From IMG/VR virus record IMGVR_UViG_3300046007_007152, positions 24,560 to 88,559 of that record: a stretch of DNA of 64,000 bases; one strand, 5' to 3'. The notes under the pieces were generated by a model. That model saw only the letters and a program-made list of their open reading frames with translations, made no database searches and had not been told where the DNA came from. The number at the start of each line of letters is the position of its first letter. Within the stretch, counting starts at the first letter, position 1. Origin of the DNA: a virus. Of the stretch, positions 1-64,000 are shown piece after piece. A program made the position numbers and the translations under genes.

Positions 1-681
1 TGTATCGGTGCTGCTGTAGAATTTAACTACCTTTGCTTCTGCGGTTGCATTAGCATAATTACCTCCAGTAACACCAGCCACCTGAAACACGGTTTCTCCA
101 TCGTAAAATATTTTACCGGATGATATTTCACTAGAGAATGTAAATATGGAAATAGATGCTTTATTTTCTGTTTCTACAACATCAATATCAGTATCACCAG
201 TTTCAAATTCATCATTATCAATTGTTGTAAGTTCACATGTTAATGCATAAGTGTATAACTTTCCTGCTTGATAAAATGGATTTTCATGTTCAACGAAGTT
301 AATTTCAAATAAACCTTTTGTCAGAGGAAAATAAATTAAATCACCTTCTCTTGGTCTGGTTATCGTGTCATAATGATCGGATACTTCTTGTTTAAATCTT
401 TTTCTGGAAAGAATAATAATTGCTTTATCTCTAACTTCTAAACCAAATTTAGAAACTATATCTCCCTCGCCTTCAAAGCCATTAACAGTAGCAATATACA
501 TTTCTATAGGAAATGATTTACTAAACTTATAACGAGCCTCACCGAACTCTTCTTCGATGTTGTACTGTTCTCTTGGAATATAAAGCATATCTCTGCCCAT
601 CGTTTTGATGATCTCTATTGAGAGATCTTCGATGACATTTTGCTCTCCAGAATAATCTTTGAAGTATGGATTTCTTGCCAT
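1..681 (-). CDS. 14: Neck protein gp14 (C-terminus cut by window edge)
   Basis: T4 gp14-family neck protein, which with gp13 closes the filled head and forms the surface that receives the tail. The frame opens at an ATG at 679-681 and runs off the window edge, so the C-terminus is missing. Residues 1-227 contain the family's landmarks: an early NPYF, then MLYIPREQYN, a GFEGEGD stretch and REGDLIYFPLTKGLFEINFVE, which match the order of blocks in T4 gp14. The next gene upstream (gp13) ends 2 bases before this start, so the two are co-transcribed and probably translationally coupled. The assignment rests on several ordered motifs and on the gp13-gp14 pairing, so I am fairly sure. Confidence 0.85.
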   Translation of the reverse strand, partial: MARNPYFKDYSGEQNVIEDLSIEIIKTMGRDMLYIPREQYNIEEEFGEARYKFSKSFPIEMYIATVNGFEGEGDIVSKFGLEVRDKAIIILSRKRFKQEVSDHYDTITRPREGDLIYFPLTKGLFEINFVEHENPFYQAGKLYTYALTCELTTIDNDEFETGDTDIDVVETENKASISIFTFSSEISSGKIFYDGETVFQVAGVTGGNYANATAEAKVVKFYSSTDT

Positions 682-682
682 A

Positions 683-1489
683 TTATCCCATCATGAAGTT
701 TATTGGTAGTTCGTATTCAAGTTGAACTTGTTGTTCTATTAGTTCGATTTCCTGCATTGCTTCTTGAACAATTTCAGGACCACGAAGAGTTACACCACCC
801 GGAAGTTGAACACCACCAAACTTAGACATATTCATGCCCCATTGTCTTTTTATGAGAGCAGTTAAATATTTCTTTAGAAGTCGATCATTGTATATCTCAG
901 TAAATTTGTCTGGGCTTAAATTAACATATGCTTCGATCATCAAATTAGAACCAGCAATTAATTCTTGTTGCCAATTCATTTCTATATGAAGTTTATTTGT
1001 GACTTTACTAAACCGAATTGTCTTCTCTGGTTGAAATAGATCTTGAATTAAATTAATATAACGTTTGGTGCTGTCATACTGACCAAGACCCATATTTCGA
1101 CTCGACATCAGATTAGTATTAATACCGAAGTAATCTGTTAAAGCCATTTGATAACGAATATCAAACATTGAAATATTACTGAAGGGTCCAAATTGAAACA
1201 CTTTTACTATGGATAAAATGTCTGCTCCGGTTGGACCATCTCCACCAAATCCATTTACAGGACCTAAAGCATCAGTATCAATATACTGATTGGTTATATC
1301 TTGTGCTGTAACTGGATATAGAAAGAATGCTTTTTCAACACCATCAAAGTGTCTCTCTGAGAAATACTGCAAAGCATCATCTAATCTATCCTCACACTGT
1401 TGCCAATCAACGTTGATATCCACAACTGGTGCGCCCAGTTGACGTAAACTATACTCAATTAAAGTTTGTCTTGAGTTTGGTGCAGCCAT
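683..1489 (-). CDS. 13: Neck protein gp13
   Basis: T4 gp13-family neck protein (268 aa; T4 gp13 is about 309). It binds the portal after DNA packaging together with gp14. Visible family blocks are the N-terminal LIEYSLRQLGAPVVDINV, then HFDGVEKAFF, FQPEKTIRFSKVTNKLHIE, and the highly conserved LTALIKRQWGMNMSKFG followed by VQLPGGVTLRG. The start ATG at 1487-1489 has AAGGAG 7 bases upstream and a late-type CATAAATA box at 1506-1513, so this gene probably begins a late transcript that continues into gp14. Nothing is odd about length or composition. Confidence 0.92.
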   Translation of the reverse strand: MAAPNSRQTLIEYSLRQLGAPVVDINVDWQQCEDRLDDALQYFSERHFDGVEKAFFLYPVTAQDITNQYIDTDALGPVNGFGGDGPTGADILSIVKVFQFGPFSNISMFDIRYQMALTDYFGINTNLMSSRNMGLGQYDSTKRYINLIQDLFQPEKTIRFSKVTNKLHIEMNWQQELIAGSNLMIEAYVNLSPDKFTEIYNDRLLKKYLTALIKRQWGMNMSKFGGVQLPGGVTLRGPEIVQEAMQEIELIEQQVQLEYELPINFMMG

Positions 1490-1505
1490 AAATTCTCCTT
1501 AAAGG

Positions 1506-1513
1506 TATTTATG
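1506..1513 (-). promoter_or_regulatory. T4-late-like promoter box upstream of gp13
   Basis: CATAAATA on the minus strand, 16 bases upstream of the gp13 start. T4-type late promoters are a single TATAAATA-like -10 box used with gp55, gp33 and gp45; a gp33 homologue is encoded at 37406-37633. The same box precedes several other genes in the window. Confidence 0.5.
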
Positions 1514-1525
1514 GCTTTTACTTTA

Positions 1526-2116
1526 TTACTGCAAGGGTTCTGTGTTGAGTTGTTGCTGTTTTTGTTCAGCCATTTTTGCTTCGCGTTCTTCCATAGCCTT
1601 TTTCATTGCTTCGGGCATTTCTGGAAGAGTGACGGGCAATTTGTTTAAATCCTCAAACGAGATATTTTCAATGTAATATTTTCTCGTAATTGGAGAAATG
1701 GCTTCATCTGGTTTACTTGCTGAATAGTTTGTAAACCCAGGCATGGTAATTGGGCAGTTCAACTTTGGATAATCCAATTTACTGTAATCATTACCATTTG
1801 CAACCAACCAAGTTCCTTGTCTATCACCGCATCCACAACCACCGCAGTAATATTGTCCTTGTGTCTTACTTTCTTTGAGATGTTCGCATGGGGGCAAAAC
1901 TCCACCCAAATGCTTGTCACCAAAGCAACTCAAAACACGAAGTTGTTTTGTCGCTTTGTTTATCTTTTTCTCATTTAGACCACGAGAAGTCAAAGACATG
2001 GCAAAACTTTGAATCATGCCTATTTTCTTTGAAATTACTGATTTCCCATCTGGGACTGCTACGCTACGAAACTCAATAGGATTTGGTTTATTAGAACAGG
2101 TATTTTCTTCACTCAT
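1526..2116 (-). CDS. Hypothetical cysteine-cluster protein
   Basis: Unrecognised 196-aa protein. A cysteine-rich patch in the middle (CEHL, then YYCGGCGCGDRQG) looks like a metal-binding site or a disulphide knot. The C-terminus (from about residue 165) is a charged, glutamine-rich helix (EAMKKAMEEREAKMAEQKQQQ). It sits between the neck genes and the giant cysteine-rich fibre genes, 5 bases from the next gene, so it is probably a late virion or assembly gene. A role in handling the cysteine-rich fibres is only a guess from position. No family can be named. Confidence 0.6.
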   Translation of the reverse strand: MSEENTCSNKPNPIEFRSVAVPDGKSVISKKIGMIQSFAMSLTSRGLNEKKINKATKQLRVLSCFGDKHLGGVLPPCEHLKESKTQGQYYCGGCGCGDRQGTWLVANGNDYSKLDYPKLNCPITMPGFTNYSASKPDEAISPITRKYYIENISFEDLNKLPVTLPEMPEAMKKAMEEREAKMAEQKQQQLNTEPLQ

Positions 2117-2121
2117 AATAA

Positions 2122-4692
2122 TTACTCCAATTCAATTCTTCTTATTAGTCGAACATTTACTTTATCTGTTCGTGGTACTAAGTATATAGACCCGTAATCT
2201 ACCTTCTTAAAACTTTGTCCGTACATAAAGGCTTTATCATTAAATATTTGATCATCTATGTTATAGGTTGTATCTGTATTTACTCTGAAGAATGGGGTAG
2301 AAGTTAAGTATACCGCACTATTCATGGATTTAAACACTTCTGGAATAAAGAAACCGTGATTGATTTTTAAATTAATAAATTCTAATTCATTTTTAGATGG
2401 AAGATACCAGCCAGAAAGACGAGAACGGTCTCTTAGGTTCTCCATTGCCTTTCCTTGTATACCGTAATAAACTTCATTATCACCATAAGTATTCCATAAA
2501 CCATCATACAGAGATGCAGGAATTGTTTCTAATTGTTCTCTTTTTCCTTTTATGGCTTCTAATTCAAAATCAAATGGTGCTACTATAATTGCCCATTTTT
2601 TGGCAGTTGTTCCATATCCAACAATACTTGGTTTGTAGTTTACTGCCGGTCCTGTGAATGGTCTTCCATTTACAGTTGATCCTTCATAGTTTAGTGGAGA
2701 ACCAGGCTCAAATATTCCAACATATAACCCATCTTGATAATATGTTAATTCTGAATCTGGTAGAGTATCCTGTACTTGAACCGATCTTAAAGGAGCATTT
2801 CTTTCGCAATTTGCGTCTGTACAATCATCACATGTTTCTAGACCCGGATTTTCAGAACAACATATACCTCCACTTCTGAATCTTCCATCTAGATTTTGAC
2901 AATTACCTTGTGTAGTTTGTATGCAAGATCCTTGATCGACACATGTACAACAACTTCCGGGTATTTGATTGTTGCATACATCAATATCTGGAACAACAGT
3001 TGCTTGACATGAGCCATTGACACAGGACAATGAAGTTACATCTGTTATTGAATATGCTGGTTGATTATTAAAATCATCAATAGATCCTAGTTTTTCAAAT
3101 TTATTTTCAAAATCAACAGCAAAACAATAATCGTTTGATGGGTCTAAAGGACCAGCACCTTTTATATTACTACAAGAAACTAATTTATATTTCTTAGAGC
3201 GCACATATGAATTTGGTATTTCATCGTTTAATGAAACACAAGTCATGATTCCATCTTGTTCTATCCCACAGAATGTGTGAACACCGAAAGATGCATTTAC
3301 ATATTCTTTAGGTGGCAAACTTCTAATCATGTCTCGAATTTGTTGTAATTCACTAGATTCATCCATGAATGGTGAATAATAATCAAATGTATTATCTAAC
3401 TTTTGACCAGCAAAACCAATTGTTGAATAGTCTTTATCATAAAAATCAAATCCAATTGGAGCAGAATTATGTTGATATAATTTTTTTAATTTTAGAGCAG
3501 GAGAATAAGTTTTGTATTGTTCTGTATCTGGGTTGTAAAATCTTCCTTGAATTTTTACATTTGGATTTGTGGTATTTGTTGATGCCCATGCACTAAATGT
3601 TCTTGTAGCAATTAAATCTAAAACTGCACCAAGCACATCCCCAACAGGAGATTCTGAAGAATTTTCGAATCTAGAAAAAAATCCAGTAGATGCGTAAAAT
3701 ACACCAGTGTTATTTTCAGTTATACCACCAAAATAACCATCATAATATCTTCGTGGTTCTTCTATTTCATTTGTATATGATAAACTTCCCGGGCACACTT
3801 TTTTAAGTTTAATGTCTCCGGATTTAGCCAAATTTAGTAAATTTGGTACTTCGTTTTCTGGCCAAAAAAAGCCAGGAAGTAAATAATTTTGCTCACCAGA
3901 GATGTTTTGTGTGTTTTGTATAGTTGCAACATAATGAGTAATTTTGTTTAAAAATTTTCCAGAAAAATATTTATCATAAAAATCTTCTTTAGCAGAACAT
4001 CTTTGTGTTGTGCCTGCTCCATACACCCAACAAAATAAATTTGTACCATTATCACATGAATTTAAAACATTTAAATTAGTTTCATTCAATTGACATTCAA
4101 GAGAAACCGGAATTGTTCCGCCAACAGACTCATCGCACTTTCTTCCATTATTATAGAAAGTAGAAATATATGGAAATATTGTTTTTTCAGCACATTCTTT
4201 TTCGTTGCAAACGTCAGTACACTCCGAAGAAATTGTTCCATCATCTTGAACTTCTGGATGACAACATGCTTTTTTAGGTCTAAAATCAATAACATTGGAT
4301 TGTTCTGGTGTTCCAGTTTTACACAGAGCATCTATTTGTGTTGGTGTTTGTGTAGAACTGCAATCATAATTAAGAGTCCATAATCCACCAATAGATTCAC
4401 ATTCGCACAATGTTGTATTTTTGACATATGTAGAGGTATCTGGGGGAGTAAACAAAGAACATGCACAACAACACCCAGTAGATGCCGGAGTAATTGTATT
4501 ATTTGGATCACATGCTCCGGACATAAAATAACCATTTAACTGATTGCATTGAGATAATGTTGTATCTACAAATTGACCTACAGTATTTGTATCAGCATCA
4601 AAAACATAACAACAACCAGTGACATTAGTAGTTTGAATATAACTGCTATAATCTACTATTGTTTGAGATCTTGTTCTAAAGTTTATAGACAT
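2122..4692 (-). CDS. Cysteine-rich fibre protein with DUF1566-like C-terminus
   Basis: 856-aa virion-type protein. The N-terminal half carries repeated cysteine modules of the form GCCC/ACC-x-n-C-x-n-C with a glycine-rich turn (for example TGCCCACSLF and GSCCTCVDQGSCIQ), a pattern shared with the three following giant genes. The C-terminal 200 residues contain LSGWYLPSKNELEFI and end in NVRLIRRIE, the hallmark blocks of the DUF1566 (Lcl C-terminal) domain, a C-type-lectin-like surface domain. This paralogue lacks the collagen-like N-terminus of its neighbours. It is likely to be an external fibre, collar or adhesin subunit; the ligand is unknown. It overlaps or abuts neighbours by a few bases in one long operon. 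Confidence 0.65.
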   Translation of the reverse strand: MSINFRTRSQTIVDYSSYIQTTNVTGCCYVFDADTNTVGQFVDTTLSQCNQLNGYFMSGACDPNNTITPASTGCCCACSLFTPPDTSTYVKNTTLCECESIGGLWTLNYDCSSTQTPTQIDALCKTGTPEQSNVIDFRPKKACCHPEVQDDGTISSECTDVCNEKECAEKTIFPYISTFYNNGRKCDESVGGTIPVSLECQLNETNLNVLNSCDNGTNLFCWVYGAGTTQRCSAKEDFYDKYFSGKFLNKITHYVATIQNTQNISGEQNYLLPGFFWPENEVPNLLNLAKSGDIKLKKVCPGSLSYTNEIEEPRRYYDGYFGGITENNTGVFYASTGFFSRFENSSESPVGDVLGAVLDLIATRTFSAWASTNTTNPNVKIQGRFYNPDTEQYKTYSPALKLKKLYQHNSAPIGFDFYDKDYSTIGFAGQKLDNTFDYYSPFMDESSELQQIRDMIRSLPPKEYVNASFGVHTFCGIEQDGIMTCVSLNDEIPNSYVRSKKYKLVSCSNIKGAGPLDPSNDYCFAVDFENKFEKLGSIDDFNNQPAYSITDVTSLSCVNGSCQATVVPDIDVCNNQIPGSCCTCVDQGSCIQTTQGNCQNLDGRFRSGGICCSENPGLETCDDCTDANCERNAPLRSVQVQDTLPDSELTYYQDGLYVGIFEPGSPLNYEGSTVNGRPFTGPAVNYKPSIVGYGTTAKKWAIIVAPFDFELEAIKGKREQLETIPASLYDGLWNTYGDNEVYYGIQGKAMENLRDRSRLSGWYLPSKNELEFINLKINHGFFIPEVFKSMNSAVYLTSTPFFRVNTDTTYNIDDQIFNDKAFMYGQSFKKVDYGSIYLVPRTDKVNVRLIRRIELE

Positions 4693-4693
4693 A

Positions 4694-7600
4694 TTAACAA
4701 CTCTCGTATAAATTGCATTCTGGACATATTATATGTACACATAGTCCTTCATCAAGTTTTACATATTTTGTTTTTTCACCAGTTTTTATTCTTGTTAATG
4801 GTTCAGTTTGACCAACTGTTGATGGTGAAACTATGTAAGCATTTATCCATTGTGCCTCAGTTGGTCCATCCTCACATGATTCACTATTGCTACCACCGGA
4901 GCCACCACCGGAGCCGCTGCCGCCTCCGCGTCCTCCACTGATAACTGTACCACCACACTCATCCTCCGTCCATGTTCCATAGAATGAACAAGAGTCGAGG
5001 CATGCATCTACACAACAACATACATTCTTACAGTCACATAAAGCTTCAACACCAGCGCCACATGATTTTTGCCAATATGCACCTTGTATAAAAATAATAG
5101 GAACTGCGGTTCTTTCTGCTTGAGAAAGTGATTTTGCATTTGAACCATTTAAATGGGTTGTTTGTGATCTATTATAAAAAACAGAATATGTTCTATATGC
5201 TTCTAAATTATATCGAAGGTTTCTTCCTAAAATTCCCCTTGGTATGCCTCCATATAATTGATCGGTTGTGCCGTTCCCCGGTGATTGAAGCAATGACTCA
5301 CAGAAATCATTCAGAGGATCTCCTGTCGTAGATGAGATGCCAGCAGCCCAGGCTGGGGGAAATGCATCTTGAGAAAAACCAATGTTGTCCCTAATTGGAT
5401 CTTGATACTCTCCGTTTTCATCGGTATCAGTAGTACATTTTAATTTTCCTCCAGTACCAGGCACCTCAAACCACAATTCTCCAGTTGAATAAAGAAAATC
5501 CCCATGAAGTAACGTTTGTTTTCTAGGATAAAATAAAGTAACACTGGTGCTCGATATGCCTTCACCATCAAATGTAGAGCATAGTGAGGTATACCCGTCT
5601 TCACACAATCTATTAATAGGATCACCATAAAATCCGTGTCTGTAGTAATTCACAAAAGTATTAACCCTAAATGTCCATAAAGGATCGCTTGTTCCTGCTT
5701 CTGGAATATCATTCGATCCTGGATTATTAAAATCAAAAATATCATTACAGTTGTTCAAAAAACCACAATTGTCTGCTATTGAAGACCAATATGACCATTG
5801 TATTCCAGCGCCCTTATAACTTTTGCTATTACACAACATATATGGATCATATTGTAAATAACCTTCTTGAACACATCCCGCTCCAAATAGTTTTTTACCA
5901 CGGAATGGGCTATCTATCCATTCTGTCCAAAAAAATTCTGGCGTTTGATCCTCGAATACATAATCACCAAGAAGTCTATTATAATAAGTATTTCTACTAT
6001 TAAAATTCTGTATTTGTAATAACTCTAAAGGCGACGGATCTGGATTAGGAGAATTGACAGTGGCATTTATGCTTTCTGGTACTCCCATAGACTCTTTAAT
6101 TCCACGAACCATATTTTTAACAACTTTCAATTTACCAGACGCCGCTCCGTTTTCAATATCAATATAATCTGTATGCAACAAATCCATAAAATATTTTAAT
6201 TCACCATTAAACGTTGCTAAACACATGTCAGTTATTGTTTTGTAATTTAACAAACGAAGATTGTGTGTAACCCTAGCATGTCTGTTACTACCACAAACCC
6301 GTCTGTCAAATTTATAAGTTATTCTTCCCCACAGTGGAGGAAATGGTGCTAATATTCCATTTTCAATTTCTTCTTGATATGGTTCAAGCTTTTCAAATGT
6401 TGTTTGAAAATTTGATGGTGGTTGACTTAGATTAGTAAAACCGTACTCAATCGGAGGAATTGGATCACATAGTTTGCAGTCTGTTTGTTGATCTGGTGTA
6501 TAACCAAATCGCGTTAAACATCTTGCTCGTGTTATAGAAGGATTACTAGTTTTATTATATGATCCAACATAATAACATTTAAATTTACCGCGAACTCCTA
6601 GTACATCAGCAGATGTTCTAGTATCAATCTTTAACTTATCTACTGGATAAGATGGACTATTAGTATTATCTGGCCATTCTTCTATAAAGTATGGAATTTG
6701 AACTGGTGTAAATAGATCTGTTTCTGAATCTAATTGAATTTGTTTTACTCCAGTTTTAGTATTAATAGTAACATCATCGATTTGTTTACTGTTTAATTTA
6801 TTTGCAATATTTTCATCTATTAATGCTACTGCTCTGTATGGTGCTTGAGATTGTTTAATAAATTTTTCTTTCCATACACTCTGATCAGCAACTAATTCTG
6901 CAACTCTTTTACTACCAATTGATTCTAAGTATTCTCCTAGAGTAGAAATACCAGCATCTATATCATCTGGTGTTGGATTGGTTATGGATAAATTATCCAC
7001 ACCAGGAACCAGGTCTGGTTGAATTCGCAACCATTGTCCAGGATCGTTTGGTGCAATATTTGGGTTACGGAATCTTCCGTCATATAGTCCTTGATATTTA
7101 ATATAACCACCCATCATTCCACCATTTGGTTCTAGAACAATTGGACTCAATAATGAATCAGTGATACCATTATTTTCAATATGAGCAAAGCACCAGAAAC
7201 ATGCAACAGTTTGTTCTTCCCCAGAACCACCACAATCATTAGAACAATCACATGAGTCGTTAGGATGTGTTTGTGGGCACGTTTGTGTTATTGGAACTTG
7301 AGTAGAAAGACATTGACATATTTCGTTAGTACATGGTTTAAAGCATGTTCTTAAATTACAGTCGTAATTGGTGCAATTTCCGTCATTAAATATTCCTTGG
7401 CCGGGAACTTGACCACACCCACCGCATAATTGTTTATCTATACACTGACCGTCTTGTTGGCATTTAGAGCATTCTACGGGACTGCAAAAACCAACACATT
7501 GTTCCTGAGTTGTAAAATAGTTACTACTACCAATCGTAGAATATTCCTCACAAGTTTCACCTGGTCTTAAATTAACAGAAACTTGCTGACAATTGCATTG

Positions 7601-9250
7601 ATTATTTTCTGGAAGAGTATTGCATCTGTAACAAGTGGATGGGACGGTATTGCAGTCACATTTAGTTGTATCACAGTTTGTATTTTTACCCATGTAAATA
7701 CCATTTAGTGTGGTATTGCATTCATATGGTGTTTGTACCTCTTGACAAGAATATCCATCTTCTACTGGAATACAGCAAGCACCCGGAGCAGATACTGAAT
7801 CGCAGCATTTTGCTTCAGAGCAACTGTTAACATTTTTTACTGTTTTTCCACCAAGATATTTACAATATTCTTCTGTTAATTGCCCAAGGCACTCTCCATC
7901 TTTACAGCAATAAACTGATGTATCTTTGCAGTTATTATAGCATAGACCAGATTCAACAAGTACACTTCCATCTGAATTATATGTTGTATAATTTTGTGCA
8001 TCGTTGTCTGGAAAAATACCAACATCACCACATGTTATTCCTGAAATAAATTGACCATTAATTGCTTGACAAAAACTTGGATCAATATCAGATATACATC
8101 TTCCTTCTGAACAGCAAACACCATCATAAGTTTTTTGTGCAGTATCAGTTATGCATTTATTTTTTGTACAAGGAACCATAGGTTCAAATGTACCATCTCT
8201 CTCATCACAATACGTTTGAGTTACATAATCTTCACAGTGTTTTTCATCATCCACATCAAAATAGCAGCATGATCCTCTTAAGCCTGGATTTATGGCTTCA
8301 TTAACTCCAAACCCTCTTGCTGTAAAATGTGCTCTCCATTTATCATCTTGGTTAGTTCTCCACATGTGAAGAATATTCATGCCTGGATAGAATATGGGTT
8401 TGCTTGCCTCATCAAAAACCACATCTGATGGAAAATTCCAAACATCTTCACCATCAATAAACAATGTAACAGACATTACTTGACCGTCTGGGATTGCATC
8501 GTATTTGAATCCCTTAATACCAATTGGAGTTATTAACTGATAAACTGTTGCCCTTGAAACATCTAAAGTAATTCCTTCTGGGCTGCCCTGGTCAAAGAAA
8601 GTATCTGTAGTGACAATTCTTTCTCCACGCTCTATTGGACCCAAGGTAAATAAAGTGTCTCGAATATCAGTTACTACATTTCTTCCGCTAGATTCTGTAC
8701 CAAAATTAATATATCCATAATCATTATCACCAACTCTGATTGATGAATTTGCTCTTTGTGGAGCAAGATCAGTAGACATTACATAGTTTCTTTGTTTAAA
8801 ATAAACTATTCTATTGTTTTCTGTAGAAGCAGATATACCTCCACCAATATTTTGATCTAAGATAGTAAACTTTAGATTGTCAAAAGACGAATAAGTGACA
8901 CCCAAAATACCGCCAGATCTAAAGTTATAAAATTCTAAAGTTATTCCACCACATACGCCTTTTAGAACTGGGATTCCTGTTCCAATTGTTGTTGCAGTAA
9001 TTCCCGCATAAATTCCAGTAGCACCTTTAAAAATGCCAGGAGAAACAACTGTTCCATCAGATAAAGTAAACTCCACTTGTCCGGTTGGAGTTACATTTAC
9101 TAAAGTAATGTAATTTGAATTTATTCCAGTTGATCCAGTGGGACCGGGAACTGTTTGGTTTGCTCCTGTGGGTCCGGTTGGACCAATAGATCCTGCTGCA
9201 CCTAAACCAGTACTTGGAAATATAGAACTATGACCAATATTATTTGACAT
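4694..9250 (-). CDS. Giant collagen-like, cysteine-rich fibre protein
   Basis: 1518-aa protein, the longest of the fibre block. It opens with a short collagen-like tract (GPTGPTG, then PGPTGSTG near residues 22-42), typical of trimeric phage fibres, followed by a beta-rich domain to about residue 330. Then come many cysteine modules (GSCCYFD, DGVCCSEGRC, YCCKDGEC, GACCIPVEDG). The C-terminal third is a large globular region ending in another cysteine cluster (CDCKNVCCCVDACLDSC) and a glycine-serine linker (GGRGGGSGSGGGSGG, about residues 1454-1470). It is probably a long external fibre stabilised by disulphides or metals. No enzymatic motif was seen. Confidence 0.65.
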   Translation of the reverse strand: MSNNIGHSSIFPSTGLGAAGSIGPTGPTGANQTVPGPTGSTGINSNYITLVNVTPTGQVEFTLSDGTVVSPGIFKGATGIYAGITATTIGTGIPVLKGVCGGITLEFYNFRSGGILGVTYSSFDNLKFTILDQNIGGGISASTENNRIVYFKQRNYVMSTDLAPQRANSSIRVGDNDYGYINFGTESSGRNVVTDIRDTLFTLGPIERGERIVTTDTFFDQGSPEGITLDVSRATVYQLITPIGIKGFKYDAIPDGQVMSVTLFIDGEDVWNFPSDVVFDEASKPIFYPGMNILHMWRTNQDDKWRAHFTARGFGVNEAINPGLRGSCCYFDVDDEKHCEDYVTQTYCDERDGTFEPMVPCTKNKCITDTAQKTYDGVCCSEGRCISDIDPSFCQAINGQFISGITCGDVGIFPDNDAQNYTTYNSDGSVLVESGLCYNNCKDTSVYCCKDGECLGQLTEEYCKYLGGKTVKNVNSCSEAKCCDSVSAPGACCIPVEDGYSCQEVQTPYECNTTLNGIYMGKNTNCDTTKCDCNTVPSTCYRCNTLPENNQCNCQQVSVNLRPGETCEEYSTIGSSNYFTTQEQCVGFCSPVECSKCQQDGQCIDKQLCGGCGQVPGQGIFNDGNCTNYDCNLRTCFKPCTNEICQCLSTQVPITQTCPQTHPNDSCDCSNDCGGSGEEQTVACFWCFAHIENNGITDSLLSPIVLEPNGGMMGGYIKYQGLYDGRFRNPNIAPNDPGQWLRIQPDLVPGVDNLSITNPTPDDIDAGISTLGEYLESIGSKRVAELVADQSVWKEKFIKQSQAPYRAVALIDENIANKLNSKQIDDVTINTKTGVKQIQLDSETDLFTPVQIPYFIEEWPDNTNSPSYPVDKLKIDTRTSADVLGVRGKFKCYYVGSYNKTSNPSITRARCLTRFGYTPDQQTDCKLCDPIPPIEYGFTNLSQPPSNFQTTFEKLEPYQEEIENGILAPFPPLWGRITYKFDRRVCGSNRHARVTHNLRLLNYKTITDMCLATFNGELKYFMDLLHTDYIDIENGAASGKLKVVKNMVRGIKESMGVPESINATVNSPNPDPSPLELLQIQNFNSRNTYYNRLLGDYVFEDQTPEFFWTEWIDSPFRGKKLFGAGCVQEGYLQYDPYMLCNSKSYKGAGIQWSYWSSIADNCGFLNNCNDIFDFNNPGSNDIPEAGTSDPLWTFRVNTFVNYYRHGFYGDPINRLCEDGYTSLCSTFDGEGISSTSVTLFYPRKQTLLHGDFLYSTGELWFEVPGTGGKLKCTTDTDENGEYQDPIRDNIGFSQDAFPPAWAAGISSTTGDPLNDFCESLLQSPGNGTTDQLYGGIPRGILGRNLRYNLEAYRTYSVFYNRSQTTHLNGSNAKSLSQAERTAVPIIFIQGAYWQKSCGAGVEALCDCKNVCCCVDACLDSCSFYGTWTEDECGGTVISGGRGGGSGSGGGSGGSNSESCEDGPTEAQWINAYIVSPSTVGQTEPLTRIKTGEKTKYVKLDEGLCVHIICPECNLYESC

Positions 9251-9261
9251 TATTTACTTTC

Positions 9262-12210
9262 TTATCTACAGGAGGAACATGTATTCATCGTTTTAAAACT
9301 ATATTCAAATTGATTTTCATAATTTTTAGTTTTAAAGTATATAGGAATCATTCTACATGCCCTTAATTTAGCCTGTTGAGAAGATTTTAACAATGAAACC
9401 ATTTTTCCAGTTGAGAAATCCTGAGTATAGGCTCGGTGTGCCTGTGTTGTTTTATATTTTTTCCAAGTATCTAACAGTCCGTCTGGTGAAGACAGAGGAT
9501 CTTCTAATGAAAAATTATAGTTTTCATAATTTTTTACACCGAAAGAACCAGATTCTGCCGATTTAATTTCAATGACTTTTCCGCCAGTAGTAGAAGACCA
9601 ATATTTATTTTGATTTGATATTGTTTTCCAAGAAGAACTATTTGAATTATAAATTATTCCTTGATTGATTGCATCTAAGTTGTGATACATCATGTTTAGT
9701 TCTAAAGCACTTGGTATGTACCAATCAGAATAACCGTTATACATCTGTTTATTTTTAGAACTAATTTGATATAAAGCCGTTGTTTGATTGTTTACGGCAT
9801 ACCACATTTCTTTATACTTTTCTTTGAAGTATGTTTCGTTTGTTGTGATTAAATTTTCATCAATTGCTGATTGCCAATAATTTGCTTTGCTATGTTTAAA
9901 TCTTAACATAGCAAGAGGATCTATGGTTTTAGGGGTTCCATCGATAATATAATTGTTTCGTATGAACCAAGTATTTCTTTCGATTGTGGTTTCATCAAAT
10001 AGTCTGGTATTTAATAACCCATCAAATACTGTTGTTCCATAGGGTGTCAATACATTATTTTGCCATAAACTGTCTGTGTAATTTTTCATGTAACTTGGTA
10101 CACTGAAACCGGAAACAGACATACTCATACCAAACGACAATGTATCACCAAAATCTTCTGGAGCAACAACAAGAACCCATGCATTTGGTATATTTTCGCC
10201 GTGAATGTGTTTTGCAAATTGTTTGTATGCTAATATAGAATTAAAACCATATTTTTTGTTTGTTCCACCACCATCGTTGCAAGATTTACTATCTTCAGTG
10301 AAGCAAACATCACTTAGTCTATTGTAGAATGTTAGTTTATACTTATCTGGATATCCAGAAAGGGATTTAATATCCTTTATTAATATTTTTCCGCTGCTGT
10401 CGCCTAAGTTTTTAGAAGTTACATACCTAGAAGGAGAAAAATTAGAGCAGTTACAATTTAATCTTGAATTAAACACACCATTTACTGCAATATAATTTTT
10501 TATTCCAGTGCCTTTAGCATTTTCTATTTCTGATATAACTTCGCCTCTTGCAAAATAACCAGAAGTATCAAAACCGGATGGTGGAGGATAGCCAACAAAT
10601 CCTGCGACGATTCCTCCTTCAAAATAATCTCCAATTTGTAAACTATTTGTTATTTCAATATTTGCATCCGTTAAAACTCTAGTTGAAGCAATTCTATTTT
10701 CTAGCGTATCTGTACAGCAAGATGAATTGGCGCAAACACTTGTTGGTCCTTGATAAATGCCACCTTGTTCCATACATTCTTTTGGTGTTAAGTTATCAAT
10801 GCATTCTGTTTTTCCAAAACAGCAAGCACCATAAATGCCATCAATGCAACAATTTCTTTCTTCACATGGAACTTCTGCGTAAATCCCGTTTAATCCCCTA
10901 CAAATATCTTGAGATGCGTCGCTTAAAGGCAAACTATAACACGTTCCACTTACGCAGCACGATGCATCATTATCTGAAACAGTACAAGTATCCGGGCATC
11001 CACCTTTTATGTTTAGTTCTGAGCATCTTATATTTTGGAAAAATGTTCCAAAGACCTTATTACAAACTTCTTTATTGGTTTCTATACAAATTCCATTTAC
11101 ACAACAAACACCACCAGAATAACAATCTCCTGTTAAATATCTTTCGTTACATGATTTAAAACTAAAGTTTCCTTTTATATTTTCACAAAATGCTTTATTA
11201 ACGTAATCAATACAAGTTCTGCTAACAATTGAGCCTGTTCCTTCTGGATCATTTGTGCAGTAACAGCAAGAACCAATTATTGAAGAAGAATATGTTTGAT
11301 TGGAATATGTTATTCCTTTTCCAATCATGTCTATTTGAATAGGACCAGTTAGTGCAACACCAATAAATTCGGGGGTATCAATAAAAGTAATTCCTTCTAC
11401 TCTAAATGACATTTTAGGATAAAGATTACCATCTTCATCTTTTACTGTTATAAAAATTCCCTGATCTGTTCTATTAAATATTCCAGATGAATTTGAAGTT
11501 AATGCGTATGATACGTCAACTTGGTTTAATACTTCATTGACTTTATCGTTTTCAACATTTATCCAGTTTAAATTGCCTGTATAACCAACTTTAAACTGAG
11601 TTGTGTAGTCTTGATTTATTTTAAAAGTAAAATTATCTAAAGTTAGTCCAAGTAAACTTCCAGAAACCGGAGATGTAATATCTCTATTATATCTTGTTGT
11701 TGAATCTCTTGTAGGAACTGCGGAAAGATCACCGGGACCAGTTCCTGAATCTAAGTATAACAACCCACCAGTTCTTCCAAATATAGAACTGGGTGCTGAG
11801 GGACTTTCGATATAAAAAGAATCAAAACTAATTCCGGCAGTTGCTTCTCCTTCTACCTTTAATGATTTAAACAATAAATGGTATGGATTATTCCCGGAAA
11901 AACCAGCAAATAAACTAAAGTGTGTTGAGTTTCCAGTTTCTTGTATTTTTAAATTTGGATTTGCTACACGAAGTATTGATCCACTGGGTGCAGTAACTCC
12001 AAAAGAAACAAATGTGTTATTTGTATATGTTATACCAAAGACATAATTTTCTATAGACGAAATAACATATGAGGCACCACTTGCGCCTGTTGGTCCAGTT
12101 ATTGAAAAACCAGTAATACCAATAGGACCAGTTGGTCCTGTAGCACCACGAATATAAGTTACACCAGAGACTACTAAGTTACTTGGTATTGTCGAAGAAT
12201 AAAAGGGCAT
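9262..12210 (-). CDS. Collagen-like, cysteine-rich fibre protein with DUF1566-like domain
   Basis: 982-aa paralogue of its neighbours. Collagen-like GATGPTGPIGITG lies near residue 22, followed by a beta-rich N-terminal domain, a middle section with repeated cysteine modules (GSCCYC, GGVCCVNGIC, ASCCVSGTC, GACCFGKTEC), then a C-terminal domain with YSDWYIPSALELNMMY, KYWSSTTGG and AKLRACRMIPI, the ordered blocks of a DUF1566/Lcl-type lectin-like domain. It is likely to be a receptor-contacting or decoration fibre. The start codon overlaps the end of the gene upstream by one base, showing tight translational coupling. Confidence 0.65.
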   Translation of the reverse strand: MPFYSSTIPSNLVVSGVTYIRGATGPTGPIGITGFSITGPTGASGASYVISSIENYVFGITYTNNTFVSFGVTAPSGSILRVANPNLKIQETGNSTHFSLFAGFSGNNPYHLLFKSLKVEGEATAGISFDSFYIESPSAPSSIFGRTGGLLYLDSGTGPGDLSAVPTRDSTTRYNRDITSPVSGSLLGLTLDNFTFKINQDYTTQFKVGYTGNLNWINVENDKVNEVLNQVDVSYALTSNSSGIFNRTDQGIFITVKDEDGNLYPKMSFRVEGITFIDTPEFIGVALTGPIQIDMIGKGITYSNQTYSSSIIGSCCYCTNDPEGTGSIVSRTCIDYVNKAFCENIKGNFSFKSCNERYLTGDCYSGGVCCVNGICIETNKEVCNKVFGTFFQNIRCSELNIKGGCPDTCTVSDNDASCCVSGTCYSLPLSDASQDICRGLNGIYAEVPCEERNCCIDGIYGACCFGKTECIDNLTPKECMEQGGIYQGPTSVCANSSCCTDTLENRIASTRVLTDANIEITNSLQIGDYFEGGIVAGFVGYPPPSGFDTSGYFARGEVISEIENAKGTGIKNYIAVNGVFNSRLNCNCSNFSPSRYVTSKNLGDSSGKILIKDIKSLSGYPDKYKLTFYNRLSDVCFTEDSKSCNDGGGTNKKYGFNSILAYKQFAKHIHGENIPNAWVLVVAPEDFGDTLSFGMSMSVSGFSVPSYMKNYTDSLWQNNVLTPYGTTVFDGLLNTRLFDETTIERNTWFIRNNYIIDGTPKTIDPLAMLRFKHSKANYWQSAIDENLITTNETYFKEKYKEMWYAVNNQTTALYQISSKNKQMYNGYSDWYIPSALELNMMYHNLDAINQGIIYNSNSSSWKTISNQNKYWSSTTGGKVIEIKSAESGSFGVKNYENYNFSLEDPLSSPDGLLDTWKKYKTTQAHRAYTQDFSTGKMVSLLKSSQQAKLRACRMIPIYFKTKNYENQFEYSFKTMNTCSSCR

Positions 12211-15017
12211 TATAGAATATTCCTTAGTAAGTCAGGTACTTTCCATAATTTATATGAATCACTTGTTGAATCTGGATATAATCCATCACATCGCATTGCT
12301 CGAATTGGTCTAATTTTTAATTCTTCTGTTCTATTTTCTTTTTTAACCTTATAGTTTTCTATTTGTCCAGAAGAATCAAAATACATTCCCCAAGCAACAG
12401 AACCATGTTCTGGTTTTCCTGATGTATAAATTCCTTCTCCGGTGATACCAGTGTCGAATGAACCAGTCGAAGACCAGTGCCATCCATATAAAGGAATACC
12501 ATTGTTTGCAAGAAGATATTGATTCACGTTAAAACCATAATATTTATTTGTTGAATCATTTACCGTATTAGCCGCAATAAATGCTAGTTCATCGTGACTA
12601 GGAATGTACCAATCGCTTAGTTGCTCTGGATTTGCGGTTAAACCATGAGAGTTTTGATAATCATTATTATCAAATAGTTTTAGCGCCCACAAAGAGTTCA
12701 TTGTTATACCGGCGGCAAATTCATCATATGTGAAAATAGAACTACTATTAATCTTTAAGTAATTTGCATTATCTGCACATAACATTCGAATAGTATTGTA
12801 GAGTCCCCAATTTCTGTGCCATAATCCATTTGAAGTTTTTATATTTCTTGCAAAAAGTCTAGCAATTGGATCTGTACCATTTTTTCTAGTAGAATAGCAA
12901 GTTTGGAAAGTGTTTGTTTTTATGTTATCTAAACTCTCTCCAGTTATTCCATAAAATCCTTCACCATATTGTAAATATTCTTTTTCATAAGTTTTATCTA
13001 AGAATGTAAAATCACTATAAGAATTATAAATTGGAGACAACATTGGACCCCATGCAATACCACTGCCATACCATGCAAATTCTTCTTTGAATACTTCCTC
13101 TTGAGTTGGATTTACTCCATTTAGATCTCTGTCTACCGATGCAGGGTAAAGAGAAACTATTATGTAATATGAGTCTGTATCTTTTCTTCTTAACGCGGCA
13201 CATGTTTCTCCGGTAAATCCATATCCGATGTAATCACACTCGCTTTGATAATAATGACTCGTTGTTTCTCCACCAAACATAAAATCTGCGGTGCTTCCGT
13301 GCCGCGAGAATGCATGTCTTGCTCCTAATATTTTTGATTTGTTTGGACTATACACACCAACCACCATTCCACCACCAAACAAATCTCCAGGTTTTAGTGG
13401 TGTCTCTAAAAATCCTCCACAACGTAAAGATGAATTACATGTAATACCGGAGCAAGATGAATTTGTTCCAAAATAGTAACCACCATTTTCGAAACAAGTT
13501 TCTGCTGTAGAATTTGTGCATGTTCCTGTTGAAGTGCAACATGCACCGGTTCCAGTTGAACACACAGGATCTTTAGAATTTGCAACACATGAAATTGCTT
13601 TTCCTAAGAAATTTCCGCCGCTTAAAATACAATCAATTTGTGTCTTAGAGGTGCAATTTCCTTTTCCATCACAACATGCCCCTCTATCTTCAAAACATTC
13701 AGAACAATCCACGGTTGAACATATAGTTTCAATTCCATTAAAAACTGCTTGTGTTGAATTATTATTCAAAGCCAAACAATCATCTACTGATATATTTTCT
13801 AAGCAGTATGTGTTTACTTTTCCATCTATAGTATTTTTTACGCAGCAAGAACCATTTTGTTGAGAACACAAATACGATCCAGTTATTCCACAAGTAGTTC
13901 CTGCTCCCGCAAAGAAGCCATCACAGAATTCGTATGTTGTATATGTGCAACCACTAACGCCAGTGCAGCAAGCACCTGTCATTCCATTATAACTTTGTAA
14001 TATTCTTTGTGCTTGTAATGGTAATTGCTGATTTAAATCTGCACAGAAAAAATCATCCACATTACTATTTTTTCCAAAAATATAACCATAATATTGTGAA
14101 TTTATATTAACAAAGTGTATTACTATATTTTGATTTTGTAATGGGCATGGAATTTTATTAAAAGGAAACACGACAGGTATACCAGAACCGTATTCAAATT
14201 CTGGAGGTATAAAAGTAGTTAACCAGTTTCCGTTTTGAAGATGCAACGAAAAAGAATTAATTATACTGCTGTCTTGTATACTAATAGTATTAACACCTTC
14301 GAAAGACTGATTACGGAAATTTTCTAAATCAGCAGAAAGTATTTTAGATCTACTAGATCTTTCTGATGTGGTTGGGTATATAAACCAAAGAGGTGTTTGA
14401 GTAATATTAAATGGTTTATCATTAGTACCATAAATTGGAGATTCTGTTTTTTCAAATACATTTGCTTTATTGATTTTAATAGACTGTGCTAGTTTTCCGT
14501 ATTTTGCAGAACCTAATGTTGCACCCACTAAATTTCCACCACCATCAGTTGCCAAAATATCTGTAAGTTCACCATAAAGATGGGTATATGTTCCATCATA
14601 GCGATCAACATTAACCAAAATTTCTCTGTTTGAATTTTGATTCGTAAGTTCTATTGAAGAACGAATTCCAGTAGTTCCCTCTAATTTTCTTATTACTACT
14701 GTTTGTTGTGATGGAATGCTACTTTTAAAAATGTAACCAGTTCCTGTTGAACCAGTTTTTCCATCCATTAATATGGAAGTATTTCCAGTTATGCCTTTAA
14801 ATAAACCAGTTGCAGCAAAAGTAATTCCATTTTGAAATGTGCTTATGAGCGTATAACCAGATAAAGTTATGCTAGCAAATCTTAAAAATGCAGTTGCACC
14901 AGTTGGCCCTGCTAGATCATTTCCTCTTGGGCCCTGAGGACCAGTGCTTCCGGTTGCACCATAAACCGTGATGCCTTTTATGGATTTAAACTGGCTACTA
15001 CCACGAATTGATGGCAT
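12210..15017 (-). CDS. Collagen-like, cysteine-rich fibre protein with DUF1566-like domain
   Basis: 935-aa paralogue with the same architecture as 9262-12210: collagen-like GATGSTGPQGPRG at about residues 20-32, a beta-rich segment, cysteine modules (GACCTGVSGC, GSCCVKN, GACCDGKGNC, GACCTSTGTC, the last two being near-tandem), and a DUF1566-like C-terminus (LSDWYIPSHDELAFI, HWSSTGSFD, ELKIRPIRAMRCD). The near-identical architecture across adjacent genes indicates tandem duplication followed by divergence of the tips. Function as an external fibre is inferred from domain content and position. Confidence 0.65.
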   Translation of the reverse strand: MPSIRGSSQFKSIKGITVYGATGSTGPQGPRGNDLAGPTGATAFLRFASITLSGYTLISTFQNGITFAATGLFKGITGNTSILMDGKTGSTGTGYIFKSSIPSQQTVVIRKLEGTTGIRSSIELTNQNSNREILVNVDRYDGTYTHLYGELTDILATDGGGNLVGATLGSAKYGKLAQSIKINKANVFEKTESPIYGTNDKPFNITQTPLWFIYPTTSERSSRSKILSADLENFRNQSFEGVNTISIQDSSIINSFSLHLQNGNWLTTFIPPEFEYGSGIPVVFPFNKIPCPLQNQNIVIHFVNINSQYYGYIFGKNSNVDDFFCADLNQQLPLQAQRILQSYNGMTGACCTGVSGCTYTTYEFCDGFFAGAGTTCGITGSYLCSQQNGSCCVKNTIDGKVNTYCLENISVDDCLALNNNSTQAVFNGIETICSTVDCSECFEDRGACCDGKGNCTSKTQIDCILSGGNFLGKAISCVANSKDPVCSTGTGACCTSTGTCTNSTAETCFENGGYYFGTNSSCSGITCNSSLRCGGFLETPLKPGDLFGGGMVVGVYSPNKSKILGARHAFSRHGSTADFMFGGETTSHYYQSECDYIGYGFTGETCAALRRKDTDSYYIIVSLYPASVDRDLNGVNPTQEEVFKEEFAWYGSGIAWGPMLSPIYNSYSDFTFLDKTYEKEYLQYGEGFYGITGESLDNIKTNTFQTCYSTRKNGTDPIARLFARNIKTSNGLWHRNWGLYNTIRMLCADNANYLKINSSSIFTYDEFAAGITMNSLWALKLFDNNDYQNSHGLTANPEQLSDWYIPSHDELAFIAANTVNDSTNKYYGFNVNQYLLANNGIPLYGWHWSSTGSFDTGITGEGIYTSGKPEHGSVAWGMYFDSSGQIENYKVKKENRTEELKIRPIRAMRCDGLYPDSTSDSYKLWKVPDLLRNIL

Positions 15018-15018
15018 T

Positions 15019-16218
15019 TTAGATTCCTAATTTTTGTTCTAGAACTTGTATTCTTGCTTCAAGATCCACCAATTTAGAATCTACGTTTGCGATATTTTCC
15101 GTTGACATCGTACCACCAATCACTAGATTATTAAAATTTACATTTTCTGGTAGATATGAGACTACTGTATCTGGTTTGACACGAAGTAAAGTTTTAGTGG
15201 AAAAATCTAAAACTTGAGTAGATGTTCCGACTTTTGCATCAACATTTAGTGAAATTTTTGGTGTTTTAAAATGTGTAATTTCACCAGAAGTTACAGTTAC
15301 TTTTGTGAGATTTGCAACTGGTTCTGATATCTCATATGTTGAATAAAAAGAACTCCATAAAATTTCATTTGTAGAATTGTGTTCTACAATTATGTAATTT
15401 TCAACAGTGTTTGCACTTATAACCAATGCGTATGCTCCAACTCCTCTTTTTGTTGTAGGATTAAGTGGTCTTATTGATTTTCCAACCAATCCTGATACAA
15501 AAGAAACAGATCCATTTACAGATAATTTTTCGTAAGAGCCATAACTAGTTCCATAAAGTGCATACGCAGAAGAGTATTCGGAGACTGATAAAAACTGAGG
15601 AATACTTGTATCAACCCATCCCTCTGGAACAGAAGAACCAGAATCTACAACTTTTATGTCTCCAATTGTCGATTCAGAACTTCTTACTGTAAAATCTGAT
15701 GCTTCCGATGACTCGTATCCAAGATAATTAATTACAACCGAGTTATAGTTTGTTCCGGCAACTGGACACACCTGTAAAACTGGTTTTACTATAAATCCTC
15801 TTTGCTCAACTAACTCAAATGTTATTCCGCCTGGAACCGATGGGCTTAAAAAGAAAACATCTGTTCCACCAATACCACCAGATGACGCTGAAATTCCTGC
15901 TATAGTAGAAGTTAGATTTGGATAAACCATAAGTCCCGAAGTTACAATTGTGGCATATGTAACACCAGATACTTGTTCGATTTTTTCAACAATTCCTATA
16001 ACTTCAGCATTTGACAATCCATTATCATCATAGTCTGGATCTGCAATAGATCTTGTAAATTCTTTGTCATCTACGTCATAACGAATAACATCACCGGCGG
16101 CAATACTGGAATCCCAGTTCACATTTGTTTGTTGTTGAAATGCTATACGAAGACCGCTGGTTGCTTCAGTTGTGTTTATTGATATTGAATTAATAGTCGA
16201 GTTTGAGCAAGATGACAT
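15019..16218 (-). CDS. Virion-type fibre protein with C-terminal coiled coil
   Basis: 399-aa protein of unknown family, beta-rich and low in charge, as in phage fibre or decoration proteins. The last 30 residues form a clear heptad coiled coil (VDSKLVDLEARIQVLEQKLGI), suggesting trimerisation. It lies directly upstream of the cysteine-rich fibre block in the same operon with a one-base gap. It could be a fibre connector or a short tail-fibre subunit; no catalytic or binding motif was seen. Confidence 0.55.
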   Translation of the reverse strand: MSSCSNSTINSISINTTEATSGLRIAFQQQTNVNWDSSIAAGDVIRYDVDDKEFTRSIADPDYDDNGLSNAEVIGIVEKIEQVSGVTYATIVTSGLMVYPNLTSTIAGISASSGGIGGTDVFFLSPSVPGGITFELVEQRGFIVKPVLQVCPVAGTNYNSVVINYLGYESSEASDFTVRSSESTIGDIKVVDSGSSVPEGWVDTSIPQFLSVSEYSSAYALYGTSYGSYEKLSVNGSVSFVSGLVGKSIRPLNPTTKRGVGAYALVISANTVENYIIVEHNSTNEILWSSFYSTYEISEPVANLTKVTVTSGEITHFKTPKISLNVDAKVGTSTQVLDFSTKTLLRVKPDTVVSYLPENVNFNNLVIGGTMSTENIANVDSKLVDLEARIQVLEQKLGI

Positions 16219-16233
16219 CTTCTATCCTTATGT

Positions 16234-17349
16234 TTATGGAGTTTCAGGAGTTTCATATTCTATAGGTTCTGATGGACCTCTATCGTATGGACTTGGATCT
16301 ATATCTGCATCAGCAATTATATGGACTAAAATATCATCAAAAATCACTGCACCAGTGTTTACAGTAAAAGCCACACCATATGTATTTCCGGCTGCTGTAA
16401 GTGTTGATGCCCCTGTTGGAGAAAATCTTGTAATTTGATTCCATCCACGAGTACCGGAAGTTAATCTCATATCTTTTTCAGCGGATTTGTTATAACCATC
16501 ATTTTGTGTTCCGCTTTTTGGTGAATACACAGTAATTTGGGGTGCTTTTATTTGTTCAACTGGTAGTTTAAAATTATAAGAATAACTTGGTGTTACTGTG
16601 AAATTCAAAGCAGTTAAATCGTTTCCATTTTGAAGTGTAACGTCACCCGTATTATATTCAAGAGGATATGATCTATAATAATATTTGTTTTGTTTATTTT
16701 TTTCCTCAATAGGATCTGAAACAAAATTAGTGGATATTTTAGATTGTGTTTGTTGAAGTAAAACATTTGAAATGCTAATATTACATTCTGGTAATATTTT
16801 AAATCCAATAGAAAAATAATGATCGCCACTTATTCCATTATAATTTACACTGGAAGGAGTAAAATTTAAAGAATATTTTTGCCAATATGGTTGTACTGAT
16901 AACTCTGTGGGCAAAACTGTGCTAAATTCTGTGGTGTTTGGATTTACTGCTTGTCTATAATAGCAAGATAAAGTTCCTCCAGTTATTCCAGACAATATTT
17001 TTGCAGAAAAACTTAAAGTTAATGGTACATTTTGGAATGAATTTGCACCAAATTGTTTATTTTCAAAATAACAAAAACCAGAAGTTACTCCTGTTATTTG
17101 ATTAGTTATTGTTACATAGTTTCCATAACCATGAATTGTTCCTATGTTAAATTTTTCTTTATAGACTTGAATTTGTCCGGTACTTCCACTAATTCTTTGT
17201 TGACTATCTATTAAATACCAACGATCTGCTGTTTTTCTGAGAGGCGCAGTCAACGTATTACCGGCATCTACATCGTTCCATAAAATAGAAAATGTGATTC
17301 CTCTTTGCCATAAATCAAAATTTCCATTTATGATTAAATTATTAGTCAT
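16234..17349 (-). CDS. Fibre or carbohydrate-binding-like protein (NGNFDLWQRG family)
   Basis: 371-aa protein that begins MTNNLIINGNFDLWQRG. This 'NGxFxxWQRG' opening is a recurrent signature of phage tail-fibre and surface proteins with a jelly-roll, carbohydrate-binding-like fold. The rest is beta-rich, with WQKYSLNFTPSS and a final segment around TRFSPTGAS that fits the second half of such folds. Neighbours are fibre and baseplate genes. Likely role: host-surface glycan binding. The ligand is unknown. Confidence 0.55.
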   Translation of the reverse strand: MTNNLIINGNFDLWQRGITFSILWNDVDAGNTLTAPLRKTADRWYLIDSQQRISGSTGQIQVYKEKFNIGTIHGYGNYVTITNQITGVTSGFCYFENKQFGANSFQNVPLTLSFSAKILSGITGGTLSCYYRQAVNPNTTEFSTVLPTELSVQPYWQKYSLNFTPSSVNYNGISGDHYFSIGFKILPECNISISNVLLQQTQSKISTNFVSDPIEEKNKQNKYYYRSYPLEYNTGDVTLQNGNDLTALNFTVTPSYSYNFKLPVEQIKAPQITVYSPKSGTQNDGYNKSAEKDMRLTSGTRGWNQITRFSPTGASTLTAAGNTYGVAFTVNTGAVIFDDILVHIIADADIDPSPYDRGPSEPIEYETPETP

Positions 17350-17363
17350 TTGTGTTTCCTAGT

Positions 17364-17897
17364 TTAAGACTGAACATTTTTATCACCAAGATAACGATAG
17401 TAAATTTGATCCGCATTTAATATTTGATTACCGGAAAATATACCTTTACCAAAAGTAATTCCCGTAATAGCATCAGCAGTAGCACCACCACCGGCACTAG
17501 TTAAAAATGCTTGTTTATTTGTTTGAATATAAAATGCTTCAAATTTATCATCAGATGTAGCAGTTATTGATGGATTTGCGGTAGAAAAATCTACAGATGT
17601 TGTAGCATATTTCCATGCTATGTTTATTTCATTTGGGGCCGCGATATAAAAATCAGGCATAAATGCACATGTAATTGTTCTATTTGTACTCACAAAGTCA
17701 GAACTGTTCAAATAAATTGTAGAAAATCCAGCTAATGTAGTTCCTCCAGATTTTGCAACACTAGGTGTTTTTGTAAATATTTCAGATTCAAAAGCATTAC
17801 TATAGTCTGGGGCGGTAAACCCCGCTTTTGGTAAAGCATTTGCTGTAGAAAGAGTTCTTGGAACAATTGCACCTGTTATGAATGTTGGTAATGGCAT
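17364..17897 (-). CDS. Small virion-type protein, unknown
   Basis: 177-aa protein with no recognised family. It is rich in small and hydroxylated residues and predicted to be mainly beta-structured, with no signal peptide or transmembrane segment. It lies in the fibre operon, 4 bases from the trypsin-like protein gene at 17902 and 14 bases from the fibre gene at 16234. A role as a fibre or baseplate accessory is inferred from context only. Confidence 0.5.
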   Translation of the reverse strand: MPLPTFITGAIVPRTLSTANALPKAGFTAPDYSNAFESEIFTKTPSVAKSGGTTLAGFSTIYLNSSDFVSTNRTITCAFMPDFYIAAPNEINIAWKYATTSVDFSTANPSITATSDDKFEAFYIQTNKQAFLTSAGGGATADAITGITFGKGIFSGNQILNADQIYYRYLGDKNVQS

Positions 17898-17901
17898 AAA
17901 T

Positions 17902-19272
17902 TTATCCTACTAAATTTTGATAAGCATTTTGAATTTTTGTCAATGTTGATGTTAATTTTTCCTGTAAAACATCAAATTGTTTTTTTGTTGCTACTTGTTT
18001 TTCATCTGTGTTTGAATAGTAATATGTAATTGGTATTTCTTGATCTATTAAATATTGCATTAATGGGTATACTTCATTATTTAACGAAGTATTCGAAATA
18101 CCTCCACCGGTTAACATTCCTAATCCAAATATTTCATTGTCTATTACCCTACAAAGTAAACCCGAAGAATCTCCTCCCACCGTGGCCGCCCTCCCCTTTA
18201 TGTCGATTCCAAGCGGTAAAAAACTAGTATAAGTTAATGGATTTTTAGCTACAAGTGTACTAGAATAATAAACATAACCATTTTTTGGTATTTTAAAAAC
18301 TGTTTGATTTGCTCCTATGAAACAATATGTATCATTTTGTTTAACTGGAACTATTAACTTATTTAAACTTATAAAATAATCATTAAATCTTGTTTTTGGT
18401 TTTCTTTGTGTTTCTAAAGTAAAATTAGCAACTGTGGTCATATCATTTGGTAGGTTTCTTACAATATAGTTTTTAATATTTTTTCGTTCTTCTTTATTTA
18501 AACATGAGTATAGACTTAGAGTTCTCATGTATGGTGGATCGCGAGGTTGAAGTGGAGCTTGACCAGGATTTTCATAGAATTTAATCAATCCAAAATCCCA
18601 TCGATTTGTAACTCTATAAAATGTTGTACCGGGAACTAAAGTTTCTTCTATAAAAGAATCTGATAAAACTGGACAATTACTTGTATTTACACCAGAATAC
18701 ACTTGTTTTTCTGTGCTATGTTCATATGGTGTTTCTACAAACTCATACGGTCTTCCAGCGTATAGACTATAATCAATAGTTTCAGAAAAAGAACTATTTG
18801 TGTCCCAAAAAGAAAGCCAGCCAGCAACTGGTAGTTCTACACTTCCCTGCGTGGATGCATAATTTGCAAATAGTTTATCAATTTGAAATTGAATTTGATT
18901 ACCAGAATAAGATGGTCCAAATGTGTTTACACATGTTGTGTCATTTCCAGTTATTGTTATATCCTGAATATGAGTTGCAGTACAAACATGATAAGGACCT
19001 ATCCAATAGGTTTTAACTCCATGTGACTGGTAATAATTAGGAAAAAGACCGGGAGTTAATCCGGGTGGAATTCCTGCCAATCCCCCAGGCTGTCCTGCCG
19101 CTTCGTCAAAGTCACCGTAATATGTTCTTTCTATTATATTTTGAAATTTGTAGGATTCTCTTGCATTGTATAAAATACAATTCGGATTTATACCAGTTGG
19201 TGCTCCCATGCCGGAAACTCCACCGTATAAATACATGTCATGTAAGTTTGGATTGTATGTTGAAAAATACAT
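17902..19272 (-). CDS. Trypsin-like (S1 fold) serine protease domain, virion-type protein
   Basis: 456-aa protein with what looks like a complete chymotrypsin-type catalytic triad in the right order. His101 lies in HVCTATH (compare TAAHC), Asp226 in WDFGLIKF (compare DIALL), and Ser369 in GGDSSG (compare GDSGG). Spacings are larger than in trypsin, implying insertions between the beta-barrel strands. A C-terminal coiled coil (about residues 425-456, KKQFDVLQEKLTSTLTKIQNAYQNL) suggests attachment to an oligomeric fibre. It lies among fibre genes, so it may act at the cell surface or in virion maturation. The alternative is a catalytically dead protease fold used as structure. Confidence 0.65.
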   Translation of the reverse strand: MYFSTYNPNLHDMYLYGGVSGMGAPTGINPNCILYNARESYKFQNIIERTYYGDFDEAAGQPGGLAGIPPGLTPGLFPNYYQSHGVKTYWIGPYHVCTATHIQDITITGNDTTCVNTFGPSYSGNQIQFQIDKLFANYASTQGSVELPVAGWLSFWDTNSSFSETIDYSLYAGRPYEFVETPYEHSTEKQVYSGVNTSNCPVLSDSFIEETLVPGTTFYRVTNRWDFGLIKFYENPGQAPLQPRDPPYMRTLSLYSCLNKEERKNIKNYIVRNLPNDMTTVANFTLETQRKPKTRFNDYFISLNKLIVPVKQNDTYCFIGANQTVFKIPKNGYVYYSSTLVAKNPLTYTSFLPLGIDIKGRAATVGGDSSGLLCRVIDNEIFGLGMLTGGGISNTSLNNEVYPLMQYLIDQEIPITYYYSNTDEKQVATKKQFDVLQEKLTSTLTKIQNAYQNLVG

Positions 19273-20271
19273 TTAAAATTGTATCCAACCAGTGTTTCCA
19301 ATTACAGTGTAATTACCATAAACTACTGCTCTAGAAAGATCATCTAATTGATCTTGCATTGTTACTAACGCAGAAAGAGCCGAAAGCATAGTAGATTCTC
19401 TGGGAAAATCTATCGAGGTATCAATAGAACTTGCAACATATACTTCGACATCATTGTTTTCTTTTGCTGAAACTTCAACACCTGGACCTTTAAATATTAA
19501 ATTGTTTAATGAAGTCGTTATAGTTTCTTGATTAATTCCATTATCAAATAAAACTGTTATCGGAGAACCAGAACCACCAACTGAGGTTGAACTAGAACCG
19601 GATACACCACCAATGAATCCTCTATGAACTATAAACAGTCCGTCATTTCCAGTTATACCAATTACAACTGGTTTTGAAACATATTGTACTGAATCTGGTT
19701 CTAATGTTGTTCCTGCTCCAGACACTCCAGCACTCAAAAAGTAGACGGCACCTTTTATTAATGTTGCTCCAGCAGTTCCTATAAAATTTTCCACAAGGGA
19801 AGAACCAGAAAATTTACCTGAAGTGCATACTTGTGCGTTTGCTCCAGTAAATCCTACAACAATTCCTGCAACTTCGGCTGTGCATTCATCATCTGCTTTT
19901 GCTTTTTGTGCTTTTCCGGTAGAATCAATATAGACTAGATTTCCTAAAGTCACTCCAGTATTAAATGGTAATGACAATACAGTGCCAGAAACATCATTTG
20001 TAATTGAATAGTTTAAAACACCACTTACTGTTAAATTTCCATTAATGTTTACGTTGTTTCCAAATGTTACAGTTTTAGAAACCGTACTTGCAATAGCTAA
20101 AGTATAACCACCAGTAACAGATGGGTGTGGTGTGACTATAATTCCATCACCGCCAGTAATGCTAGCAACTTTTCTATAATTTAGGCCAGCAATAATATCA
20201 TTTGTGCGTTTATACCACGCACCAAAAGTATTTCCTAAACTTAATGAACTAATATTTGTTATGTCTGCCAT
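19273..20271 (-). CDS. Fibre-like virion protein
   Basis: 332-aa protein starting with ITNISSLSLGNTFGAWYKRTNDIIAGLN, an N-terminal pattern (SLxNTFxxWxxxTNxxI) recurrent in structural proteins of T4-like marine phages. The middle has beta-repeat features (VTFGNNVNINGNLTVSGV), typical of triple-beta-helix fibres. A short heptad helix precedes a hydrophobic C-terminus (GNTGWIQF). It probably forms part of a tail or whisker fibre. It is separated by one base from the preceding and following genes. Confidence 0.55.
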   Translation of the reverse strand: MADITNISSLSLGNTFGAWYKRTNDIIAGLNYRKVASITGGDGIIVTPHPSVTGGYTLAIASTVSKTVTFGNNVNINGNLTVSGVLNYSITNDVSGTVLSLPFNTGVTLGNLVYIDSTGKAQKAKADDECTAEVAGIVVGFTGANAQVCTSGKFSGSSLVENFIGTAGATLIKGAVYFLSAGVSGAGTTLEPDSVQYVSKPVVIGITGNDGLFIVHRGFIGGVSGSSSTSVGGSGSPITVLFDNGINQETITTSLNNLIFKGPGVEVSAKENNDVEVYVASSIDTSIDFPRESTMLSALSALVTMQDQLDDLSRAVVYGNYTVIGNTGWIQF

Positions 20272-20272
20272 A

Positions 20273-20995
20273 TTATGCTTCCGATACTTTAATATTATTT
20301 ATGAAGTAAAACCCATCAGATCTTCGCTGTGCTATTGCAACAAATGAATTTGTTATTTGTTGGGTGGAAGTAACAACATCGGTTATTTTTAAGTAATATC
20401 TGGAAGATCCACATGCAGAGGAATTTGCAACACTAAGCGGATGTATTCCTGAGAGTCCAGATGTATTACAAGTGGCAATTTCTCCAGTATATTCTCCGCT
20501 TCCACTTGTGTTTAGACTAAAACCAACATATGAATTTAGTGGGATATCTGTAAGTGAAAGAAAATTATCAACGCTGGTTGGGGCATCTGTAACGAAATAT
20601 AACCAAAAATACAAACCACTAGAATTTGCCTTACAAAGATACCAAGAATAATTTTTTAATAAAATAGAGGAACTGCTAGCCTTGACATTATCGGGTGTAA
20701 TTGGAGTTGCGCCATCCCACCCTGGTCCAAAAGTCTCAGCAGAACCAGAGGTTAATATTTCTGTCATCCAATTTGATATCATCTCCATTGTCAATGTTTG
20801 ATGAACATTCATTCTAAATTGGAGTTCATTTAATTCTTGTGCCTGTAATATTTTACCTGGCTCAAATGCGATCATTTTATAACCAGCCGAATAAGATCCT
20901 GCTGCTGCCTGACCATAATCAACTGCACCACCGAAACTAAGTGGGCTGAAATCCGGTAATGAAGAAAGTTGTTCTGTTGTTATGTTTATTGCCAT
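20273..20995 (-). CDS. Virion protein with LNELQ motif
   Basis: 240-aa protein. Residues around 45-80 contain FEPGKILQAQELNELQFRM followed by a helix (HQTLTMEMISNWM). A matching block (KKMLQASELNELQEKF ... VEYVKNWI) occurs in the 775-aa protein at 44973-47300, so the two share a domain. This LQAxELNELQ element recurs in structural proteins of T4-like phages and probably forms an attachment helix to the baseplate. The remainder is unrecognised. Confidence 0.55.
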   Translation of the reverse strand: MAINITTEQLSSLPDFSPLSFGGAVDYGQAAAGSYSAGYKMIAFEPGKILQAQELNELQFRMNVHQTLTMEMISNWMTEILTSGSAETFGPGWDGATPITPDNVKASSSSILLKNYSWYLCKANSSGLYFWLYFVTDAPTSVDNFLSLTDIPLNSYVGFSLNTSGSGEYTGEIATCNTSGLSGIHPLSVANSSACGSSRYYLKITDVVTSTQQITNSFVAIAQRRSDGFYFINNIKVSEA

Positions 20996-20996
20996 T

Positions 20997-22733
20997 TTAT
21001 ATTAGGAATGAAAGTTTTGTTGATGCTATTGAACCAGTTTTTTCAAATTTAATATTTGTTGGAAGACTTCTGGTTGTGACGTAATTTACATTATCTAATT
21101 TATAATTAGGTGTATTTACATTTGTTATTGTGTATTCTACTGAATTTATTGACATTTTAGATTTTGGCTGAAGCACTTCTTGTGCAAGTTCGTCTACTCC
21201 GGCAATTTCTAAAATAGCATTAATTGCACTTCCACCAGATGTATAATTTTCTTTATATGCAGTTAATTTTGAACCATAATCTAAAGAATTTCTTGTTGAA
21301 TCCGTTGAAGATTTAATAGTAACTGTTGTTGAATCTTTATTGTTAACATATATTTCTTTTTCATTCTCAAGACTGCTTGGTAAAGATCCACTAACTGGAG
21401 ATAGTGTTATTTTTGTTGTAGTTCTTGCTTTTATTGATTTATTTAACGTTGTATCGTCAGTTGGATTTAAATTTTCTAATGTTTTTATGTTTTTAACAAT
21501 TCCTATTTTTGAAAAAATAGTTTGTTCTGTTTGTGTTTCTGTTAAATCACTACTTGATACAGTTTTTACTACAGAAATTCTAGGATTTGGTAAAAATGTA
21601 GAGGGATCTATTATATCTGGTAGAACTACTGCTTTAATTGCGTTTTCTAAATTAGTTGTTCCTTGTGTAACTTTAAACGAAGGATTTATATAATTTTGTC
21701 CTGGTGTCTTTAAAGTAATTCCATTTGCTATAAAAACATTTCTTCTTATATCATAATAAGTTTCAATATTTGCTGTTGCTTCAAATCCAAGCGCATCTAA
21801 AACTATTACTTCTGGAGAAGCAACGGAGCAAATCCTGTCCTCTATCGAGAGAGAACTTACATCTAATTGTAAACTTTGAATTCCGTTATTTAAATTTTGA
21901 ACATATTCATAATTTTTATACTGAATATAAAAGCGATCATTTACATCTAATTTATCTGAAAGTATTGAAGATTCTAATTCATCAACAGAATTTCTATTAA
22001 CTGTTGAATTTCCATTGTTACTGTAAAATGCACTTTTATAACCTAATTTTTCACCAACCTCATGACAAGCCCAACACTCCCAGTCTACAGTTGGAATTCC
22101 CTTGGTAATTTGATCACCATTTTCATAAATCTCATATCCGGCATCTGTTACTGGTTCTTTTGTTTTTGTAACATAGTAAAAATAACACGATCCCTGGTCA
22201 TCCGCGCCGCCCGGACACAAAGAATTATATTTTGAGAGTAGTGTTGAACCATTTTCTATACTAGTGGTATAATCATTAATATTGCTAACTGGCATAAAAC
22301 TTTCAGTTAAAAATTTACTTAGTTCAAAATCTATTCTATACATGGCAAGCCAGGAGTAACCATCTGTGTATGTTTGAACCCCGTTTTCGTGAGTTGGTGA
22401 TTCCGTACTAGGAAATGCAGTTTCTCCTAATAGACCAGTTGGTTGATTTTTACCAACACAGAGATATACTATGTCAGTAACATCATTATAACAGTATGTG
22501 GAAGAACTCGTTGAGGTTAAATAATAAGGCTCAAAGTTTGTTCCATAAGACCAATTTACTCTAGGAACTACGGTTGAAACTTCATCTTTTGTGATTCTGC
22601 TAACATAAGAAATATCAGTTTCGTCTACTAAATTACTTCCACCAGAAATACCACCAAGAAACACAAAAAAGTTTGTCATTTCTTTTTTTGTAACGTTTGC
22701 TGTGAAAGATTTTACTTGATTTTTAATACTCAT
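20997..22733 (-). CDS. 8: Baseplate wedge protein gp8-like
   Basis: 578-aa protein similar in layout to T4-family gp8, a baseplate wedge subunit. Visible family features are the N-terminal FFVFLGGISG, PRVNWSYGTNFEPYY (compare the V-x-R-x-NW block of gp8), then DIVYLCVGKNQPTG and TYTDGYSWLAMYRID (compare TADGYKWKYLY). It is longer than T4 gp8 (334 aa) because of added C-terminal beta domains. It sits next to gp6 and gp25, as expected. A TATAAATA box lies 7 bases upstream of the ATG. Confidence 0.7.
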   Translation of the reverse strand: MSIKNQVKSFTANVTKKEMTNFFVFLGGISGGSNLVDETDISYVSRITKDEVSTVVPRVNWSYGTNFEPYYLTSTSSSTYCYNDVTDIVYLCVGKNQPTGLLGETAFPSTESPTHENGVQTYTDGYSWLAMYRIDFELSKFLTESFMPVSNINDYTTSIENGSTLLSKYNSLCPGGADDQGSCYFYYVTKTKEPVTDAGYEIYENGDQITKGIPTVDWECWACHEVGEKLGYKSAFYSNNGNSTVNRNSVDELESSILSDKLDVNDRFYIQYKNYEYVQNLNNGIQSLQLDVSSLSIEDRICSVASPEVIVLDALGFEATANIETYYDIRRNVFIANGITLKTPGQNYINPSFKVTQGTTNLENAIKAVVLPDIIDPSTFLPNPRISVVKTVSSSDLTETQTEQTIFSKIGIVKNIKTLENLNPTDDTTLNKSIKARTTTKITLSPVSGSLPSSLENEKEIYVNNKDSTTVTIKSSTDSTRNSLDYGSKLTAYKENYTSGGSAINAILEIAGVDELAQEVLQPKSKMSINSVEYTITNVNTPNYKLDNVNYVTTRSLPTNIKFEKTGSIASTKLSFLI

Positions 22734-22740
22734 GGCTTTT

Positions 22741-22748
22741 TATTTATA
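22741..22748 (-). promoter_or_regulatory. Exact T4 late promoter box upstream of gp8
   Basis: TATAAATA on the minus strand, ending 7 bases before the gp8 start codon. It matches the canonical T4 late -10 box. If used, the transcript would start at or near the ATG (leaderless), so it may instead serve as a processed or read-through region. Confidence 0.45.
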
Positions 22749-22750
22749 TG

Positions 22751-24169
22751 TTAAACACCAGTTGTAGTACAAAGAGCACAGTCTTGACCGTTTGTGTTTT
22801 CTGCTATTGATTCTTCACAGGTAGAACCAGTTCCTATATTTGGTGATAAATATGTGTTTGAGTACAAATCAGTAAAACTTCCAATTTTTACTTTTGAAAA
22901 CGGGACAGTATCTGAAGACTCTTCAATTGGAACATTTGAACCATTTAAATCAATCCTGACATTATCTGCCCAGTCAGGCCACCAATGTTGTGGATAATAA
23001 CCAGTAACTCCAGTTGGATCACAGTCATTAGTACAACAGTAACAGAAATAACCATTTGGTGTGACACAATTAGGACTAACAAATCCAATAGTGACTAAAT
23101 TGTCTTCTGTTCTGTCTGGAGAAAATAGCAAATAATGAGAAATAACTGGTTGTTCTGTTGAACCAGTTGACACTGGATCTGTATCTTCATCATTTACTTC
23201 ATCTGGTCCTGCGTCTTCTTCTTCCAAAGGAACATACTGTTCAAAGAAACCCAACATTCCAGCAGGGTGTGCTCCTGCTAAAATTGTAGATTTATACGTT
23301 TCTGCCTCCTGAACATCCGCGCTAGATGTCAGTAAATATGAGTGTTCTTGCCAAAAATAATCATCAGGCAAAACCGCTTCATTTAGAGCAGCACCAAACA
23401 AATTTGGTCTTATAGAAGCATCATAACCACCTAATGGGGATTGTGTAGCAGTTGGATTTCTTACATCAAAATCTTGTGGTAAATCTATTATTGTGTTATT
23501 TGTAACGTCCCATTGAAAATCAATATATTTCCCACCATTTAATCTCATTAAATATTTTTTTGGATATTGAAATTGAACATTTGTTATATTAAATAATGTT
23601 TTCAAAATATATCGATATGAGTCTTCCGTTCCTTTGGTTATTAAGAAATTACTTTTTAATGATTTTAGAAAAGATCTGACATATTGCCTGTCTGTTGGGG
23701 TTATATCAGAAAGATTTATGAATGGAGCATATGTTTTGACGTAGTTATTTAAAAATGCGTCTGGTACTCGTTCAATATCTAAAAGTTCTTCAATATCATA
23801 TGGAGTTAATTGAATTTCTTCTTTTTTAAATCCACAATAAATCCAGTTGTAATATTCCTTTAAAAATAAAGTAAAATAATTATTAGAATCGGATGCACCG
23901 TAATTTTGTTTCATCCAAAACGGTATTTGTCCATCAATAAAGGAAGGTGCTTCGCAATAAATGTCTTGTATTGGGTTTGTTGCATTTTCTATTACTACTA
24001 GATCTTTAAGATATAACGACGATGACGCCCCAGAATTTGAGACTGGTTGAAGTGATTGTTCAAATTCTCGTTCAATTTGTGATACAAAATTCCTAAAACT
24101 TAAAGCCTGAGAAGCAACTGCAATTGGGGGCTCTGTTTGAGGTTTCTTTAATAGAGTTATAATACTCAT
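22751..24169 (-). CDS. Putative baseplate wedge protein (gp7-position)
   Basis: 472-aa protein between gp6 and gp8. The central region has LFLKEYYNWIYCG, PYDIEELLDIERVPDAFL and LITKGTEDSYRYILKTLFN, followed by VQFQYPKKYLMRL. This 'LKEYYxW ... KGTExSYRxLxxxLF ... YPxxxxLR' pattern recurs in baseplate-associated proteins of T4-like and marine phages. Gene order suggests the place of T4 gp7, but I cannot show direct gp7 similarity. The C-terminal 120 residues contain several cysteines (FCYCCTNDC, CALCTTTGV). It overlaps gp6 by 4 bases. Confidence 0.55.
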   Translation of the reverse strand: MSIITLLKKPQTEPPIAVASQALSFRNFVSQIEREFEQSLQPVSNSGASSSLYLKDLVVIENATNPIQDIYCEAPSFIDGQIPFWMKQNYGASDSNNYFTLFLKEYYNWIYCGFKKEEIQLTPYDIEELLDIERVPDAFLNNYVKTYAPFINLSDITPTDRQYVRSFLKSLKSNFLITKGTEDSYRYILKTLFNITNVQFQYPKKYLMRLNGGKYIDFQWDVTNNTIIDLPQDFDVRNPTATQSPLGGYDASIRPNLFGAALNEAVLPDDYFWQEHSYLLTSSADVQEAETYKSTILAGAHPAGMLGFFEQYVPLEEEDAGPDEVNDEDTDPVSTGSTEQPVISHYLLFSPDRTEDNLVTIGFVSPNCVTPNGYFCYCCTNDCDPTGVTGYYPQHWWPDWADNVRIDLNGSNVPIEESSDTVPFSKVKIGSFTDLYSNTYLSPNIGTGSTCEESIAENTNGQDCALCTTTGV

Positions 24170-25908
24170 ACTCTTTGAACCTGTGTTGTTATATTTGGAC
24201 GAAGGTATACTTCATCTTTGGCTGTTATTTGATTGGTATTATATGGCGCAGCAAGAATTTCAAACGACGAATTAGATAAATTTGGACTTAAAGTAACAAC
24301 TCCAGTTTTATAGTTTATATCACCAACTGTTGCATTTATTGCAAGAGTTACAACACCTTCTTGATTAACTGAGTATAGTTTTAATTTTCCAATTTCTGGT
24401 GGATTTTCGCTGTTTTGAAATAAAATAGGAACATCTCTTATTTGAACCTGGCTCTGTGAATAACTTGTAGAAGTAAAAAGAGAAGAAACTAAACTATAAC
24501 CATTTTGTGTTGCTTGTGTTGGTGTTCTAAGTCTATTTTTAAAATTTAATGTTTTGATTCTTGTGCTAGGAGAAACCGTATATTGCAACGTTACGTTACT
24601 AAATGAATCTAAATTAAATCCTTCATATTGTTCAACAATTTCTCTTGTATCTGACAGGGTTAATGATGTCGAATATGCTCCTACTGGATATTTGTTCAGT
24701 ATTTCTTGTTTAATCAACGCAACAGCAACATCTGGTTGAACTGTGGCACTGTCGTTATAAGAAATGTTTGCGGTTAGATTTAAACGAAGAGAAACCGGAT
24801 TTACATATTCTGGCAAAACTGTCACAACAGATCTTTCTTTGAGTTTAGTAACAACGTCACGAATGATGCTATTATCACTTGTGTTTATTCCACTTATCGA
24901 AAACAATAATCTTCCATAAATTGGGGGTGAATTGTCTTCTCCTCCCCAGACATACGCATTTGGATAACCAAGTTGAGCAAGATAACCTTTGTAATCTGAT
25001 TTTGTTACTAACCTTTGTTGGGCTGCAAATATAAGAGGAGCCACAGTTTTTGCTTCTTCTAAATCGGGACTATTTAAACCACCCTGAGATGGTTGTAGTG
25101 TTCTCACAATTGAACCAGATGGTGTTATTGACGATCTAAAAGATCCACATCTATTGCCATTTGCTCCATTTGATGCCAAATATTGGATTTTGACCAAATC
25201 TCCTGCTACTAAATTTGTAGTAACAGCGGCAGTAGTTCTAAACTTTACCACAAAACCGCCGCTTGTTCTTTCTAGAGCATACAAATTATTAGTTGGTTCT
25301 ATAAATTGTCCGCTGTAAGTATCAACTAAGGTCCAGTACTTATAATCAGTATCTGTGGTTCTTTTAACACTTATTCTAATAGTGTTGATATCCATAGTTA
25401 AATCTGGTATTAGTATTTTTTGATCTGGGTAATCAAAACCATTTCCACCGTATGTTAAAGTATTTAATGTTCCCTCATAGGCTGTAAAATAATTTGTACT
25501 ATTATTTGTTACTGGTATTTGTTCTATATTCCAGAAATTGTATTGAAGACCTTCTGGTGTTGTCCCTATTACATTTACAGTAAAAGGATCAATTATTGTT
25601 GCAGTGCTTACATTTTCTAATTTAATTCTTGCCTTTGAACTTATTCTTGTTGGAAGAACATACCCTAGTGGTTTTACTAAAGAAACAATTGATCTTTCAA
25701 GTTGTGCAGAATCAAGAAACGCCTCACCAGATATCATGTTTGCAAAGTGAGCATAATACAATGTATTGTACGCTAACAAGTCAAGCAAAAAATTAACAGC
25801 AGATCCCTCAAAATTAAAATCTTTGACGGTATCTTGCTTTTTTAAATAATTAACCAAAGATTGTCGGATATTATCAAAATCTAGTTCTGATAAGTTTACT
25901 TGCGTCAT
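24166..25908 (-). CDS. 6: Baseplate wedge protein gp6
   Basis: T4 gp6/J-family wedge protein (580 aa; T4 gp6 is 660). gp6 dimers bind gp7 and gp25 and form the continuous ring of the baseplate that moves on contraction. The N-terminus matches closely: IRQSLVNYLKKQDTVKDFNFEGSA, then NFLLDLLAYNTLYYAHFANMI and a following block with LGYVLPTRISSKA, all conserved in the family. The C-terminal half has the beta domain with a SKxxY-like RLVTKSDYKGYLAQLGYP. It overlaps gp25 by four bases (ATGA-type coupling). Confidence 0.9.
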   Translation of the reverse strand: MTQVNLSELDFDNIRQSLVNYLKKQDTVKDFNFEGSAVNFLLDLLAYNTLYYAHFANMISGEAFLDSAQLERSIVSLVKPLGYVLPTRISSKARIKLENVSTATIIDPFTVNVIGTTPEGLQYNFWNIEQIPVTNNSTNYFTAYEGTLNTLTYGGNGFDYPDQKILIPDLTMDINTIRISVKRTTDTDYKYWTLVDTYSGQFIEPTNNLYALERTSGGFVVKFRTTAAVTTNLVAGDLVKIQYLASNGANGNRCGSFRSSITPSGSIVRTLQPSQGGLNSPDLEEAKTVAPLIFAAQQRLVTKSDYKGYLAQLGYPNAYVWGGEDNSPPIYGRLLFSISGINTSDNSIIRDVVTKLKERSVVTVLPEYVNPVSLRLNLTANISYNDSATVQPDVAVALIKQEILNKYPVGAYSTSLTLSDTREIVEQYEGFNLDSFSNVTLQYTVSPSTRIKTLNFKNRLRTPTQATQNGYSLVSSLFTSTSYSQSQVQIRDVPILFQNSENPPEIGKLKLYSVNQEGVVTLAINATVGDINYKTGVVTLSPNLSNSSFEILAAPYNTNQITAKDEVYLRPNITTQVQRV

Positions 25909-26297
25909 AGTTGATTTACCGTTAGTATGAGGGTTTGACTGTTATTATTTTGCTGACTATTATTTAACTTATATTTAATATCTATAGTCAAGTCTTCTGT
26001 AGCACTATTTTCAGATGGGTATCTTATTTCTACAGAATCTACTATAATTCTAGGTTCCAACTGATCTAAAATGTCTTTAATATCTTGAGACAAAAAAGCC
26101 ATTTCAGCAGTGGTTGGTTGCTCAAACATCACATTAACCGCATCAGTACCAAAATAATTATTAAAAGGTCTTTCTCCTTTTTTTGTTAGTACTATATTCT
26201 TAATAGACTGAACAATAGAAGAATTATTTGATACAAATGATATATCAGAGTTGTCTACATTTTTCTTGAAGAAAATTTCTAAATCTCTGTATTTCAT
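25905..26297 (-). CDS. 25: Baseplate wedge protein gp25
   Basis: gp25 family (130 aa; T4 gp25 is 132), the wedge component that nucleates sheath assembly. Key blocks are SIVQSIKNIVLTKKGERPFNNYFG (the conserved GERxxxxxFG core) and LSQDIKDILDQLEPRIIVDSVEI. Length and neighbours (gp6 downstream, hub upstream) match the standard T4-like order. I see no anomalies. Confidence 0.93.
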   Translation of the reverse strand: MKYRDLEIFFKKNVDNSDISFVSNNSSIVQSIKNIVLTKKGERPFNNYFGTDAVNVMFEQPTTAEMAFLSQDIKDILDQLEPRIIVDSVEIRYPSENSATEDLTIDIKYKLNNSQQNNNSQTLILTVNQL

Positions 26298-26304
26298 TGA
26301 TGCC

Positions 26305-29300
26305 TTATTCAGTATTTAGCGTAAGTTTTTTTGCTTTCTTGTTTGGATCTTTGTATTCCGTATCCCGAATCAAAATTACATCCATTAAGTGCTTTGTCTT
26401 AGCAAAGTCATGTAAAATACTAGAAACTAACCATTTGCCCGAGTAGCGTTTATCTCCAAGATCTAAAGTTACTACATTACCTGGTCTGAGGGTAAGATCT
26501 CCGTTTAGTTTTACTAAAATTTTGTTTGACAGCAATTGCATCATTTGAGCGTTTCTCAATAAGGGTCTTTCTGGTGGGGTTTGCCAGAAAGTACAATAAG
26601 TTTGGGAATATCTCAAATAATCCATATAACGCTCACCGATACATGGACAATTACAATTAAGTGGGTTTTTGGGATCATTCCAAGCACATCCTAACCAATC
26701 TTCACCCAATTTCTCCTCAATCAAAGTACATTCTTTAATTTCTTTTTCTAAATCTTTTAGTTCCTTGTAAGTTGGTTCGGAACCAGTAACTCCAACTAAA
26801 AGTCTATCAGGTCTGAGTTCTTGACATGGGCAATTACACAATGGATTGTCGTCTGGGCAAGGTGCATTATTTACTGGGTTTGGATTTGAACAGTTATAAT
26901 CACCACATGGTCCTTCTATGTCAATTGTTTGACGAGTCATCACCACAAACTGAGCGGCAAAATTGCGATCAAAAACAGAGAATTCTTCTTCTAGTTCTGG
27001 TGAAACTAAACCATACTCTGTTTCTCCTGTATAATCATTTTTCCAAACTAATTTTTCTAAATTATCTGCTAGTTCGTGTTTCCATATGGAGGAACCATAA
27101 TAATAACCATAAAATGATGTTTCATCCTCTGGTTCTACTCTTTCGTTTCTATTTTTTAAATAATTTTCCCCCAAAATTGTCCAAGAGGAAGTAATTCTAT
27201 CACTAGTACTTGGTGGAAGTGGAGTTGTGCTTTTAAAATAATTTACATCAATTGGAACTGGTTCATTTGCATGTATACGAATAGCTGTAGTATTTGAGAG
27301 TACAGGAATAGCGTTCATGAAGTCAGTGTCATTAAAATCTTTAAACGCATCCACGGCGTTTAAACTTGTCCAAGAAGAAACCTCTGCATCTACATATACC
27401 TGTGTATAATTTCCGGCCGCGACCTCATATCTCGTAGTGCGATATCGCGCTTTTGGTATTTTAGTATTCCAAGAACCTCCCTCATAATAAGGAGTACTAA
27501 GATTATAATAAGATGAAGGCAGAGCAGTTCTTGCACTTATTGATCTTGGTCTAATATTTGAAAACTCATAATAAGATTGTGCCAATGATAGAGGGTTTTT
27601 TCTAGTAGTTCTTTGAATCATATCATAGTATAAAATTTCTGTTGTAGTTGTATTGATATTATTAGACGATCTCATATAAAAATTAGAAAAATCATCTTGA
27701 ACTAATCTTTTATTATCGGAATCAGACGAAAAAACATCTCCGATTGAATAACCATATGTTCTCGATTTTTGATCTAATACTTCTTGTGGTGGATAAAACC
27801 GTTTTTCATATAATGGAAAATTATCATTACTGTTATAAATCTTTGAGGCGGAATTAAACCTATTTAATGGTCTCCTAAAATAATTATCATACCCCCTCAC
27901 GCCAATCGTGTATAGGCCATTATATGTTGTTGCAATACTAGGCAAATAACCGTAAGTTGCTTCATAAGTTTCATTAGCAGGTCTCTCATAATATGATTGT
28001 GGAAAATGAGAATAACCAGTTTCTATAATATGATTGTCTTTATGATTAGTTAATGCTTTTTTACCAGTATTTAAGTTTTGTTTTTTCTTTTTTATTCGTT
28101 TAACTGCAACATCAAACCCAAAAGGATCTTGACCAATTACAGATATATTATAGTCTACAGATTTAGTACCAAATGGACCTGGTGTTATTAAAACATTATA
28201 TGGTAAATAATATTCCGAGCCTGGTGTATCATAAAACCCTTGAGGAAAATCATACAAAGTATTAACGCCAATTGGTGTTTGAAATTCAATTCGCACAAAA
28301 CTTTCTATTTCTTCTAAAATATTTTCTGTTGGTCTTACTGGTTCTTCATTGCCTTCTATATTTACAAAATTTCTAGAATTCAAATAATCGATTGGATTAA
28401 AATCAGTAATTCTTTCTAACCCATAAGGAGCAGCAACACAAATTGCAGAATTAAACTGAGATAAATAAGGATTTCCTTTGTTATTACTAGCCGCCTCTAC
28501 AAATTCAATTGTAAATGTATAATCGCTAAAATGGTTATTACATGATGATGTTACATCATACCGCCTCCTAAAACTTATGGAATTATTTGTTTTATTTGTT
28601 ATACTAAGATCGTCATTATATACAGAATAATAATAAAAATCATAAAAATAATCTGCGAAACCAGATTCTGAATAAGTAAGAGTTCGAATGTCATCCCACT
28701 TTTGTACTTCTAAATTTTGTATTGTTCTTTTTATAATATTATCTGGGGTTAATTCACTGGGATCAGTTCCAGTAGCAATACGATAATACTCATAAGTCTC
28801 TGTAAAAGAATCTTGCCTTGAATCGCAGGTAGGGGAACCAGCAACTGGATACGATCTTTTAATGTCAACAGTCATTTTAAACAAATATTGTGCATAATAA
28901 GTAAAAACACTATAAGGATTTCTATCTAATGGTCCACCAGAATCTGGACCACCAAAATCTTCAAATAGAGAAAAAGAAGGATTTGCATTATATCCAATAT
29001 TTAAATTATATTGTGAATCATAGTGTGGGTGTTTTATTGAAGGATCTATCGAAGAGTCATTATCATAATATATTTCATATGGATAATATGAAGTTGCTCC
29101 AACAGGAAATCCTTTAAAAGCAAAATCATTAGACTGCAATTGTTCTTCAGACAATGCTGCTATCCAATTATCTACTACTGATTTTTTTGCAAGTTTCTCA
29201 TATTTACTTCCTCGTATTGGAACTCTTTTAATTGTTTTTATATTAAAAAGATTTAATTTAGAATTATCAGCAGTAAAACCTATTTCTTTTGATATAAAGA

Positions 29301-31233
29301 AGGCTTTTCTGTCTTTAAATTTTTCATAAACTTCTAAAAAGTTCTGTTTTTCCTCTGAAATAATGTTTTTTAACTTAGAAAAATAATTAGAATTTAAAAT
29401 TTGTTGTCTATTGGCAATCGCCCGATCACAGTCTCTAAGGTGACGGTTATATCTTGCCTCACTTATGCTGCCCTCGCCATACGATTCAAAGAAATCACAA
29501 TCAGGGTTTATTGAACATTCTGATACAAGTCTATTCCAACGTTCAATCATCATTTGTTTGATGTTTTGAATTCTAGTTATAGAGGCTTGTAAAAGATCTC
29601 TTGCAATATCTACTCTTTTTTCTTCTAAATCATAAAGATATTTTGTTTGCAACGTAGGAGTGTCTACTAGATGAAACAAATCACCAATTGTTTTATTATA
29701 AGGATCACTATCTAGTTCATAACTTAATGTTAGACCCATCGGAAACTGTCTTCCTAAAGTCGAACCATCTGCAATATCAAAATTAACCATATCACTGAAA
29801 GAACCAGCAGCAACAACGCCGTATTCGGGGGTAAATACTGGTTCATTTTCAAGTTGTTCAGTGGGATCTCTATATCGTGTATCGCAACAAATACTGCAAC
29901 GATATAATTTCCATTTTTCTTTTAAGTTTTTCTTATTTGCATATTCAATTTTTTTGTCTTTTATTTTTTGTTTTATTTCTTTTTGAATTATTTGGCATAT
30001 TTTTCCATCTAATTCAGTTTGATCAAACATTGGTTGCCAAGTTTCAAAACCATCGCGGTTTGAAAAAGTATAACCATAATGATCCCACTCTACCGTTTTA
30101 TCTCTATTGCTATAACTCGGTGAAAAATAACCAGAAATATTGTCATTAATTACATTAGCAACTGTTGGTTTTGTATCAACACCAGTTTCTAAAAGAGGGT
30201 ATTTTTCTACTTTTAACCACTTATTGTAATCTTTAAAATAATCAAATGATATTTCTTTTACAGAATGAGATTCATTATAGTCTAGTATTTCTCTATATGG
30301 ATGATCCCATTTTGGTTCAACAAGATAATACTTTGCAGAAAATGCGTTTGATTCAAGTAGTCTTAAATAATTTGATTCATTAATTATCTGTAGTTGACGA
30401 ATATTTCCAGTTTTGGTTGAAACGGTCGATGCAACATACTTTTTATCAGTTTTTTCTTTTAGTAGAGACTCAACGCTTCTAAAATTCCAACGATCAATAT
30501 CTTGCCAAAACATGTAATTACAAGCATATTGATTGCTTTCTGCTACAGAATGTTCGGCTAAAAACTGTAGAAGTTGAGTTGCTTTAACTGGTCTATTTAA
30601 TTTACCCCAAGGATACAAAGATTGGTTCTGTTTATACCAAACCCAATTATAAGTGGGTTCGATAAACATTGGTTTTTGAGTTGTTCCTTGTTGTTTATTT
30701 CCTGATTTAAAGAAATTATTATTAATTACATTTACTAAACCAAGATTATCTTCTCCATCTTTTGATGCTATTTTTGTAATAATATCAGCACCAGTAGATC
30801 CCGTCAATTCTGAAAATTCTTTATATGAAAGAAGATAATGTTCATAAGAAATAAATTGTATTTCTAATTTGACAGAAGATATATTTACATCTTGATTTAG
30901 TTTGTTATTTTTAATCTGATCTTCTGTTGCCTTTACATTATAAATTTTATAGCGTAAAGATTTATACGAGTTTGGAATATCTGGATTTTCTATTTTTATA
31001 ACAACATCTTCAAATCCTGAAAAATTTATTTGTTCTGCTGTAGAATTTAAATCTCGTATTACTAATTTACCAACAACGGAAGCTTCAAACATTCCTTCCA
31101 ATAATTCAAGTGAAACATAAGAAAGTTTTGATGCGTCTGGAAAAATTTGGTAAACTTGACCATCTTTTCCTATAATTTTTAAATCATGTATTGTTAAATT
31201 AATAAGTTCTTGTACAATTTCGCTATTTGACAT
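26305..31233 (-). CDS. Giant baseplate hub-like protein
   Basis: 1642-aa protein, the largest product in the window. The N-terminal 120 residues (IFPDASKLSYVSLELLEGMFEASVVGKLVIRD, INFSGFEDVVIKIE) resemble the first tube-like domain of gp27-type hub proteins, and the last 100 residues (LSNKILVKLNGDLTLRPGNVVTLDLGDKRYSGKWLVSSILHDF) resemble the hub's closing 'rides on top' domain. Between them is a very long tyrosine- and asparagine-rich insertion (about 1000 residues) of unknown fold. Position between gp53 and gp25 suits a hub or spike-bearing protein. T4 gp27 has only 391 aa, so this would be a hub with a large extra domain. Moderate confidence. Confidence 0.5.
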   Translation of the reverse strand: MSNSEIVQELINLTIHDLKIIGKDGQVYQIFPDASKLSYVSLELLEGMFEASVVGKLVIRDLNSTAEQINFSGFEDVVIKIENPDIPNSYKSLRYKIYNVKATEDQIKNNKLNQDVNISSVKLEIQFISYEHYLLSYKEFSELTGSTGADIITKIASKDGEDNLGLVNVINNNFFKSGNKQQGTTQKPMFIEPTYNWVWYKQNQSLYPWGKLNRPVKATQLLQFLAEHSVAESNQYACNYMFWQDIDRWNFRSVESLLKEKTDKKYVASTVSTKTGNIRQLQIINESNYLRLLESNAFSAKYYLVEPKWDHPYREILDYNESHSVKEISFDYFKDYNKWLKVEKYPLLETGVDTKPTVANVINDNISGYFSPSYSNRDKTVEWDHYGYTFSNRDGFETWQPMFDQTELDGKICQIIQKEIKQKIKDKKIEYANKKNLKEKWKLYRCSICCDTRYRDPTEQLENEPVFTPEYGVVAAGSFSDMVNFDIADGSTLGRQFPMGLTLSYELDSDPYNKTIGDLFHLVDTPTLQTKYLYDLEEKRVDIARDLLQASITRIQNIKQMMIERWNRLVSECSINPDCDFFESYGEGSISEARYNRHLRDCDRAIANRQQILNSNYFSKLKNIISEEKQNFLEVYEKFKDRKAFFISKEIGFTADNSKLNLFNIKTIKRVPIRGSKYEKLAKKSVVDNWIAALSEEQLQSNDFAFKGFPVGATSYYPYEIYYDNDSSIDPSIKHPHYDSQYNLNIGYNANPSFSLFEDFGGPDSGGPLDRNPYSVFTYYAQYLFKMTVDIKRSYPVAGSPTCDSRQDSFTETYEYYRIATGTDPSELTPDNIIKRTIQNLEVQKWDDIRTLTYSESGFADYFYDFYYYSVYNDDLSITNKTNNSISFRRRYDVTSSCNNHFSDYTFTIEFVEAASNNKGNPYLSQFNSAICVAAPYGLERITDFNPIDYLNSRNFVNIEGNEEPVRPTENILEEIESFVRIEFQTPIGVNTLYDFPQGFYDTPGSEYYLPYNVLITPGPFGTKSVDYNISVIGQDPFGFDVAVKRIKKKKQNLNTGKKALTNHKDNHIIETGYSHFPQSYYERPANETYEATYGYLPSIATTYNGLYTIGVRGYDNYFRRPLNRFNSASKIYNSNDNFPLYEKRFYPPQEVLDQKSRTYGYSIGDVFSSDSDNKRLVQDDFSNFYMRSSNNINTTTTEILYYDMIQRTTRKNPLSLAQSYYEFSNIRPRSISARTALPSSYYNLSTPYYEGGSWNTKIPKARYRTTRYEVAAGNYTQVYVDAEVSSWTSLNAVDAFKDFNDTDFMNAIPVLSNTTAIRIHANEPVPIDVNYFKSTTPLPPSTSDRITSSWTILGENYLKNRNERVEPEDETSFYGYYYGSSIWKHELADNLEKLVWKNDYTGETEYGLVSPELEEEFSVFDRNFAAQFVVMTRQTIDIEGPCGDYNCSNPNPVNNAPCPDDNPLCNCPCQELRPDRLLVGVTGSEPTYKELKDLEKEIKECTLIEEKLGEDWLGCAWNDPKNPLNCNCPCIGERYMDYLRYSQTYCTFWQTPPERPLLRNAQMMQLLSNKILVKLNGDLTLRPGNVVTLDLGDKRYSGKWLVSSILHDFAKTKHLMDVILIRDTEYKDPNKKAKKLTLNTE

Positions 31234-31235
31234 AA

Positions 31236-32153
31236 TTATGGAGTTCTAAAAAGTGAGGTTGAAGTAACAGTTGGGTCATTAAATAAAAGTTTTGCTTTAT
31301 CTTCGATGAGAGGAACTATACGAGTACTAATTACATTTAATTTTACTTTATCAACATACTCGGATACAGTTTTTTGTTCATATGTTCGTACTTTAATACC
31401 AGTAACAGATAAATTATTTATTACTCTGTAAATTAATGTTTTTTGAAAAGCAGTTTTATCTGATGGACTGCAAGTATCAACTATAATTTTACTTTCCGAT
31501 AAAGTTCCGCCTTCGGCTGAAATTAGTGGATTTAAAACTTTGCCGTTATTTGCAAAAATTTGATAAGGAGAAGAGGCGTAATTTGAATAGCCAAATAAAG
31601 TAAAGTCTGTGGATGGTGTTGTACAGAAATTTGTCAAATTAACTTCTTCAATCTGCGAAGAATTTGTCAATCTAGACAACCGTTTTATTTTAAATGTTGA
31701 AGAAGACAGTCCGGTGGTTGGAAGATTATAATTTTCTTTCAATACGATTTGTTTATAAAAAGGATTCCAAGATTCTATAATTCCATATGAATTTTCATTT
31801 AAATAAAGTATATCATTTGGCAAAATTTCTGCGTTTTCATACACATAAAAAGTTGCTTTTCTCGAATAATTGTCTAATAACGTTCCAAGTTCTTCTTGCT
31901 GTGATGGCCAATCGCGATTTACATCATATACTTTATTTGCAAGCATCATAATCCAATAATAATCAAACGTTCCATACTTTGAAAATGATAATCGTTCTGG
32001 TCTTAAGATTTTATCAGAGTATTCTTCATAAAATAAATCAGGATTTTGAAAAAAAGAATCCTTTATTCCAACTTTAATAAACAAATCTGGAACGGTAAAT
32101 ACTCCATTCGAAAAAGTATATTCCATTTTTGGTAACTGTTCAAAGTAACGCAT
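31236..32153 (-). CDS. 53: Baseplate wedge protein gp53
   Basis: 305-aa gp53-family protein, longer than T4 gp53 (196 aa). The first 110 residues follow the family: MRYFEQLPKMEY, VPDLFIKVGI, then RPERLSFSKYGTFDYYWIMMLANKVYDVNRDWPSQQEEL (compare PEELANAIYGNPQLYWVLLMCNDNYDPYYGW in T4). gp53 joins wedges around the hub. The extra C-terminal part is beta-rich and probably an added domain. It overlaps the gp48-like gene by one base. Confidence 0.82.
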   Translation of the reverse strand: MRYFEQLPKMEYTFSNGVFTVPDLFIKVGIKDSFFQNPDLFYEEYSDKILRPERLSFSKYGTFDYYWIMMLANKVYDVNRDWPSQQEELGTLLDNYSRKATFYVYENAEILPNDILYLNENSYGIIESWNPFYKQIVLKENYNLPTTGLSSSTFKIKRLSRLTNSSQIEEVNLTNFCTTPSTDFTLFGYSNYASSPYQIFANNGKVLNPLISAEGGTLSESKIIVDTCSPSDKTAFQKTLIYRVINNLSVTGIKVRTYEQKTVSEYVDKVKLNVISTRIVPLIEDKAKLLFNDPTVTSTSLFRTP

Positions 32154-32965
32154 TAAATGATGTCTCCGTATCCAGCCGCGGCCCTGCTCATTATTTTTTC
32201 TGAGTTTGTGGCATCTCTATACGCTGGTTCTATTTCTAGAAATGCTAATTGAAGATCCAATCCCATATAATAATTATTGGTTGTTAAAATAGGAGAAGAT
32301 GGATCTAATCGATTAACTGTGTAATTCACCAAAAGAGATGGTTGTATTTGGTTCGACAAAACAAATGATTTATTTGGTCCAGCGCCTGGAACAATGCTTA
32401 TTTTCCACATTGCTGGAGGTGTAATTTTATTAAATGTTCTGGATTCTAGTGTCGGATACATTCTGGACTGAAATCCGTTTGCAATTGCATCAATTATATC
32501 CGCATCTTTTCCGTTTTTTGCATATAAACTGAAACCAAAGGAGTGAGCACGTTTTGCCATATTTTTAAAAGACAAATCACTAAAAGAAACGTCCTGAATA
32601 GCAGAACCATTAATTCCGCCCAAAGCACCCATTACATCATTTGGGGAAAATCCCTTCAGTATTGGCAAATCCAACACTAATGTTGAAAGTTTACCAACTC
32701 CACCACCCGTAAATAAATCTCGAACTCCCTGAAGAGCCATATCTACATTTGATGGTTCTACGTCTTGGTAATTTGCTGTGTTTGGTGAATTATATCTCTG
32801 AAGTGGTAGTATGTAAGAACCAGAATTACCTACAAGTTTTGCTTCTACTCTTTTATCAGGTCTAGTACTAAAATCTTGTGGTTGAAAACGAACCCAAGCA
32901 GCAACTCTTCTTTGATAAGTACTACTGGAGGGATATTGTTCGTTTACTGGTATTGATGTTGGCAT
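32153..32965 (-). CDS. 48: gp48-like baseplate tail-tube cap protein
   Basis: 270-aa protein with features of the gp48 (tail-tube cap) family: a mostly disordered N-terminus, then RAHSFGFSLYAKNGKDADIIDAIANGFQSRMYPTL, PAMWKISIVPG and a final LDLQLAFLEIEPAYRD, which parallel the fold of tail-tube-like proteins that prime tube assembly on the hub. It is shorter than T4 gp48 (364 aa). gp4 begins 11 bases away on the opposite strand, so this is a divergent gene pair. gp54 is the main alternative. Confidence 0.65.
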   Translation of the reverse strand: MPTSIPVNEQYPSSSTYQRRVAAWVRFQPQDFSTRPDKRVEAKLVGNSGSYILPLQRYNSPNTANYQDVEPSNVDMALQGVRDLFTGGGVGKLSTLVLDLPILKGFSPNDVMGALGGINGSAIQDVSFSDLSFKNMAKRAHSFGFSLYAKNGKDADIIDAIANGFQSRMYPTLESRTFNKITPPAMWKISIVPGAGPNKSFVLSNQIQPSLLVNYTVNRLDPSSPILTTNNYYMGLDLQLAFLEIEPAYRDATNSEKIMSRAAAGYGDII

Positions 32966-32976
32966 ATCTATTTCCT

Positions 32977-33420
32977 ATGGCGTATAAAAGTAAATATAAA
33001 CCAAAAAATCCACAAAAATACGTTGGCAACCCAAACAACATAATATGTAGATCCTTATGGGAAAGAACCTTCTGTAAGTATTTAGACGAAAATGCCAATA
33101 TTATTCGTTGGTCTAGTGAAGAACTACAAATTCCTTATATTTCTCCAGTCGATAACCAAGTTCACATGTACTATCCTGACTTTTTATTTGAAATGAAAAA
33201 AGAAAGGGAAGTAGAAACAGTGGTTGTGGAAATAAAACCAGAAAAACAAACAAAACAACCAATTAAAGGCAAAAAAAGTAGTAAAACATTTTTAACTGAA
33301 ACTATTCAATATGAGATAAATAAGTCTAAATGGCATTCTGCTAAAAATTTTTGTGATAAAAACGGATGGAAGTTTATGGTTTTGACAGAAAACAACCTTT
33401 TTAGAGGAACCACCAAATGA
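32977..33420 (+). CDS. 4: Head completion protein gp4
   Basis: gp4-family head completion protein (147 aa; T4 gp4 is 150), needed to seal packaged heads and fold-related to nucleases. The ATG at 32977-32979 was chosen because it gives MAYKSKYKPKNPQKYVGNP, which lines up with the T4 start (MAYSGKWVPKNISKYRGDP). Further conserved blocks are ICRSLWERTFCKYLD, IIRWSSEELQIPY, YYPDFLFEM, VVEIKPEKQTKQP and KWHSAKNFCDKNGWKFMVLTEN. The following gene starts 4 bases before this stop. Reading further upstream in frame would overlap gp48 and is not needed. Confidence 0.92.
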   Translation: MAYKSKYKPKNPQKYVGNPNNIICRSLWERTFCKYLDENANIIRWSSEELQIPYISPVDNQVHMYYPDFLFEMKKEREVETVVVEIKPEKQTKQPIKGKKSSKTFLTETIQYEINKSKWHSAKNFCDKNGWKFMVLTENNLFRGTTK

Positions 33421-33986
33421 GTCTTTACGAACACTCAATCTCCACTCTTCAAAACTATATAAATTCTCAAGGTGGGATACAACTCCCAAACAGATATCAT
33501 GTAACAATAAAGAGAAAAGATCAAGATCAACAAGGTGAATTTATCTGTAGTATGTCTCAACTACCATCAAGAAGAGTTAAAGCATATGCAGATATGTTAT
33601 CTGGTGTTGCCTCACCAATTGGTATGCCTTATGGGGTTGAATATGTAAATAATCTCATGGAATTTGTAATTGAGGAATCTTTTGCGAGCAGAAAATACTT
33701 TGAAGATTGGATTTCTTCACTTTTTACTGATGAATTTGGACATTCTGATTCAGATTATGTAAATAGAATAAATTTTGTTGAAAATGCAACCGGAGAGATA
33801 AAGATAGAAGCATTATCTGTTCAGAATAGAGGAAATTCACCAAAAGTAAATGCTAGATACAAATTGTATGAATGTTTTCCTTTAGAATTAATACCAACTA
33901 AATTCGATGAAACAATGATGAACTCTACAATGAAATTTACTGTTAATATGTTCTATTCACGTTACACATATGACATGCTTGCATAA
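33417..33986 (+). CDS. Tail tube family protein (gp19/gp54-like)
   Basis: 189-aa protein of the T4 tail-tube fold. The N-terminus LPNRYHVTIKRKDQD followed by SMSQLPSRRVKAYADML, FVIEESFASRKYFEDWISSLF and the C-terminal YECFPLELIPTKFDETMMNSTMKFTVNMFYSRYTY follows the gp19 layout (strand, hairpin, 'FxxWxxxI', then the final strand that inter-locks with the next ring). It could be the major tail tube (gp19) or the tube initiator (gp54); the position next to gp4 and gp48 slightly favours a baseplate tube paralogue. It overlaps gp4 by 4 bases. Confidence 0.72.
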   Translation: MSLYEHSISTLQNYINSQGGIQLPNRYHVTIKRKDQDQQGEFICSMSQLPSRRVKAYADMLSGVASPIGMPYGVEYVNNLMEFVIEESFASRKYFEDWISSLFTDEFGHSDSDYVNRINFVENATGEIKIEALSVQNRGNSPKVNARYKLYECFPLELIPTKFDETMMNSTMKFTVNMFYSRYTYDMLA

Positions 33987-33988
33987 CT

Positions 33989-33996
33989 AATAAATA
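33989..33996 (+). promoter_or_regulatory. Late-type promoter box upstream of gp26-like gene
   Basis: AATAAATA on the plus strand, 14 bases before the ATG at 34011, with a GAGG ribosome binding site between them. Fits the NATAAATA pattern seen elsewhere in the window. Confidence 0.4.
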
Positions 33997-34010
33997 TTAT
34001 TGAGGTAATT

Positions 34011-34748
34011 ATGCTTAAAGAATTATTGATTGAAAAAACACCAAAATATACTGAAATTTTACCAGTAACCCAAAAAAGAGTAACATTTAGACCATTTGTT
34101 GTTAGAGAAGAAAAAAATCTCATGATAGCAAAGGAAACTTCATCATTTGATAATTTAATGACAACGGTTCAAGAAGTAATCAACTCTTGTACCACTGGCA
34201 TTCCAAATGATGACTGTAAATCTCTACCATTTTGTGATTTAGAATATTTGTTTTTAAAAATAAGAGAAAAATCGCTAGGAGAAATTGTTGAATGTTATCT
34301 AACTTGCCCAGAAACACAGGAACGAGTTGTTTCTTCTATTAATTTACAAAACGTAAAAATATCAAATAAAAAAATAAATGACAAGATAAAGTTAGATTCG
34401 AATATTACAGTTGTAATGAAACAACCAACTCTTGACACTTATTTAAAGTTAAATAAATTCGAATTTAAAGAAGAAGAAGAGGGAGTGTTAGAATTACTAG
34501 CATTGTGTGTTTCTGAAATACATGCAAAAGAAGAAGTTTATTACACAAAAGATGTACCTCACGAAGAAGTTCAACAGTTTATTGAGTCATTAACTGCAAA
34601 ACAATTCAAAATATTAGTTTCTTTTTTGAAAGAAATACCAACAATTGAATACACCATACCGTATAAAACAAAAGATGGGGTTGAAAGAACACTAACAATA
34701 AGAGGATTTTCTGATTTTTTAGAATTATTCTTGGTTATGCCGATTTAA
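34011..34748 (+). CDS. 26: gp26-like tail/baseplate chaperone (T4_baseplate family)
   Basis: 245-aa protein of the T4 base-plate gp26 family. Landmarks: KRVTFRPFVVREEKNLMIAKE near residue 23, EVINSCTTG, LPFCDLEYLFLKIREKSLGE around residues 75-100, and YLTCPETQE, which is the usual zinc-ribbon-like half site. These proteins act in hub or tail assembly and resemble the G-type tail chaperones of other phages. Close to the 3' end the frame crosses a canonical -1 slippery heptamer (34715-34721), so a second, longer product is likely (see next entries). The start has GAGG upstream. Confidence 0.85.
   Translation: MLKELLIEKTPKYTEILPVTQKRVTFRPFVVREEKNLMIAKETSSFDNLMTTVQEVINSCTTGIPNDDCKSLPFCDLEYLFLKIREKSLGEIVECYLTCPETQERVVSSINLQNVKISNKKINDKIKLDSNITVVMKQPTLDTYLKLNKFEFKEEEEGVLELLALCVSEIHAKEEVYYTKDVPHEEVQQFIESLTAKQFKILVSFLKEIPTIEYTIPYKTKDGVERTLTIRGFSDFLELFLVMPI
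34715..34721 (+). promoter_or_regulatory. Programmed -1 frameshift heptamer T TTT TTA
   Basis: In the gp26 reading frame the codons are GAT TTT TTA GAA, so the heptamer T-TTT-TTA is read as XXY-YYZ, the exact requirement for -1 slippage. The -1 frame is closed by a TGA at 34712-34714 directly upstream of the heptamer and opens exactly at it, then stays open to 34892-34894. This geometry is as expected for a G/GT-type tail chaperone frameshift. Confidence 0.75.
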
Positions 34749-34894
34749 TCTCTATTTTTAAAATAAATTTTCAAATATTTTTTGAACATAAAGTGCCAAT
34801 AGATCAAATAGAGAGAATGCTACCGTGGGAGAGAAATTTATTCGTGGACATGATGAGAAAACATATAGAAAATCTAAACGAAGAATTAAAATAA
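34715..34894 (+). CDS. gp51/GT-like extension, expressed by -1 frameshift from gp26
   Basis: A -1 frame open stretch with no ATG before its conserved domain. Its end reads HKVPIDQIERMLPWERN, LFVDMMRKHIENLNEELK, which has the layout of the C-terminal part of phage tail-chaperone GT proteins (a 'P-W/F-E-R' block followed by a helix). A fusion made at the heptamer would have 237 residues of gp26 plus 57 from this frame, 294 in total. A GTG at 34793 could start a 33-aa independent peptide, but it lacks a good ribosome binding site. Frameshifting is the simpler reading. Confidence 0.65.
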   Translation, partial: FFRIILGYADLISIFKINFQIFFEHKVPIDQIERMLPWERNLFVDMMRKHIENLNEELK

Positions 34895-34906
34895 TCATCA
34901 AAAGCC

Positions 34907-36373
34907 ATGAAGCCTACAAAAAAAGAACAAATTAAAAAAATTATAAGAAAACAAGCGAATAAAATTAACATACCTTTCTTTAATTTTGACAACGCAAAGA
35001 AAACTGTTGATATTTCTCCATCCACTACTCTAAAAATTCTTCCAGATTTAATTGAAAAAGAAAAAAATGAGGAAACTAATGAAAAGTTTTCTCATTTTTT
35101 AATAAAACCCACTCCTGTTTTACCAAAAACAGCAAAACTAAGTTCAATTACACAACCAATTTTGTTTAATTCCGTAAAAAATGAACAAAAATTGACAGCA
35201 AACTATAATAAAAATACACTGCAACCAAAATTATTAGTTAATAGTGCAGTTAACTCTGCAATTAAACCAAAATTATTAGTTAATAGTGGAGTTAACTCTG
35301 CAATTAAACCAAAATTAAAAGAAAATAATACTAAAAATTCATTAATTTCATCAATATTAGTAAATAAACAGACAACTTCTCTTCCATCTATAGAGGCAAA
35401 ACTAGAACCAAATGCAACGAGTGCTGGTGGGTTTGAGCAAGCAAAATTAATAACAATTAAAAAACCGAATGCCACCAAAAAAGAATTAGTTTTAGTGGGG
35501 GAACGGGGAAAAGAAACTATTAATCAAATAGACAATTCCATAGTTCCTGTAGATTTAATAAAACACATAAAAACAAAAACTAATCTTATCACAACCACAG
35601 ATACTAAACCAAAAACAGAACTAAAAAAAGAAATAAAACCAATTCAAATAAAAGCAAAAGATGATCTTGGAACCATAACAAATGTTTTAGTAGCAAAACA
35701 TGACGCCAAATCTATTCTTTCTATGGTAAAAAATCAATCAATTGCAAACAGAATTGAACGTAAATCTGACGGTGGATTTGAACTTCAAGCATCCGCACAT
35801 TTCTTAGGAATGTTATCAAAAATAGGAAAAGCAACTAGTGCAATTAGTAAATCTGGCTTAGGATCAACCGCAAAAAATATGGCAAAAAATGCTGCTGGAA
35901 ATATTAAATCTGGAGCTACATCTATAGCATCTAAATCTTCTGGATTGGCTGGTGTTGGTAGCCAGCCAGGTACTTCTGCGACAGTTGCTGTCCCATCTAC
36001 TGCATCTGAACCACTCCCGGTTGCGGATCAGCCTCAAGCAGAAGAAGGAGGTTCTGGTGGATCGGCCGGCGGTGGAATTGCGTCTGCTGTGGGGGGGATA
36101 ATGGGTGGTGCAGGAGCAGCATTAGGTGGTATCGCTTCTGGTTTAGGTGCAGGATTAGGTGCAATGAGTGCATTGAATCCTGCTTCAATGATTGGAAAGG
36201 GAATAAAAGGATTATTAGGTGGTAGCGATGAACAAAAACCGGTTCTTCCAATTGTTCAAAGTAATTCGGCAAATCCAACAACAGTTACCACAATATTACA
36301 TCAATATGATATCTACAGAAAAACAGCAGATGATTCATTTATGCTGCCAAATTATAGAAGAGAATATGGTTAA
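34907..36373 (+). CDS. Probable tail tape measure protein
   Basis: 488-aa protein that starts 12 bases after the chaperone fusion, the standard place for a tape measure. Residues about 195-215 read LVLVGERGKETINQID, matching the 'VGExGPExI' motif of tape measure proteins. A hydrophobic glycine/alanine segment (about residues 390-445, SAVGGIMGGAGAALGGIASGLGAG) could insert in membranes on ejection. A tandem 14-residue repeat lies near residues 107-134. The length would give a tail of roughly 70 nm by the usual 0.15 nm per residue rule. T4 gp29 would be the counterpart, but sequence similarity to it was not visible. Confidence 0.55.
   Translation: MKPTKKEQIKKIIRKQANKINIPFFNFDNAKKTVDISPSTTLKILPDLIEKEKNEETNEKFSHFLIKPTPVLPKTAKLSSITQPILFNSVKNEQKLTANYNKNTLQPKLLVNSAVNSAIKPKLLVNSGVNSAIKPKLKENNTKNSLISSILVNKQTTSLPSIEAKLEPNATSAGGFEQAKLITIKKPNATKKELVLVGERGKETINQIDNSIVPVDLIKHIKTKTNLITTTDTKPKTELKKEIKPIQIKAKDDLGTITNVLVAKHDAKSILSMVKNQSIANRIERKSDGGFELQASAHFLGMLSKIGKATSAISKSGLGSTAKNMAKNAAGNIKSGATSIASKSSGLAGVGSQPGTSATVAVPSTASEPLPVADQPQAEEGGSGGSAGGGIASAVGGIMGGAGAALGGIASGLGAGLGAMSALNPASMIGKGIKGLLGGSDEQKPVLPIVQSNSANPTTVTTILHQYDIYRKTADDSFMLPNYRREYG
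35225..35308 (+). repeat. Tandem 42-bp in-frame repeat in tape measure gene
   Basis: Two adjacent 42-bp copies (35225-35266 and 35267-35308) differing at one visible base, with the first bases of a third copy following. Each encodes 14 residues (PKLLVNSAVNSAIK and PKLLVNSGVNSAIK). An in-frame repeat in a tape measure could change tail length by gain or loss of copies. Confidence 0.8.
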
Positions 36374-36382
36374 AAAGAAAAA

Positions 36383-36400
36383 CCCCCGATTTCTCGGGGG
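36383..36400. terminator. Bidirectional terminator between tape measure and gp32
   Basis: Stem CCCCCGA/TCGGGGG with a 4-base loop. On the minus strand it is followed by GTTTTTCTTTTT, so it mainly ends the gp32 transcript; on the plus strand a weaker T-run follows. Confidence 0.8.
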
Positions 36401-36406
36401 AATTTC

Positions 36407-37318
36407 TTATTGTTCAGCCAACTTTTGGAAGTAAGACAGAGAATCCATCTCCTCTTCCGGCTCATCTGTTGGAGCCGGTTCTTTCTTCTTTGGAGCAGGC
36501 TTGCTGCGACTGGGAGCATCAAAAGGTGTTTCGGTTTCGTCTTCGGCTCTTGACTGATTTTCCATTGTGTTAGAACGAATGTCATCACCAAGAGTTTCAT
36601 ACAACTTAGTCTTGAGAGCAGCATACTCCTTGAAATTCTTTGCTGAAACAAACTCTTGGAGAGAGTATTGCTTATTCCAAAGAGTCTCTAGTTTAGCATC
36701 ATCGCCACCGAAGAGTGGAGATGCAGGAGCAAATTCAGACTTGTCATAGTTTGTATAACCAGCAACTTTTCGAATCTTCAACTTAAAGTCTGCTCCAGAC
36801 CAAAAATTAAAGGGATCAATTGCGGCTTCATCTTTAAATTCAGGATACATTGCTTCCTTGAGTTTATCAAAGATCTTTACGCCATACTTGAATAGGAAAA
36901 CTTTTCCCTCATTTTGAGGATTTGCTTCATCCTTAATAACAAGAATATTTGAGATATAAGTCAATTTACGCTTTCTATCTCGCGCAATATTCTTATCATC
37001 TTCAATTCCGCTATTCCATAGTTCGTTATTCAATTCACACACAGGGCATTTGCCACCATTAGTAGTAAGGCAGTTTTCAATAAACCAACCATTCTTTCCC
37101 TGAAATGCATGTGAATATACTTTTACAAATGGTAGTTCTTCGTCCTTTGGTGATGGTAGAAATCGAAGAACTGCATATCCGTTTCCAGACTTGTCTGGCT
37201 CAGGACGCCAAAAACGGTCATCCTTATAATCCTTCTTACCTTCTAGAGTTTCTAGTGCCTTAGTAAGATCGCTAATACTTGTTTTTGACTTCTTCTTAAA
37301 ATCGTTAAATGATGACAT
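36407..37318 (-). CDS. 32: Single-stranded DNA-binding protein gp32
   Basis: gp32 family (303 aa; T4 gp32 is 301). It coats ssDNA in replication and recombination. Core blocks: NGYAVLRFLPSPKDEELPFVKVYSHAF, WFIENCLTTNGGKCPVC, ISNILVIKDEANPQNEGKVFLFKYGVKIFDKL. The zinc ligands are visible as His70, Cys83, Cys91 and Cys94 (T4: H64, C77, C87, C90). The N-terminus is basic and the C-terminus acidic (EEEMDSLSY), as in T4, where the tail recruits replication partners. The ATG at 37316-37318 was chosen because AAAGGA precedes it; an in-frame ATG at 37343-37345 lies in a leader hairpin and is less likely. Confidence 0.92.
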   Translation of the reverse strand: MSSFNDFKKKSKTSISDLTKALETLEGKKDYKDDRFWRPEPDKSGNGYAVLRFLPSPKDEELPFVKVYSHAFQGKNGWFIENCLTTNGGKCPVCELNNELWNSGIEDDKNIARDRKRKLTYISNILVIKDEANPQNEGKVFLFKYGVKIFDKLKEAMYPEFKDEAAIDPFNFWSGADFKLKIRKVAGYTNYDKSEFAPASPLFGGDDAKLETLWNKQYSLQEFVSAKNFKEYAALKTKLYETLGDDIRSNTMENQSRAEDETETPFDAPSRSKPAPKKKEPAPTDEPEEEMDSLSYFQKLAEQ

Positions 37319-37330
37319 TTTTTTTCCTTT

Positions 37331-37375
37331 ATGGGATCTACCCATTGCTAATGTTTAAGACGGGAACTACCCGCC
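37331..37375 (-). promoter_or_regulatory. Tandem GGGTAG(A/T)TCCC hairpins in gp32 leader
   Basis: On the minus strand the gp32 leader has two hairpins with nearly the same sequence: GCGGGTAGTTCCCGT and ATGGGTAGATCCCAT, the second ending about 2 bases before the AAAGGA ribosome binding site. T4 gp32 represses its own translation by binding its leader RNA. These repeated hairpins are candidates for the binding or nucleation site here. Confidence 0.5.
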
Positions 37376-37405
37376 ACGAACATATGTAATTATAACAAAT
37401 AAAGT

Positions 37406-37633
37406 TTAGATTGGAAGTTTATTTTTTATTTTTGGGAGAAGATTTATTTGCCGTCCCTCTTCTTGAATCTTCTCTACGATTGGTTTGGTGAGAAATTTGG
37501 CTGCAACTTCAGGTTCAATATTCATATCTTCCGTAACTGCAACTATGGCTTCGAGATATGTTACATTCCATCGTTTTACATGATTTTCTATTTTTTTACA
37601 AAACTGTTGTTGTTTTTCGGTATCAAATATCAT
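37406..37633 (-). CDS. 33: Late promoter co-activator gp33
   Basis: 75-aa protein matching the core of T4 gp33, which links RNA polymerase and the sliding clamp gp45 at late promoters. The aligned core is VTYLEAIVAVTEDMNIEPEVAAKFLTKPIVEKIQEE (T4: MSYLEATTAFLEENSIPETQFAKFIPSGIIEKIQSE). It is shorter than T4 gp33 (112 aa): the N-terminal part is reduced, as in marine relatives. It lies beside gp32. Its presence supports use of TATAAATA-type late promoters in this phage. Confidence 0.82.
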   Translation of the reverse strand: MIFDTEKQQQFCKKIENHVKRWNVTYLEAIVAVTEDMNIEPEVAAKFLTKPIVEKIQEEGRQINLLPKIKNKLPI

Positions 37634-37686
37634 TTATATTCCTGTTTTCATAGTTATACATACTTTTATCAATACGGAGAATACGG

Positions 37687-38946
37687 ATGGCAGACACAGA
37701 CAAAGATCTGACAATTGACGTTTCTGGTAACACCGCAAGTATAGCAACTGACTATCTATATGTCAATGGGCTAAGCGGTGACGCAGCACACGTTCAAATC
37801 ATGAAAATGATGTGGGGAACCAGCGGCGAAGCATTTAGAGTTTCCCAATCAACACCACTTCCAGTTAATATTTATTCGACCAACCCGAGCACTGTTTTGG
37901 GTATTTCTGGTTCTGTTTCTGGAACTGTAACAGTCACAAACACAGGAACTGGATCTAGTTTTGTTTATGTACGAGGGAGCACTGGGTATCAACTTCCAGT
38001 AACTGGTAATATTCAAGGTGTTACAAATGGCGTTCCTGTTGCCATCACGGGAAGTGTCAGCCTTCGTCAACCAGTAATCGTTGGAGGTGCTGGATCAACC
38101 GGAATAACCATACAACCAATTACAGTTACTGGTGGTAGATATCTTTCATCATCAAACGATAGTGTAAGTGTTACTGGTTCTGTAACAATCAGTGGTGGTA
38201 GATATCTTAATTCAGTAACCGACACTGTTTCTGTGTTGGGTTCTGACCTTGGAAGTAAAGTACTAACCAGATTGTATGACTCATCTGGTGCAACATTAAA
38301 TTCAACATCAAATGCATTAAATGTTTATTTGACAAATTCAGGATTTACTGCCACAATAAATGTTGGAGCAAGTACTGGTGTATTTAATCATAACAATTTA
38401 CCGCTTGTTGTTGCTGGATCTACTTCAGGTGCTGCTATCGTAGTAAAAGGAGAAAATGGAGATGCGATTGAAGTTACCGCAACAACTCCACTTGATGTTA
38501 ATGTAACTAACGATCTAAGTATTGATGACACTGAAATAGTAAATGCAATAACTCTTGAAACAACTCCGTTAATTTCTAAACTTTCTGATATTAAAACGAA
38601 TACTGCTGTTTTGTCATCTATAAAAACAGACATAACTGGCGGAAATATCAGAGCAAAGGTATCAGAGATTATAAGACCATCAAAAGTAACAAGCGCAACT
38701 AAAACAATTGCTGCAACAGCCACTCAATTGAATTCAAACTTTCCATTGCTTGTGGGTGTCACAGTAAAGGCAAATAGCACAAATACTGCGCTCGTTTACA
38801 TTGGTGGTCCACAACTACTTACAAATCCAAGAGATGGTTATCCACTAGAGGCGGGAGAGAGCATTTATATAGAATGTAATAATTTGAGTGCTCTATATGC
38901 AAGATCGGCAGAAGGTTCTCAACTAATAAGTTATATTGGTTCGTAA
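37687..38946 (+). CDS. Virion structural protein
   Basis: 419-aa beta-rich protein with a strongly repetitive, threonine/serine/glycine-rich middle (GTVTVTNTGTG, TVTGGRYLSS, ISGGRYLNS) of beta-helix or stacked-sheet type. The opening 'SIATDYLYVNGLSGDAAHVQIMKMMWGTSGEAFRV' with a following PLPVNIY recurs in structural proteins of marine T4-like phages. GGAG precedes the ATG. It is probably a decoration or fibre protein; no enzymatic motif was seen. The gene is divergent from gp33 across a 53-base gap. Confidence 0.55.
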   Translation: MADTDKDLTIDVSGNTASIATDYLYVNGLSGDAAHVQIMKMMWGTSGEAFRVSQSTPLPVNIYSTNPSTVLGISGSVSGTVTVTNTGTGSSFVYVRGSTGYQLPVTGNIQGVTNGVPVAITGSVSLRQPVIVGGAGSTGITIQPITVTGGRYLSSSNDSVSVTGSVTISGGRYLNSVTDTVSVLGSDLGSKVLTRLYDSSGATLNSTSNALNVYLTNSGFTATINVGASTGVFNHNNLPLVVAGSTSGAAIVVKGENGDAIEVTATTPLDVNVTNDLSIDDTEIVNAITLETTPLISKLSDIKTNTAVLSSIKTDITGGNIRAKVSEIIRPSKVTSATKTIAATATQLNSNFPLLVGVTVKANSTNTALVYIGGPQLLTNPRDGYPLEAGESIYIECNNLSALYARSAEGSQLISYIGS

Positions 38947-38949
38947 TGC

Positions 38950-40407
38950 ATGTCAGGAACTAGAAGAAATACTAAAAGAGTATACACTCAAAAAGATACA
39001 AGATCATTTTATCTTGTAGCAAACGATGTGTTTTATGGTTTGATTTTTTCTTCTACTCAAGAATTCTATTTTAAGAAAAATAGAAATTTATTGAGCATTC
39101 CGTCTTTGCTTTTTTATGATAATCAAAATAAAGTAATAATAGATTACAGTAATTCTAAAAACGAAGATGATTTATCTTATGTTAGTTCGTTTTTTAATTC
39201 ACTAACTCCTGGCATAACATTCACAATACAAGATGCTTTGTATGTTGATGATAAGTCACAGATTCAGGCAAATTTAAGTGGTACTTTTTCGTTTACCTCA
39301 TTCGATCAAGGAAAAATAATAAGAGCCGAAGTTGTTTCTACCTCAAGACTGATAGAAAGTAACGATTCATATTTTTCTAAATTTTTTACACAAGTTCCTC
39401 AATTATTTAAGAGTTCTTCAACACTATCTTCTAAACAACAAAAACAAAGCATAATCAAAAATTCACTGTCAAATGGAATATATTCTTTTAAACGAATGGG
39501 GATACAAGTTGGCGACTATGTTGAATTTGGTGGAACTACATCTAATGACAATAAAAAATTAAAAGTTATTGATTTATTTACTGATGCGGATGGTTTTGAA
39601 AATATATTAGCTGATGAAGAAATAATAAGTGAAGATTTAATAGGACAACCTGTTCTTTTAAATTTATTTTATACAGGGGATAAACAATCAAATCCAAATC
39701 TGAATGATAAAACATATGGGGTTTGCATGTCTAATGCAACATGTACTCAGGCTCAAAATGAATTTTTGTGCAAAGAAATAATAGAAAAAAATCAACAAAC
39801 ATTTCTATATTATTCACCAAATCAAGAATGTCAAGATGAATTAGAAGAAAGAAATAGATTTATGCAACAACTTGATGGAGTAGAACAAGGAAATAGAATT
39901 ACACAACCTAGTGTTTTAGAACAAAGAAATAGACTTATACAAGAAATTAGTAGAATAGAACAAAGAAATAGAATTACACAACCTACTGAAAATACTTCTA
40001 GTTCTTTATTTACAAATAACAATTTATCGGGTTCGGAGGCGTCGGTTTTACGCTCAATTCAACCTATTGTTAGAAATTATTCTGTAAGACCAAAAATATT
40101 TGGTAAATCAATATCGCTCAAAATATCTAAAAATTCTTTTGTGATTGATGAAAAAGAAACAAAAGAAATAACAGTAAACAAAAACACAAATTTAAAGTTT
40201 ATTTTAGATAATCCAAGTTTAAAATCTTACAGTTTTAAGTTTTCGAATTCAGAAAATACTCTACAAGAAATTACAGAAAACGTGTTAGTATTAGGTACGC
40301 CCGGATCTTCAAATTCATATTCTTCGATATACACGGGAAGTACAGACAAAATAATTTATTTTGTTTCTAATAATTTGAAAACAAAACTAAAAATAATAGT
40401 AAAATAA
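38950..40407 (+). CDS. Hypothetical virion-type protein with short repeats
   Basis: 485-aa protein of unknown family. Residues about 296-345 hold an imperfect repeat of the type (E)QGNRITQPSVLEQRNRLIQEISRIEQRNRITQP, giving a glutamine/arginine-rich helical segment. The C-terminal 120 residues look like an Ig-like beta domain (ITVNKNTNLKFIL ... VLVLGTPGS). It starts 3 bases after the previous stop, so both are in one transcript ending at the 40411-40425 hairpin. No clear ribosome binding site was seen; coupling is likely. Confidence 0.5.
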   Translation: MSGTRRNTKRVYTQKDTRSFYLVANDVFYGLIFSSTQEFYFKKNRNLLSIPSLLFYDNQNKVIIDYSNSKNEDDLSYVSSFFNSLTPGITFTIQDALYVDDKSQIQANLSGTFSFTSFDQGKIIRAEVVSTSRLIESNDSYFSKFFTQVPQLFKSSSTLSSKQQKQSIIKNSLSNGIYSFKRMGIQVGDYVEFGGTTSNDNKKLKVIDLFTDADGFENILADEEIISEDLIGQPVLLNLFYTGDKQSNPNLNDKTYGVCMSNATCTQAQNEFLCKEIIEKNQQTFLYYSPNQECQDELEERNRFMQQLDGVEQGNRITQPSVLEQRNRLIQEISRIEQRNRITQPTENTSSSLFTNNNLSGSEASVLRSIQPIVRNYSVRPKIFGKSISLKISKNSFVIDEKETKEITVNKNTNLKFILDNPSLKSYSFKFSNSENTLQEITENVLVLGTPGSSNSYSSIYTGSTDKIIYFVSNNLKTKLKIIVK

Positions 40408-40410
40408 AAA

Positions 40411-40425
40411 CCCGCATTTAGCGGG
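40411..40425. terminator. Convergent terminator hairpin
   Basis: CCCGC-ATTTA-GCGGG, flanked by A-runs on the left, so on the minus strand it is followed by TTTTTATTTTA. It separates convergent genes ending at 40407 (+) and 40418 (-). Confidence 0.7.
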
Positions 40426-40627
40426 CTCTATTAGAAACTCGTTGTGCTCGTCGCAGATTTTCTTTATCTGCTGAATTTACCATTACCAACTCTGGCGCAG
40501 TTTTATGATACCAATCCATAAACCCAACATATGGTTTTGCATCAGAACACTTTATGCACTTTGTTGTATAAGGGAGTGCTTCTAGTCTGGCTTTTGGAAT
40601 TTCACAACCACATGTTTGACAGTTCAT
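40418..40627 (-). CDS. Small zinc-ribbon protein (DksA/TraR-like finger)
   Basis: 69-aa protein with CQTCGCEIPKARLEALPYTTKCIKC, a CxxC-x17-CxxC finger whose 'I-P-x-x-R-L-x-A-x-P-x-x-x-x-C-x-x-C' spacing is that of the DksA/TraR zinc finger. Full DksA proteins have a coiled coil before the finger; here it is absent, as in some phage TraR-like proteins. It may modulate host RNA polymerase, but this is inferred from the finger only. The ATG at 40625-40627 was chosen because GGAG lies 8 bases upstream. The upstream gene ends 3 bases into it. Confidence 0.65.
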   Translation of the reverse strand: MNCQTCGCEIPKARLEALPYTTKCIKCSDAKPYVGFMDWYHKTAPELVMVNSADKENLRRAQRVSNRAR

Positions 40628-40815
40628 TGTTCTTTCTCCACGCATTTTACTAGTTTACGCTGTATTGCATAAGTGCCATCAAGATGCATTTTACGTTCTG
40701 CAATCGTTTTCTTTCCTAGTGCGCGTTTAGCAACTTGAAATACTATTTGTTTGCGAAAAGCACGACCTTGTGCTTCTGCTCCCATATCAATAACATCCCA
40801 TTTACGTTTAGCCAT
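40624..40815 (-). CDS. Small basic hypothetical protein
   Basis: 63-aa basic protein, no known family. A sigma70-type promoter (40822-40849) puts the predicted transcription start at the ATG, so it may be leaderless. It overlaps the start of the zinc-finger gene by 4 bases, forming a two-gene operon. Residues KRKWDVIDMGAEAQGRAFRKQIVFQVAKRAL suggest an amphipathic helix that could bind nucleic acid. Confidence 0.55.
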   Translation of the reverse strand: MAKRKWDVIDMGAEAQGRAFRKQIVFQVAKRALGKKTIAERKMHLDGTYAIQRKLVKCVEKEQ

Positions 40816-40821
40816 GTAAAT

Positions 40822-40849
40822 ATTATATCAGACGAAACAGTTATGTCAA
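40822..40849 (-). promoter_or_regulatory. Sigma70-type promoter, likely leaderless start
   Basis: Minus strand TTGACA (40844-40849), 16-bp spacer, TATAAT (40822-40827), then 6 bases to the ATG of the 40624-40815 gene. The -35 box lies right after the U-tract of the tmRNA terminator, so termination and initiation are packed together. Confidence 0.75.
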
Positions 40850-40858
40850 AAAATAAAT

Positions 40859-40885
40859 CCGGTTTTTCAGATGCGGGAAAACCGG
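40859..40885 (-). terminator. Terminator of the tRNA-tmRNA transcript
   Basis: Minus-strand stem CCGGTTTT/AAAACCGG with an 11-base loop, followed by ATTTATTTTTTG. It directly follows the tmRNA coding piece and would end the RNA transcript that starts near 41410. Confidence 0.75.
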
Positions 40886-41020
40886 GAAACCCCACTGCTT
40901 CAAGCAGCCATTGCCAGTTCGTTGGCAATTATATTTGCAACTGTTTATTTACGACACTTGTTACCCGTGTCGGGTATCTCCTTCTTTCATACTCTGCTCC
41001 AGTCGATGCCATTCAGCCCC
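40886..41020 (-). ncRNA. ssrA: tmRNA coding piece (circularly permuted ssrA)
   Basis: 5' part of a two-piece tmRNA. It starts at 41020 with GGGGCUGAAUGGCAUCGACU, the usual tmRNA 5' end (acceptor strand plus D-like arm). The tag reading frame is at 40938-40900: resume codon GCA, then AAT ATA ATT GCC AAC GAA CTG GCA ATG GCT GCT TGA, giving ANIIANELAMAA, with the AMAA-type C-terminus recognised by ClpXP-like proteases. A pseudoknot-like element (ACCCGACACGGGU / GUGUCG) precedes the tag, and a P5-like stem (CUGCU-UGA-AGCAG) overlaps its stop. The 3' limit is set by the terminator. Its 5' seven bases pair with the acceptor piece at 41092-41098. Confidence 0.82.
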
Positions 41021-41091
41021 TTAAATGCCCCGCTGCAACGAGGACTTGTTTCGCCATCCCTAAAGTTTGCAGAGGCTTTAGGTTAGGCTAA

Positions 41092-41200
41092 TGGAGCCGA
41101 GGGGATTCGAACCCCTGTGCTGTTAGCATTTCTGTCCGAGATCAACAATACCAAAAGCGTAGTGAGGGACCTGCACCCATGCTCAATCACCGTTTGCAAC
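41092..41200 (-). ncRNA. ssrA: tmRNA acceptor piece (3' end of permuted ssrA; 5' limit approximate)
   Basis: Contains AUGCUAACAGCA (compare the GACUAAGCAUGUAG region of known tmRNAs), a T-arm AGGGG-UUCGAAU-CCCCU and the acceptor strand CGGCUCC followed by A at 41092. CCA is not encoded. CGGCUCC pairs over 7 bp (two G-U) with GGGGCUG at the start of the coding piece, which lies 3' of it in the transcript. AUCUC upstream of the CUAA block can pair with GAGAU in the coding piece (P2-like). In permuted tmRNA genes the acceptor piece comes first and an intervening segment is removed; here it is 71 nt (41021-41091) with an internal hairpin. The 5' end could extend towards 41250. Confidence 0.78.
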
Positions 41201-41251
41201 CAATGATCCTAGTAGGCATCACACACCTAGCCACGCATATACCTTATATAG

Positions 41252-41333
41252 TGCGAGCAGAGAGATTCGAACTCCCGTAGGCGAAGCCATCTGATTTACA
41301 GTCAGACCTCGTTGACCACTTGAGTATACTCGC
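41252..41333 (-). tRNA. tRNA-Tyr(GTA)
   Basis: 82-nt class II tRNA. Acceptor GCGAGTA/TGCTCGC, anticodon loop CTGTAAA giving GTA, long variable arm (GGCTTCGCC), T-loop TTCGAAT. CCA not encoded. Four bases from tRNA-Gly. Confidence 0.92.
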
Positions 41334-41337
41334 TAAA

Positions 41338-41408
41338 GCGGGAGAAGGGGATCGAACCCTCGACAGTTGGTTTGGAAAACCAATACTCTACCACTGAGTT
41401 ACACCCGC
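41338..41408 (-). tRNA. tRNA-Gly(TCC)
   Basis: 71-nt tRNA. Acceptor GCGGGTG with CTCCCGC, anticodon loop TTTCCAA giving TCC, T-loop TTCGATC. First gene of the tRNA-Gly, tRNA-Tyr, tmRNA transcript. Confidence 0.92.
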
Positions 41409-41416
41409 AAGACTGT

Positions 41417-41445
41417 ATTGTAAATTAAAGTTTAGCGCGTGTCAA
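41417..41445 (-). promoter_or_regulatory. Sigma70-type promoter for tRNA-Gly, tRNA-Tyr and tmRNA
   Basis: Minus strand TTGACA (41440-41445), 17-bp spacer, TACAAT (41417-41422). The expected start is a few bases before tRNA-Gly (41408). It lies inside the 3' end of the next upstream gene. Confidence 0.75.
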
Positions 41446-41805
41446 TGATAAAAGTTTTTGAATCTGTAAATCGCACTGGGCTTCTCTTTGAACCCCTGGC
41501 CAAAAAATATAATCTTTTACTTTATTTTTCTTTAAACTCGCTAAAAGTGGAAGAATAGTTTTTTCTATTTCCGTCATTCTGGCTTTTAGTAATTCATCAT
41601 ATTGACTTTTTACTGCCATTGCGCCTTCACATGTAGAATTCATTTCAAGAATCATATCCAGTTTGTCTTTAATTGCAGCAATTTCTGCTGGCTCAGCAAC
41701 GTTTGGTGTTAATAAATTACCAAGTTCATTTTGATCTACGGTGCTGAAACCAAAATCTCCTTCTAGGAGCGATGGATCGATATTGTACTGAAAGGGGTCT
41801 ACCAT
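41425..41805 (-). CDS. Conserved-looking small phage protein
   Basis: 126-aa protein without a recognised name. The C-terminal half is helical (MTEIEKTILPLLASLKKNKVKDYIFWPG ... QIQKLLSLTRAKL), and the 'KDYIFWPGxxR' element recurs in T4-like marine phage proteins. The ATG at 41803-41805 is preferred to an upstream TTG. The gene ahead ends 8 bases upstream. Its 3' end carries the promoter for the tRNA/tmRNA cluster. Confidence 0.6.
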   Translation of the reverse strand: MVDPFQYNIDPSLLEGDFGFSTVDQNELGNLLTPNVAEPAEIAAIKDKLDMILEMNSTCEGAMAVKSQYDELLKARMTEIEKTILPLLASLKKNKVKDYIFWPGVQREAQCDLQIQKLLSLTRAKL

Positions 41806-41813
41806 GTTATTAT

Positions 41814-42080
41814 TTATTTGCAAATAACTTTAATTTTGGCAGAACCTTCCTCACTATCCAGTATTTGTATAGAAGTCACGATTCTATCAACATTAAACTC
41901 AATAGCCTTTTCACCAACCATCACAAAAGGACCTCCTTCAAAGTCAAACATACAAATACTTCCATCATCGTTTGCACTGGCTCTAGTAAAATTAGTTTTT
42001 CCTTCCACAATATAAGTGTTCTTGGAATCCTTTATTACCTTCCTAATATCACCGTATCTAGATTTAAATGTGTATTCCAT
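41814..42080 (-). CDS. Small hypothetical protein
   Basis: 88-aa protein, probably a small beta-barrel (alternating polar/hydrophobic strands: NTYIVEGKT, ICMFDFEGGPFVMV, TSIQIL, AKIKVIC). No family recognised. It lies in a tight minus-strand operon 5 bases from the SPOUT methyltransferase gene. Confidence 0.55.
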   Translation of the reverse strand: MEYTFKSRYGDIRKVIKDSKNTYIVEGKTNFTRASANDDGSICMFDFEGGPFVMVGEKAIEFNVDRIVTSIQILDSEEGSAKIKVICK

Positions 42081-42085
42081 AATGT

Positions 42086-42643
42086 TTATCGAACCACAAA
42101 TGAATTAATTTTAAAACAATAGTTATTCATTATAATACCAGAAGCAGTTCCAACATTAATACTGCGAACAGAACCATATTGTGGAATATAAAGAATATCA
42201 TCACACATACTTAGAACGTTTTCGGGAACCCCAATTTGTTCCTGACCAAAAATCATCACATAATGAATATTTGGATCAAATTGATATTCGTTTACGTCTT
42301 GTGCTTCAGGAACATTGTCAATTCCAAGTAATTTAACTTTTTCTTCATGGGAGGAAATAATTTCTTTAATGTAGGAATTGAGGTTGTCAATAGTTTTAAC
42401 ATGACGGAAGTTGGTATAGTGATGGGTGCCAACGGTTCCCCGCCTGTCGTATTTTTTTTGTCCATAGATCGCTACTTCTTTTGCCAAAAACGCATTAGCG
42501 TTTCGAATAACTGTGGCAATATTAAAATCATTGCCAATATTACAGCAGATAACTGTATAGTTAAAACGCTTATGGTTAAGATCTGCTCTAATAGCGTCAT
42601 CGGACCAATATTTATAGTGATCAATTAGATTTCTTGTGTCCAT
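42086..42643 (-). CDS. SpoU/TrmH-type (SPOUT) RNA methyltransferase
   Basis: 185-aa protein of the SPOUT class, which methylates ribose or bases in tRNA or rRNA with S-adenosylmethionine bound in a deep trefoil knot. Motif 1 is NIGNDFNIATVIRNANAF (NxxxxxR type, Arg in VIRN), motif 2 is YVMIFGQEQIGVPENVL (FGxExxG), and motif 3 is LYIPQYGSVRSINVGTASGIIM (IPxxGxxxSxNVxxA). All three are intact, so activity is likely. Position amid tRNA and tmRNA genes suggests a tRNA target. The ATG at 42641-42643 is used; a TTG 6 bases upstream is possible. It overlaps the preceding gene by 23 bases. Confidence 0.85.
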   Translation of the reverse strand: MDTRNLIDHYKYWSDDAIRADLNHKRFNYTVICCNIGNDFNIATVIRNANAFLAKEVAIYGQKKYDRRGTVGTHHYTNFRHVKTIDNLNSYIKEIISSHEEKVKLLGIDNVPEAQDVNEYQFDPNIHYVMIFGQEQIGVPENVLSMCDDILYIPQYGSVRSINVGTASGIIMNNYCFKINSFVVR

Positions 42644-43073
42644 TTTCAACTAATTCAAAATCATGAGAAATTCTTGACTCTTCGCACAAAGTCATAAAGT
42701 GCCAACCCTTTTTGCACAATGCACCAGGTCGACCAGTTATTTGACAAATTCCATAAGAATCGTCTTCTGCTTTGTCTATTAATGTTTGAATATTCTTAAA
42801 TAGAATTTCATTGTTTGTCTGAACCGTGTAATAGAATCTTAGTCCTCCAAATTTTTCTTTTATTTGAAGAACCTCAAATACTGTATCTGAGTTTTTTTGC
42901 TTTTCTTCTGTCAAATATTGCTCAACAGTAGAACAAACTTTGTCTAGCAATCCATACCAACCATTGGGAAGTTCATTGTATGTTTGTTCAGACATGGTTT
43001 CAAAAACCAGTGGATATTTTTCAATGAGAATATCAATAGGTTCTTTAACCTCTTTAATTTCATTTTCATTCAT
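42621..43073 (-). CDS. Phage hypothetical protein with KEKFGGLRFYY block
   Basis: 150-aa protein of a widespread phage family of unknown function. The markers are NGWYGLLDKVC, then VLQIKEKFGGLRFYYTV, a helical IDKAEDDSYGICQITGRPGAL and GWHFMTLCEES. In many members the last part is a four-cysteine zinc ribbon; here only some of the cysteines remain (CQITG, LCKKG, TLCEES). The role is not known. Confidence 0.6.
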   Translation of the reverse strand: MNENEIKEVKEPIDILIEKYPLVFETMSEQTYNELPNGWYGLLDKVCSTVEQYLTEEKQKNSDTVFEVLQIKEKFGGLRFYYTVQTNNEILFKNIQTLIDKAEDDSYGICQITGRPGALCKKGWHFMTLCEESRISHDFELVENGHKKSN

Positions 43074-43081
43074 AATTTAAA

Positions 43082-43507
43082 TTATCTTGTGTATCTTTTT
43101 CTGCGTTCTTGTGTTATCGTTTCTAAATGTTTTTCGGGATCAACAAATCTACCAGCCATTGGTCTACCAACTGGTTTTCCCTCTACAACTTTACGACCAA
43201 CACCAGGACCTCTTTGTCCCTTTACCAGAGAAGAATGAACATCTCCGGCATGAACACTTGCTGCATGAAGACGATCTCTAACAGAATTTGGCATTTCAAC
43301 ATCGGTATTTAACGCATGTTGTACTGCACCGCGAAGAGTATTATGAGTATCCATAAACGCAGCAATTATTTGGTGATCTTGTTTTTGATTTGTATGCATT
43401 TGCTGCAATCTACTCAAAACTTTATTGTACCGCTCGGTGTGTGCGGAATGAAGATCGGTCATTGCTTGTCTGCAACCAGTCGGTACTGAAAATGTTCTTG
43501 AAGCCAT
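43082..43507 (-). CDS. Hypothetical basic helical protein
   Basis: 141-aa basic protein, no known family. The first 90 residues are helical (CRQAMTDLHSAHTERYNKVLSRLQQMHTNQKQDHQIIAAFMDTH), the C-terminus is basic (RRKRYTR). The ATG at 43505-43507 is preceded by GGAG and by an AATAAATA late-type box, and any longer frame would run through a tRNA. It may be a late DNA-associated or head protein, judged only by charge and promoter. Confidence 0.5.
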   Translation of the reverse strand: MASRTFSVPTGCRQAMTDLHSAHTERYNKVLSRLQQMHTNQKQDHQIIAAFMDTHNTLRGAVQHALNTDVEMPNSVRDRLHAASVHAGDVHSSLVKGQRGPGVGRKVVEGKPVGRPMAGRFVDPEKHLETITQERRKRYTR

Positions 43508-43526
43508 AATATTATTCTCCGTACCG

Positions 43527-43534
43527 TATTTATT
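43527..43534 (-). promoter_or_regulatory. Late-type promoter box
   Basis: AATAAATA on the minus strand, 19 bases upstream of the 43507 start, with GGAG between. It lies immediately after the 3' end of tRNA-Ile. Confidence 0.4.
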
Positions 43535-43539
43535 AAAAA

Positions 43540-43612
43540 TAGGATGTATAGGATTCGAACCTACTGCCACCTCGTTATAAGCAAGGCTGGGCCTCCCAGA
43601 CCCCCACATCCC
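43540..43612 (-). tRNA. tRNA-Ile(TAT)
   Basis: 73-nt tRNA. Acceptor GGGATGT/ACATCCT (one G-T at the end), anticodon stem CCTTG/CGAGG, loop CTTATAA giving TAT, T-arm GTAGG-TTCGAAT-CCTAT. It would read AUA, a codon common in the AT-rich genes. Confidence 0.85.
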
Positions 43613-43618
43613 ATAAGT

Positions 43619-43846
43619 TCACACCCAGTGAATGTGACACTTTTTGTTTGAAACATGACCGTTTTCATTCTTCAAGAGATAATTACTCTTTTGACGATCT
43701 TCGTCATGTCCAAGACGATAGTTTACTTGTTCTACTCCAAAAGTCAACATTTTTTCTTTCTCTAGAAGGTCGATAATCTTCTTTGAGATTTCTGCTGCTT
43801 CTGATTCGGTGCCAAGCAATGGAATATCAATATGAAGTCTAAACAT
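43619..43846 (-). CDS. Small hypothetical protein
   Basis: 75-aa protein between two tRNA genes. ATG at 43844-43846 with GGAG upstream. The N-terminal half looks like a beta-alpha unit (FRLHIDIPLLGTESEAAEISKKIIDLLEKEK). No family recognised. Confidence 0.5.
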   Translation of the reverse strand: MFRLHIDIPLLGTESEAAEISKKIIDLLEKEKMLTFGVEQVNYRLGHDEDRQKSNYLLKNENGHVSNKKCHIHWV

Positions 43847-43858
43847 TCTGTCTCCTAA

Positions 43859-43931
43859 TAGCACGGGTGGGACTCGAACCCACACTGAATCGATTTTAAG
43901 TCGATTGCCTCTGCCTTTGGGCTACCGCGCC
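43859..43931 (-). tRNA. tRNA with TAA anticodon (Leu-type codon UUA), short variable arm
   Basis: 73-nt tRNA. Acceptor GGCGCGG/CCGTGCT (G-T wobbles), anticodon stem ATCGA/TCGAT, loop CTTAAAA giving TAA, T-arm GTGGG-TTCGAGT-CCCAC. The variable loop is only about 5 bases (TCAGT), unlike bacterial tRNA-Leu, which has a long arm. It should read UUA; charging by leucyl-tRNA synthetase is uncertain. Confidence 0.8.
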
Positions 43932-43937
43932 AATCCA

Positions 43938-44216
43938 TCACCTAGAGGTGCGCTCAAGGTGAGAAATACGATCTGACATTTCCTTCTTAACTTCCTCTAG
44001 TGTATAGTATTCACGATCATAACGCATATCAGACTTTAGATCCTTGATATGTGTATGCAGTGAAGAAATGCATAGTCCTAGAAAAGCAAGGCTAGCAACA
44101 CCAAAACCAAAAACGTATGGATTCTTAAAATCTAGGTTTGCAACATTAACAAAACCAAGAATTGAAATTGCACTTAGGATCAAACTGTTTGTTGAATTAA
44201 ATGAACGATAAATCAT
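43938..44216 (-). CDS. Small membrane protein with C-terminal coiled coil
   Basis: 92-aa protein with two hydrophobic segments (about residues 11-26, LILSAISILGFVNVAN, and 33-53, VFGFGVASLAFLGLCISSL), then a charged helical tail (YTLEEVKKEMSDRISHLERTS). Likely to be anchored in the inner membrane with the tail in the cytoplasm. No family recognised. Confidence 0.55.
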   Translation of the reverse strand: MIYRSFNSTNSLILSAISILGFVNVANLDFKNPYVFGFGVASLAFLGLCISSLHTHIKDLKSDMRYDREYYTLEEVKKEMSDRISHLERTSR

Positions 44217-44233
44217 AGTATCTCCTTTAAAAA

Positions 44234-44611
44234 TTAGTACTCAAGACGCTGAATACCTGTATCAGTAGTATAGTGAATAGTGTGAAAAACTTCAACACAC
44301 CACGGTAAACATTTTTCACATGGCTTTGACATTCTCATTTGAGCAAACTTATTAAATCGAATATTAATCAAATGTATCTTTTTGGCTTTATCTTCTTTGT
44401 CGAGTTTGCGATAGGCATCAAGTTCTGAATGCATTTCCTCAAACTTATAACCAATTTCTTTTGCCATTGGATGCGTTTTGAAATAATTCATACCAACGGC
44501 AATAATTCTCTTTTTACAAATAACAAGAGAAACGTGCTTTTTTTGCCTTGGAATGGCTAGGCACATAGGAAACGCAGTCTGTAGATATTCTTCTACATGA
44601 GACAGTTGCAT
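44234..44611 (-). CDS. Cytidine-deaminase-fold protein
   Basis: 125-aa protein with both zinc half-sites of the deaminase fold: MHSELDAYRKL (H-x-E) and SKPCEKCLPWCVE (PCxxC). Strands around them (HVSLVICKKRIIAVGMNYFKTHP, IHLINIRFNK) fit the fold. The substrate cannot be told; dCMP or a tRNA/nucleoside substrate is possible. The ATG at 44609-44611 lies 6 bases after a TATAAT box, so its mRNA is probably leaderless. Confidence 0.65.
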   Translation of the reverse strand: MQLSHVEEYLQTAFPMCLAIPRQKKHVSLVICKKRIIAVGMNYFKTHPMAKEIGYKFEEMHSELDAYRKLDKEDKAKKIHLINIRFNKFAQMRMSKPCEKCLPWCVEVFHTIHYTTDTGIQRLEY

Positions 44612-44617
44612 GACAGA

Positions 44618-44645
44618 ATTATAACAAAAAATAAAACAAATGCAA
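44618..44645 (-). promoter_or_regulatory. Sigma70-type promoter for the deaminase-like gene
   Basis: Minus strand TTGCAT (44640-44645), 16-bp spacer, TATAAT (44618-44623), 6 bases to the ATG at 44611. A leaderless transcript is predicted. Confidence 0.65.
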
Positions 44646-44649
44646 CCAA

Positions 44650-44829
44650 TTATGATTGAATTTTAATGTACTGAATATAGGCTTCCCAAGGATCGTCTTT
44701 ATATACAGATTGCCCTGTTACTCCTGCTATCTTTTGCCCGTTCTCGTCTAATTGAAAGACCGTGGCTCCAGATGGTCCAGTAATTGCCCATATAACGGGA
44801 TATACTAATATTTTTTCTTGAAATCCCAT
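44650..44829 (-). CDS. Small protein, 59 aa
   Basis: Short open frame with ATG at 44827-44829 (MGFQEKILVYPVIWAITGPS) and an ordered beta-type composition (GATVFQLDENGQKIAGVTG). It ends just before the promoter of the deaminase-like gene. An AATAAATA box lies 5 bases upstream, which supports expression. No family recognised. Confidence 0.5.
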   Translation of the reverse strand: MGFQEKILVYPVIWAITGPSGATVFQLDENGQKIAGVTGQSVYKDDPWEAYIQYIKIQS

Positions 44830-44834
44830 AATAC

Positions 44835-44842
44835 TATTTATT
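44835..44842 (-). promoter_or_regulatory. Late-type promoter box
   Basis: AATAAATA on the minus strand, 5 bases from the start of the 59-aa gene and 8 bases after the end of the 44851-44879 terminator. Confidence 0.4.
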
Positions 44843-44850
44843 AAAAAGAA

Positions 44851-44879
44851 AGAGGGGGATTACCCGAATCCCCCCCTCT
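44851..44879. terminator. Strong terminator hairpin
   Basis: AGAGGGGGATT / AATCCCCCCCTCT hairpin with a short loop. On the minus strand it is followed by TTCTTTTT, so it ends the candidate RNA at 44880-44939. Confidence 0.75.
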
Positions 44880-44939
44880 GACGGTCTAAAGGTAGCGAAG
44901 TTCCTTTTTCGCACGAACAGCGTAGTTCGCGAGCCCGTC
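44880..44939 (-). ncRNA. Candidate structured RNA (three-way junction)
   Basis: 60-nt element. The outer stem GACGG/CCGTC encloses two hairpins: CGAAC-6 nt-GTTCG (44914-44929) and GCGAA-8 nt-TTCGC (44895-44912). On the minus strand it is framed by a CATAAATA late box 8 bases upstream (44948-44955) and a strong terminator directly downstream, so it looks like an independent late transcript of about 90 nt. No open reading frame of note. It matches no RNA family I recognise. Confidence 0.55.
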
Positions 44940-44947
44940 TGTACTTT

Positions 44948-44955
44948 TATTTATG
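44948..44955 (-). promoter_or_regulatory. Late-type promoter box for the candidate RNA
   Basis: CATAAATA on the minus strand, 8 bases before the GACGG stem at 44939. Confidence 0.4.
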
Positions 44956-44972
44956 AATATACATATTTTACT

Positions 44973-47300
44973 ATGCCAATATGGATTCATAATTATTCAC
45001 AAGTTCGAGATAACATAGATGTTTTTCGTTATGACACAGAGCCTGCTGTATTTCCTCAATATGTTGCGGCAAATCCTATAGCCTACAACCCAAACCTATT
45101 TACAAATCAAGAAAGTATTACTGTAAATGGAGAGCAAATACCAATTACTGTTGACTTTTCTGGTTGTAGGGTCGGACAAAAAAAATATGGTGATGGTGGC
45201 TCGGTTTGGTGTGGAGATGCAAATCAAGACGGAAGTTTTGAACCAAATGAAGGATTTATAGCATGTAAAGAGTCTACTAATGCAGTTTTTCCATTTTGTA
45301 ATGCTTTTTGGGCATATGCTAAAGCAGGAGATCAGGCTTCATGCTCTCTTAATAACATATCTATTTCAGAACGAATTGCACTTTACAAAAATAGTGGAAC
45401 AATAAACCCACCATATACACCTCATCAACCCTGCGAATCTTTTTTAGCAAATTCTTGTGTGTTTGATTCTTATTGGGCAGATAATCGTGGATATAATCCA
45501 CAACCGTTCAAAAAAATAGATCCGAGAATATCAACAAATGGAAAATATTGGAATAATACAAATTTATGGTTTAGTGGTAGCTGGTGGGGCGACGTTTTGG
45601 TAGAAAATGATGGTCCAAAATACGGTGAACCTGACGGGTATGAATATGCAATAACTGTAGGGCATCCAATTACTACCTCACCATGCAGCACAACACTTAC
45701 TTTTAGTTACTTTGATAAAGAATTAAACGAAATACAGTATAGAGAATTTGAATGTCCATGTAATGCTTGGGGCAATCCCCCTAACTGCATTAGTTTACAA
45801 GAAGACTATCATAGACTTTGGGTAATGAAACCAGATCAAGAACCAATTCCAGATCATATAAAAAGATATAAGGTACTACAAGGACCAATTAGAAACAATC
45901 ATCCAACTTACGGATTTCATGAAAATTATACTATAACAAAAGTAATTCATAAATTAGAAAATGGCATTTCAGTTGGGATCGCTGATAGATCTAAACCATT
46001 TACATTTGGTGTTGATCCAGCACTAATCGGTCTTGGTTTAAATTATAATGGAAACGAGCAACTATATTTTCAAGGACAAGGAGAGGACGGTGGTTCAGTA
46101 TTTACTGTAACTCCTGAAGGTGAAACAATTTATGTAGGAAGACACGAAAACACACATGGAACTAAATTTGGTATATCAAACAGAGATACTATTGATGCAT
46201 CTAGTTGTTCCACGCCCGATGATGTGTTTTTAATAGCAGGAGATGAATTGGTATTAAATACAAGATGTGCTTTAGACATCTATCACCCAAATGAAATTTC
46301 TGAAGAAAGCACAACAGATATAAAATTAAATCTTGGCAATCTTAATAATTACCTGTCATATACGAATGATATTCTGGGAACAATTGAAAAACCAAAAATT
46401 AAAACTTATGTGTTTCCTGAATTTATTGTAAACCCTGATGTAAATATAGAAAATATTTCAGATGTAAATAAAAAATATCCACTAAAAGAAGTTCCGTATC
46501 TTTCTAGAGAATCTAAAAATACATTTTTTGAAAATTCAAACAACATTATTTTTGGTTCTAAAAAAATGTTACAAGCATCGGAATTAAACGAACTTCAAGA
46601 AAAATTTTATAAAAACCAATCATTATTTGTTGAATATGTAAAAAATTGGATTACTTATTCAAAAATTTATGGTGTTGATTCTTTAGGATTTACAAGAACT
46701 GGAAATTCAAGTATAAATCCTTTTGGGTTTGATCTTAATAAAATCATACCACTCAATATTGATATGGTAAAAATAAATAAAACAGCACAAACCGAATATG
46801 TTATTACCATGAATGCTGGTTGGTATTTGTTAAATTCAAATTTAACGTTGTTAAGCGCCGGCGAAGGACTCGTTCAATATTTTGGGAGATATGGAAATAA
46901 TGATTTTATTCATTTAACAGAGAACCAATCAATAACTATAAACTTGAACAATATAACTTCTTTTCAGACAAATTTAACAACTGTAAATATTAAACAAAAT
47001 AATATAATAAATTGTACAAATTACGAAGAATTAAAAGACAATACAAATGGAATTCTTCAAGTATCTCCATGCGGTGCTCAAAGAAATTTATTGTTTTTTA
47101 AAGAATTAAAAAATGCAACATATACTTCACAAATAACATTTAACGAACCCCCATCAATTCTATCACCACTACCACCACTTCCATTTTATGGTTATTTAGA
47201 GAAAAATCTAGGAAGTAATAACTTATTGTTGTATACTAAAACAACAGGACAGGGATTGTCATTCTATTTTGCTAACGATGTCCCTATCGAATTTACTTAA
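44973..47300 (+). CDS. Large virion-type protein with LNELQ motif
   Basis: 775-aa protein. The N-terminal two-thirds are unrecognised, with several cysteines, calcium-loop-like DANQDGSFEPNEGF at about residues 79-92 and aromatic-rich repeats. Residues about 529-560 hold KKMLQASELNELQEKF followed by VEYVKNWI, shared with the protein at 20273-20995 and thought to be a baseplate or virion attachment helix. The end is a beta domain. It stands alone between two minus-strand groups and ends before the shared terminator at 47346-47377. Confidence 0.55.
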   Translation: MPIWIHNYSQVRDNIDVFRYDTEPAVFPQYVAANPIAYNPNLFTNQESITVNGEQIPITVDFSGCRVGQKKYGDGGSVWCGDANQDGSFEPNEGFIACKESTNAVFPFCNAFWAYAKAGDQASCSLNNISISERIALYKNSGTINPPYTPHQPCESFLANSCVFDSYWADNRGYNPQPFKKIDPRISTNGKYWNNTNLWFSGSWWGDVLVENDGPKYGEPDGYEYAITVGHPITTSPCSTTLTFSYFDKELNEIQYREFECPCNAWGNPPNCISLQEDYHRLWVMKPDQEPIPDHIKRYKVLQGPIRNNHPTYGFHENYTITKVIHKLENGISVGIADRSKPFTFGVDPALIGLGLNYNGNEQLYFQGQGEDGGSVFTVTPEGETIYVGRHENTHGTKFGISNRDTIDASSCSTPDDVFLIAGDELVLNTRCALDIYHPNEISEESTTDIKLNLGNLNNYLSYTNDILGTIEKPKIKTYVFPEFIVNPDVNIENISDVNKKYPLKEVPYLSRESKNTFFENSNNIIFGSKKMLQASELNELQEKFYKNQSLFVEYVKNWITYSKIYGVDSLGFTRTGNSSINPFGFDLNKIIPLNIDMVKINKTAQTEYVITMNAGWYLLNSNLTLLSAGEGLVQYFGRYGNNDFIHLTENQSITINLNNITSFQTNLTTVNIKQNNIINCTNYEELKDNTNGILQVSPCGAQRNLLFFKELKNATYTSQITFNEPPSILSPLPPLPFYGYLEKNLGSNNLLLYTKTTGQGLSFYFANDVPIEFT

Positions 47301-47345
47301 TTCAATTTTGAGTTGTTCAATTTCTTTTTGAAGTCTAAAAACAAG

Positions 47346-47377
47346 ATCATCCCCTCTGTTTTCATAGAGGGGATGAT
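47346..47377. terminator. Bidirectional terminator, 12-bp perfect stem
   Basis: ATCATCCCCTCT/AGAGGGGATGAT with an 8-base loop. The minus strand continues CTTGTTTTT and the plus strand TCTTTAAT. It lies between convergent genes ending at 47300 (+) and 47395 (-). Confidence 0.85.
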
Positions 47378-47394
47378 TCTTTAATGGTGATTCT

Positions 47395-47616
47395 TCAGTC
47401 TTGGAGGAATTGTTTTCCATGACCCTGCTCATTAAGTTGAGAAATACTTCTTTCCTTTGCTTCCTCAAATATTTTATTATCTGCTTCCGTCCAACCTGTC
47501 ATCCATTCGTGTCCTTGCATTGACCGAATAGTGTATGGATTCTCGGATCGATGCTTTCCTGAATAACGAGCCTTAAAGCCCTCATCAAAACTATTTCCGG
47601 CATTGTACTCACTCAT
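47395..47616 (-). CDS. Ribosome modulation factor (RMF)-like protein
   Basis: 73-aa protein whose first 50 residues follow bacterial RMF: FDEGFKARYSGKHRSENPY, then a gap of about 10 and WMTGWTEADN (E. coli RMF: RGYQAGIAGRSKEMCPY ... WLGGWREA). RMF dimerises 70S ribosomes into inactive 100S forms and blocks mRNA access. The C-terminal extension is a charged helix of unknown role. Its ATG overlaps the stop of the 40-aa gene (ATGA), in one operon with the PurA-like gene. It may act on host ribosomes, but this is inferred from the motif. Confidence 0.65.
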   Translation of the reverse strand: MSEYNAGNSFDEGFKARYSGKHRSENPYTIRSMQGHEWMTGWTEADNKIFEEAKERSISQLNEQGHGKQFLQD

Positions 47617-47735
47617 TTTTTAGATTCCTTTTTCTTAATTTTTTTATTGAAAATACGATCCCAGTTGTCAGACCATTTTTTATAGTCTACTGGTCTATAT
47701 CTATCGCCTTTTCCAGCACCGTGTTTACCACCCAC
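47613..47735 (-). CDS. Small conserved-looking phage protein, GTG start
   Basis: 40-aa basic protein: VGGKHGAGKGDRYRPVDYK then KWSDNWDRIFNKK. The 'GKHG-GDxYRxVDxxKWxxNWxxIF' pattern recurs in small phage proteins of unknown role. The GTG start (47733-47735) lies in the end of the PurA-like gene, and the stop overlaps the RMF-like start, so it is held in the operon by coupling on both sides. Confidence 0.6.
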   Translation of the reverse strand: MGGKHGAGKGDRYRPVDYKKWSDNWDRIFNKKIKKKESKK

Positions 47736-48726
47736 GATTAAAACTCACTTCTTCTCTATTTCCAGAGAATGATATGTTTGCATTTAAGAACTCTAATGTA
47801 TTTGAAATAAATTCAGTCATTTTAAGCAAACTACTAAATTGATGTAGAAACCCTTTGTAGTATACTTTGAATACGCCAACTGTTTCTAAAACATCACACT
47901 TATTTATGATGAGATAATCACAACCAGAAAGTTGCATTGATTCAATCAACTTATCAAGATTTAACCAATTTACTAGTCTCTTACGGCCGGTTGTGGAACC
48001 GTATTCTTGGCCAAGTTCAATGATTCGATTTAGTGTTTCATCCTCCCATAAAGTTTCAGGGAACAGTGGATCTACACCACTTTTCGTATCGTAGATTTTA
48101 GCAACACCAATACTACGACCAATGTACTTTGGAGGAATACCAAGAGAACATGCTCCGTATGGTAAAGTAGTACTACTCGTCACAAATGGATAGTTTCCAT
48201 GATCAATATCAAGCCACACACTTTGTGCTCCTTCACATAAAACTGCACCAGAAAGATGTCCATCCCAGATATACTGAGCATCTAGAACATCTTTTGCTTG
48301 TGTACCACAACGAAGCATCTTATCGGCATAGCATGGAGCAATTCCTTGTCCTGTAGTTCCAAACTTCTTTTTTAATTCTTTCATGTCTCGTTCAATATGC
48401 TCATCTGTGATGATATGAGCATGAGGAGAAACTTTTACAAGAGAGACATCAAAACCATTTTGCTCCAAGTAAGAAATTTCTTGTAAAAACTTATTTACAT
48501 GAAGAACACATCCAGGACCAATAATTGATTTTTTACCTTTAAAAATTCCACAAGGAACACTGTGTGTTTTATACTTTTTGTCTTTGATGTAAACGGTATG
48601 TCCCGCATTTGGACCACCATTCCATCGACAAACATAATCGTATTCGTGCGCGATTGCATTAGAAATTTTTCCTTTGCCTTCGTCGCCCCATGCGAGTCCA
48701 TAAATTACGTCTGCATAATCAATCAT
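47725..48726 (-). CDS. purA: Compact adenylosuccinate synthetase (PurA/PurZ0-like)
   Basis: 333-aa enzyme of the PurA family, which makes adenylosuccinate from IMP, aspartate and GTP. Motifs: WGDEGKGK (catalytic Asp and P-loop), NGGPNAGHT (catalytic His), GTTGQGIAPCYADK, LCEGAQSVWLDIDHGNYPFVTSS, STTGRKRLVNWL. Bacterial PurA is about 430 aa; this size matches archaeal PurA and the phage PurZ/PurZ0 groups. PurZ, which makes the aminoadenine precursor, replaces the catalytic Asp; here Asp is kept, so PurA or PurZ0 activity is more likely. GMP reductase at 51508-52572 would supply IMP. GGAG precedes the ATG. Confidence 0.85.
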   Translation of the reverse strand: MIDYADVIYGLAWGDEGKGKISNAIAHEYDYVCRWNGGPNAGHTVYIKDKKYKTHSVPCGIFKGKKSIIGPGCVLHVNKFLQEISYLEQNGFDVSLVKVSPHAHIITDEHIERDMKELKKKFGTTGQGIAPCYADKMLRCGTQAKDVLDAQYIWDGHLSGAVLCEGAQSVWLDIDHGNYPFVTSSTTLPYGACSLGIPPKYIGRSIGVAKIYDTKSGVDPLFPETLWEDETLNRIIELGQEYGSTTGRKRLVNWLNLDKLIESMQLSGCDYLIINKCDVLETVGVFKVYYKGFLHQFSSLLKMTEFISNTLEFLNANISFSGNREEVSFNRGW

Positions 48727-48754
48727 GATAAATTCTCCAACTCCTTCGTTTAAA

Positions 48755-48826
48755 CTGGAGCGACAGGATTTGAACCTGTAACCGATCCGTTAACAGCGGA
48801 TTGCACTACCGTTGTGCTACGCTCCA
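48755..48826 (-). tRNA. tRNA-Asn(GTT)
   Basis: 72-nt tRNA. Acceptor TGGAGCG/CGCTCCA, anticodon stem ATCCG/CGGAT, loop CTGTTAA giving GTT, T-arm ACAGG-TTCAAAT-CCTGT. Confidence 0.92.
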
Positions 48827-48874
48827 TCTCATGAATTTCTCTATGGCAATTTGCACATGTGAATTAAAATTTAA

Positions 48875-48948
48875 CGTCCCTGGCAGGATTTGAACCTGCA
48901 ATCTACGGCTTAGAAGGTCGTTGCATTATCCTGTTATGCTACAGGGAC
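48875..48948 (-). tRNA. tRNA-Arg(TCT)
   Basis: 74-nt tRNA. Acceptor GTCCCTG/CAGGGAC, loop CTTCTAA giving TCT, T-arm GCAGG-TTCAAAT-CCTGC. One A-C mismatch in the anticodon stem. Reads AGA, a codon frequent in the AT-rich genes. Confidence 0.9.
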
Positions 48949-48974
48949 GGATGTTCCTTTTTCAAGGAACACAA

Positions 48975-49002
48975 ATTATATCCACTGTCGTTCACAAGTC
49001 AA
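48975..49002 (-). promoter_or_regulatory. Sigma70-type promoter for tRNA-Arg and tRNA-Asn
   Basis: Minus strand TTGACT (48997-49002), 16-bp spacer, TATAAT (48975-48980). A leader hairpin GTTCCTT-GAAA-AAGGAAC (48953-48970) follows before tRNA-Arg. Transcription may continue into the purA group. Confidence 0.75.
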
Positions 49003-49328
49003 GTTGTAAGTTTAAGACCAGCACCAGCACCGACTGGTCCGTTATTTGGAACGACTAGACCAGAAAGCATTCCTAGATATTGATTCTTCATCTCTTCATC
49101 AATATCAACAACAAACATAACAAAACGATCATCAATGGTAATTCCGTGTGTGTGCTGATTTTCGCTAACATATGGCATCCACTTTGCAAAAGCCAACTTA
49201 CCTTGTCCCATTGGGAACAAAATTGCTGAATCTGTTAGAATGTGAATTACACCGTTTACATCTTTGTCACTACGGTACTTACAAATAATTTCTTCACCCG
49301 AACTCAAACGAACCATTTTAATTGACAT
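48999..49328 (-). CDS. Sm/Lsm-like small phage protein (tentative)
   Basis: 109-aa protein. The opening MVRLSSGEEIICKYRSD followed by GVIHILTDSAILFP and LAFAKWMPYV resembles the strand pattern of phage Sm-like barrels (a conserved 'L-x-[ST]-G-E-E-[IV]-I' start). It could bind RNA, but a generic small beta-barrel is equally possible. It precedes the tRNA-Arg promoter, which lies at its 3' end. Confidence 0.45.
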   Translation of the reverse strand: MSIKMVRLSSGEEIICKYRSDKDVNGVIHILTDSAILFPMGQGKLAFAKWMPYVSENQHTHGITIDDRFVMFVVDIDEEMKNQYLGMLSGLVVPNNGPVGAGAGLKLTT

Positions 49329-49338
49329 AATATCTCCA

Positions 49339-49560
49339 TTATTGGCAATTACAATTGCCTAAAAGTTTTTCCCAAATACTGCATTTACGTTTTTCTACAG
49401 GAACTCCGCAGCAAAGTTCTGTATAACCGCGAACATCGTTTACTAACTGAGGATTTTCTTTTGCTCTTGTATGAGCACGAACAATTTCACCGTTAGTTAA
49501 TAGAAGATCAATACATCTTCCATCAATTTGTACTTTAGCATAAAAATAATTTATTTCCAT
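49339..49560 (-). CDS. Small hypothetical protein, cysteine-rich end
   Basis: 73-aa protein with ATG at 49558-49560 and a strong GGAGG site. The N-terminal half is a small beta fold (INYFYAKVQIDGRCIDLLLTNGEIVRAHTRA); the C-terminus has six cysteines (CCGVP, KCSIW, GNCNC), perhaps a metal site. A late CATAAATA box lies upstream. No family recognised. Confidence 0.5.
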   Translation of the reverse strand: MEINYFYAKVQIDGRCIDLLLTNGEIVRAHTRAKENPQLVNDVRGYTELCCGVPVEKRKCSIWEKLLGNCNCQ

Positions 49561-49576
49561 AAAAATCCTCCAACAA

Positions 49577-49584
49577 TATTTATG
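49577..49584 (-). promoter_or_regulatory. Late-type promoter box
   Basis: CATAAATA on the minus strand, followed by TTGTTGGAGG and the 49560 start. Confidence 0.45.
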
Positions 49585-49592
49585 GGAATAAA

Positions 49593-49618
49593 AAAGGTGC
49601 TGTTTGAGCAGCACCTTT
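49593..49618 (-). terminator. Terminator downstream of HTH gene
   Basis: AAAGGTGCTG/CAGCACCTTT 10-bp stem. On the minus strand a T-run (TTTTTTATT) follows. Ends the 49647-49916 transcript. Confidence 0.8.
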
Positions 49619-49646
49619 AACCATTCACATGGTTTTATTTAATTGT

Positions 49647-49916
49647 TCAGAGAACGTAACGGCTACCGTCGTTGCGGAAACCGTAGGTACGATCACCCGG
49701 ATGAGTGTCGATCATGACATAACGAGTCTTTCCGGTTGAAGAAACCTCAGTCTCGATTTGCCAATTACCAAAACGCTCAACGAGTTCACGAATGTTGCTG
49801 ATCGTTGCGCGAAGATTGCGAACGCCAAAACGGGCGCGCGCTTCAGATGCGGTAAGAGTATTACCGTTTGCAAGATAGTTGATGACCTTGCGAGTCTTGC
49901 TAAGAGTATTAGCCAT
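49647..49916 (-). CDS. Helix-turn-helix DNA-binding protein
   Basis: 89-aa basic protein with a winged-HTH-like N-terminus: VINYLANGNTLTASEARARFGVRNLRATISNIRELVERFG, where helices 2 and 3 fall at TASEARARFG and NLRATISNIREL. A wing strand follows (WQIETEVSSTGKTRYVMID). Small proteins of this kind occur in T4-like phages. It has its own sigma70-type promoter and a leader with a 9-bp inverted repeat, so it may be an early, self-regulating transcription factor. AAGGA precedes the ATG. Confidence 0.65.
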   Translation of the reverse strand: MANTLSKTRKVINYLANGNTLTASEARARFGVRNLRATISNIRELVERFGNWQIETEVSSTGKTRYVMIDTHPGDRTYGFRNDGSRYVL

Positions 49917-49930
49917 AGTAAAGAATCCTT

Positions 49931-49970
49931 TTGAGACTTGTTTCTAAAAAGAGTTTGTTGTAAGTCTCAA
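49931..49970 (-). promoter_or_regulatory. 9-bp perfect inverted repeat in HTH gene leader
   Basis: TTGAGACTT ... AAGTCTCAA separated by 22 bases, between the promoter at 49998-50025 and the start at 49916. It could be a DNA operator or an mRNA hairpin controlling the HTH gene. Confidence 0.45.
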
Positions 49971-49997
49971 CAACCAACATTCCCTTGATTTGAGTTT

Positions 49998-50025
49998 ATT
50001 ATAGTAAATATTTAATTTGTGTCAA
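49998..50025 (-). promoter_or_regulatory. Sigma70-type promoter for the HTH gene
   Basis: Minus strand TTGACA (50020-50025), 16-bp spacer, TATAAT (49998-50003). Leader of about 80 nt to the ATG at 49916. Confidence 0.75.
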
Positions 50026-50191
50026 CAGAATTGTTCCAAGAAAGTGCTACTTCCTCGGCTTTTGTTCTGTCACGAAACGCAAACTTCTTAATGATATCAC
50101 ATCCCTTGTAACAAACCACGAAAAAGATAATATCTTTCTCGTTATCGTCAACAAAAGTAATATGAATCTCAGATGTTTTTGTAAGTGACAT
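50012..50191 (-). CDS. Small hypothetical protein after tRNA-Glu
   Basis: 59-aa protein with ATG 3 bases after the 3' end of tRNA-Glu. No ribosome binding site fits in that gap, so translation would depend on tRNA processing. Strand-rich N-terminus (IHITFVDDNEKDIIFFVVCYKG), then a helix. No family recognised. Confidence 0.45.
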   Translation of the reverse strand: MSLTKTSEIHITFVDDNEKDIIFFVVCYKGCDIIKKFAFRDRTKAEEVALSWNNSVDTN

Positions 50192-50193
50192 AG

Positions 50194-50267
50194 TACGCCC
50201 ACGGGGACTCGAACCCCGACTCACCGCCTTGAAAGGGCGGGGATTTAGCCAGTTAATCTATGAGCGC
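50194..50267 (-). tRNA. tRNA-Glu(TTC)
   Basis: 74-nt tRNA. Acceptor GCGCTCA/TGGGCGT with G-T pairs, anticodon stem CCGCC/GGCGG, loop CTTTCAA giving TTC, T-loop TTCGAGT. Confidence 0.9.
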
Positions 50268-50278
50268 ATAACAAACAA

Positions 50279-50351
50279 TGCCTCCAGTAGGGATCGAACC
50301 TACGACCTATCGGTTAAAAGCCGAATGCTCTACCATCTGAGCTATAGAGGC
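50279..50351 (-). tRNA. tRNA-Lys(TTT)
   Basis: 73-nt tRNA. Acceptor GCCTCTA/TGGAGGC, loop CTTTTAA giving TTT, T-arm GTAGG-TTCGATC-CCTAC. Confidence 0.93.
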
Positions 50352-50372
50352 GTCTTCACTTGTACGGTGTTA

Positions 50373-50400
50373 ATTATATCGCTCAATTTTTTTATGTCAA
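50373..50400 (-). promoter_or_regulatory. Sigma70-type promoter for tRNA-Lys and tRNA-Glu
   Basis: Minus strand TTGACA (50395-50400), 16-bp spacer, TATAAT (50373-50378), about 22 bases before tRNA-Lys. Confidence 0.8.
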
Positions 50401-50472
50401 TCTATTTTTTACTTCTTTTAGTATTTTTTGAGTAATTGTTTATGACGCTTCTTCATAACAATATGTAAAAAT

Positions 50473-50621
50473 AAAAAAACCCAACCATTACTGGCTGGGG
50501 AGTCGTTTACCATGACTCTTTGGGGAGGCGTCGATTCTCCTTACGACGAGAGTTTTATTTTCGATGCATATCAGATTACTCTAAACTGTATGCATCCACT
50601 GCGTTTAAGGAGTGCAGGCTC
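50473..50621 (-). ncRNA. Candidate phage small RNA with promoter and terminator
   Basis: About 140-nt region with no open frame. Minus-strand hairpins: GATGCATA/TATGCATC (50563-50596), CGTCG/CGACG (50529-50548), GAGTC/GACTC (50500-50518), then a terminator CCCAGCCA/TGGTTGGG (50480-50499) followed by a run of seven T. A promoter-like ATGACA, 16-bp spacer, TATAAG lies at 50622-50649. Independent expression as a structured RNA is likely. No RNA family recognised; target unknown. Confidence 0.6.
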
Positions 50622-50649
50622 CTTATAATATAATAATATACTGTGTCAT
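50622..50649 (-). promoter_or_regulatory. Sigma70-like promoter of candidate small RNA
   Basis: Minus strand ATGACA (50644-50649), 16-bp spacer, TATAAG (50622-50627). Spacer length equals that of the tRNA promoters in this part of the window. Confidence 0.5.
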
Positions 50650-50683
50650 AGAGTTAAATACATGGTAATTTCCATTCATCTAA

Positions 50684-50767
50684 TGGGATAGATGGGAATC
50701 GAACCCATATGCCCTTGCGGGCGGCAGATTTTGAGTCTGCTGCGTCTGCCTGTTCCGCCACATTCCC
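50684..50767 (-). tRNA. tRNA-Leu(CAA), two acceptor mismatches
   Basis: 84-nt class II tRNA. Anticodon stem GCAGA/TCTGC, loop CTCAAAA giving CAA, long variable arm (GCCCGCAAGGGC), T-arm ATGGG-TTCGATT-CCCAT. In the acceptor stem (GGGAATG with CTATCCC) positions 5-68 (A-A) and 6-67 (T-T) do not pair, so it may be poorly functional or need a special fold. Confidence 0.8.
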
Positions 50768-50774
50768 GTTTCTG

Positions 50775-51350
50775 TTATGCTGGTATTGTAACAGGTATTT
50801 GTAAACCGTCAAGATACCATTTTGGTATTTTTCCATCTGGCCACTTTGCAAAACGGCTTTTTTCATTAACATAATATGCTCTATATGCCTCTACCGCATT
50901 TTCTTTTTTATATTGATCTGGCATGGCTTGTGCAAAAGGAGGAAGATCTGCCGTAATTGGAATTGTTTTTGGTTTATGAATTAAAGAGTGTTGAACCAAC
51001 GAATCATACGCATGAACTTTATTATATCGAACTTCATAAACTTTTAGCATTTCTTTCACATGAGACCATAACCAACTATATGCTAAGTTAGAAGAGCGAG
51101 TCCAAATTGTACATGGATGATTTACCATAGTGCAACGAAGAAGAGGAGGAAAAAAGAAATCCTTTCTAGTGGTTTCATAGGTAGAAAACTTACGTCCATT
51201 TTTTCCTGTACGAGTAATCTGAATACCATCAAGAACGTGATGTGCTGTTGATAATAATTGACAAGATTCAACAATCATCTTTACGACATGCTTGTTGCAC
51301 ATATCCCACGCGGCTTGCGCGGGATCTTCATCTAATACAAAAATATTCAT
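50775..51350 (-). CDS. Conserved phage protein of unknown role (MNIFxLDxDP family)
   Basis: 191-aa protein. The opening [18 protein letters not shown] and NKHVVKMIVESCQLLSTAHHVL, then NHPCTIWTRSSNLAYSWLW and a C-terminal YRAYYVNEKSRFAKW, are the markers of a family common in T4-like and other large phages with no known function. The conserved His, Lys, Glu and Asp residues suggest an enzyme. Start overlaps the stop of the preceding 54-aa gene (ATGA). Confidence 0.7.
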   Translation of the reverse strand: MNIFVLDEDPAQAAWDMCNKHVVKMIVESCQLLSTAHHVLDGIQITRTGKNGRKFSTYETTRKDFFFPPLLRCTMVNHPCTIWTRSSNLAYSWLWSHVKEMLKVYEVRYNKVHAYDSLVQHSLIHKPKTIPITADLPPFAQAMPDQYKKENAVEAYRAYYVNEKSRFAKWPDGKIPKWYLDGLQIPVTIPA

Positions 51351-51511
51351 CTTCCTAGTTTTTGCTTAACAATTTTTGGCAAACAACCTTCTCGTTCAAG
51401 TCGATCAAGTGTCTTTTTGCTTGCATTTAGTAGCAATAGTTGATCACGACGCTTTCGAAGTTTGCGGCGACGACTAATTCTAAGTTTGTTTTTCTTATCA
51501 GTGCTGTTCAT
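51347..51511 (-). CDS. Small basic protein, 54 aa
   Basis: 54-aa highly basic protein ([19 protein letters not shown], then a leucine-rich helix and [11 protein letters not shown]). It overlaps the GMP reductase stop and the next start by ATGA junctions, so it is translated in the guaC operon. A nucleic-acid or ribosome contact is plausible by charge only. Confidence 0.6.
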
Positions 51512-52572
51512 AATGAATCTCCATAAACTGTATTGAGTTGACGATTAACACGAATGAATGTACAACATTTTGGTAAATCTTTCAAGTGTCTTGCACCAAC
51601 ATAAGTGCAAGCAGATCGAACACCACCCAAAATTTGTTGAATAGTTTCTTTTACCGGACCTTTTGCATCCAAGTATACCGTTTTACCTTCTGCCGCTCTA
51701 TATTGTGCGACTCCACCAAAATGTTTATCCATACAACTTTTTGATGACATTCCATAAAATGGAATTTTAATATTTCCATTTTCATCTTGTAGTGAATTCA
51801 TTTCAGACTCGTCATGCCCTGCCAACATACCACCTAGCATAACAAAGTCTGCTCCACCACCAAATGCTTTTGCAACATCTCCGGGTATCGTACAACCACC
51901 GTCTGCAAGAACGTGTGCGCGAAGCCCATGTGCTGCATCGGCACATTCAATAATGGCAGACAGTTGAGGATAACCGACGCCAGCAACTTTTCTAGTAGTA
52001 CAAACACTTCCAGAACCAATACCAACCTTTACTATGTCTGCTCCTGCAAGAACTAGTGCTTCTGTCATTTCAGGAGTTACAACATTTCCTGCAATAATGA
52101 TTTTATTTGGGAATAATTGCCGAATGCGTTTTACATAATCAACAAATTTTTCTGTATATCCATTTGCGACATCAATGCAAATGAATTTTACGTTGGTACA
52201 TATTTTTAAAATATCTGTTGCTTTTGAGATTTCTTGATATGGATCATGTGTCATACCAAGAGTATAAACTAAATTCTCACAATGTAGATAGCCATTTACT
52301 AATGAATTTTCGTAATTAGTAATCCACTCCTGAACCGAATAGAATTTATTAATACCACATAGCATATAGTATGGCTCTAGACTTTTTGCCATACTAAAAG
52401 TACCAACACCTTCCATATTTGAAGCAATGATTGGTACTCCTTCCCACGTTAATCCACTTGGGAATTTAAAATTCCTGTTTAGTTCTACTTGCTTTCTACT
52501 AACAAGTGTGCTGCGTTTTGGGCGAATTAAAACATCACTAAAATCTAACTTAATGTCATTTTCAATTTTCAT
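51508..52572 (-). CDS. guaC: GMP reductase
   Basis: 354-aa enzyme of the IMPDH/GMP reductase family, close in length to E. coli GuaC (347). It converts GMP to IMP with NADPH, releasing ammonia. Markers for GMP reductase rather than IMPDH: no CBS domains, [21 protein letters not shown] with the catalytic Cys, [33 protein letters not shown], and [13 protein letters not shown]. Together with the PurA-like enzyme it gives a GMP to IMP to adenylosuccinate route. In a phage this would shift purines from G to A, which suits the AT-rich genome. The order with small genes downstream suggests one operon. Confidence 0.93.
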
Positions 52573-52578
52573 AATGAA

Positions 52579-52809
52579 TCATTCAAAATAGTCTTTGTAA
52601 TCTCTGTTTTCTATCCTTTTTGCTTTTGGATAATCAGAGGGAGGAAGAAGGTTTAACACATTATGCACTCTTTTCATTGTTTTTGCAAGAGAATTATATG
52701 TAATTCTATCCATGAGATATTCTTCGTATGCCTTAACAGCATCACTACTGGCATCTATTAAAGATTGAACCCATTCGTCAGAGTGCGTCTGGTGTTTCTT
52801 GTTGAACAT
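52579..52809 (-). CDS. Small hypothetical protein
   Basis: 76-aa helical protein. The ATG at 52807-52809 follows GGAGG at a good distance, so it is preferred over the upstream ATG. It overlaps the preceding gene by 32 bases and ends 6 bases before the guaC start. The sequence (SLIDASSDAVKAYEEYLMDRITYNSLAKTMKRV) suggests two helices. No family recognised. Confidence 0.5.
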   Translation of the reverse strand: MFNKKHQTHSDEWVQSLIDASSDAVKAYEEYLMDRITYNSLAKTMKRVHNVLNLLPPSDYPKAKRIENRDYKDYFE

Positions 52810-53044
52810 AAGAATCCTCCGAGACATTTTCGAACAGAGGCAACTTCTCGTTGGCTCTATTGTATCTATTCATAATGTCCAAGGATTCTTGTAACATTTG
52901 TATCAAAGATTTTACTTCATCCGATGTATATCCGGCAAGAGTGTCTTCGATATTCCAATCCTCTAAAACTAATAGACTTTGACCATTTCCTGTATCTACT
53001 AGTTTTGCGGTTGGAGATTGTTCATATTCATTATTGTTTATCAC
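52778..53044 (-). CDS. Small acidic hypothetical protein
   Basis: 88-aa acidic protein with a helical centre (TSDEVKSLIQMLQESLDIMNRYN). AGGAG lies upstream of the ATG. No family recognised; part of the guaC operon by spacing. Confidence 0.5.
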   Translation of the reverse strand: MINNNEYEQSPTAKLVDTGNGQSLLVLEDWNIEDTLAGYTSDEVKSLIQMLQESLDIMNRYNRANEKLPLFENVSEDSYVQQETPDAL

Positions 53045-53045
53045 G

Positions 53046-53366
53046 TTATTCTCCTAATAAAACCTTAAATGCGTAAATTGAGTCATAATAAAAACTTTTC
53101 CATTCTCTGCTTGAAATGTCCCATACAGGTATTATGTCTTTATATCCATGTGGATTTTCTATTACACCGTGAATAAGAGATTCATATTCTGATGGAAGTT
53201 TTTCAAAATTTCTAGTACATTTTAGCGAACGAAATTGTCCATTCAATTTTTTTCTAAAAAGAACTTGGCAAGTATATGTTTCTAATTGCTTTACGATCCA
53301 TCTTGGAGATGGGTCTATTATTCTTTTTGTTTCTTTGTTGTTCTTATCAACAACAATAGCAATCAT
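53046..53366 (-). CDS. SH3-like small phage protein
   Basis: 106-aa protein with LNGQFRSLKCTRNFEKLPSEY and VWDISSREWKSFYYDSIYAFKVL, the pattern ('DG..R.m..T....iP ... vwd...w+.f....i') of small SH3-barrel proteins common in T4-like phages. Function unknown. GAGG precedes the start; one base overlaps the next gene upstream. Confidence 0.5.
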   Translation of the reverse strand: MIAIVVDKNNKETKRIIDPSPRWIVKQLETYTCQVLFRKKLNGQFRSLKCTRNFEKLPSEYESLIHGVIENPHGYKDIIPVWDISSREWKSFYYDSIYAFKVLLGE

Positions 53367-54073
53367 TATAACACCTCATCCCAGACACCTCCAACTATTT
53401 TTGGAGAATTTAAATTACCAACAGATTGTTCTGATGCATCTACTCCAAATATATTACCTAAAGCATTTGCATGATGAACTATTGTTCTTCTATGATGCTC
53501 TAGTTCTCTTATATTCTTTTCGTGTTCTGCCGCTAATTCTTGGTGATGATGTGCTTGTAATTGATGTTCTTCTATGCTGTTTCCGAGAGGAACAGATCTA
53601 CTCAAAGAACTTAGTGTGTTTTGTTTCATTGTTTTCAATGAATCAACTGCCATTCTGTGAGATTGTCTCCATCTATCTCTGTGTTTTTCTATTGCTGAAG
53701 ATAAACCATCGTGTAATGTTTTTAAATACAAAAGATACTTAGATGGTTTTTTACTAAAAGCACGTTCAACTAAATGTTTTACAGAATGTTCTTGTTTAGG
53801 GTGATGTTGAGGAAGTGGAATTAATGACTTGCCAATTCCTAACTGGTGTGTTAGAACTTCGTTTCCTCTATACCCACCCTGAATAGAGTATTCTGCGATT
53901 CCATTTTTGTGTATTGGTTTATTAGTAAAGAAACCTAAAGAAGTTAAATGTTTAGAAATAGGAAGGTGAACGTCGCCATGAATTGTTTCATGGTGAAATC
54001 GATCAGCGATATACCGTGGTGAGGATTTGAAATCTCTCATTTCTTTTAATAACTTTTTTGTTTTTTCATTCAT
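53366..54073 (-). CDS. Hypothetical His-rich basic protein, possible internal head protein
   Basis: 235-aa basic, histidine-rich protein. The N-terminus MNEKTKKLLKE has an LKE at residues 9-11, a weak match to the capsid-targeting motif seen in the following genes. The C-terminal half is a long charged helix (EEHQLQAHHHQELAAEHEKNIRELEHHRRTI). No enzymatic motif. It overlaps the metalloprotease gene by 8 bases. Confidence 0.5.
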   Translation of the reverse strand: MNEKTKKLLKEMRDFKSSPRYIADRFHHETIHGDVHLPISKHLTSLGFFTNKPIHKNGIAEYSIQGGYRGNEVLTHQLGIGKSLIPLPQHHPKQEHSVKHLVERAFSKKPSKYLLYLKTLHDGLSSAIEKHRDRWRQSHRMAVDSLKTMKQNTLSSLSRSVPLGNSIEEHQLQAHHHQELAAEHEKNIRELEHHRRTIVHHANALGNIFGVDASEQSVGNLNSPKIVGGVWDEVL

Positions 54074-54434
54074 AAAAATCTGGATTTTGTTTTCCGTACA
54101 TTCTTACAATTCTACCAGCAATTGCATTTGCTTCGTCTTCATGTGGAGATCCAGTTGAACCATCCAAGTCATCTGTCTTTTTGTGTTGAGCGGCATGAAC
54201 CATCTCATGTGCTATGCTTCTACAAATATCAAATGCTGCTCTTCCTTTGATATAGACTTTTATTTCACCATTTTTCATATTATAACTTGCTGTAGTCATA
54301 TCCGGTTCTCTCTCTGGTAGAAGAATAACTTTTGGTACTTCAAGGTTTAAAAACTCGGCAGCAAATTTAACAAAGTCATCTATTCGACCTTGTTTCTCGT
54401 ATTGTTCGACTATAAATTTTACGAAATGTTTCAT
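54066..54434 (-). CDS. Zinc metallopeptidase-like protein with capsid-targeting-like N-terminus
   Basis: 122-aa protein with IAHEMVHAAQ (HExxH zinc site) and a downstream Glu in SPHEDEANAIAGRI as likely third ligand, typical of gluzincin or SprT/IrrE-like small metalloproteases. The N-terminus MKHFVKFIVE-QYE fits the T4 capsid-targeting pattern (M-K-x-[FY]-x-x-[FY]-[IL]-x-E). If cleaved after IVE by the prohead protease, the rest would be packaged and injected. A GATAAATA late box lies upstream. Confidence 0.65.
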   Translation of the reverse strand: MKHFVKFIVEQYEKQGRIDDFVKFAAEFLNLEVPKVILLPEREPDMTTASYNMKNGEIKVYIKGRAAFDICRSIAHEMVHAAQHKKTDDLDGSTGSPHEDEANAIAGRIVRMYGKQNPDFYE

Positions 54435-54439
54435 AAAAG

Positions 54440-54447
54440 TATTTATC
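54440..54447 (-). promoter_or_regulatory. Late-type promoter box upstream of metallopeptidase gene
   Basis: GATAAATA on the minus strand, 5 bases before the ATG at 54434. Confidence 0.4.
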
Positions 54448-54456
54448 CAAAAAGAA

Positions 54457-54505
54457 ACCTCCCGATGCGTAGAGCGGGAGGTCGGGCTTGAGATACGATC
54501 TCAAG
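54457..54505 (-). terminator. Double hairpin terminator
   Basis: On the minus strand CTTGAGAT/ATCTCAAG is followed by ACCTCCCG/CGGGAGGT and then TTCTTTTTGG. It would end the transcript of the 54627-55118 group before the next late promoter box. Confidence 0.6.
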
Positions 54506-54516
54506 CGGGGTTACTA

Positions 54517-54630
54517 TTATTTATGTTTGTTTCTACCACAATTACAAGATTTTTTTGTAAGTTTTGGGTCTGGCTTTGAAATAGGAACAGATCTAAAATT
54601 TAGTGGTTTGTTTGGTTTTTTTGGTGTCAT
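54517..54630 (-). CDS. Very small basic protein, 37 aa
   Basis: 37-aa proline/lysine-rich peptide (MTPKKPNKPLNFRSVPISK ... SCNCGRNKHK) whose ATG overlaps the stop of the DUF6321-like gene (ATGA). Basic with a CxC near the end. Short, but coupling and codon use support it. It may also be an internal head or DNA-binding peptide. Confidence 0.5.
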   Translation of the reverse strand: MTPKKPNKPLNFRSVPISKPDPKLTKKSCNCGRNKHK

Positions 54631-55118
54631 TCGCAGTTCCATTTTCGTAGAGACTTATTAATACGAGAATCTGGATCTCTTGCGGTCTTTGCGGAAGTTA
54701 GTTTAGCTTTCATGCCTTTCATTCGACGGCAAAAAGACAAACGACGTTTTGCTTTCTTTGAACCTGGCTTTAGTTTGCTTGGTTCGGTTGTTACTGCTGT
54801 TTGTAACTTTGACCCAGGATTTGCTCTGCGATATGAAGCGACACCTTTTTTATTCAAACCACCTTCTGGATCTTTCCCCTCTTTGCGTTGCCATGCAGCA
54901 GACTTTGCTTCTTCTAATTGGGTTTGTTCTTCCATTGACTTAGCCAACTTGACAATTTTTTCGGCTGCTTTTTCGTCGTGAGTAAAGTGTTTGTTTGCTT
55001 CATCAGCGGTTGGTTTCTTGCTCTTAATGTGTCTTCCAACCAACTTTGCAATTTTTTCTGACTCAGAAGCAGCGGCCTCTTTCATGATACCACGGATAAT
55101 AGTCTCTGGGTTCTTCAT
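54627..55118 (-). CDS. DUF6321-like basic protein
   Basis: 163-aa basic protein. The C-terminal 90 residues (SAAWQRKEGKDPEGGLNKKGVASYRRANPGSK, then SKKAKRRLSFCRRMKGMKAKLTSAKTARDPDSRINKSLRKW) match the layout of the DUF6321 domain found in phages and bacteria, thought to be DNA-associated. The N-terminus MKNPETIIRGIMKEAA is a helical tag partly like the capsid-targeting motif of its neighbours. GGAG precedes the ATG. Confidence 0.7.
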   Translation of the reverse strand: MKNPETIIRGIMKEAAASESEKIAKLVGRHIKSKKPTADEANKHFTHDEKAAEKIVKLAKSMEEQTQLEEAKSAAWQRKEGKDPEGGLNKKGVASYRRANPGSKLQTAVTTEPSKLKPGSKKAKRRLSFCRRMKGMKAKLTSAKTARDPDSRINKSLRKWNCE

Positions 55119-55145
55119 ATTATTCTCCTAGTATATGTAGTTTTT

Positions 55146-55153
55146 CATAAATA
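55146..55153 (+). promoter_or_regulatory. Late-type promoter box upstream of nucleotidyltransferase-like gene
   Basis: CATAAATA on the plus strand, 5 bases before the ATG at 55159. Confidence 0.45.
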
Positions 55154-55158
55154 CTGGG

Positions 55159-55875
55159 ATGAAGCATTTTAGCCTATATCTTCAAGAAGAGTCCTTATCA
55201 TTAAAACAGCATGATACGCTCAATCCAAAGTTTTGGACAAAGGATTCACTTAAACCAATAGTAAGAAAAAAACTATTAGAAATAGGCAAAACATGGGCAG
55301 AGTTTGCCAATATTCCAGACGAAGCAATCAAAGACATAATATTCGTCGGTGGAAATGCAAATTACAATTATACAGAACATTCCGATGTTGATGTTCACGT
55401 TGTAATAGACAAAAACAAACTTCCAGATTGCCCTGAAGTACTAGAAGATTATTTTCAGGACAAAAAACAATTGTGGAGTCTTACACATAACATTCAAGTA
55501 TATGCCCATGATGTTGAACTTTATGCACAAGACATGACACTCAAGACTCCAAAGAATCAAGGTTCATTTAGTCTGTTAAAAAATAAATGGATAACAAAAC
55601 CAAAGCAAGTTGAAGTCAAAATAGACGATGAACATATTGGTAAAAAGGTACGAGAACTAACACACAGAATTCAAAACTTAATTTCATCGAATGCAAAAGA
55701 CGAATCATTTAAGGCTCTCAAAACAAAAATAAAAAACATGAGAGCCGCTGGATTGAAACGATCAGGTGAATTTTCTTTTGAAAATCTAGTATTCAAAGAA
55801 CTGAGAAACAGCGGCATACTAGACAAAATGAACAACTACATTAAAACTAGAGAAGACAAAAAACTCAGTCTTTAA
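55159..55875 (+). CDS. Nucleotidyltransferase-fold protein with capsid-targeting-like N-terminus
   Basis: 238-aa protein of the Pol-beta-type nucleotidyltransferase fold: FVGGNANYNYTEHSDVDVHVVID at about residues 66-88 gives the GG/S start and the D-x-D metal pair (DVDVHV). A third acidic residue may lie in the YAHDVELYAQ strand. The N-terminus MKHFSLYLQE-ESL fits the capsid-targeting pattern with an LQE cleavage site. If so it would be an injected enzyme modifying a host nucleotide, RNA or protein; the target is unknown. It is the only plus-strand gene in this cluster. Confidence 0.7.
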   Translation: MKHFSLYLQEESLSLKQHDTLNPKFWTKDSLKPIVRKKLLEIGKTWAEFANIPDEAIKDIIFVGGNANYNYTEHSDVDVHVVIDKNKLPDCPEVLEDYFQDKKQLWSLTHNIQVYAHDVELYAQDMTLKTPKNQGSFSLLKNKWITKPKQVEVKIDDEHIGKKVRELTHRIQNLISSNAKDESFKALKTKIKNMRAAGLKRSGEFSFENLVFKELRNSGILDKMNNYIKTREDKKLSL

Positions 55876-56251
55876 TGTGTTTGCTGATTAGTGTTGGTGC
55901 AACCAACTTGGTTTGTATGGTTCTTTGACCAGCAAAGTGCGCCTTAGCAAGGCGATGTGATCCATCCACTATATTACCAGAAGAATCCACATGAATGGGG
56001 TAACTCATGTCTGCTCTATCCACCCTAGCCATAAATGGTTCCGATGGTTTCTGTAATTGATCACCCAATCTACCCTCTTTTGTTCCAACATCTTGGTTGA
56101 CACGAATCAAATCTTTGACTCGTCTTGTTTGATTTCTTGTTTGTGTTCCACGAATCAGAGTATCTACTGGTGCCACTCCTCTTTCGTCACCATAGAACTG
56201 ACCTACAATTTTTCCCTTTGCTTCATTCAGATATTGAATAAACGATTTCAT
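55865..56251 (-). CDS. ParB/Srx-like nuclease-fold protein with capsid-targeting-like N-terminus
   Basis: 128-aa protein. The C-terminal half reads YPIHVDSSGNIVDGSHRLAKAHFAG, the ParB/sulfiredoxin core ('P..v...G.IvDG.HR..A....G'), which binds or hydrolyses nucleotides in ParB, Srx and some phage nucleases. The N-terminus MKSFIQYLNE-AKG closely matches T4 internal protein capsid-targeting sequences with an LNE cut site. It overlaps the convergent nucleotidyltransferase gene by 11 bases at its 3' end. Confidence 0.7.
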   Translation of the reverse strand: MKSFIQYLNEAKGKIVGQFYGDERGVAPVDTLIRGTQTRNQTRRVKDLIRVNQDVGTKEGRLGDQLQKPSEPFMARVDRADMSYPIHVDSSGNIVDGSHRLAKAHFAGQRTIQTKLVAPTLISKHIKD

Positions 56252-56574
56252 AAGTCGTAGTCTACTTTCTGAAACTTCGCGCCTTCCGGCAATTTTTTTA
56301 CGAACTCATGAACTGCGTTACGAATATTTTCTTTGCTCGTCACACGCTCTGAAACCTCACCTTTTTCTGGGTGAGTATAAGTGACAGTTGCAGACCACTC
56401 TTGTTCTTCATTCAGAAACTGTTTGAAAGACATGATGTTTCTCTCTTCCTTCATATGTTTAAAGTATTCAACTTGACGAAGCCGTTTCACAGCACCAGCG
56501 CGAGTCGGAGAACAACCTAGGTTTCTACCCTTCTTACTTGTAACGCAATACTGTGAGCCACGCTTTACGATCAT
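56248..56574 (-). CDS. Two-part small protein with internal capsid-targeting-like start
   Basis: 108-aa frame. Residues 1-45 (MIVKRGSQYCVTSKKGRNLGCSPTRAGAVKRLRQVEYF) form a small basic domain recurrent in phage and bacterial proteins ('...W.V.S.G.k.lg.y.t...A..RLrqve'). After it, an internal Met begins MSFKQFLNE-EQEW, which matches the capsid-targeting pattern, preceded by AAGGAAGAGAG. So either this is a fusion or a second 61-residue protein is started inside the frame. The second part looks like a small alpha-beta domain. Confidence 0.55.
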   Translation of the reverse strand: MIVKRGSQYCVTSKKGRNLGCSPTRAGAVKRLRQVEYFKHMKEERNIMSFKQFLNEEQEWSATVTYTHPEKGEVSERVTSKENIRNAVHEFVKKLPEGAKFQKVDYDL

Positions 56575-57380
56575 TTTCTTTTCTTTTTTCCCTGTACTGT
56601 GAGAGTAATATCTCTAGCAGCCTCTTGATACGGTTCTCCATAAACAATATCATCATGCTTTCTTGGATTATAATTACCCATTTTACTTAGATTAATTGTC
56701 TTTCGTTTAAAATCTTTTGGATGTGGAAGATCTTTTGCAGTTTTCATTCTTGCCAAGACTTTTTTATTCATCCCAAGTTCTCTTAATCTTGTTTTTACAT
56801 TTCTTACAGTTGACCATCCATCTTCTATGCCAGAATGTATGTCTTCATAATCAGCATGTTGATCCAAATTTAATCTCAGGTTTGGATGGTTCGGATGGGA
56901 AAAATACACAGCACTTGTTGAACGACTAGCCAACTCACTTGATCTTCGGATTCTAACTGGTCGCATCTTGGCTAATCGCGCCCAGATAGATCTTCCGCCT
57001 TTTGTTTGTTGTTCTCCACTTTCTACTGTGCCAACTTTATCTGCGATCATAGCATAGACTTTAGGTACTAGATTTTTCACTAGTGCTTTTTTTCCACGAT
57101 GGGCCGCAGTCATTGTAGGAAAGTCAATACGAATTGGTGAATTTCTTCCACTCCTTCTAATGTCAAACTGACCAACCTGTTTTCCACCATGTCGCACCGA
57201 CACGATTTCGCCCGCGAGATCATCATCTTCGTGGTGATGAACTTCATATGGTCCTATTCTCCCCAGTTTTGTGCTTTTTGATCTTGGTATTTTCGGAGAA
57301 ACTGTATGCTCTCTTGCACCACCGCCATCTTGGTACTCTGGCATGTCCTCCGCAAGAAGATATTTTTTGAATCGTAGCAT
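56571..57380 (-). CDS. Basic protein with GNAT-like middle and capsid-targeting-like N-terminus
   Basis: 269-aa basic protein. N-terminus MLRFKKYLLAE-DMPEYQDGG has an LAE site. The middle (GKQVGQFDIRRSGRNSPIRIDFPTMTAAHRGKKALVKNLVPKVYAMIADKVG, then GGRSIWARLAKM) parallels degenerate GNAT-fold phage proteins ('v.p..RGk.l...Ly..i......w.kL'). The acetyl-CoA loop is poorly conserved, so activity is doubtful. The end is lysine-rich. Likely an internal head protein. Confidence 0.5.
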   Translation of the reverse strand: MLRFKKYLLAEDMPEYQDGGGAREHTVSPKIPRSKSTKLGRIGPYEVHHHEDDDLAGEIVSVRHGGKQVGQFDIRRSGRNSPIRIDFPTMTAAHRGKKALVKNLVPKVYAMIADKVGTVESGEQQTKGGRSIWARLAKMRPVRIRRSSELASRSTSAVYFSHPNHPNLRLNLDQHADYEDIHSGIEDGWSTVRNVKTRLRELGMNKKVLARMKTAKDLPHPKDFKRKTINLSKMGNYNPRKHDDIVYGEPYQEAARDITLTVQGKKKRK

Positions 57381-57988
57381 TAGTACTTTTTCTTTTGTTG
57401 GTTGCCACTCATTGGTTTTGATTGAGATTGAGGAGGAGGAAGTTCTGGTTTGAATGCAGGAACTTCAGATGCACTTCTTCCCATTGCTTCTGCTGCACCA
57501 GCCACCTGAGAACGAACAATGTGTCCGTGCAGATTTCGAAGTTTTCTTGACATATATGGATTGTTTAAACCAACAGAAGGTTTGCCAACCAAGGATCTAT
57601 TAAATGAAACCGCATCTGCTGCTCTATTCATAAGAACAGGATTTCCTCTAATACGTTCCATTCCTCCTTGTCTTACTCTTGAAGCAAGATCACCGAGATC
57701 ATTCCACTTTTGAATATTCTTTGCCACAGGAAAGAGATCTTTATGTGTGGTTCTCAGTGGATACTTAAACCCACTTTTGGCTTGGTTGATTTTGTCTATG
57801 TTAAGAGCAATGTCTTGTGCTTTTATTGATTGACCACCAATATCAGCAGTCATTGCTCTCGCAGCCAGACGACCTTCTGCACCACTAATAGCAGTTTGAA
57901 CATCCGGCGACCATCGGCGGTTCGACTGAGCCAATCTCATCGCTCTTCTTGCTTTTACTTCTAATAAAAAATCTTTGGATAATCTCAT
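57380..57988 (-). CDS. Basic protein with capsid-targeting-like N-terminus
   Basis: 202-aa basic protein without a known family. N-terminus MRLSKDFLLE-VKARRAMRL gives an LLE cut site. The rest is rich in Arg, Ala and Gln and mostly helical, with a proline/glutamine-rich end (ELPPPQSQSKP). It starts the minus-strand cluster, preceded by an exact TATAAATA box, and shares one base with the next gene. Confidence 0.55.
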   Translation of the reverse strand: MRLSKDFLLEVKARRAMRLAQSNRRWSPDVQTAISGAEGRLAARAMTADIGGQSIKAQDIALNIDKINQAKSGFKYPLRTTHKDLFPVAKNIQKWNDLGDLASRVRQGGMERIRGNPVLMNRAADAVSFNRSLVGKPSVGLNNPYMSRKLRNLHGHIVRSQVAGAAEAMGRSASEVPAFKPELPPPQSQSKPMSGNQQKKKY

Positions 57989-57996
57989 GGTAAATT

Positions 57997-58004
57997 TATT
58001 TATA
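57997..58004 (-). promoter_or_regulatory. Exact T4 late promoter box
   Basis: TATAAATA on the minus strand, 8 bases upstream of the start at 57988. Likely promoter of the internal-protein-like cluster 57988 to 55865. Confidence 0.55.
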
Positions 58005-58200
58005 GGGACTCCAATCTAGGGGTCCCCTACTGGGAGTCTCAGGGGTAGGGGAGGTAGGGGTAGGAGTCCCTTAAAGGATTTTTAGGGGGGAGTCTCATGG
58101 GTGGGAGTCCCATGTTCAGAAAGTCTTTAAGAATTCTTTGAGGGGGGCTTCGCTAGCGGGAGGCTCCAACGGGAGTCCCATCGCTCCCTATACTGTTCGG
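58005..58200. repeat. GGGAGTC(T/C)C iterated repeats, G-rich boundary region
   Basis: At least six copies of GGGAGTCTC or GGGAGTCCC (58032, 58088, 58103 and 58171 clear; 58063 as AGGAGTCCC; 58158 as GGGAGGCTCC) and one inverted copy at 58005-58012. Several sit in hairpins (CATGGG...CCCATG). The region marks the switch from AT-rich to GC-rich DNA. Origin iterons, an operator array or a recombination site are possible. The 58005-58372 interval holds no gene; 58217-58236 carries a direct repeat AATGCATA. Confidence 0.55.
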
Positions 58201-58315
58201 ACAGGAGCAAACTCACAGCAATGCATAACAATGCATACGCTAAACACATGCTAGATTTGAGATGAAGTATGTGCTTCTCCCACGATTATCCCTAGTTTCC
58301 TAGATCGATATCCGC

Positions 58316-58344
58316 TTGCATTCAAGTGGCATTTCCAGTACAAT
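58316..58344 (+). promoter_or_regulatory. Sigma70-type promoter upstream of GP88 gene
   Basis: TTGCAT (58316-58321), 17-bp spacer, TACAAT (58339-58344). A nine-codon upstream frame MHQTKGLLL starts 3 bases on and its TGA overlaps the GP88 ATG. Confidence 0.65.
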
Positions 58345-58372
58345 CTATGCACCAAACGAAAGGACTACTGCT

Positions 58373-59122
58373 ATGACTATCGCTCTCGCTCAACTTGCTC
58401 CCATTCACGCTCCCTGCGCTACCACCACGGACATCGATCCGATTCATGACGGCTACGCACACAGTTACGCGGATCACCAACTCTGTGATGCATCGTGGGG
58501 TACGCTCGATGCTCTCACTGGCGGCTTGTCGTTGCCGTCGAAGATGCCGGGTCATTCGTTCTCGATCAGCGCGAAGCGTTGCAAGGTTGGCGCTGCGCTG
58601 CGCAAGGTCGCTGGCTCTACTTGCAGCAAGTGCTACGCTCTGAAGGGTCGGTATGTGTTTCCGAATGTGGCTGCTGCAATGGAGCGCCGGTATCAGAAGA
58701 TGCGCTCTAACTCCACGGTGTGGGCTGCTGCAATGATCGCCAGCATTCGTAAGACTGGCGATAAGCACTTTCGCTGGCACGACAGCGGAGACTTGCAGGG
58801 GATGAATCACCTCTTCGCCATCACCGTGATCGCGGAAGCCACTCCGTGGGTGCAGCACTGGCTGCCCACTCGGGAGTATGCGTTGGTGCGTGAGTATCTG
58901 CGCCAGTATCACCACTTCCCGGTGAATCTCACGGTGCGCGTGTCTGCGCCCATGATCGGGTCAGTCGCCAGTGAGTGGGAGAACAGCAGCAGCGTCGATG
59001 CTACTCGCACTCCCATGACTGCGTGGGTCGATTGCCCTGCGTCGAAGCAGGGAAACAAGTGCATGGACTGCCGCGCTTGTTGGGATAAGGATGTCGAAGT
59101 CGTCAACTACAAGAAGCACTAA
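58373..59122 (+). CDS. GP88-family phage protein
   Basis: 249-aa protein of the 'Gene product 88' phage family. Markers: GHSFSISAKRCKVGAALRK, GSTCSKCYALKGRYVFPNV, AAAMERRYQKM, then KHFRWHDSGDLQGMNHL and WLPTREYALVREYL. The function is unknown; conserved Cys, His and Asp residues suggest a metal-dependent enzyme. The C-terminal CMDCRACW adds a second cysteine site. The ATG at 58373 has AAAGGA upstream. First gene of the GC-rich block, with codon use unlike the AT-rich part. Confidence 0.82.
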   Translation: MTIALAQLAPIHAPCATTTDIDPIHDGYAHSYADHQLCDASWGTLDALTGGLSLPSKMPGHSFSISAKRCKVGAALRKVAGSTCSKCYALKGRYVFPNVAAAMERRYQKMRSNSTVWAAAMIASIRKTGDKHFRWHDSGDLQGMNHLFAITVIAEATPWVQHWLPTREYALVREYLRQYHHFPVNLTVRVSAPMIGSVASEWENSSSVDATRTPMTAWVDCPASKQGNKCMDCRACWDKDVEVVNYKKH

Positions 59123-59144
59123 CTCTAACCAAAGGACTCATACC

Positions 59145-59378
59145 ATGAGCAACAACACCAACAACGCTACTGCCAATCACGAACCCGGAGGCGATTATGT
59201 CTTCTACACTCCTCCCACCACTCCCGATGGTGATCGGGACTACCGTGCTGAGATCACTCGGTGGAAGGCGTACCGCGTGAAACTCGGTTCGATTGATCAA
59301 TACCCCATCGATGCGCTGATCATCATCGACAACCTACTCGATGCGCTCGATGCTGCGCGGAAGTCTCGGAATCAGTGA
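59145..59378 (+). CDS. Small protein, paralogue of 59728-59985
   Basis: 77-aa protein. YVFYTPPTTPDGDRDYRAE and IIIDNLLDALDAARKSR match the neighbour at 59728-59985 (YEFIYNPPLTPAGDRDWRKE, VVIDNLLDALDAARKER), so the two are tandem paralogues flanking a zinc-ribbon gene. The ATG is preceded by AAAGGACTCATACC, a leader repeated in this cluster. Function unknown. Confidence 0.6.
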   Translation: MSNNTNNATANHEPGGDYVFYTPPTTPDGDRDYRAEITRWKAYRVKLGSIDQYPIDALIIIDNLLDALDAARKSRNQ

Positions 59379-59416
59379 TTCCGACAGTCTCAACCAAAAC
59401 AGAAAGGACTCATACC

Positions 59417-59704
59417 ATGAGCAAGAAGAGCATTCTCAACAACTGGCGTCGTCGCTTCCGTTCGCTCTTGGATTCCACATTGTCCATCGAGTGTGTATTC
59501 TGCGGAAACAGTCTGATTGGCGACGGGCCCGCAACTCCCGTCATCTGCCTTGATTGTTTCTCGCATCCCGGTGTGATCTTGAATGATTGCACCATCTGCA
59601 TGAACTGCGCCGCGGATGAGATGTCGTCCGGTACACTCGTCACCAAGACAACGCACCCCGATGGGTTCACTTGCGCGGAATGCTGCAAGGTTGTCACCGT
59701 CTAA
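59417..59704 (+). CDS. Small zinc-ribbon protein
   Basis: 95-aa protein with four cysteine pairs: CVFC, CLDC, CTICMNC and CAECC. A basic helix comes first (MSKKSILNNWRRRFRSLL). Likely to bind two zinc ions; could be a nucleic-acid or protein-binding ribbon. The start follows the repeated AAAGGACTCATACC leader. Confidence 0.6.
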   Translation: MSKKSILNNWRRRFRSLLDSTLSIECVFCGNSLIGDGPATPVICLDCFSHPGVILNDCTICMNCAADEMSSGTLVTKTTHPDGFTCAECCKVVTV

Positions 59705-59727
59705 CCCAAACGAAAGGACTCAATCAC

Positions 59728-59985
59728 ATGAGCAACAACACCCAACCCCGTTATGAGTTCATCTACAATCCGCCTCTCACTCCTGCGGGCGACCGCGACT
59801 GGCGGAAGGAGCTTGATGTGTGGAAGCGCGGCCGCAACAGCGGAAACGCACCGCTGGACATCACCACGATTGTCGTGATCGACAATCTGCTCGACGCGCT
59901 CGACGCAGCGCGAAAGGAGCGCGACGATGCGCGTTCGGCTGGAGCGTGGAAGTACATCGGAAACCCCAATGATCGCATCCCATGA
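59728..59985 (+). CDS. Small protein, paralogue of 59145-59378
   Basis: 85-aa paralogue of 59145-59378 with a C-terminal extension (DDARSAGAWKYIGNP). Shared core: NPPLTPAGDRDWRKEL and VIDNLLDALDAARKE. Starts after the repeated leader (CGAAAGGACTCAATCAC). Function unknown. Confidence 0.6.
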   Translation: MSNNTQPRYEFIYNPPLTPAGDRDWRKELDVWKRGRNSGNAPLDITTIVVIDNLLDALDAARKERDDARSAGAWKYIGNPNDRIP

Positions 59986-59994
59986 GGTGCGATT

Positions 59995-60016
59995 GTTGAT
60001 AGTATTATTATCGGAC
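59995..60016. repeat. 22-bp repeat, copy 1 (candidate operator)
   Basis: Identical to 62421-62442. The core GATAGTATTATTATC is an imperfect palindrome. Each copy lies some 45-60 bases upstream of a sigma70-type promoter, so it may bind a common regulator. Confidence 0.6.
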
Positions 60017-60051
60017 TCAAAAACTTTTTGATTTTCCCCTGCTTTCCCCAC

Positions 60052-60080
60052 TTGCACCGATTCCCGTCTTCCGGTATAAT
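60052..60080 (+). promoter_or_regulatory. Sigma70-type promoter for kinase-like gene
   Basis: TTGCAC (60052-60057), 17-bp spacer, TATAAT (60075-60080). The ATG at 60090 is 9 bases further, so a leaderless mRNA is predicted. Confidence 0.75.
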
Positions 60081-60089
60081 GAAACGACT

Positions 60090-60734
60090 ATGGCTACCAC
60101 CAAGTTCAACCCCACCTATCGTCCGTTCAAGACCTCGCACCACGCGATCATGGGCGCGGTCGATCACTACATGAGCGATGCGCCGCTGCGCTTCACCAGC
60201 GGAGGCGCGCAAGCGTCGTTCATTCGCAACAACGCCCGCGCGAATACGCCGCGTGAATACGGCATCAAGTTGTTTCCCAATGTTTCGCAGGCGTTCGCCG
60301 CGTACCAGCGTCAGAAGATTGCCGCCGACGCTGGCGCTGCTCCGCCGGTGCGCCGCATGGTGTGCTTCTCGCATCCCGGTATGGTGTACAATCGGGAGCA
60401 GGATCGGTATGTTCGCGCCACCGTCCTCAGTTGGGGGTATCAGACTTGCGTGGCGTACTCCATCGGTATCGAAGCGATGGAAGTGCCGTGGGACATGGAA
60501 GAGATGACGAATCCTCCCCTCAGCATGATCCCGGAGCGGCGTACTCGCGAGTTGTACAAGCTGATGCGTAGTCTCAGCACGGCTGGCACGCAGATCGACG
60601 GAAAGCCGCTCGGTACGATTCGCCGTCGTTCGCGGCGCATGGTTTACGATCTGCACCGTGACAACATCGGTTTCTGGCGCAAGCGCCCCGTTGTCATCGA
60701 CTTCGGTTACCACATCGTTCAGGAGGCCTGCTAA
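60090..60734 (+). CDS. Compact protein-kinase-like protein
   Basis: 214-aa protein with the signature motifs of a kinase fold. YGIKLF at residues 58-62 gives the beta3 Lys60; a helix follows (AYQRQKIAADAGAAPPV) where the usual C-helix Glu is not obvious. The catalytic loop is DLHRDN (Asp187 to Asn192, exactly the D-x4-N spacing of kinases) and the metal loop is IDFG (Asp204), 12 residues on. It is small, so the N-lobe is minimal. It could be an active early kinase or an ABC1/APH-like relative; the substrate is unknown. First gene of a rightward operon. Confidence 0.65.
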   Translation: MATTKFNPTYRPFKTSHHAIMGAVDHYMSDAPLRFTSGGAQASFIRNNARANTPREYGIKLFPNVSQAFAAYQRQKIAADAGAAPPVRRMVCFSHPGMVYNREQDRYVRATVLSWGYQTCVAYSIGIEAMEVPWDMEEMTNPPLSMIPERRTRELYKLMRSLSTAGTQIDGKPLGTIRRRSRRMVYDLHRDNIGFWRKRPVVIDFGYHIVQEAC

Positions 60735-60847
60735 TGACAGAGACTCTGCTCTCTTTCGGCGTTTACTGCGTGATTGCGTTCTTCGTTCTCGCAATCTTCT
60801 TCGTCCTCTACATTCTCGCTCTCATTCTTTCGGAGGTAATCTCATGA
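60734..60847 (+). CDS. Single-span membrane peptide, 37 aa
   Basis: 37-aa peptide with one long hydrophobic helix (about residues 8-31: FGVYCVIAFFVLAIFFVLYI). AGGAGG precedes the ATG; its start overlaps the kinase stop (TAATG), and its stop overlaps the next start (ATGA). Perhaps an early membrane effector; function unknown. Confidence 0.65.
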   Translation: MTETLLSFGVYCVIAFFVLAIFFVLYILALILSEVIS

Positions 60848-61221
60848 AGGTTTTCATCGTCAAGATCGACAACGGTAGTTCGACCGCTTGCCACGTTTTC
60901 AACAACGAAGCGGCCGCGAACGAGTTTCACGACAAGATGAGCCGCCACTACGACGCGGTTGATCCCGAGACTTGGGTTCTCGCTCCGGAGGAGTGTGAAG
61001 TTCACGACGGAGTGGCAACCGCGCTCGTCAACGAGTTGGATGGCGAAGAGTTGCGGTACGAACCCGAATACTGCGACAACTGCGGTGTTCAGGTGTTTGC
61101 CACTTCACGCTACAGCGTTCCGATTCTCCCGGTGAACATCGCGTCTGCCAATGCGGGAGAGTCCGCGGTTCTTTGTCCTGAGTGCTGGCAGACGCACATC
61201 TGCAAGTGGAGGAAGAAGTAA
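60844..61221 (+). CDS. Zinc-ribbon hypothetical protein
   Basis: 125-aa protein. N-terminal part MKVFIVKIDNGSSTACHVFNNEAAANEFHDKM looks like a small alpha-beta unit; the C-terminus has CDNC (about residue 79) and CPEC (about 114), one zinc ribbon. It is translated in the kinase operon. GGAGG precedes the start. Function unknown. Confidence 0.6.
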   Translation: MKVFIVKIDNGSSTACHVFNNEAAANEFHDKMSRHYDAVDPETWVLAPEECEVHDGVATALVNELDGEELRYEPEYCDNCGVQVFATSRYSVPILPVNIASANAGESAVLCPECWQTHICKWRKK

Positions 61222-61364
61222 TGAAAATCCGAGTTCGTTTCGTGCATGATGCTCTTCGCGAAGGAGAGCGCCTGCGTCCCAAGACTTGGGGAAAGAAGGA
61301 TCGCAATCCCCGCGCCGACCGTCGGCGTATCAAGCGAGCCATTCACAGAGGAGATTTCGAATGA
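61221..61364 (+). CDS. Very small basic protein, 47 aa
   Basis: 47-aa basic peptide (MKIRVRFVHDALREGERLR ... RADRRRIKRAIHRGDFE). TAATG and ATGA junctions at both ends place it in the operon. No family recognised. Confidence 0.55.
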   Translation: MKIRVRFVHDALREGERLRPKTWGKKDRNPRADRRRIKRAIHRGDFE

Positions 61365-61654
61365 GCGCAATGAACCGCATGTCCCGTGTCATCACCTTCC
61401 GTATGCCGTCGGCGCCTGGATGGAAGGTGCAGTTCAACATGAACGATCAGCACTTCACGATGATGCGTTTCGGTGAAGTGAAGGATCGTTGGCAGTTGGA
61501 ACGCGAAGCCGATTGGCGTGGTCAGCGGCGCGATCTAGAACTGAACGAAATCGAGAACGAAGCGGAGCGCAAACTCCAGCTCGAGACACTTGCATGGGAA
61601 CACGACCGGCATGCCGATGACGCCGATTTCACCGATCTCTACCCCAGCTACTGA
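61361..61654 (+). CDS. Small hypothetical protein
   Basis: 97-aa protein. N-terminus looks like a small beta fold (VITFRMPSAPGWKVQFNMND), then a charged helix (LEREADWRGQRRDLELNEIENEAERKLQLE). Start overlaps the previous stop. AGAGGAG lies upstream. No family recognised. Confidence 0.5.
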   Translation: MSAMNRMSRVITFRMPSAPGWKVQFNMNDQHFTMMRFGEVKDRWQLEREADWRGQRRDLELNEIENEAERKLQLETLAWEHDRHADDADFTDLYPSY

Positions 61655-61681
61655 GGAGCCACAAAACCGATGAACATCATC

Positions 61682-61710
61682 TTGCGTCAACTGATGAAGG
61701 TTGCTACAAT
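61682..61710 (+). promoter_or_regulatory. Sigma70-type promoter upstream of 61766 gene
   Basis: TTGCGT (61682-61687), 17-bp spacer, TACAAT (61705-61710). The next good start is the ATG at 61766 with AAAGGA upstream. Confidence 0.6.
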
Positions 61711-61765
61711 CATGGGGTACAAGTGGGAAACGTATCCCACCGACAACTCCAACAAAGGAAACCGA

Positions 61766-62008
61766 ATGACTGAGACTGACATGATTGTGAACACGTTCCG
61801 CGACTATCTGCGCCTCCTCTCTTCTAGCGTCCGAAACGCTTCGGAGAGCAAGCAGCGCGACATTTTCGCCCGTGCTCGCACCGTCCGTCAGATCGCTCGT
61901 TCCGCCGGTATGCTCCCGCGTCTTGATCGCGCCATCGCGCACGACAAGACCACGAGCACCGTGTTCGTGAACAGCGACTTCAACTGGACGAAGTACGCGA
62001 ACGCTTGA
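61766..62008 (+). CDS. Small hypothetical protein
   Basis: 80-aa helical protein (MIVNTFRDYLRLLSSSVRNAS, ARARTVRQIARSAG). The ATG at 61766 was chosen for its AAAGGA site; a longer frame from 61670 would cross the promoter. No family recognised. Confidence 0.5.
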   Translation: MTETDMIVNTFRDYLRLLSSSVRNASESKQRDIFARARTVRQIARSAGMLPRLDRAIAHDKTTSTVFVNSDFNWTKYANA

Positions 62009-62015
62009 TCTCTCC

Positions 62016-62064
62016 CGTGTGTGTATGGGGAGGGAGTGCCGCTACTTCTCCCTCCCCGCACACG
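62016..62064 (+). promoter_or_regulatory. Long hairpin before acidic gene
   Basis: CGTGTG ... GGGGAGGGAG pairs with CTCCCTCCCC ... CACACG, about 16 bp with a small bulge. No clear T-run follows, so it may be an attenuator or mRNA-stability element between 62008 and 62101. Confidence 0.5.
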
Positions 62065-62100
62065 CCTCATCAAATGAGCCTTGATCAGAAAGACTTTGAT

Positions 62101-62316
62101 ATGGCAAACGGACGATACATCCTTGACTGGCGTAACGACCCGCATTACTACTCGGCGGTGAATTTGGATCGGGATGTTCCCGATTACGATCCCGACGAGG
62201 ATGAGGACGAAAACGAAGATTGGGAAGACCTGGAGGACGACACACATGACGGTGGTAGCCATGATGAGTCCGAAGGCAACGATGATTGGTCTGGCCCTGA
62301 CGAAGATCTAGACTGA
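62101..62316 (+). CDS. Strongly acidic protein, possible DNA mimic
   Basis: 71-aa protein; after MANGRYILDWRNDPHYYSAV nearly half the residues are Asp or Glu (for example DYDPDEDEDENEDWEDLEDD). This charge is like that of DNA-mimic anti-restriction proteins, but so far only composition supports it. Start at 62101 is chosen; an in-frame ATG at 62074 is possible. Ends before a strong terminator. Confidence 0.5.
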   Translation: MANGRYILDWRNDPHYYSAVNLDRDVPDYDPDEDEDENEDWEDLEDDTHDGGSHDESEGNDDWSGPDEDLD

Positions 62317-62383
62317 CACCATCGGGAGCGCCGCGGGGCGCTCGCCCAATCCAAACAAACCTAGTGCATCTAGGCAGTCCCGC

Positions 62384-62410
62384 CCCCCTACTGCGAAGTG
62401 GGGGTTTTTT
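62384..62410 (+). terminator. Strong rho-independent terminator
   Basis: CCCCCTACT / AGTGGGGG with a GCGA loop and TTTTTTATTT after it. Ends the rightward operon before the AAA+ gene. Confidence 0.85.
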
Positions 62411-62420
62411 ATTTGTCCGT

Positions 62421-62442
62421 GTTGATAGTATTATTATCGGAC
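62421..62442. repeat. 22-bp repeat, copy 2 (candidate operator)
   Basis: Identical to 59995-60016; a partial copy (TTATCGGAC) follows shortly after. It lies 43 bases upstream of the -35 box of the AAA+ promoter. Confidence 0.6.
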
Positions 62443-62485
62443 GTAACGTTATCGGACATGCGCCGTTTGCTTACGTTTTAGGGGG

Positions 62486-62514
62486 TTGACACGACCCCCC
62501 AGGTCCAGTACAAT
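62486..62514 (+). promoter_or_regulatory. Consensus sigma70 promoter for AAA+ gene
   Basis: TTGACA (62486-62491), 17-bp spacer, TACAAT (62509-62514), then 9 bases to the ATG at 62524, so a near leaderless mRNA. The inverted repeat GGGGGT...ACCCCC (62481-62499) overlaps the -35 box and could be an operator. Confidence 0.8.
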
Positions 62515-62523
62515 GGGCGCACT

Positions 62524-63954
62524 ATGGCTACCGCTCTCTCTACCAAGCAGTCCGCGTTCGTTTCCGCTCTCGCCTCCATCACCACGATCTCGCCCGTGAA
62601 GCGCGCGGATCTCGTGGCCGCTGCCGCCAAGTGCGGTATGGCGTGCCCTCCCGCGTGGATCGTCAAGGACACCGCCCGCAGTGCGGGTCGTGGCCTGTTC
62701 CACGTGCCGGAACTGAAGGGTGAGCAGATGGTGCTCACGCCGGCTGCTGCTGCGCCTGCGCCTGTCGTTGCTCAGGCGGTGCGCGGTTCCACCCCAGTCA
62801 TCAGCAGTGCTTCCGTGCTCGGGATGACCGGCGGCGAGCGCATGACGCTGATCCCCGACAAGATCGATACCTACGTTCCGTGGGGTCACTTCGCGTCGAT
62901 TGAGTCGATCCTGCGTTCGCGGCTGTTCTCGCCCATGTTCATCACGGGTCTGTCCGGCAACGGTAAGACGACGATGGTGGAGCAGGTCTGCGCCAAGTTG
63001 AAGCGTGAGTGCTTCCGCGTCAACATCACCGCCGAAACCGACGAGAGCGATCTGCTCGGTTCGTTCGGCCTCGTTGACGGCAACACCGTCTGGCAGGATG
63101 GTCCCGTCACGGTTGCGCTGAAGCGCGGTGCCGTGCTGCTCCTTGACGAGATCGATCTCGGCACGGAGAAGATCATGTGCCTTCAGTCCGTGCTTGAGGG
63201 TAAGGGCGTGATGATCAAGAAGATCGGCCAGTTCGTGCATCCGGCTGATGGGTTCACCGTCATCGCGACCGCGAACACGAAGGGTAAGGGCGACGACAAC
63301 GGACGTTTCGCCGGTACTCGCATTCTCAACGAAGCGTTCCTTGACCGTTTCGACTTCACCTACGAGCAGTCGTATGCTCCCAAGGCGACTGAGAAGAAGA
63401 TTCTCACCAAGAAGATGGAGAAGTTCGGCAAGATTGACGAGAAGTTCGCAGAGAACCTTGTGCGGTGGGCGGAGATCATCCGTGCCACCTACGAGGAGAA
63501 CGGGATTGACGAGATCATCACCACGCGCCGCCTGGAGGGCGTGTGCAAGGCGTTCGCCATCTTTGGCGACCGCATGGAAGCGGTGAAGATGTGCGTTTCC
63601 CGGTTTGACGAACTGACTCGCCAGGGTATGCTTGACGCTTACACCAAGGTCGACGCCGAGGTGAACCCGGTGAGCGCGACTCAGACCGCCGAGGAGGCGC
63701 AGGGTCCGCAGCCCTACGATGCGTCCAAGACCTACGCTGCTGAAGCGATCAACTCTGCGAAGGTTCTCTGGCTGATGGCGGCCAAGTACGAGGACCGGAA
63801 CGATGTCAAGTCGGCGGGAGCGATGTGGGACCCTGCGAACAAGAAGTGGGGTATCTCGCCTTCCATGTACTGGTCCTCGCCTGCGACCTGGAACAAGTAC
63901 GAGCCGCGTCCCGTTGACATGAACGGGCAGATCCTTCCCTCGTTCAACGCCTAA
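62524..63954 (+). CDS. MoxR/CobS-like AAA+ ATPase
   Basis: 476-aa protein. Residues 1-80 form a helical, alanine-rich N-domain. Walker A is GLSGNGKT (142-149), Walker B VLLLDEID (204-211), sensor 1 TVIATAN, then an arginine-finger region at LNEAFLDRFDF. This is the AAA_5 / MoxR-CobS class, common in T4-like phages under the name CobS although the link with cobalamin is not shown. The C-terminus (about 405-470: YEDRNDVKSAGAMWDPANKKWGI) matches the small DUF5710-type domain. It may remodel protein complexes, perhaps in replication or takeover. It is very GC-rich. Confidence 0.85.
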   Translation: MATALSTKQSAFVSALASITTISPVKRADLVAAAAKCGMACPPAWIVKDTARSAGRGLFHVPELKGEQMVLTPAAAAPAPVVAQAVRGSTPVISSASVLGMTGGERMTLIPDKIDTYVPWGHFASIESILRSRLFSPMFITGLSGNGKTTMVEQVCAKLKRECFRVNITAETDESDLLGSFGLVDGNTVWQDGPVTVALKRGAVLLLDEIDLGTEKIMCLQSVLEGKGVMIKKIGQFVHPADGFTVIATANTKGKGDDNGRFAGTRILNEAFLDRFDFTYEQSYAPKATEKKILTKKMEKFGKIDEKFAENLVRWAEIIRATYEENGIDEIITTRRLEGVCKAFAIFGDRMEAVKMCVSRFDELTRQGMLDAYTKVDAEVNPVSATQTAEEAQGPQPYDASKTYAAEAINSAKVLWLMAAKYEDRNDVKSAGAMWDPANKKWGISPSMYWSSPATWNKYEPRPVDMNGQILPSFNA

Positions 63955-63972
63955 TGGCAGCCATATCAGCAG

Positions 63973-63990
63973 AAATCCTTCGGGATTTTT
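63973..63990 (+). terminator. Terminator downstream of AAA+ gene
   Basis: AAATCC-TTCG-GGATTT hairpin with a stable TTCG loop, followed by TTGTTG. Ends the AAA+ transcript near the window end. Confidence 0.7.
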
Positions 63991-64000
63991 GTTGATTTCC

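What the first reader, a model, noticed from the sequence alone, without database searches (positions are those of the whole stretch)
53366..57988. Cluster of proteins with T4-style capsid-targeting N-termini: candidate injected effectors
Six proteins begin with closely similar tags that end in (L/I)-x-E: MKHFVKFIVE, MKHFSLYLQE, MKSFIQYLNE, MSFKQFLNE (internal start), MLRFKKYLLAE and MRLSKDFLLE. T4 internal proteins and Alt carry such a sequence (MKTYQEFIAE) that is cut by the gp21 protease after the Glu, and the proteins are then injected with DNA. The linked domains are a zinc metallopeptidase, a nucleotidyltransferase, a ParB/Srx-like domain, a GNAT-like protein and basic proteins, which together look like an injected takeover or anti-defence kit.
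Basis: partly seen in the sequence, partly recalled or inferred. Interest (0 to 1): 0.88.

Follow-up and report, generated by a model that had tools for sequence, protein, structure and literature searches.

The report
Tagged cargo enzymes for phage heads
A T4-like environmental virus of bacteria carries a cluster of small enzymes marked with the same short "pack me into the head, then cut here" tag that phage T4 uses for proteins it injects with its DNA, and the same tag is found on the puzzling enzymes that others have detected in purified cyanophage particles.

Summary
The tags are real and beyond chance. A profile trained only on tags of other phages ranks 55865, 56248, 55159 and 54066, plus an unlisted gene between gp21 and gp22, as the top five of 95 ORFs. 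The contig encodes a gp21-type (S77) prohead protease. Its major capsid protein carries a predicted cleavage site, YLVE|T, of the same form as the tag ends, conserved in relatives. Homologs of the two weakest cases (56571, 57380) have canonical tags (MKSFLQYITE, MKTFLQYITE). Published mass spectrometry backs tag-to-virion: in S-CREM2 all four non-structural, non-lysis virion enzymes carry the motif, and five of the six top-scoring ORFs are virion proteins (P=0.003). The virion cytidylyltransferase/NMNAT of S-SZBM1 and S-SCSM1 are tagged too. A homolog of the 55159 nucleotidyltransferase is in S-CREM2 virions, although its own tag is degenerate. Corrections: in 56248 the tag is internal, behind a conserved ~47-residue prodomain, not at an alternative start. 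A relative fuses two tagged cargos with the tag at the junction. Packaging and gp21 cutting are very likely; injection and anti-defence function remain inference. Known mechanism (T4 CTS/internal proteins), new cargo and architecture.

The parts
54066..54434 (-). Tagged metallopeptidase, 122 aa; tag MKHFVKFIVE at 54405-54434
   Evidence: HEMVH and EANA invariant in 10 homologs, Glu10 in 90%; weak Pfam M78; tag kept in L011, L014, L015, L020
55159..55875 (+). Tagged Pol-beta-type nucleotidyltransferase, 238 aa; tag MKHFSLYLQE at 55159-55188
   Evidence: phrog_36119 8e-79, GG/SDxD/E invariant; homolog gp156 detected in S-CREM2 virions
55865..56251 (-). Tagged 128-aa protein, ParB/Srx-like by eye only; tag MKSFIQYLNE at 56222-56251
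   Evidence: best tag score in the contig; phrog_17560 2e-11, unknown function
56248..56574 (-). 108-aa protein: conserved 47-residue prodomain (MIVKRG...), then internal tag MSFKQFLNE at 56407-56433
   Evidence: 10 synonymous, 2 non-synonymous changes in prodomain against L014; similar prodomain in NTase homologs L004-L007
56571..57380 (-). GNAT-like protein, 269 aa; tag MLRFKKYLLAE (one residue long) at 57348-57380
   Evidence: 5 homologs with canonical tags, M1/F4/Glu invariant; Foldseek to GNATs
57380..57988 (-). Basic 202-aa protein of unknown fold; weak tag MRLSKDFLLE at 57959-57988
   Evidence: homolog L012:671-1228 has MKTFLQYITE
54627..55118 (-). DUF6321 protein, leader MKNPETIIRGIMKE; probable further head cargo
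   Evidence: PF19846 5e-19; DUF6321 protein ORF137 in S-CREM2 virions; S-SZBM1 homolog starts MKTFKQYITE
53366..54073 (-). 235-aa companion gene, leader ...KLLKE|M; possible cargo, unproven
   Evidence: homologs keep ILKE, ILNE or LLTE at the same place

Best explanation
The cluster is a cassette of head-cargo genes of a T4-like phage. Each product carries a T4-type capsid-targeting sequence (CTS): aromatic or hydrophobic at about positions 4 and 7, L/I at 8, E at 10. The tag binds the scaffold core during prohead assembly, so the cargo is enclosed. The phage's gp21-type S77 protease then cuts after (L/I)-x-E, as it does in the capsid protein. The freed enzymes (metallopeptidase, nucleotidyltransferase, GNAT-like, others) stay in the DNA-filled head and probably enter the host with the DNA, acting before any phage gene is expressed. 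Strongly supported in silico: tag, protease, matching cleavage motif, virion presence of tagged enzymes and of an NTase homolog in related phages. Inferred: cleavage in this phage, injection, and a takeover or anti-defence role.
For: Peptidase_S77 at L002:16525-17196, E=5.5e-31, on the same contig and also linked to the cluster in G001. MCP sites YLVE|T, YLVE|A, MLTE|A, FLSE|A, FLAE|A, T4 FLTE|A align in relatives. The tag fits the T4 IPIII targeting (4, 7) and processing (8, 10) positions and the gp21 L/I-x-E rule (PMC9026906). Leave-out PSSM and regex statistics. The PSSM finds IPI, IPII and IPIII in T4 and one borderline hit (5.0) in SPO1, which lacks S77. S-CREM2 virion MS: SAM hydrolase MKDFDSFLEE, kinase VKRFDAFLTE, cytidylyltransferase MKNFSSFLTE and Cas9-like nuclease LRFASFMAE are all in virions; 5 of 6 top-scoring ORFs are virion proteins, P=0.0026. 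S-SZBM1 virion cytidylyltransferase MRFRQFIIE, S-SCSM1 virion NMNAT MKSFLQFLKE, S-CRM01 virion kinase MISFDQFLSE. NTase homolog gp156 in S-CREM2 virions. Tag retained in GNAT homologs at 29-49% identity.
Against: S-CREM2 gp156, the homolog seen in virions, has a degenerate leader (MKKLISE), so its own packaging may use another route. Distant metallopeptidase homologs (L034-L066) have no tag although their phages encode S77. Two of the six tags are weak alone. In S-SZBM1 several high-scoring ORFs were not detected in virions. The cyanophage MS authors could not exclude contamination. No virion data exist for this phage, and no function was tested.
Confidence: 0.86

Rival explanations
1. The leader is a shared N-terminal helix for something other than head packaging, for example a docking or membrane-association signal or a common origin by gene duplication of the 5' ends, and the proteins are ordinary early or middle gene products.
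For: Genes lie far from the head module; the leader is short and amphipathic; many neighbouring genes are of unknown function.
Against: The match to the T4 CTS positions, the identical form of the MCP cleavage site and the virion MS of tagged, unrelated enzymes in three cyanophages are not explained.
Confidence: 0.06
2. Packaged and cut, but structural: the tagged proteins are core or head-assembly proteins (like gp67/gp68 or IPIII's assembly role) and the enzyme-like folds are not used in the host.
For: T4 IPIII affects head assembly (PMC9026906); several window proteins are small and basic; L002:15509 sits between gp21 and gp22.
Against: Catalytic motifs of the metallopeptidase and nucleotidyltransferase are invariant across diverged homologs; the cargo set differs between related phages, as expected of accessory effectors.
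Confidence: 0.12
3. Chance resemblance in a low-complexity N-terminal pattern (M-K-x-F-...-E) of AT-rich phage genes.
For: Short motif; two of the six fit poorly alone.
Against: Regex P about 5e-6, leave-out PSSM top five, conservation of F4 and Glu at 29-49% identity.
Confidence: 0.02

Closest known systems
T4 internal proteins IPI, IPII, IPIII (CTS + gp21 processing)
   Same: Same residue pattern at positions 4, 7, 8 and 10, same L/I-x-E cut, S77 protease, diverse cargo sharing only the leader, several genes side by side
   Different: Cargo here is enzymes (peptidase, NTase, GNAT-like) rather than small restriction inhibitors; tags can be internal, behind a prodomain, or between two fused cargos
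T4 Alt (head-packaged, injected ADP-ribosyltransferase)
   Same: An enzyme packaged in the head and processed by gp21
   Different: No ADP-ribosyltransferase found in this cluster; different enzyme folds
Cyanophage virion-associated enzymes (S-CREM2 SAM hydrolase, kinase, cytidylyltransferase, Cas9-like nuclease; S-SCSM1 NMNAT; S-CRM01 kinase)
   Same: Carry the same tag and are detected in purified virions
   Different: Different enzyme families, except the shared NTase family; no packaging signal is mentioned in the passages of those papers that were read
Polyvalent proteins (Iyer et al. 2017, PMC5512222)
   Same: Overlapping domain repertoire (zincin metallopeptidase, Pol-beta NTase, ParB/Srx) proposed to be injected
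   Different: Single-domain, separately tagged proteins apparently cut by gp21, not giant multidomain polypeptides; only L012 shows a two-cargo fusion

Membership tests
T4-type CTS/gp21 internal head proteins | Phage encodes a gp21-type S77 prohead protease | tested here: met
   L002:16525-17196, Pfam S77 5.5e-31, phrog_207 3.9e-72
T4-type CTS/gp21 internal head proteins | N-terminal propeptide of about 10-19 aa with hydrophobic residues at 4 and 7, L/I at 8, E at 10 | tested here: met
   Met for 54066, 55159, 55865 and L002:15509; shifted by one in 56571; degenerate in 57380; internal in 56248
T4-type CTS/gp21 internal head proteins | Cut motif equals that of the phage's own major capsid protein | tested here: met
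   Predicted MCP site YLVE|T, conserved in relatives and aligned with T4 FLTE|A
T4-type CTS/gp21 internal head proteins | Protein present in mature virions | tested here: inconclusive
   No data for this phage; homolog of 55159 and other tagged enzymes in cyanophage virions by published MS
T4-type CTS/gp21 internal head proteins | Mature N-terminus begins after the Glu | not testable with these tools
   needs N-terminal peptides from virions
T4-type CTS/gp21 internal head proteins | Injected with DNA and acts in the host | not testable with these tools
   needs infection experiments
Polyvalent proteins | Several disparate domains in one polypeptide | tested here: not met
   window proteins are single-domain; only relative L012:1947-3503 fuses two cargos
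GNAT acetyltransferase (56571) | GNAT fold | tested here: inconclusive
   Foldseek top hits almost all GNATs but E of 1.6e-3 or worse and model pLDDT 50; no Pfam match
ParB/Srx (55865) | ParB/Srx fold or profile match | tested here: inconclusive
   no Pfam or PDB match; AlphaFold failed; DGSHRL motif by eye only
Zincin metallopeptidase (54066) | HExxH with a downstream Glu ligand | tested here: met
   HEMVH...E(D/N)EANA, invariant core in 10 homologs
Pol-beta nucleotidyltransferase (55159) | GG/GS motif, DxD and a third acidic residue | tested here: met
   G64 G65, S75 D76 D78, E120 invariant in 10 homologs; Pfam NTP_transf_2 below cut-off, 0.0022

The most novel reading that the evidence does not exclude
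The CTS works as a portable, position-independent cassette. Small lysine- or cysteine-rich prodomains (MIVKRG..., SKKYKKSIDCNNPKGFSQRAHC..., possibly DUF6321) precede tags as extended core-binding modules, and several cargos can be strung on one polypeptide that gp21 cuts apart at internal tags: an injected effector polyprotein matured by the prohead protease. It would be a general effector-delivery system of S77-encoding phages whose membership can be read from sequence.
Probability: 0.4. Interest if true: 0.85.

Novelty: new variant of a known kind. Interest (0 to 1): 0.74.

Why it matters
It links T4's classical internal-protein pathway to environmental T4-like phages and to enzymes repeatedly found in cyanophage virions whose presence there was suspected to be contamination. 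A short tag plus an S77 protease gives a sequence-only predictor of phage enzymes carried in the head, which makes the question of what phages inject before gene expression directly testable. It also points to new candidate counter-defence or takeover enzymes.

Tried and rejected
Chance similarity: rejected. Alternative internal start for MSFKQFLNE: rejected, prodomain under purifying selection. Chimeric contig because of the GC jump at 58 kb: rejected, the GC-rich part is 81% identical in G016, which also carries the cluster. First S-CREM2 regex test gave 3/50 vs 3/169, P=0.13; it missed GTG starts and internal tags and admitted non-specific hits; the PSSM trained without S-CREM2 gave 5/50 vs 1/169, P=0.0026. 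Both are reported; the second threshold was set at the null maximum after the run. Relative searches for 55865 found no homolog; 56571 and 57380 have none in sequenced isolates. Single-sequence fold of 55865 failed. PADLOC gave only a weak NTase match to PDC-S09, E=2e-4. A second tag class (M..LI..ILKEE) in distant metallopeptidase homologs was seen but not proven.

Full report
What is there. The window is bases 24,560-88,559 of an 88,559-base IMG/VR contig. Just outside the window the contig carries a T4-type head module: portal, gp67/68-like proteins, a gp21-like protease, an additional 338-aa protein starting MLSFKQYLKE, gp22-like scaffold and gp23-like capsid protein (apart from the protease, named from sequence by eye and by gene order). 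The protease matches Pfam Peptidase_S77 at 5.5e-31 and PHROG 207 head maturation protease at 3.9e-72.

More than chance. T4 work places targeting at residues 4 and 7 and processing at residues 8 and 10 of the 10-residue IPIII leader, with cutting after L/I-x-E (PMC9026906). A regex for that pattern finds five starts in the contig, where internal methionines predict 0.24. A position matrix trained only on tags of other phages ranks 55865, 56248, L002:15509, 55159 and 54066 as the top five of 95 ORFs. A related matrix, trained on relatives of the window families and one T4 leader, recovers IPI, IPII and IPIII from T4 and gives one borderline hit in SPO1, which has no S77 protease. Two tags (56571, 57380) are weak alone, but their homologs carry MKSFSQFLQE, MKSFLQYITE, MKTFIQYITE, MKSFKQYLLE, MKSFLRYISE and MKTFLQYITE. 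In the 56571 family M1, F4 and the Glu are invariant although sequences are only 29-49% identical.

Cleavage motif of this phage. The predicted capsid-protein propeptide site reads YLVE|T, aligned with YLVE|A, MLTE|A, FLSE|A, FISE|A, FLAE|A, ILTE|A in relatives and FLTE|A in T4. The tags end the same way. The site in this phage is inferred by alignment to T4, not measured.

Independent virion evidence. Table 3 of PMC10665884 lists 52 proteins in S-CREM2 virions. The four that are neither structural nor lysis proteins nor unnamed are SAM hydrolase, APH/ChoK-like kinase, cytidylyltransferase and a Cas9-like nuclease. All four carry the motif: MKDFDSFLEE, VKRFDAFLTE, MKNFSSFLTE, and LRFASFMAE after a 16-residue lead. 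Of six ORFs scoring above the null maximum, five are virion proteins (5/50 against 1/169, P=0.0026). A first, cruder regex test was not significant (P=0.13). The only enzyme the authors report from S-SZBM1 virions apart from structural proteins, a cytidylyltransferase, starts MRFRQFIIE. The S-SCSM1 virion NMNAT starts MKSFLQFLKE. The S-CRM01 kinase, reported in virions (cited in PMC10665884), starts MISFDQFLSE. The authors of two of these papers left contamination open; the shared tag argues against it. S-CREM2 ORF156, 126012-126725, detected with six peptides, is the 50.6%-identical homolog of the window nucleotidyltransferase, but its own leader is degenerate (MKKLISE). S-CREM2 ORF137, a DUF6321-region homolog of window 54627, is also in virions.

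Anatomy beyond T4. In 56248-56574 the tag follows 47 residues that are translated and under purifying selection (10 synonymous, 2 non-synonymous differences to L014). NTase homologs L004-L007 have a similar MIV...GxK prodomain before KTFKEHLEE or FSDFLKEE, without a start codon at the tag. Metallopeptidase homologs L016-L018 have a different lead, MSWSKKYKKSIDCNNPKGFSQRAHCQGRKKR. L012:1947-3503 joins a GNAT-like cargo to a second cargo whose 90%-identical counterpart is a separate tagged gene in L092 (the same locus as in L013); the tag MKKFVQYISE lies at the junction. So the tag behaves as a module that need not be N-terminal, and a cut there would separate cargos. This last step is inference.

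Cargo. 54066 has HEMVH-type and EANA motifs conserved in ten homologs. 55159 keeps GG, SDxD and a later Glu, the Pol-beta nucleotidyltransferase pattern. 56571 gives a low-confidence model whose best structural matches are almost all GNAT acetyltransferases. 55865 looks ParB/Srx-like by its DGSHRL motif, but no tool confirmed it. 57380 is unknown. The metallopeptidase, Pol-beta NTase and ParB trio recalls the domains of injected polyvalent proteins (PMC5512222), here as single tagged units.

Mechanism and verdict. Best explanation: tags bring the proteins into the scaffold core, gp21 cuts after the Glu, the freed enzymes remain in the head and are ejected with DNA. T4 Ip1, Ip2 and Ip3 each block a different GmrSD restriction enzyme (PMC12373910), so counter-defence is a reasonable guess, but nothing here tests it. 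Packaging and processing are very likely (0.86). The kind of mechanism is known; the enzyme cargo set, its spread in S77-encoding environmental phages and the internal or tandem use of the tag are new here as far as the searched literature shows; most subscription papers were not searchable.

Noticed in passing
window 58000-64000: GC jumps from about 0.38 to 0.55-0.59 for the last 6 kb; part of this segment (about 58.0-59.2 kb) is 81% identical in contig G016, which also has the cluster, so it looks like a real GC-rich compartment of the phage rather than a chimera.
   Followed up: partly
window 47725-48726 and 51508-52572: A PurZ-type adenylosuccinate synthetase match (phrog_1211, 1e-67) and a dehydrogenase match (phrog_9582, 6e-112; IMPDH/GMP-reductase-like by eye) in one phage: possible base-modified (2-aminoadenine) genome.
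   Followed up: no
L002:15509-16525: A 338-aa tagged protein without Pfam or PHROG match sits between gp21 and gp22; candidate head cargo or core protein.
   Followed up: partly
L134:18966-19130 (T4 record NC_000866): A 54-aa T4 ORF starts MKTFKEFIKED, the best tag score in T4, above IPII and IPIII; possible overlooked T4 internal protein.
   Followed up: no
L080:3001-3708 (Caulobacter phage Cr30): NTase homolog starts MRKFSQLLED: Asp at position 10, which in T4 allows targeting but blocks processing.
   Followed up: no
L105:1998-6243 (contig G002): Run of tagged genes, including a 531-aa NTase fused to a lytic-transglycosylase-looking C-terminal domain, joined at LSLNE|S.
   Followed up: partly
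L026-L038: Several distant metallopeptidase homologs begin MKxLIxxILKEE, possibly a second CTS class.
   Followed up: partly
L202:3046-3441 and L113:1508-3973 (S-CRM01): Acetyltransferase (MKTFDEFLTE) and 821-aa kinase PKN8 (MISFDQFLSE) are both tagged.
   Followed up: partly
window 41251-50767: Nine tRNA genes on the minus strand.
   Followed up: no
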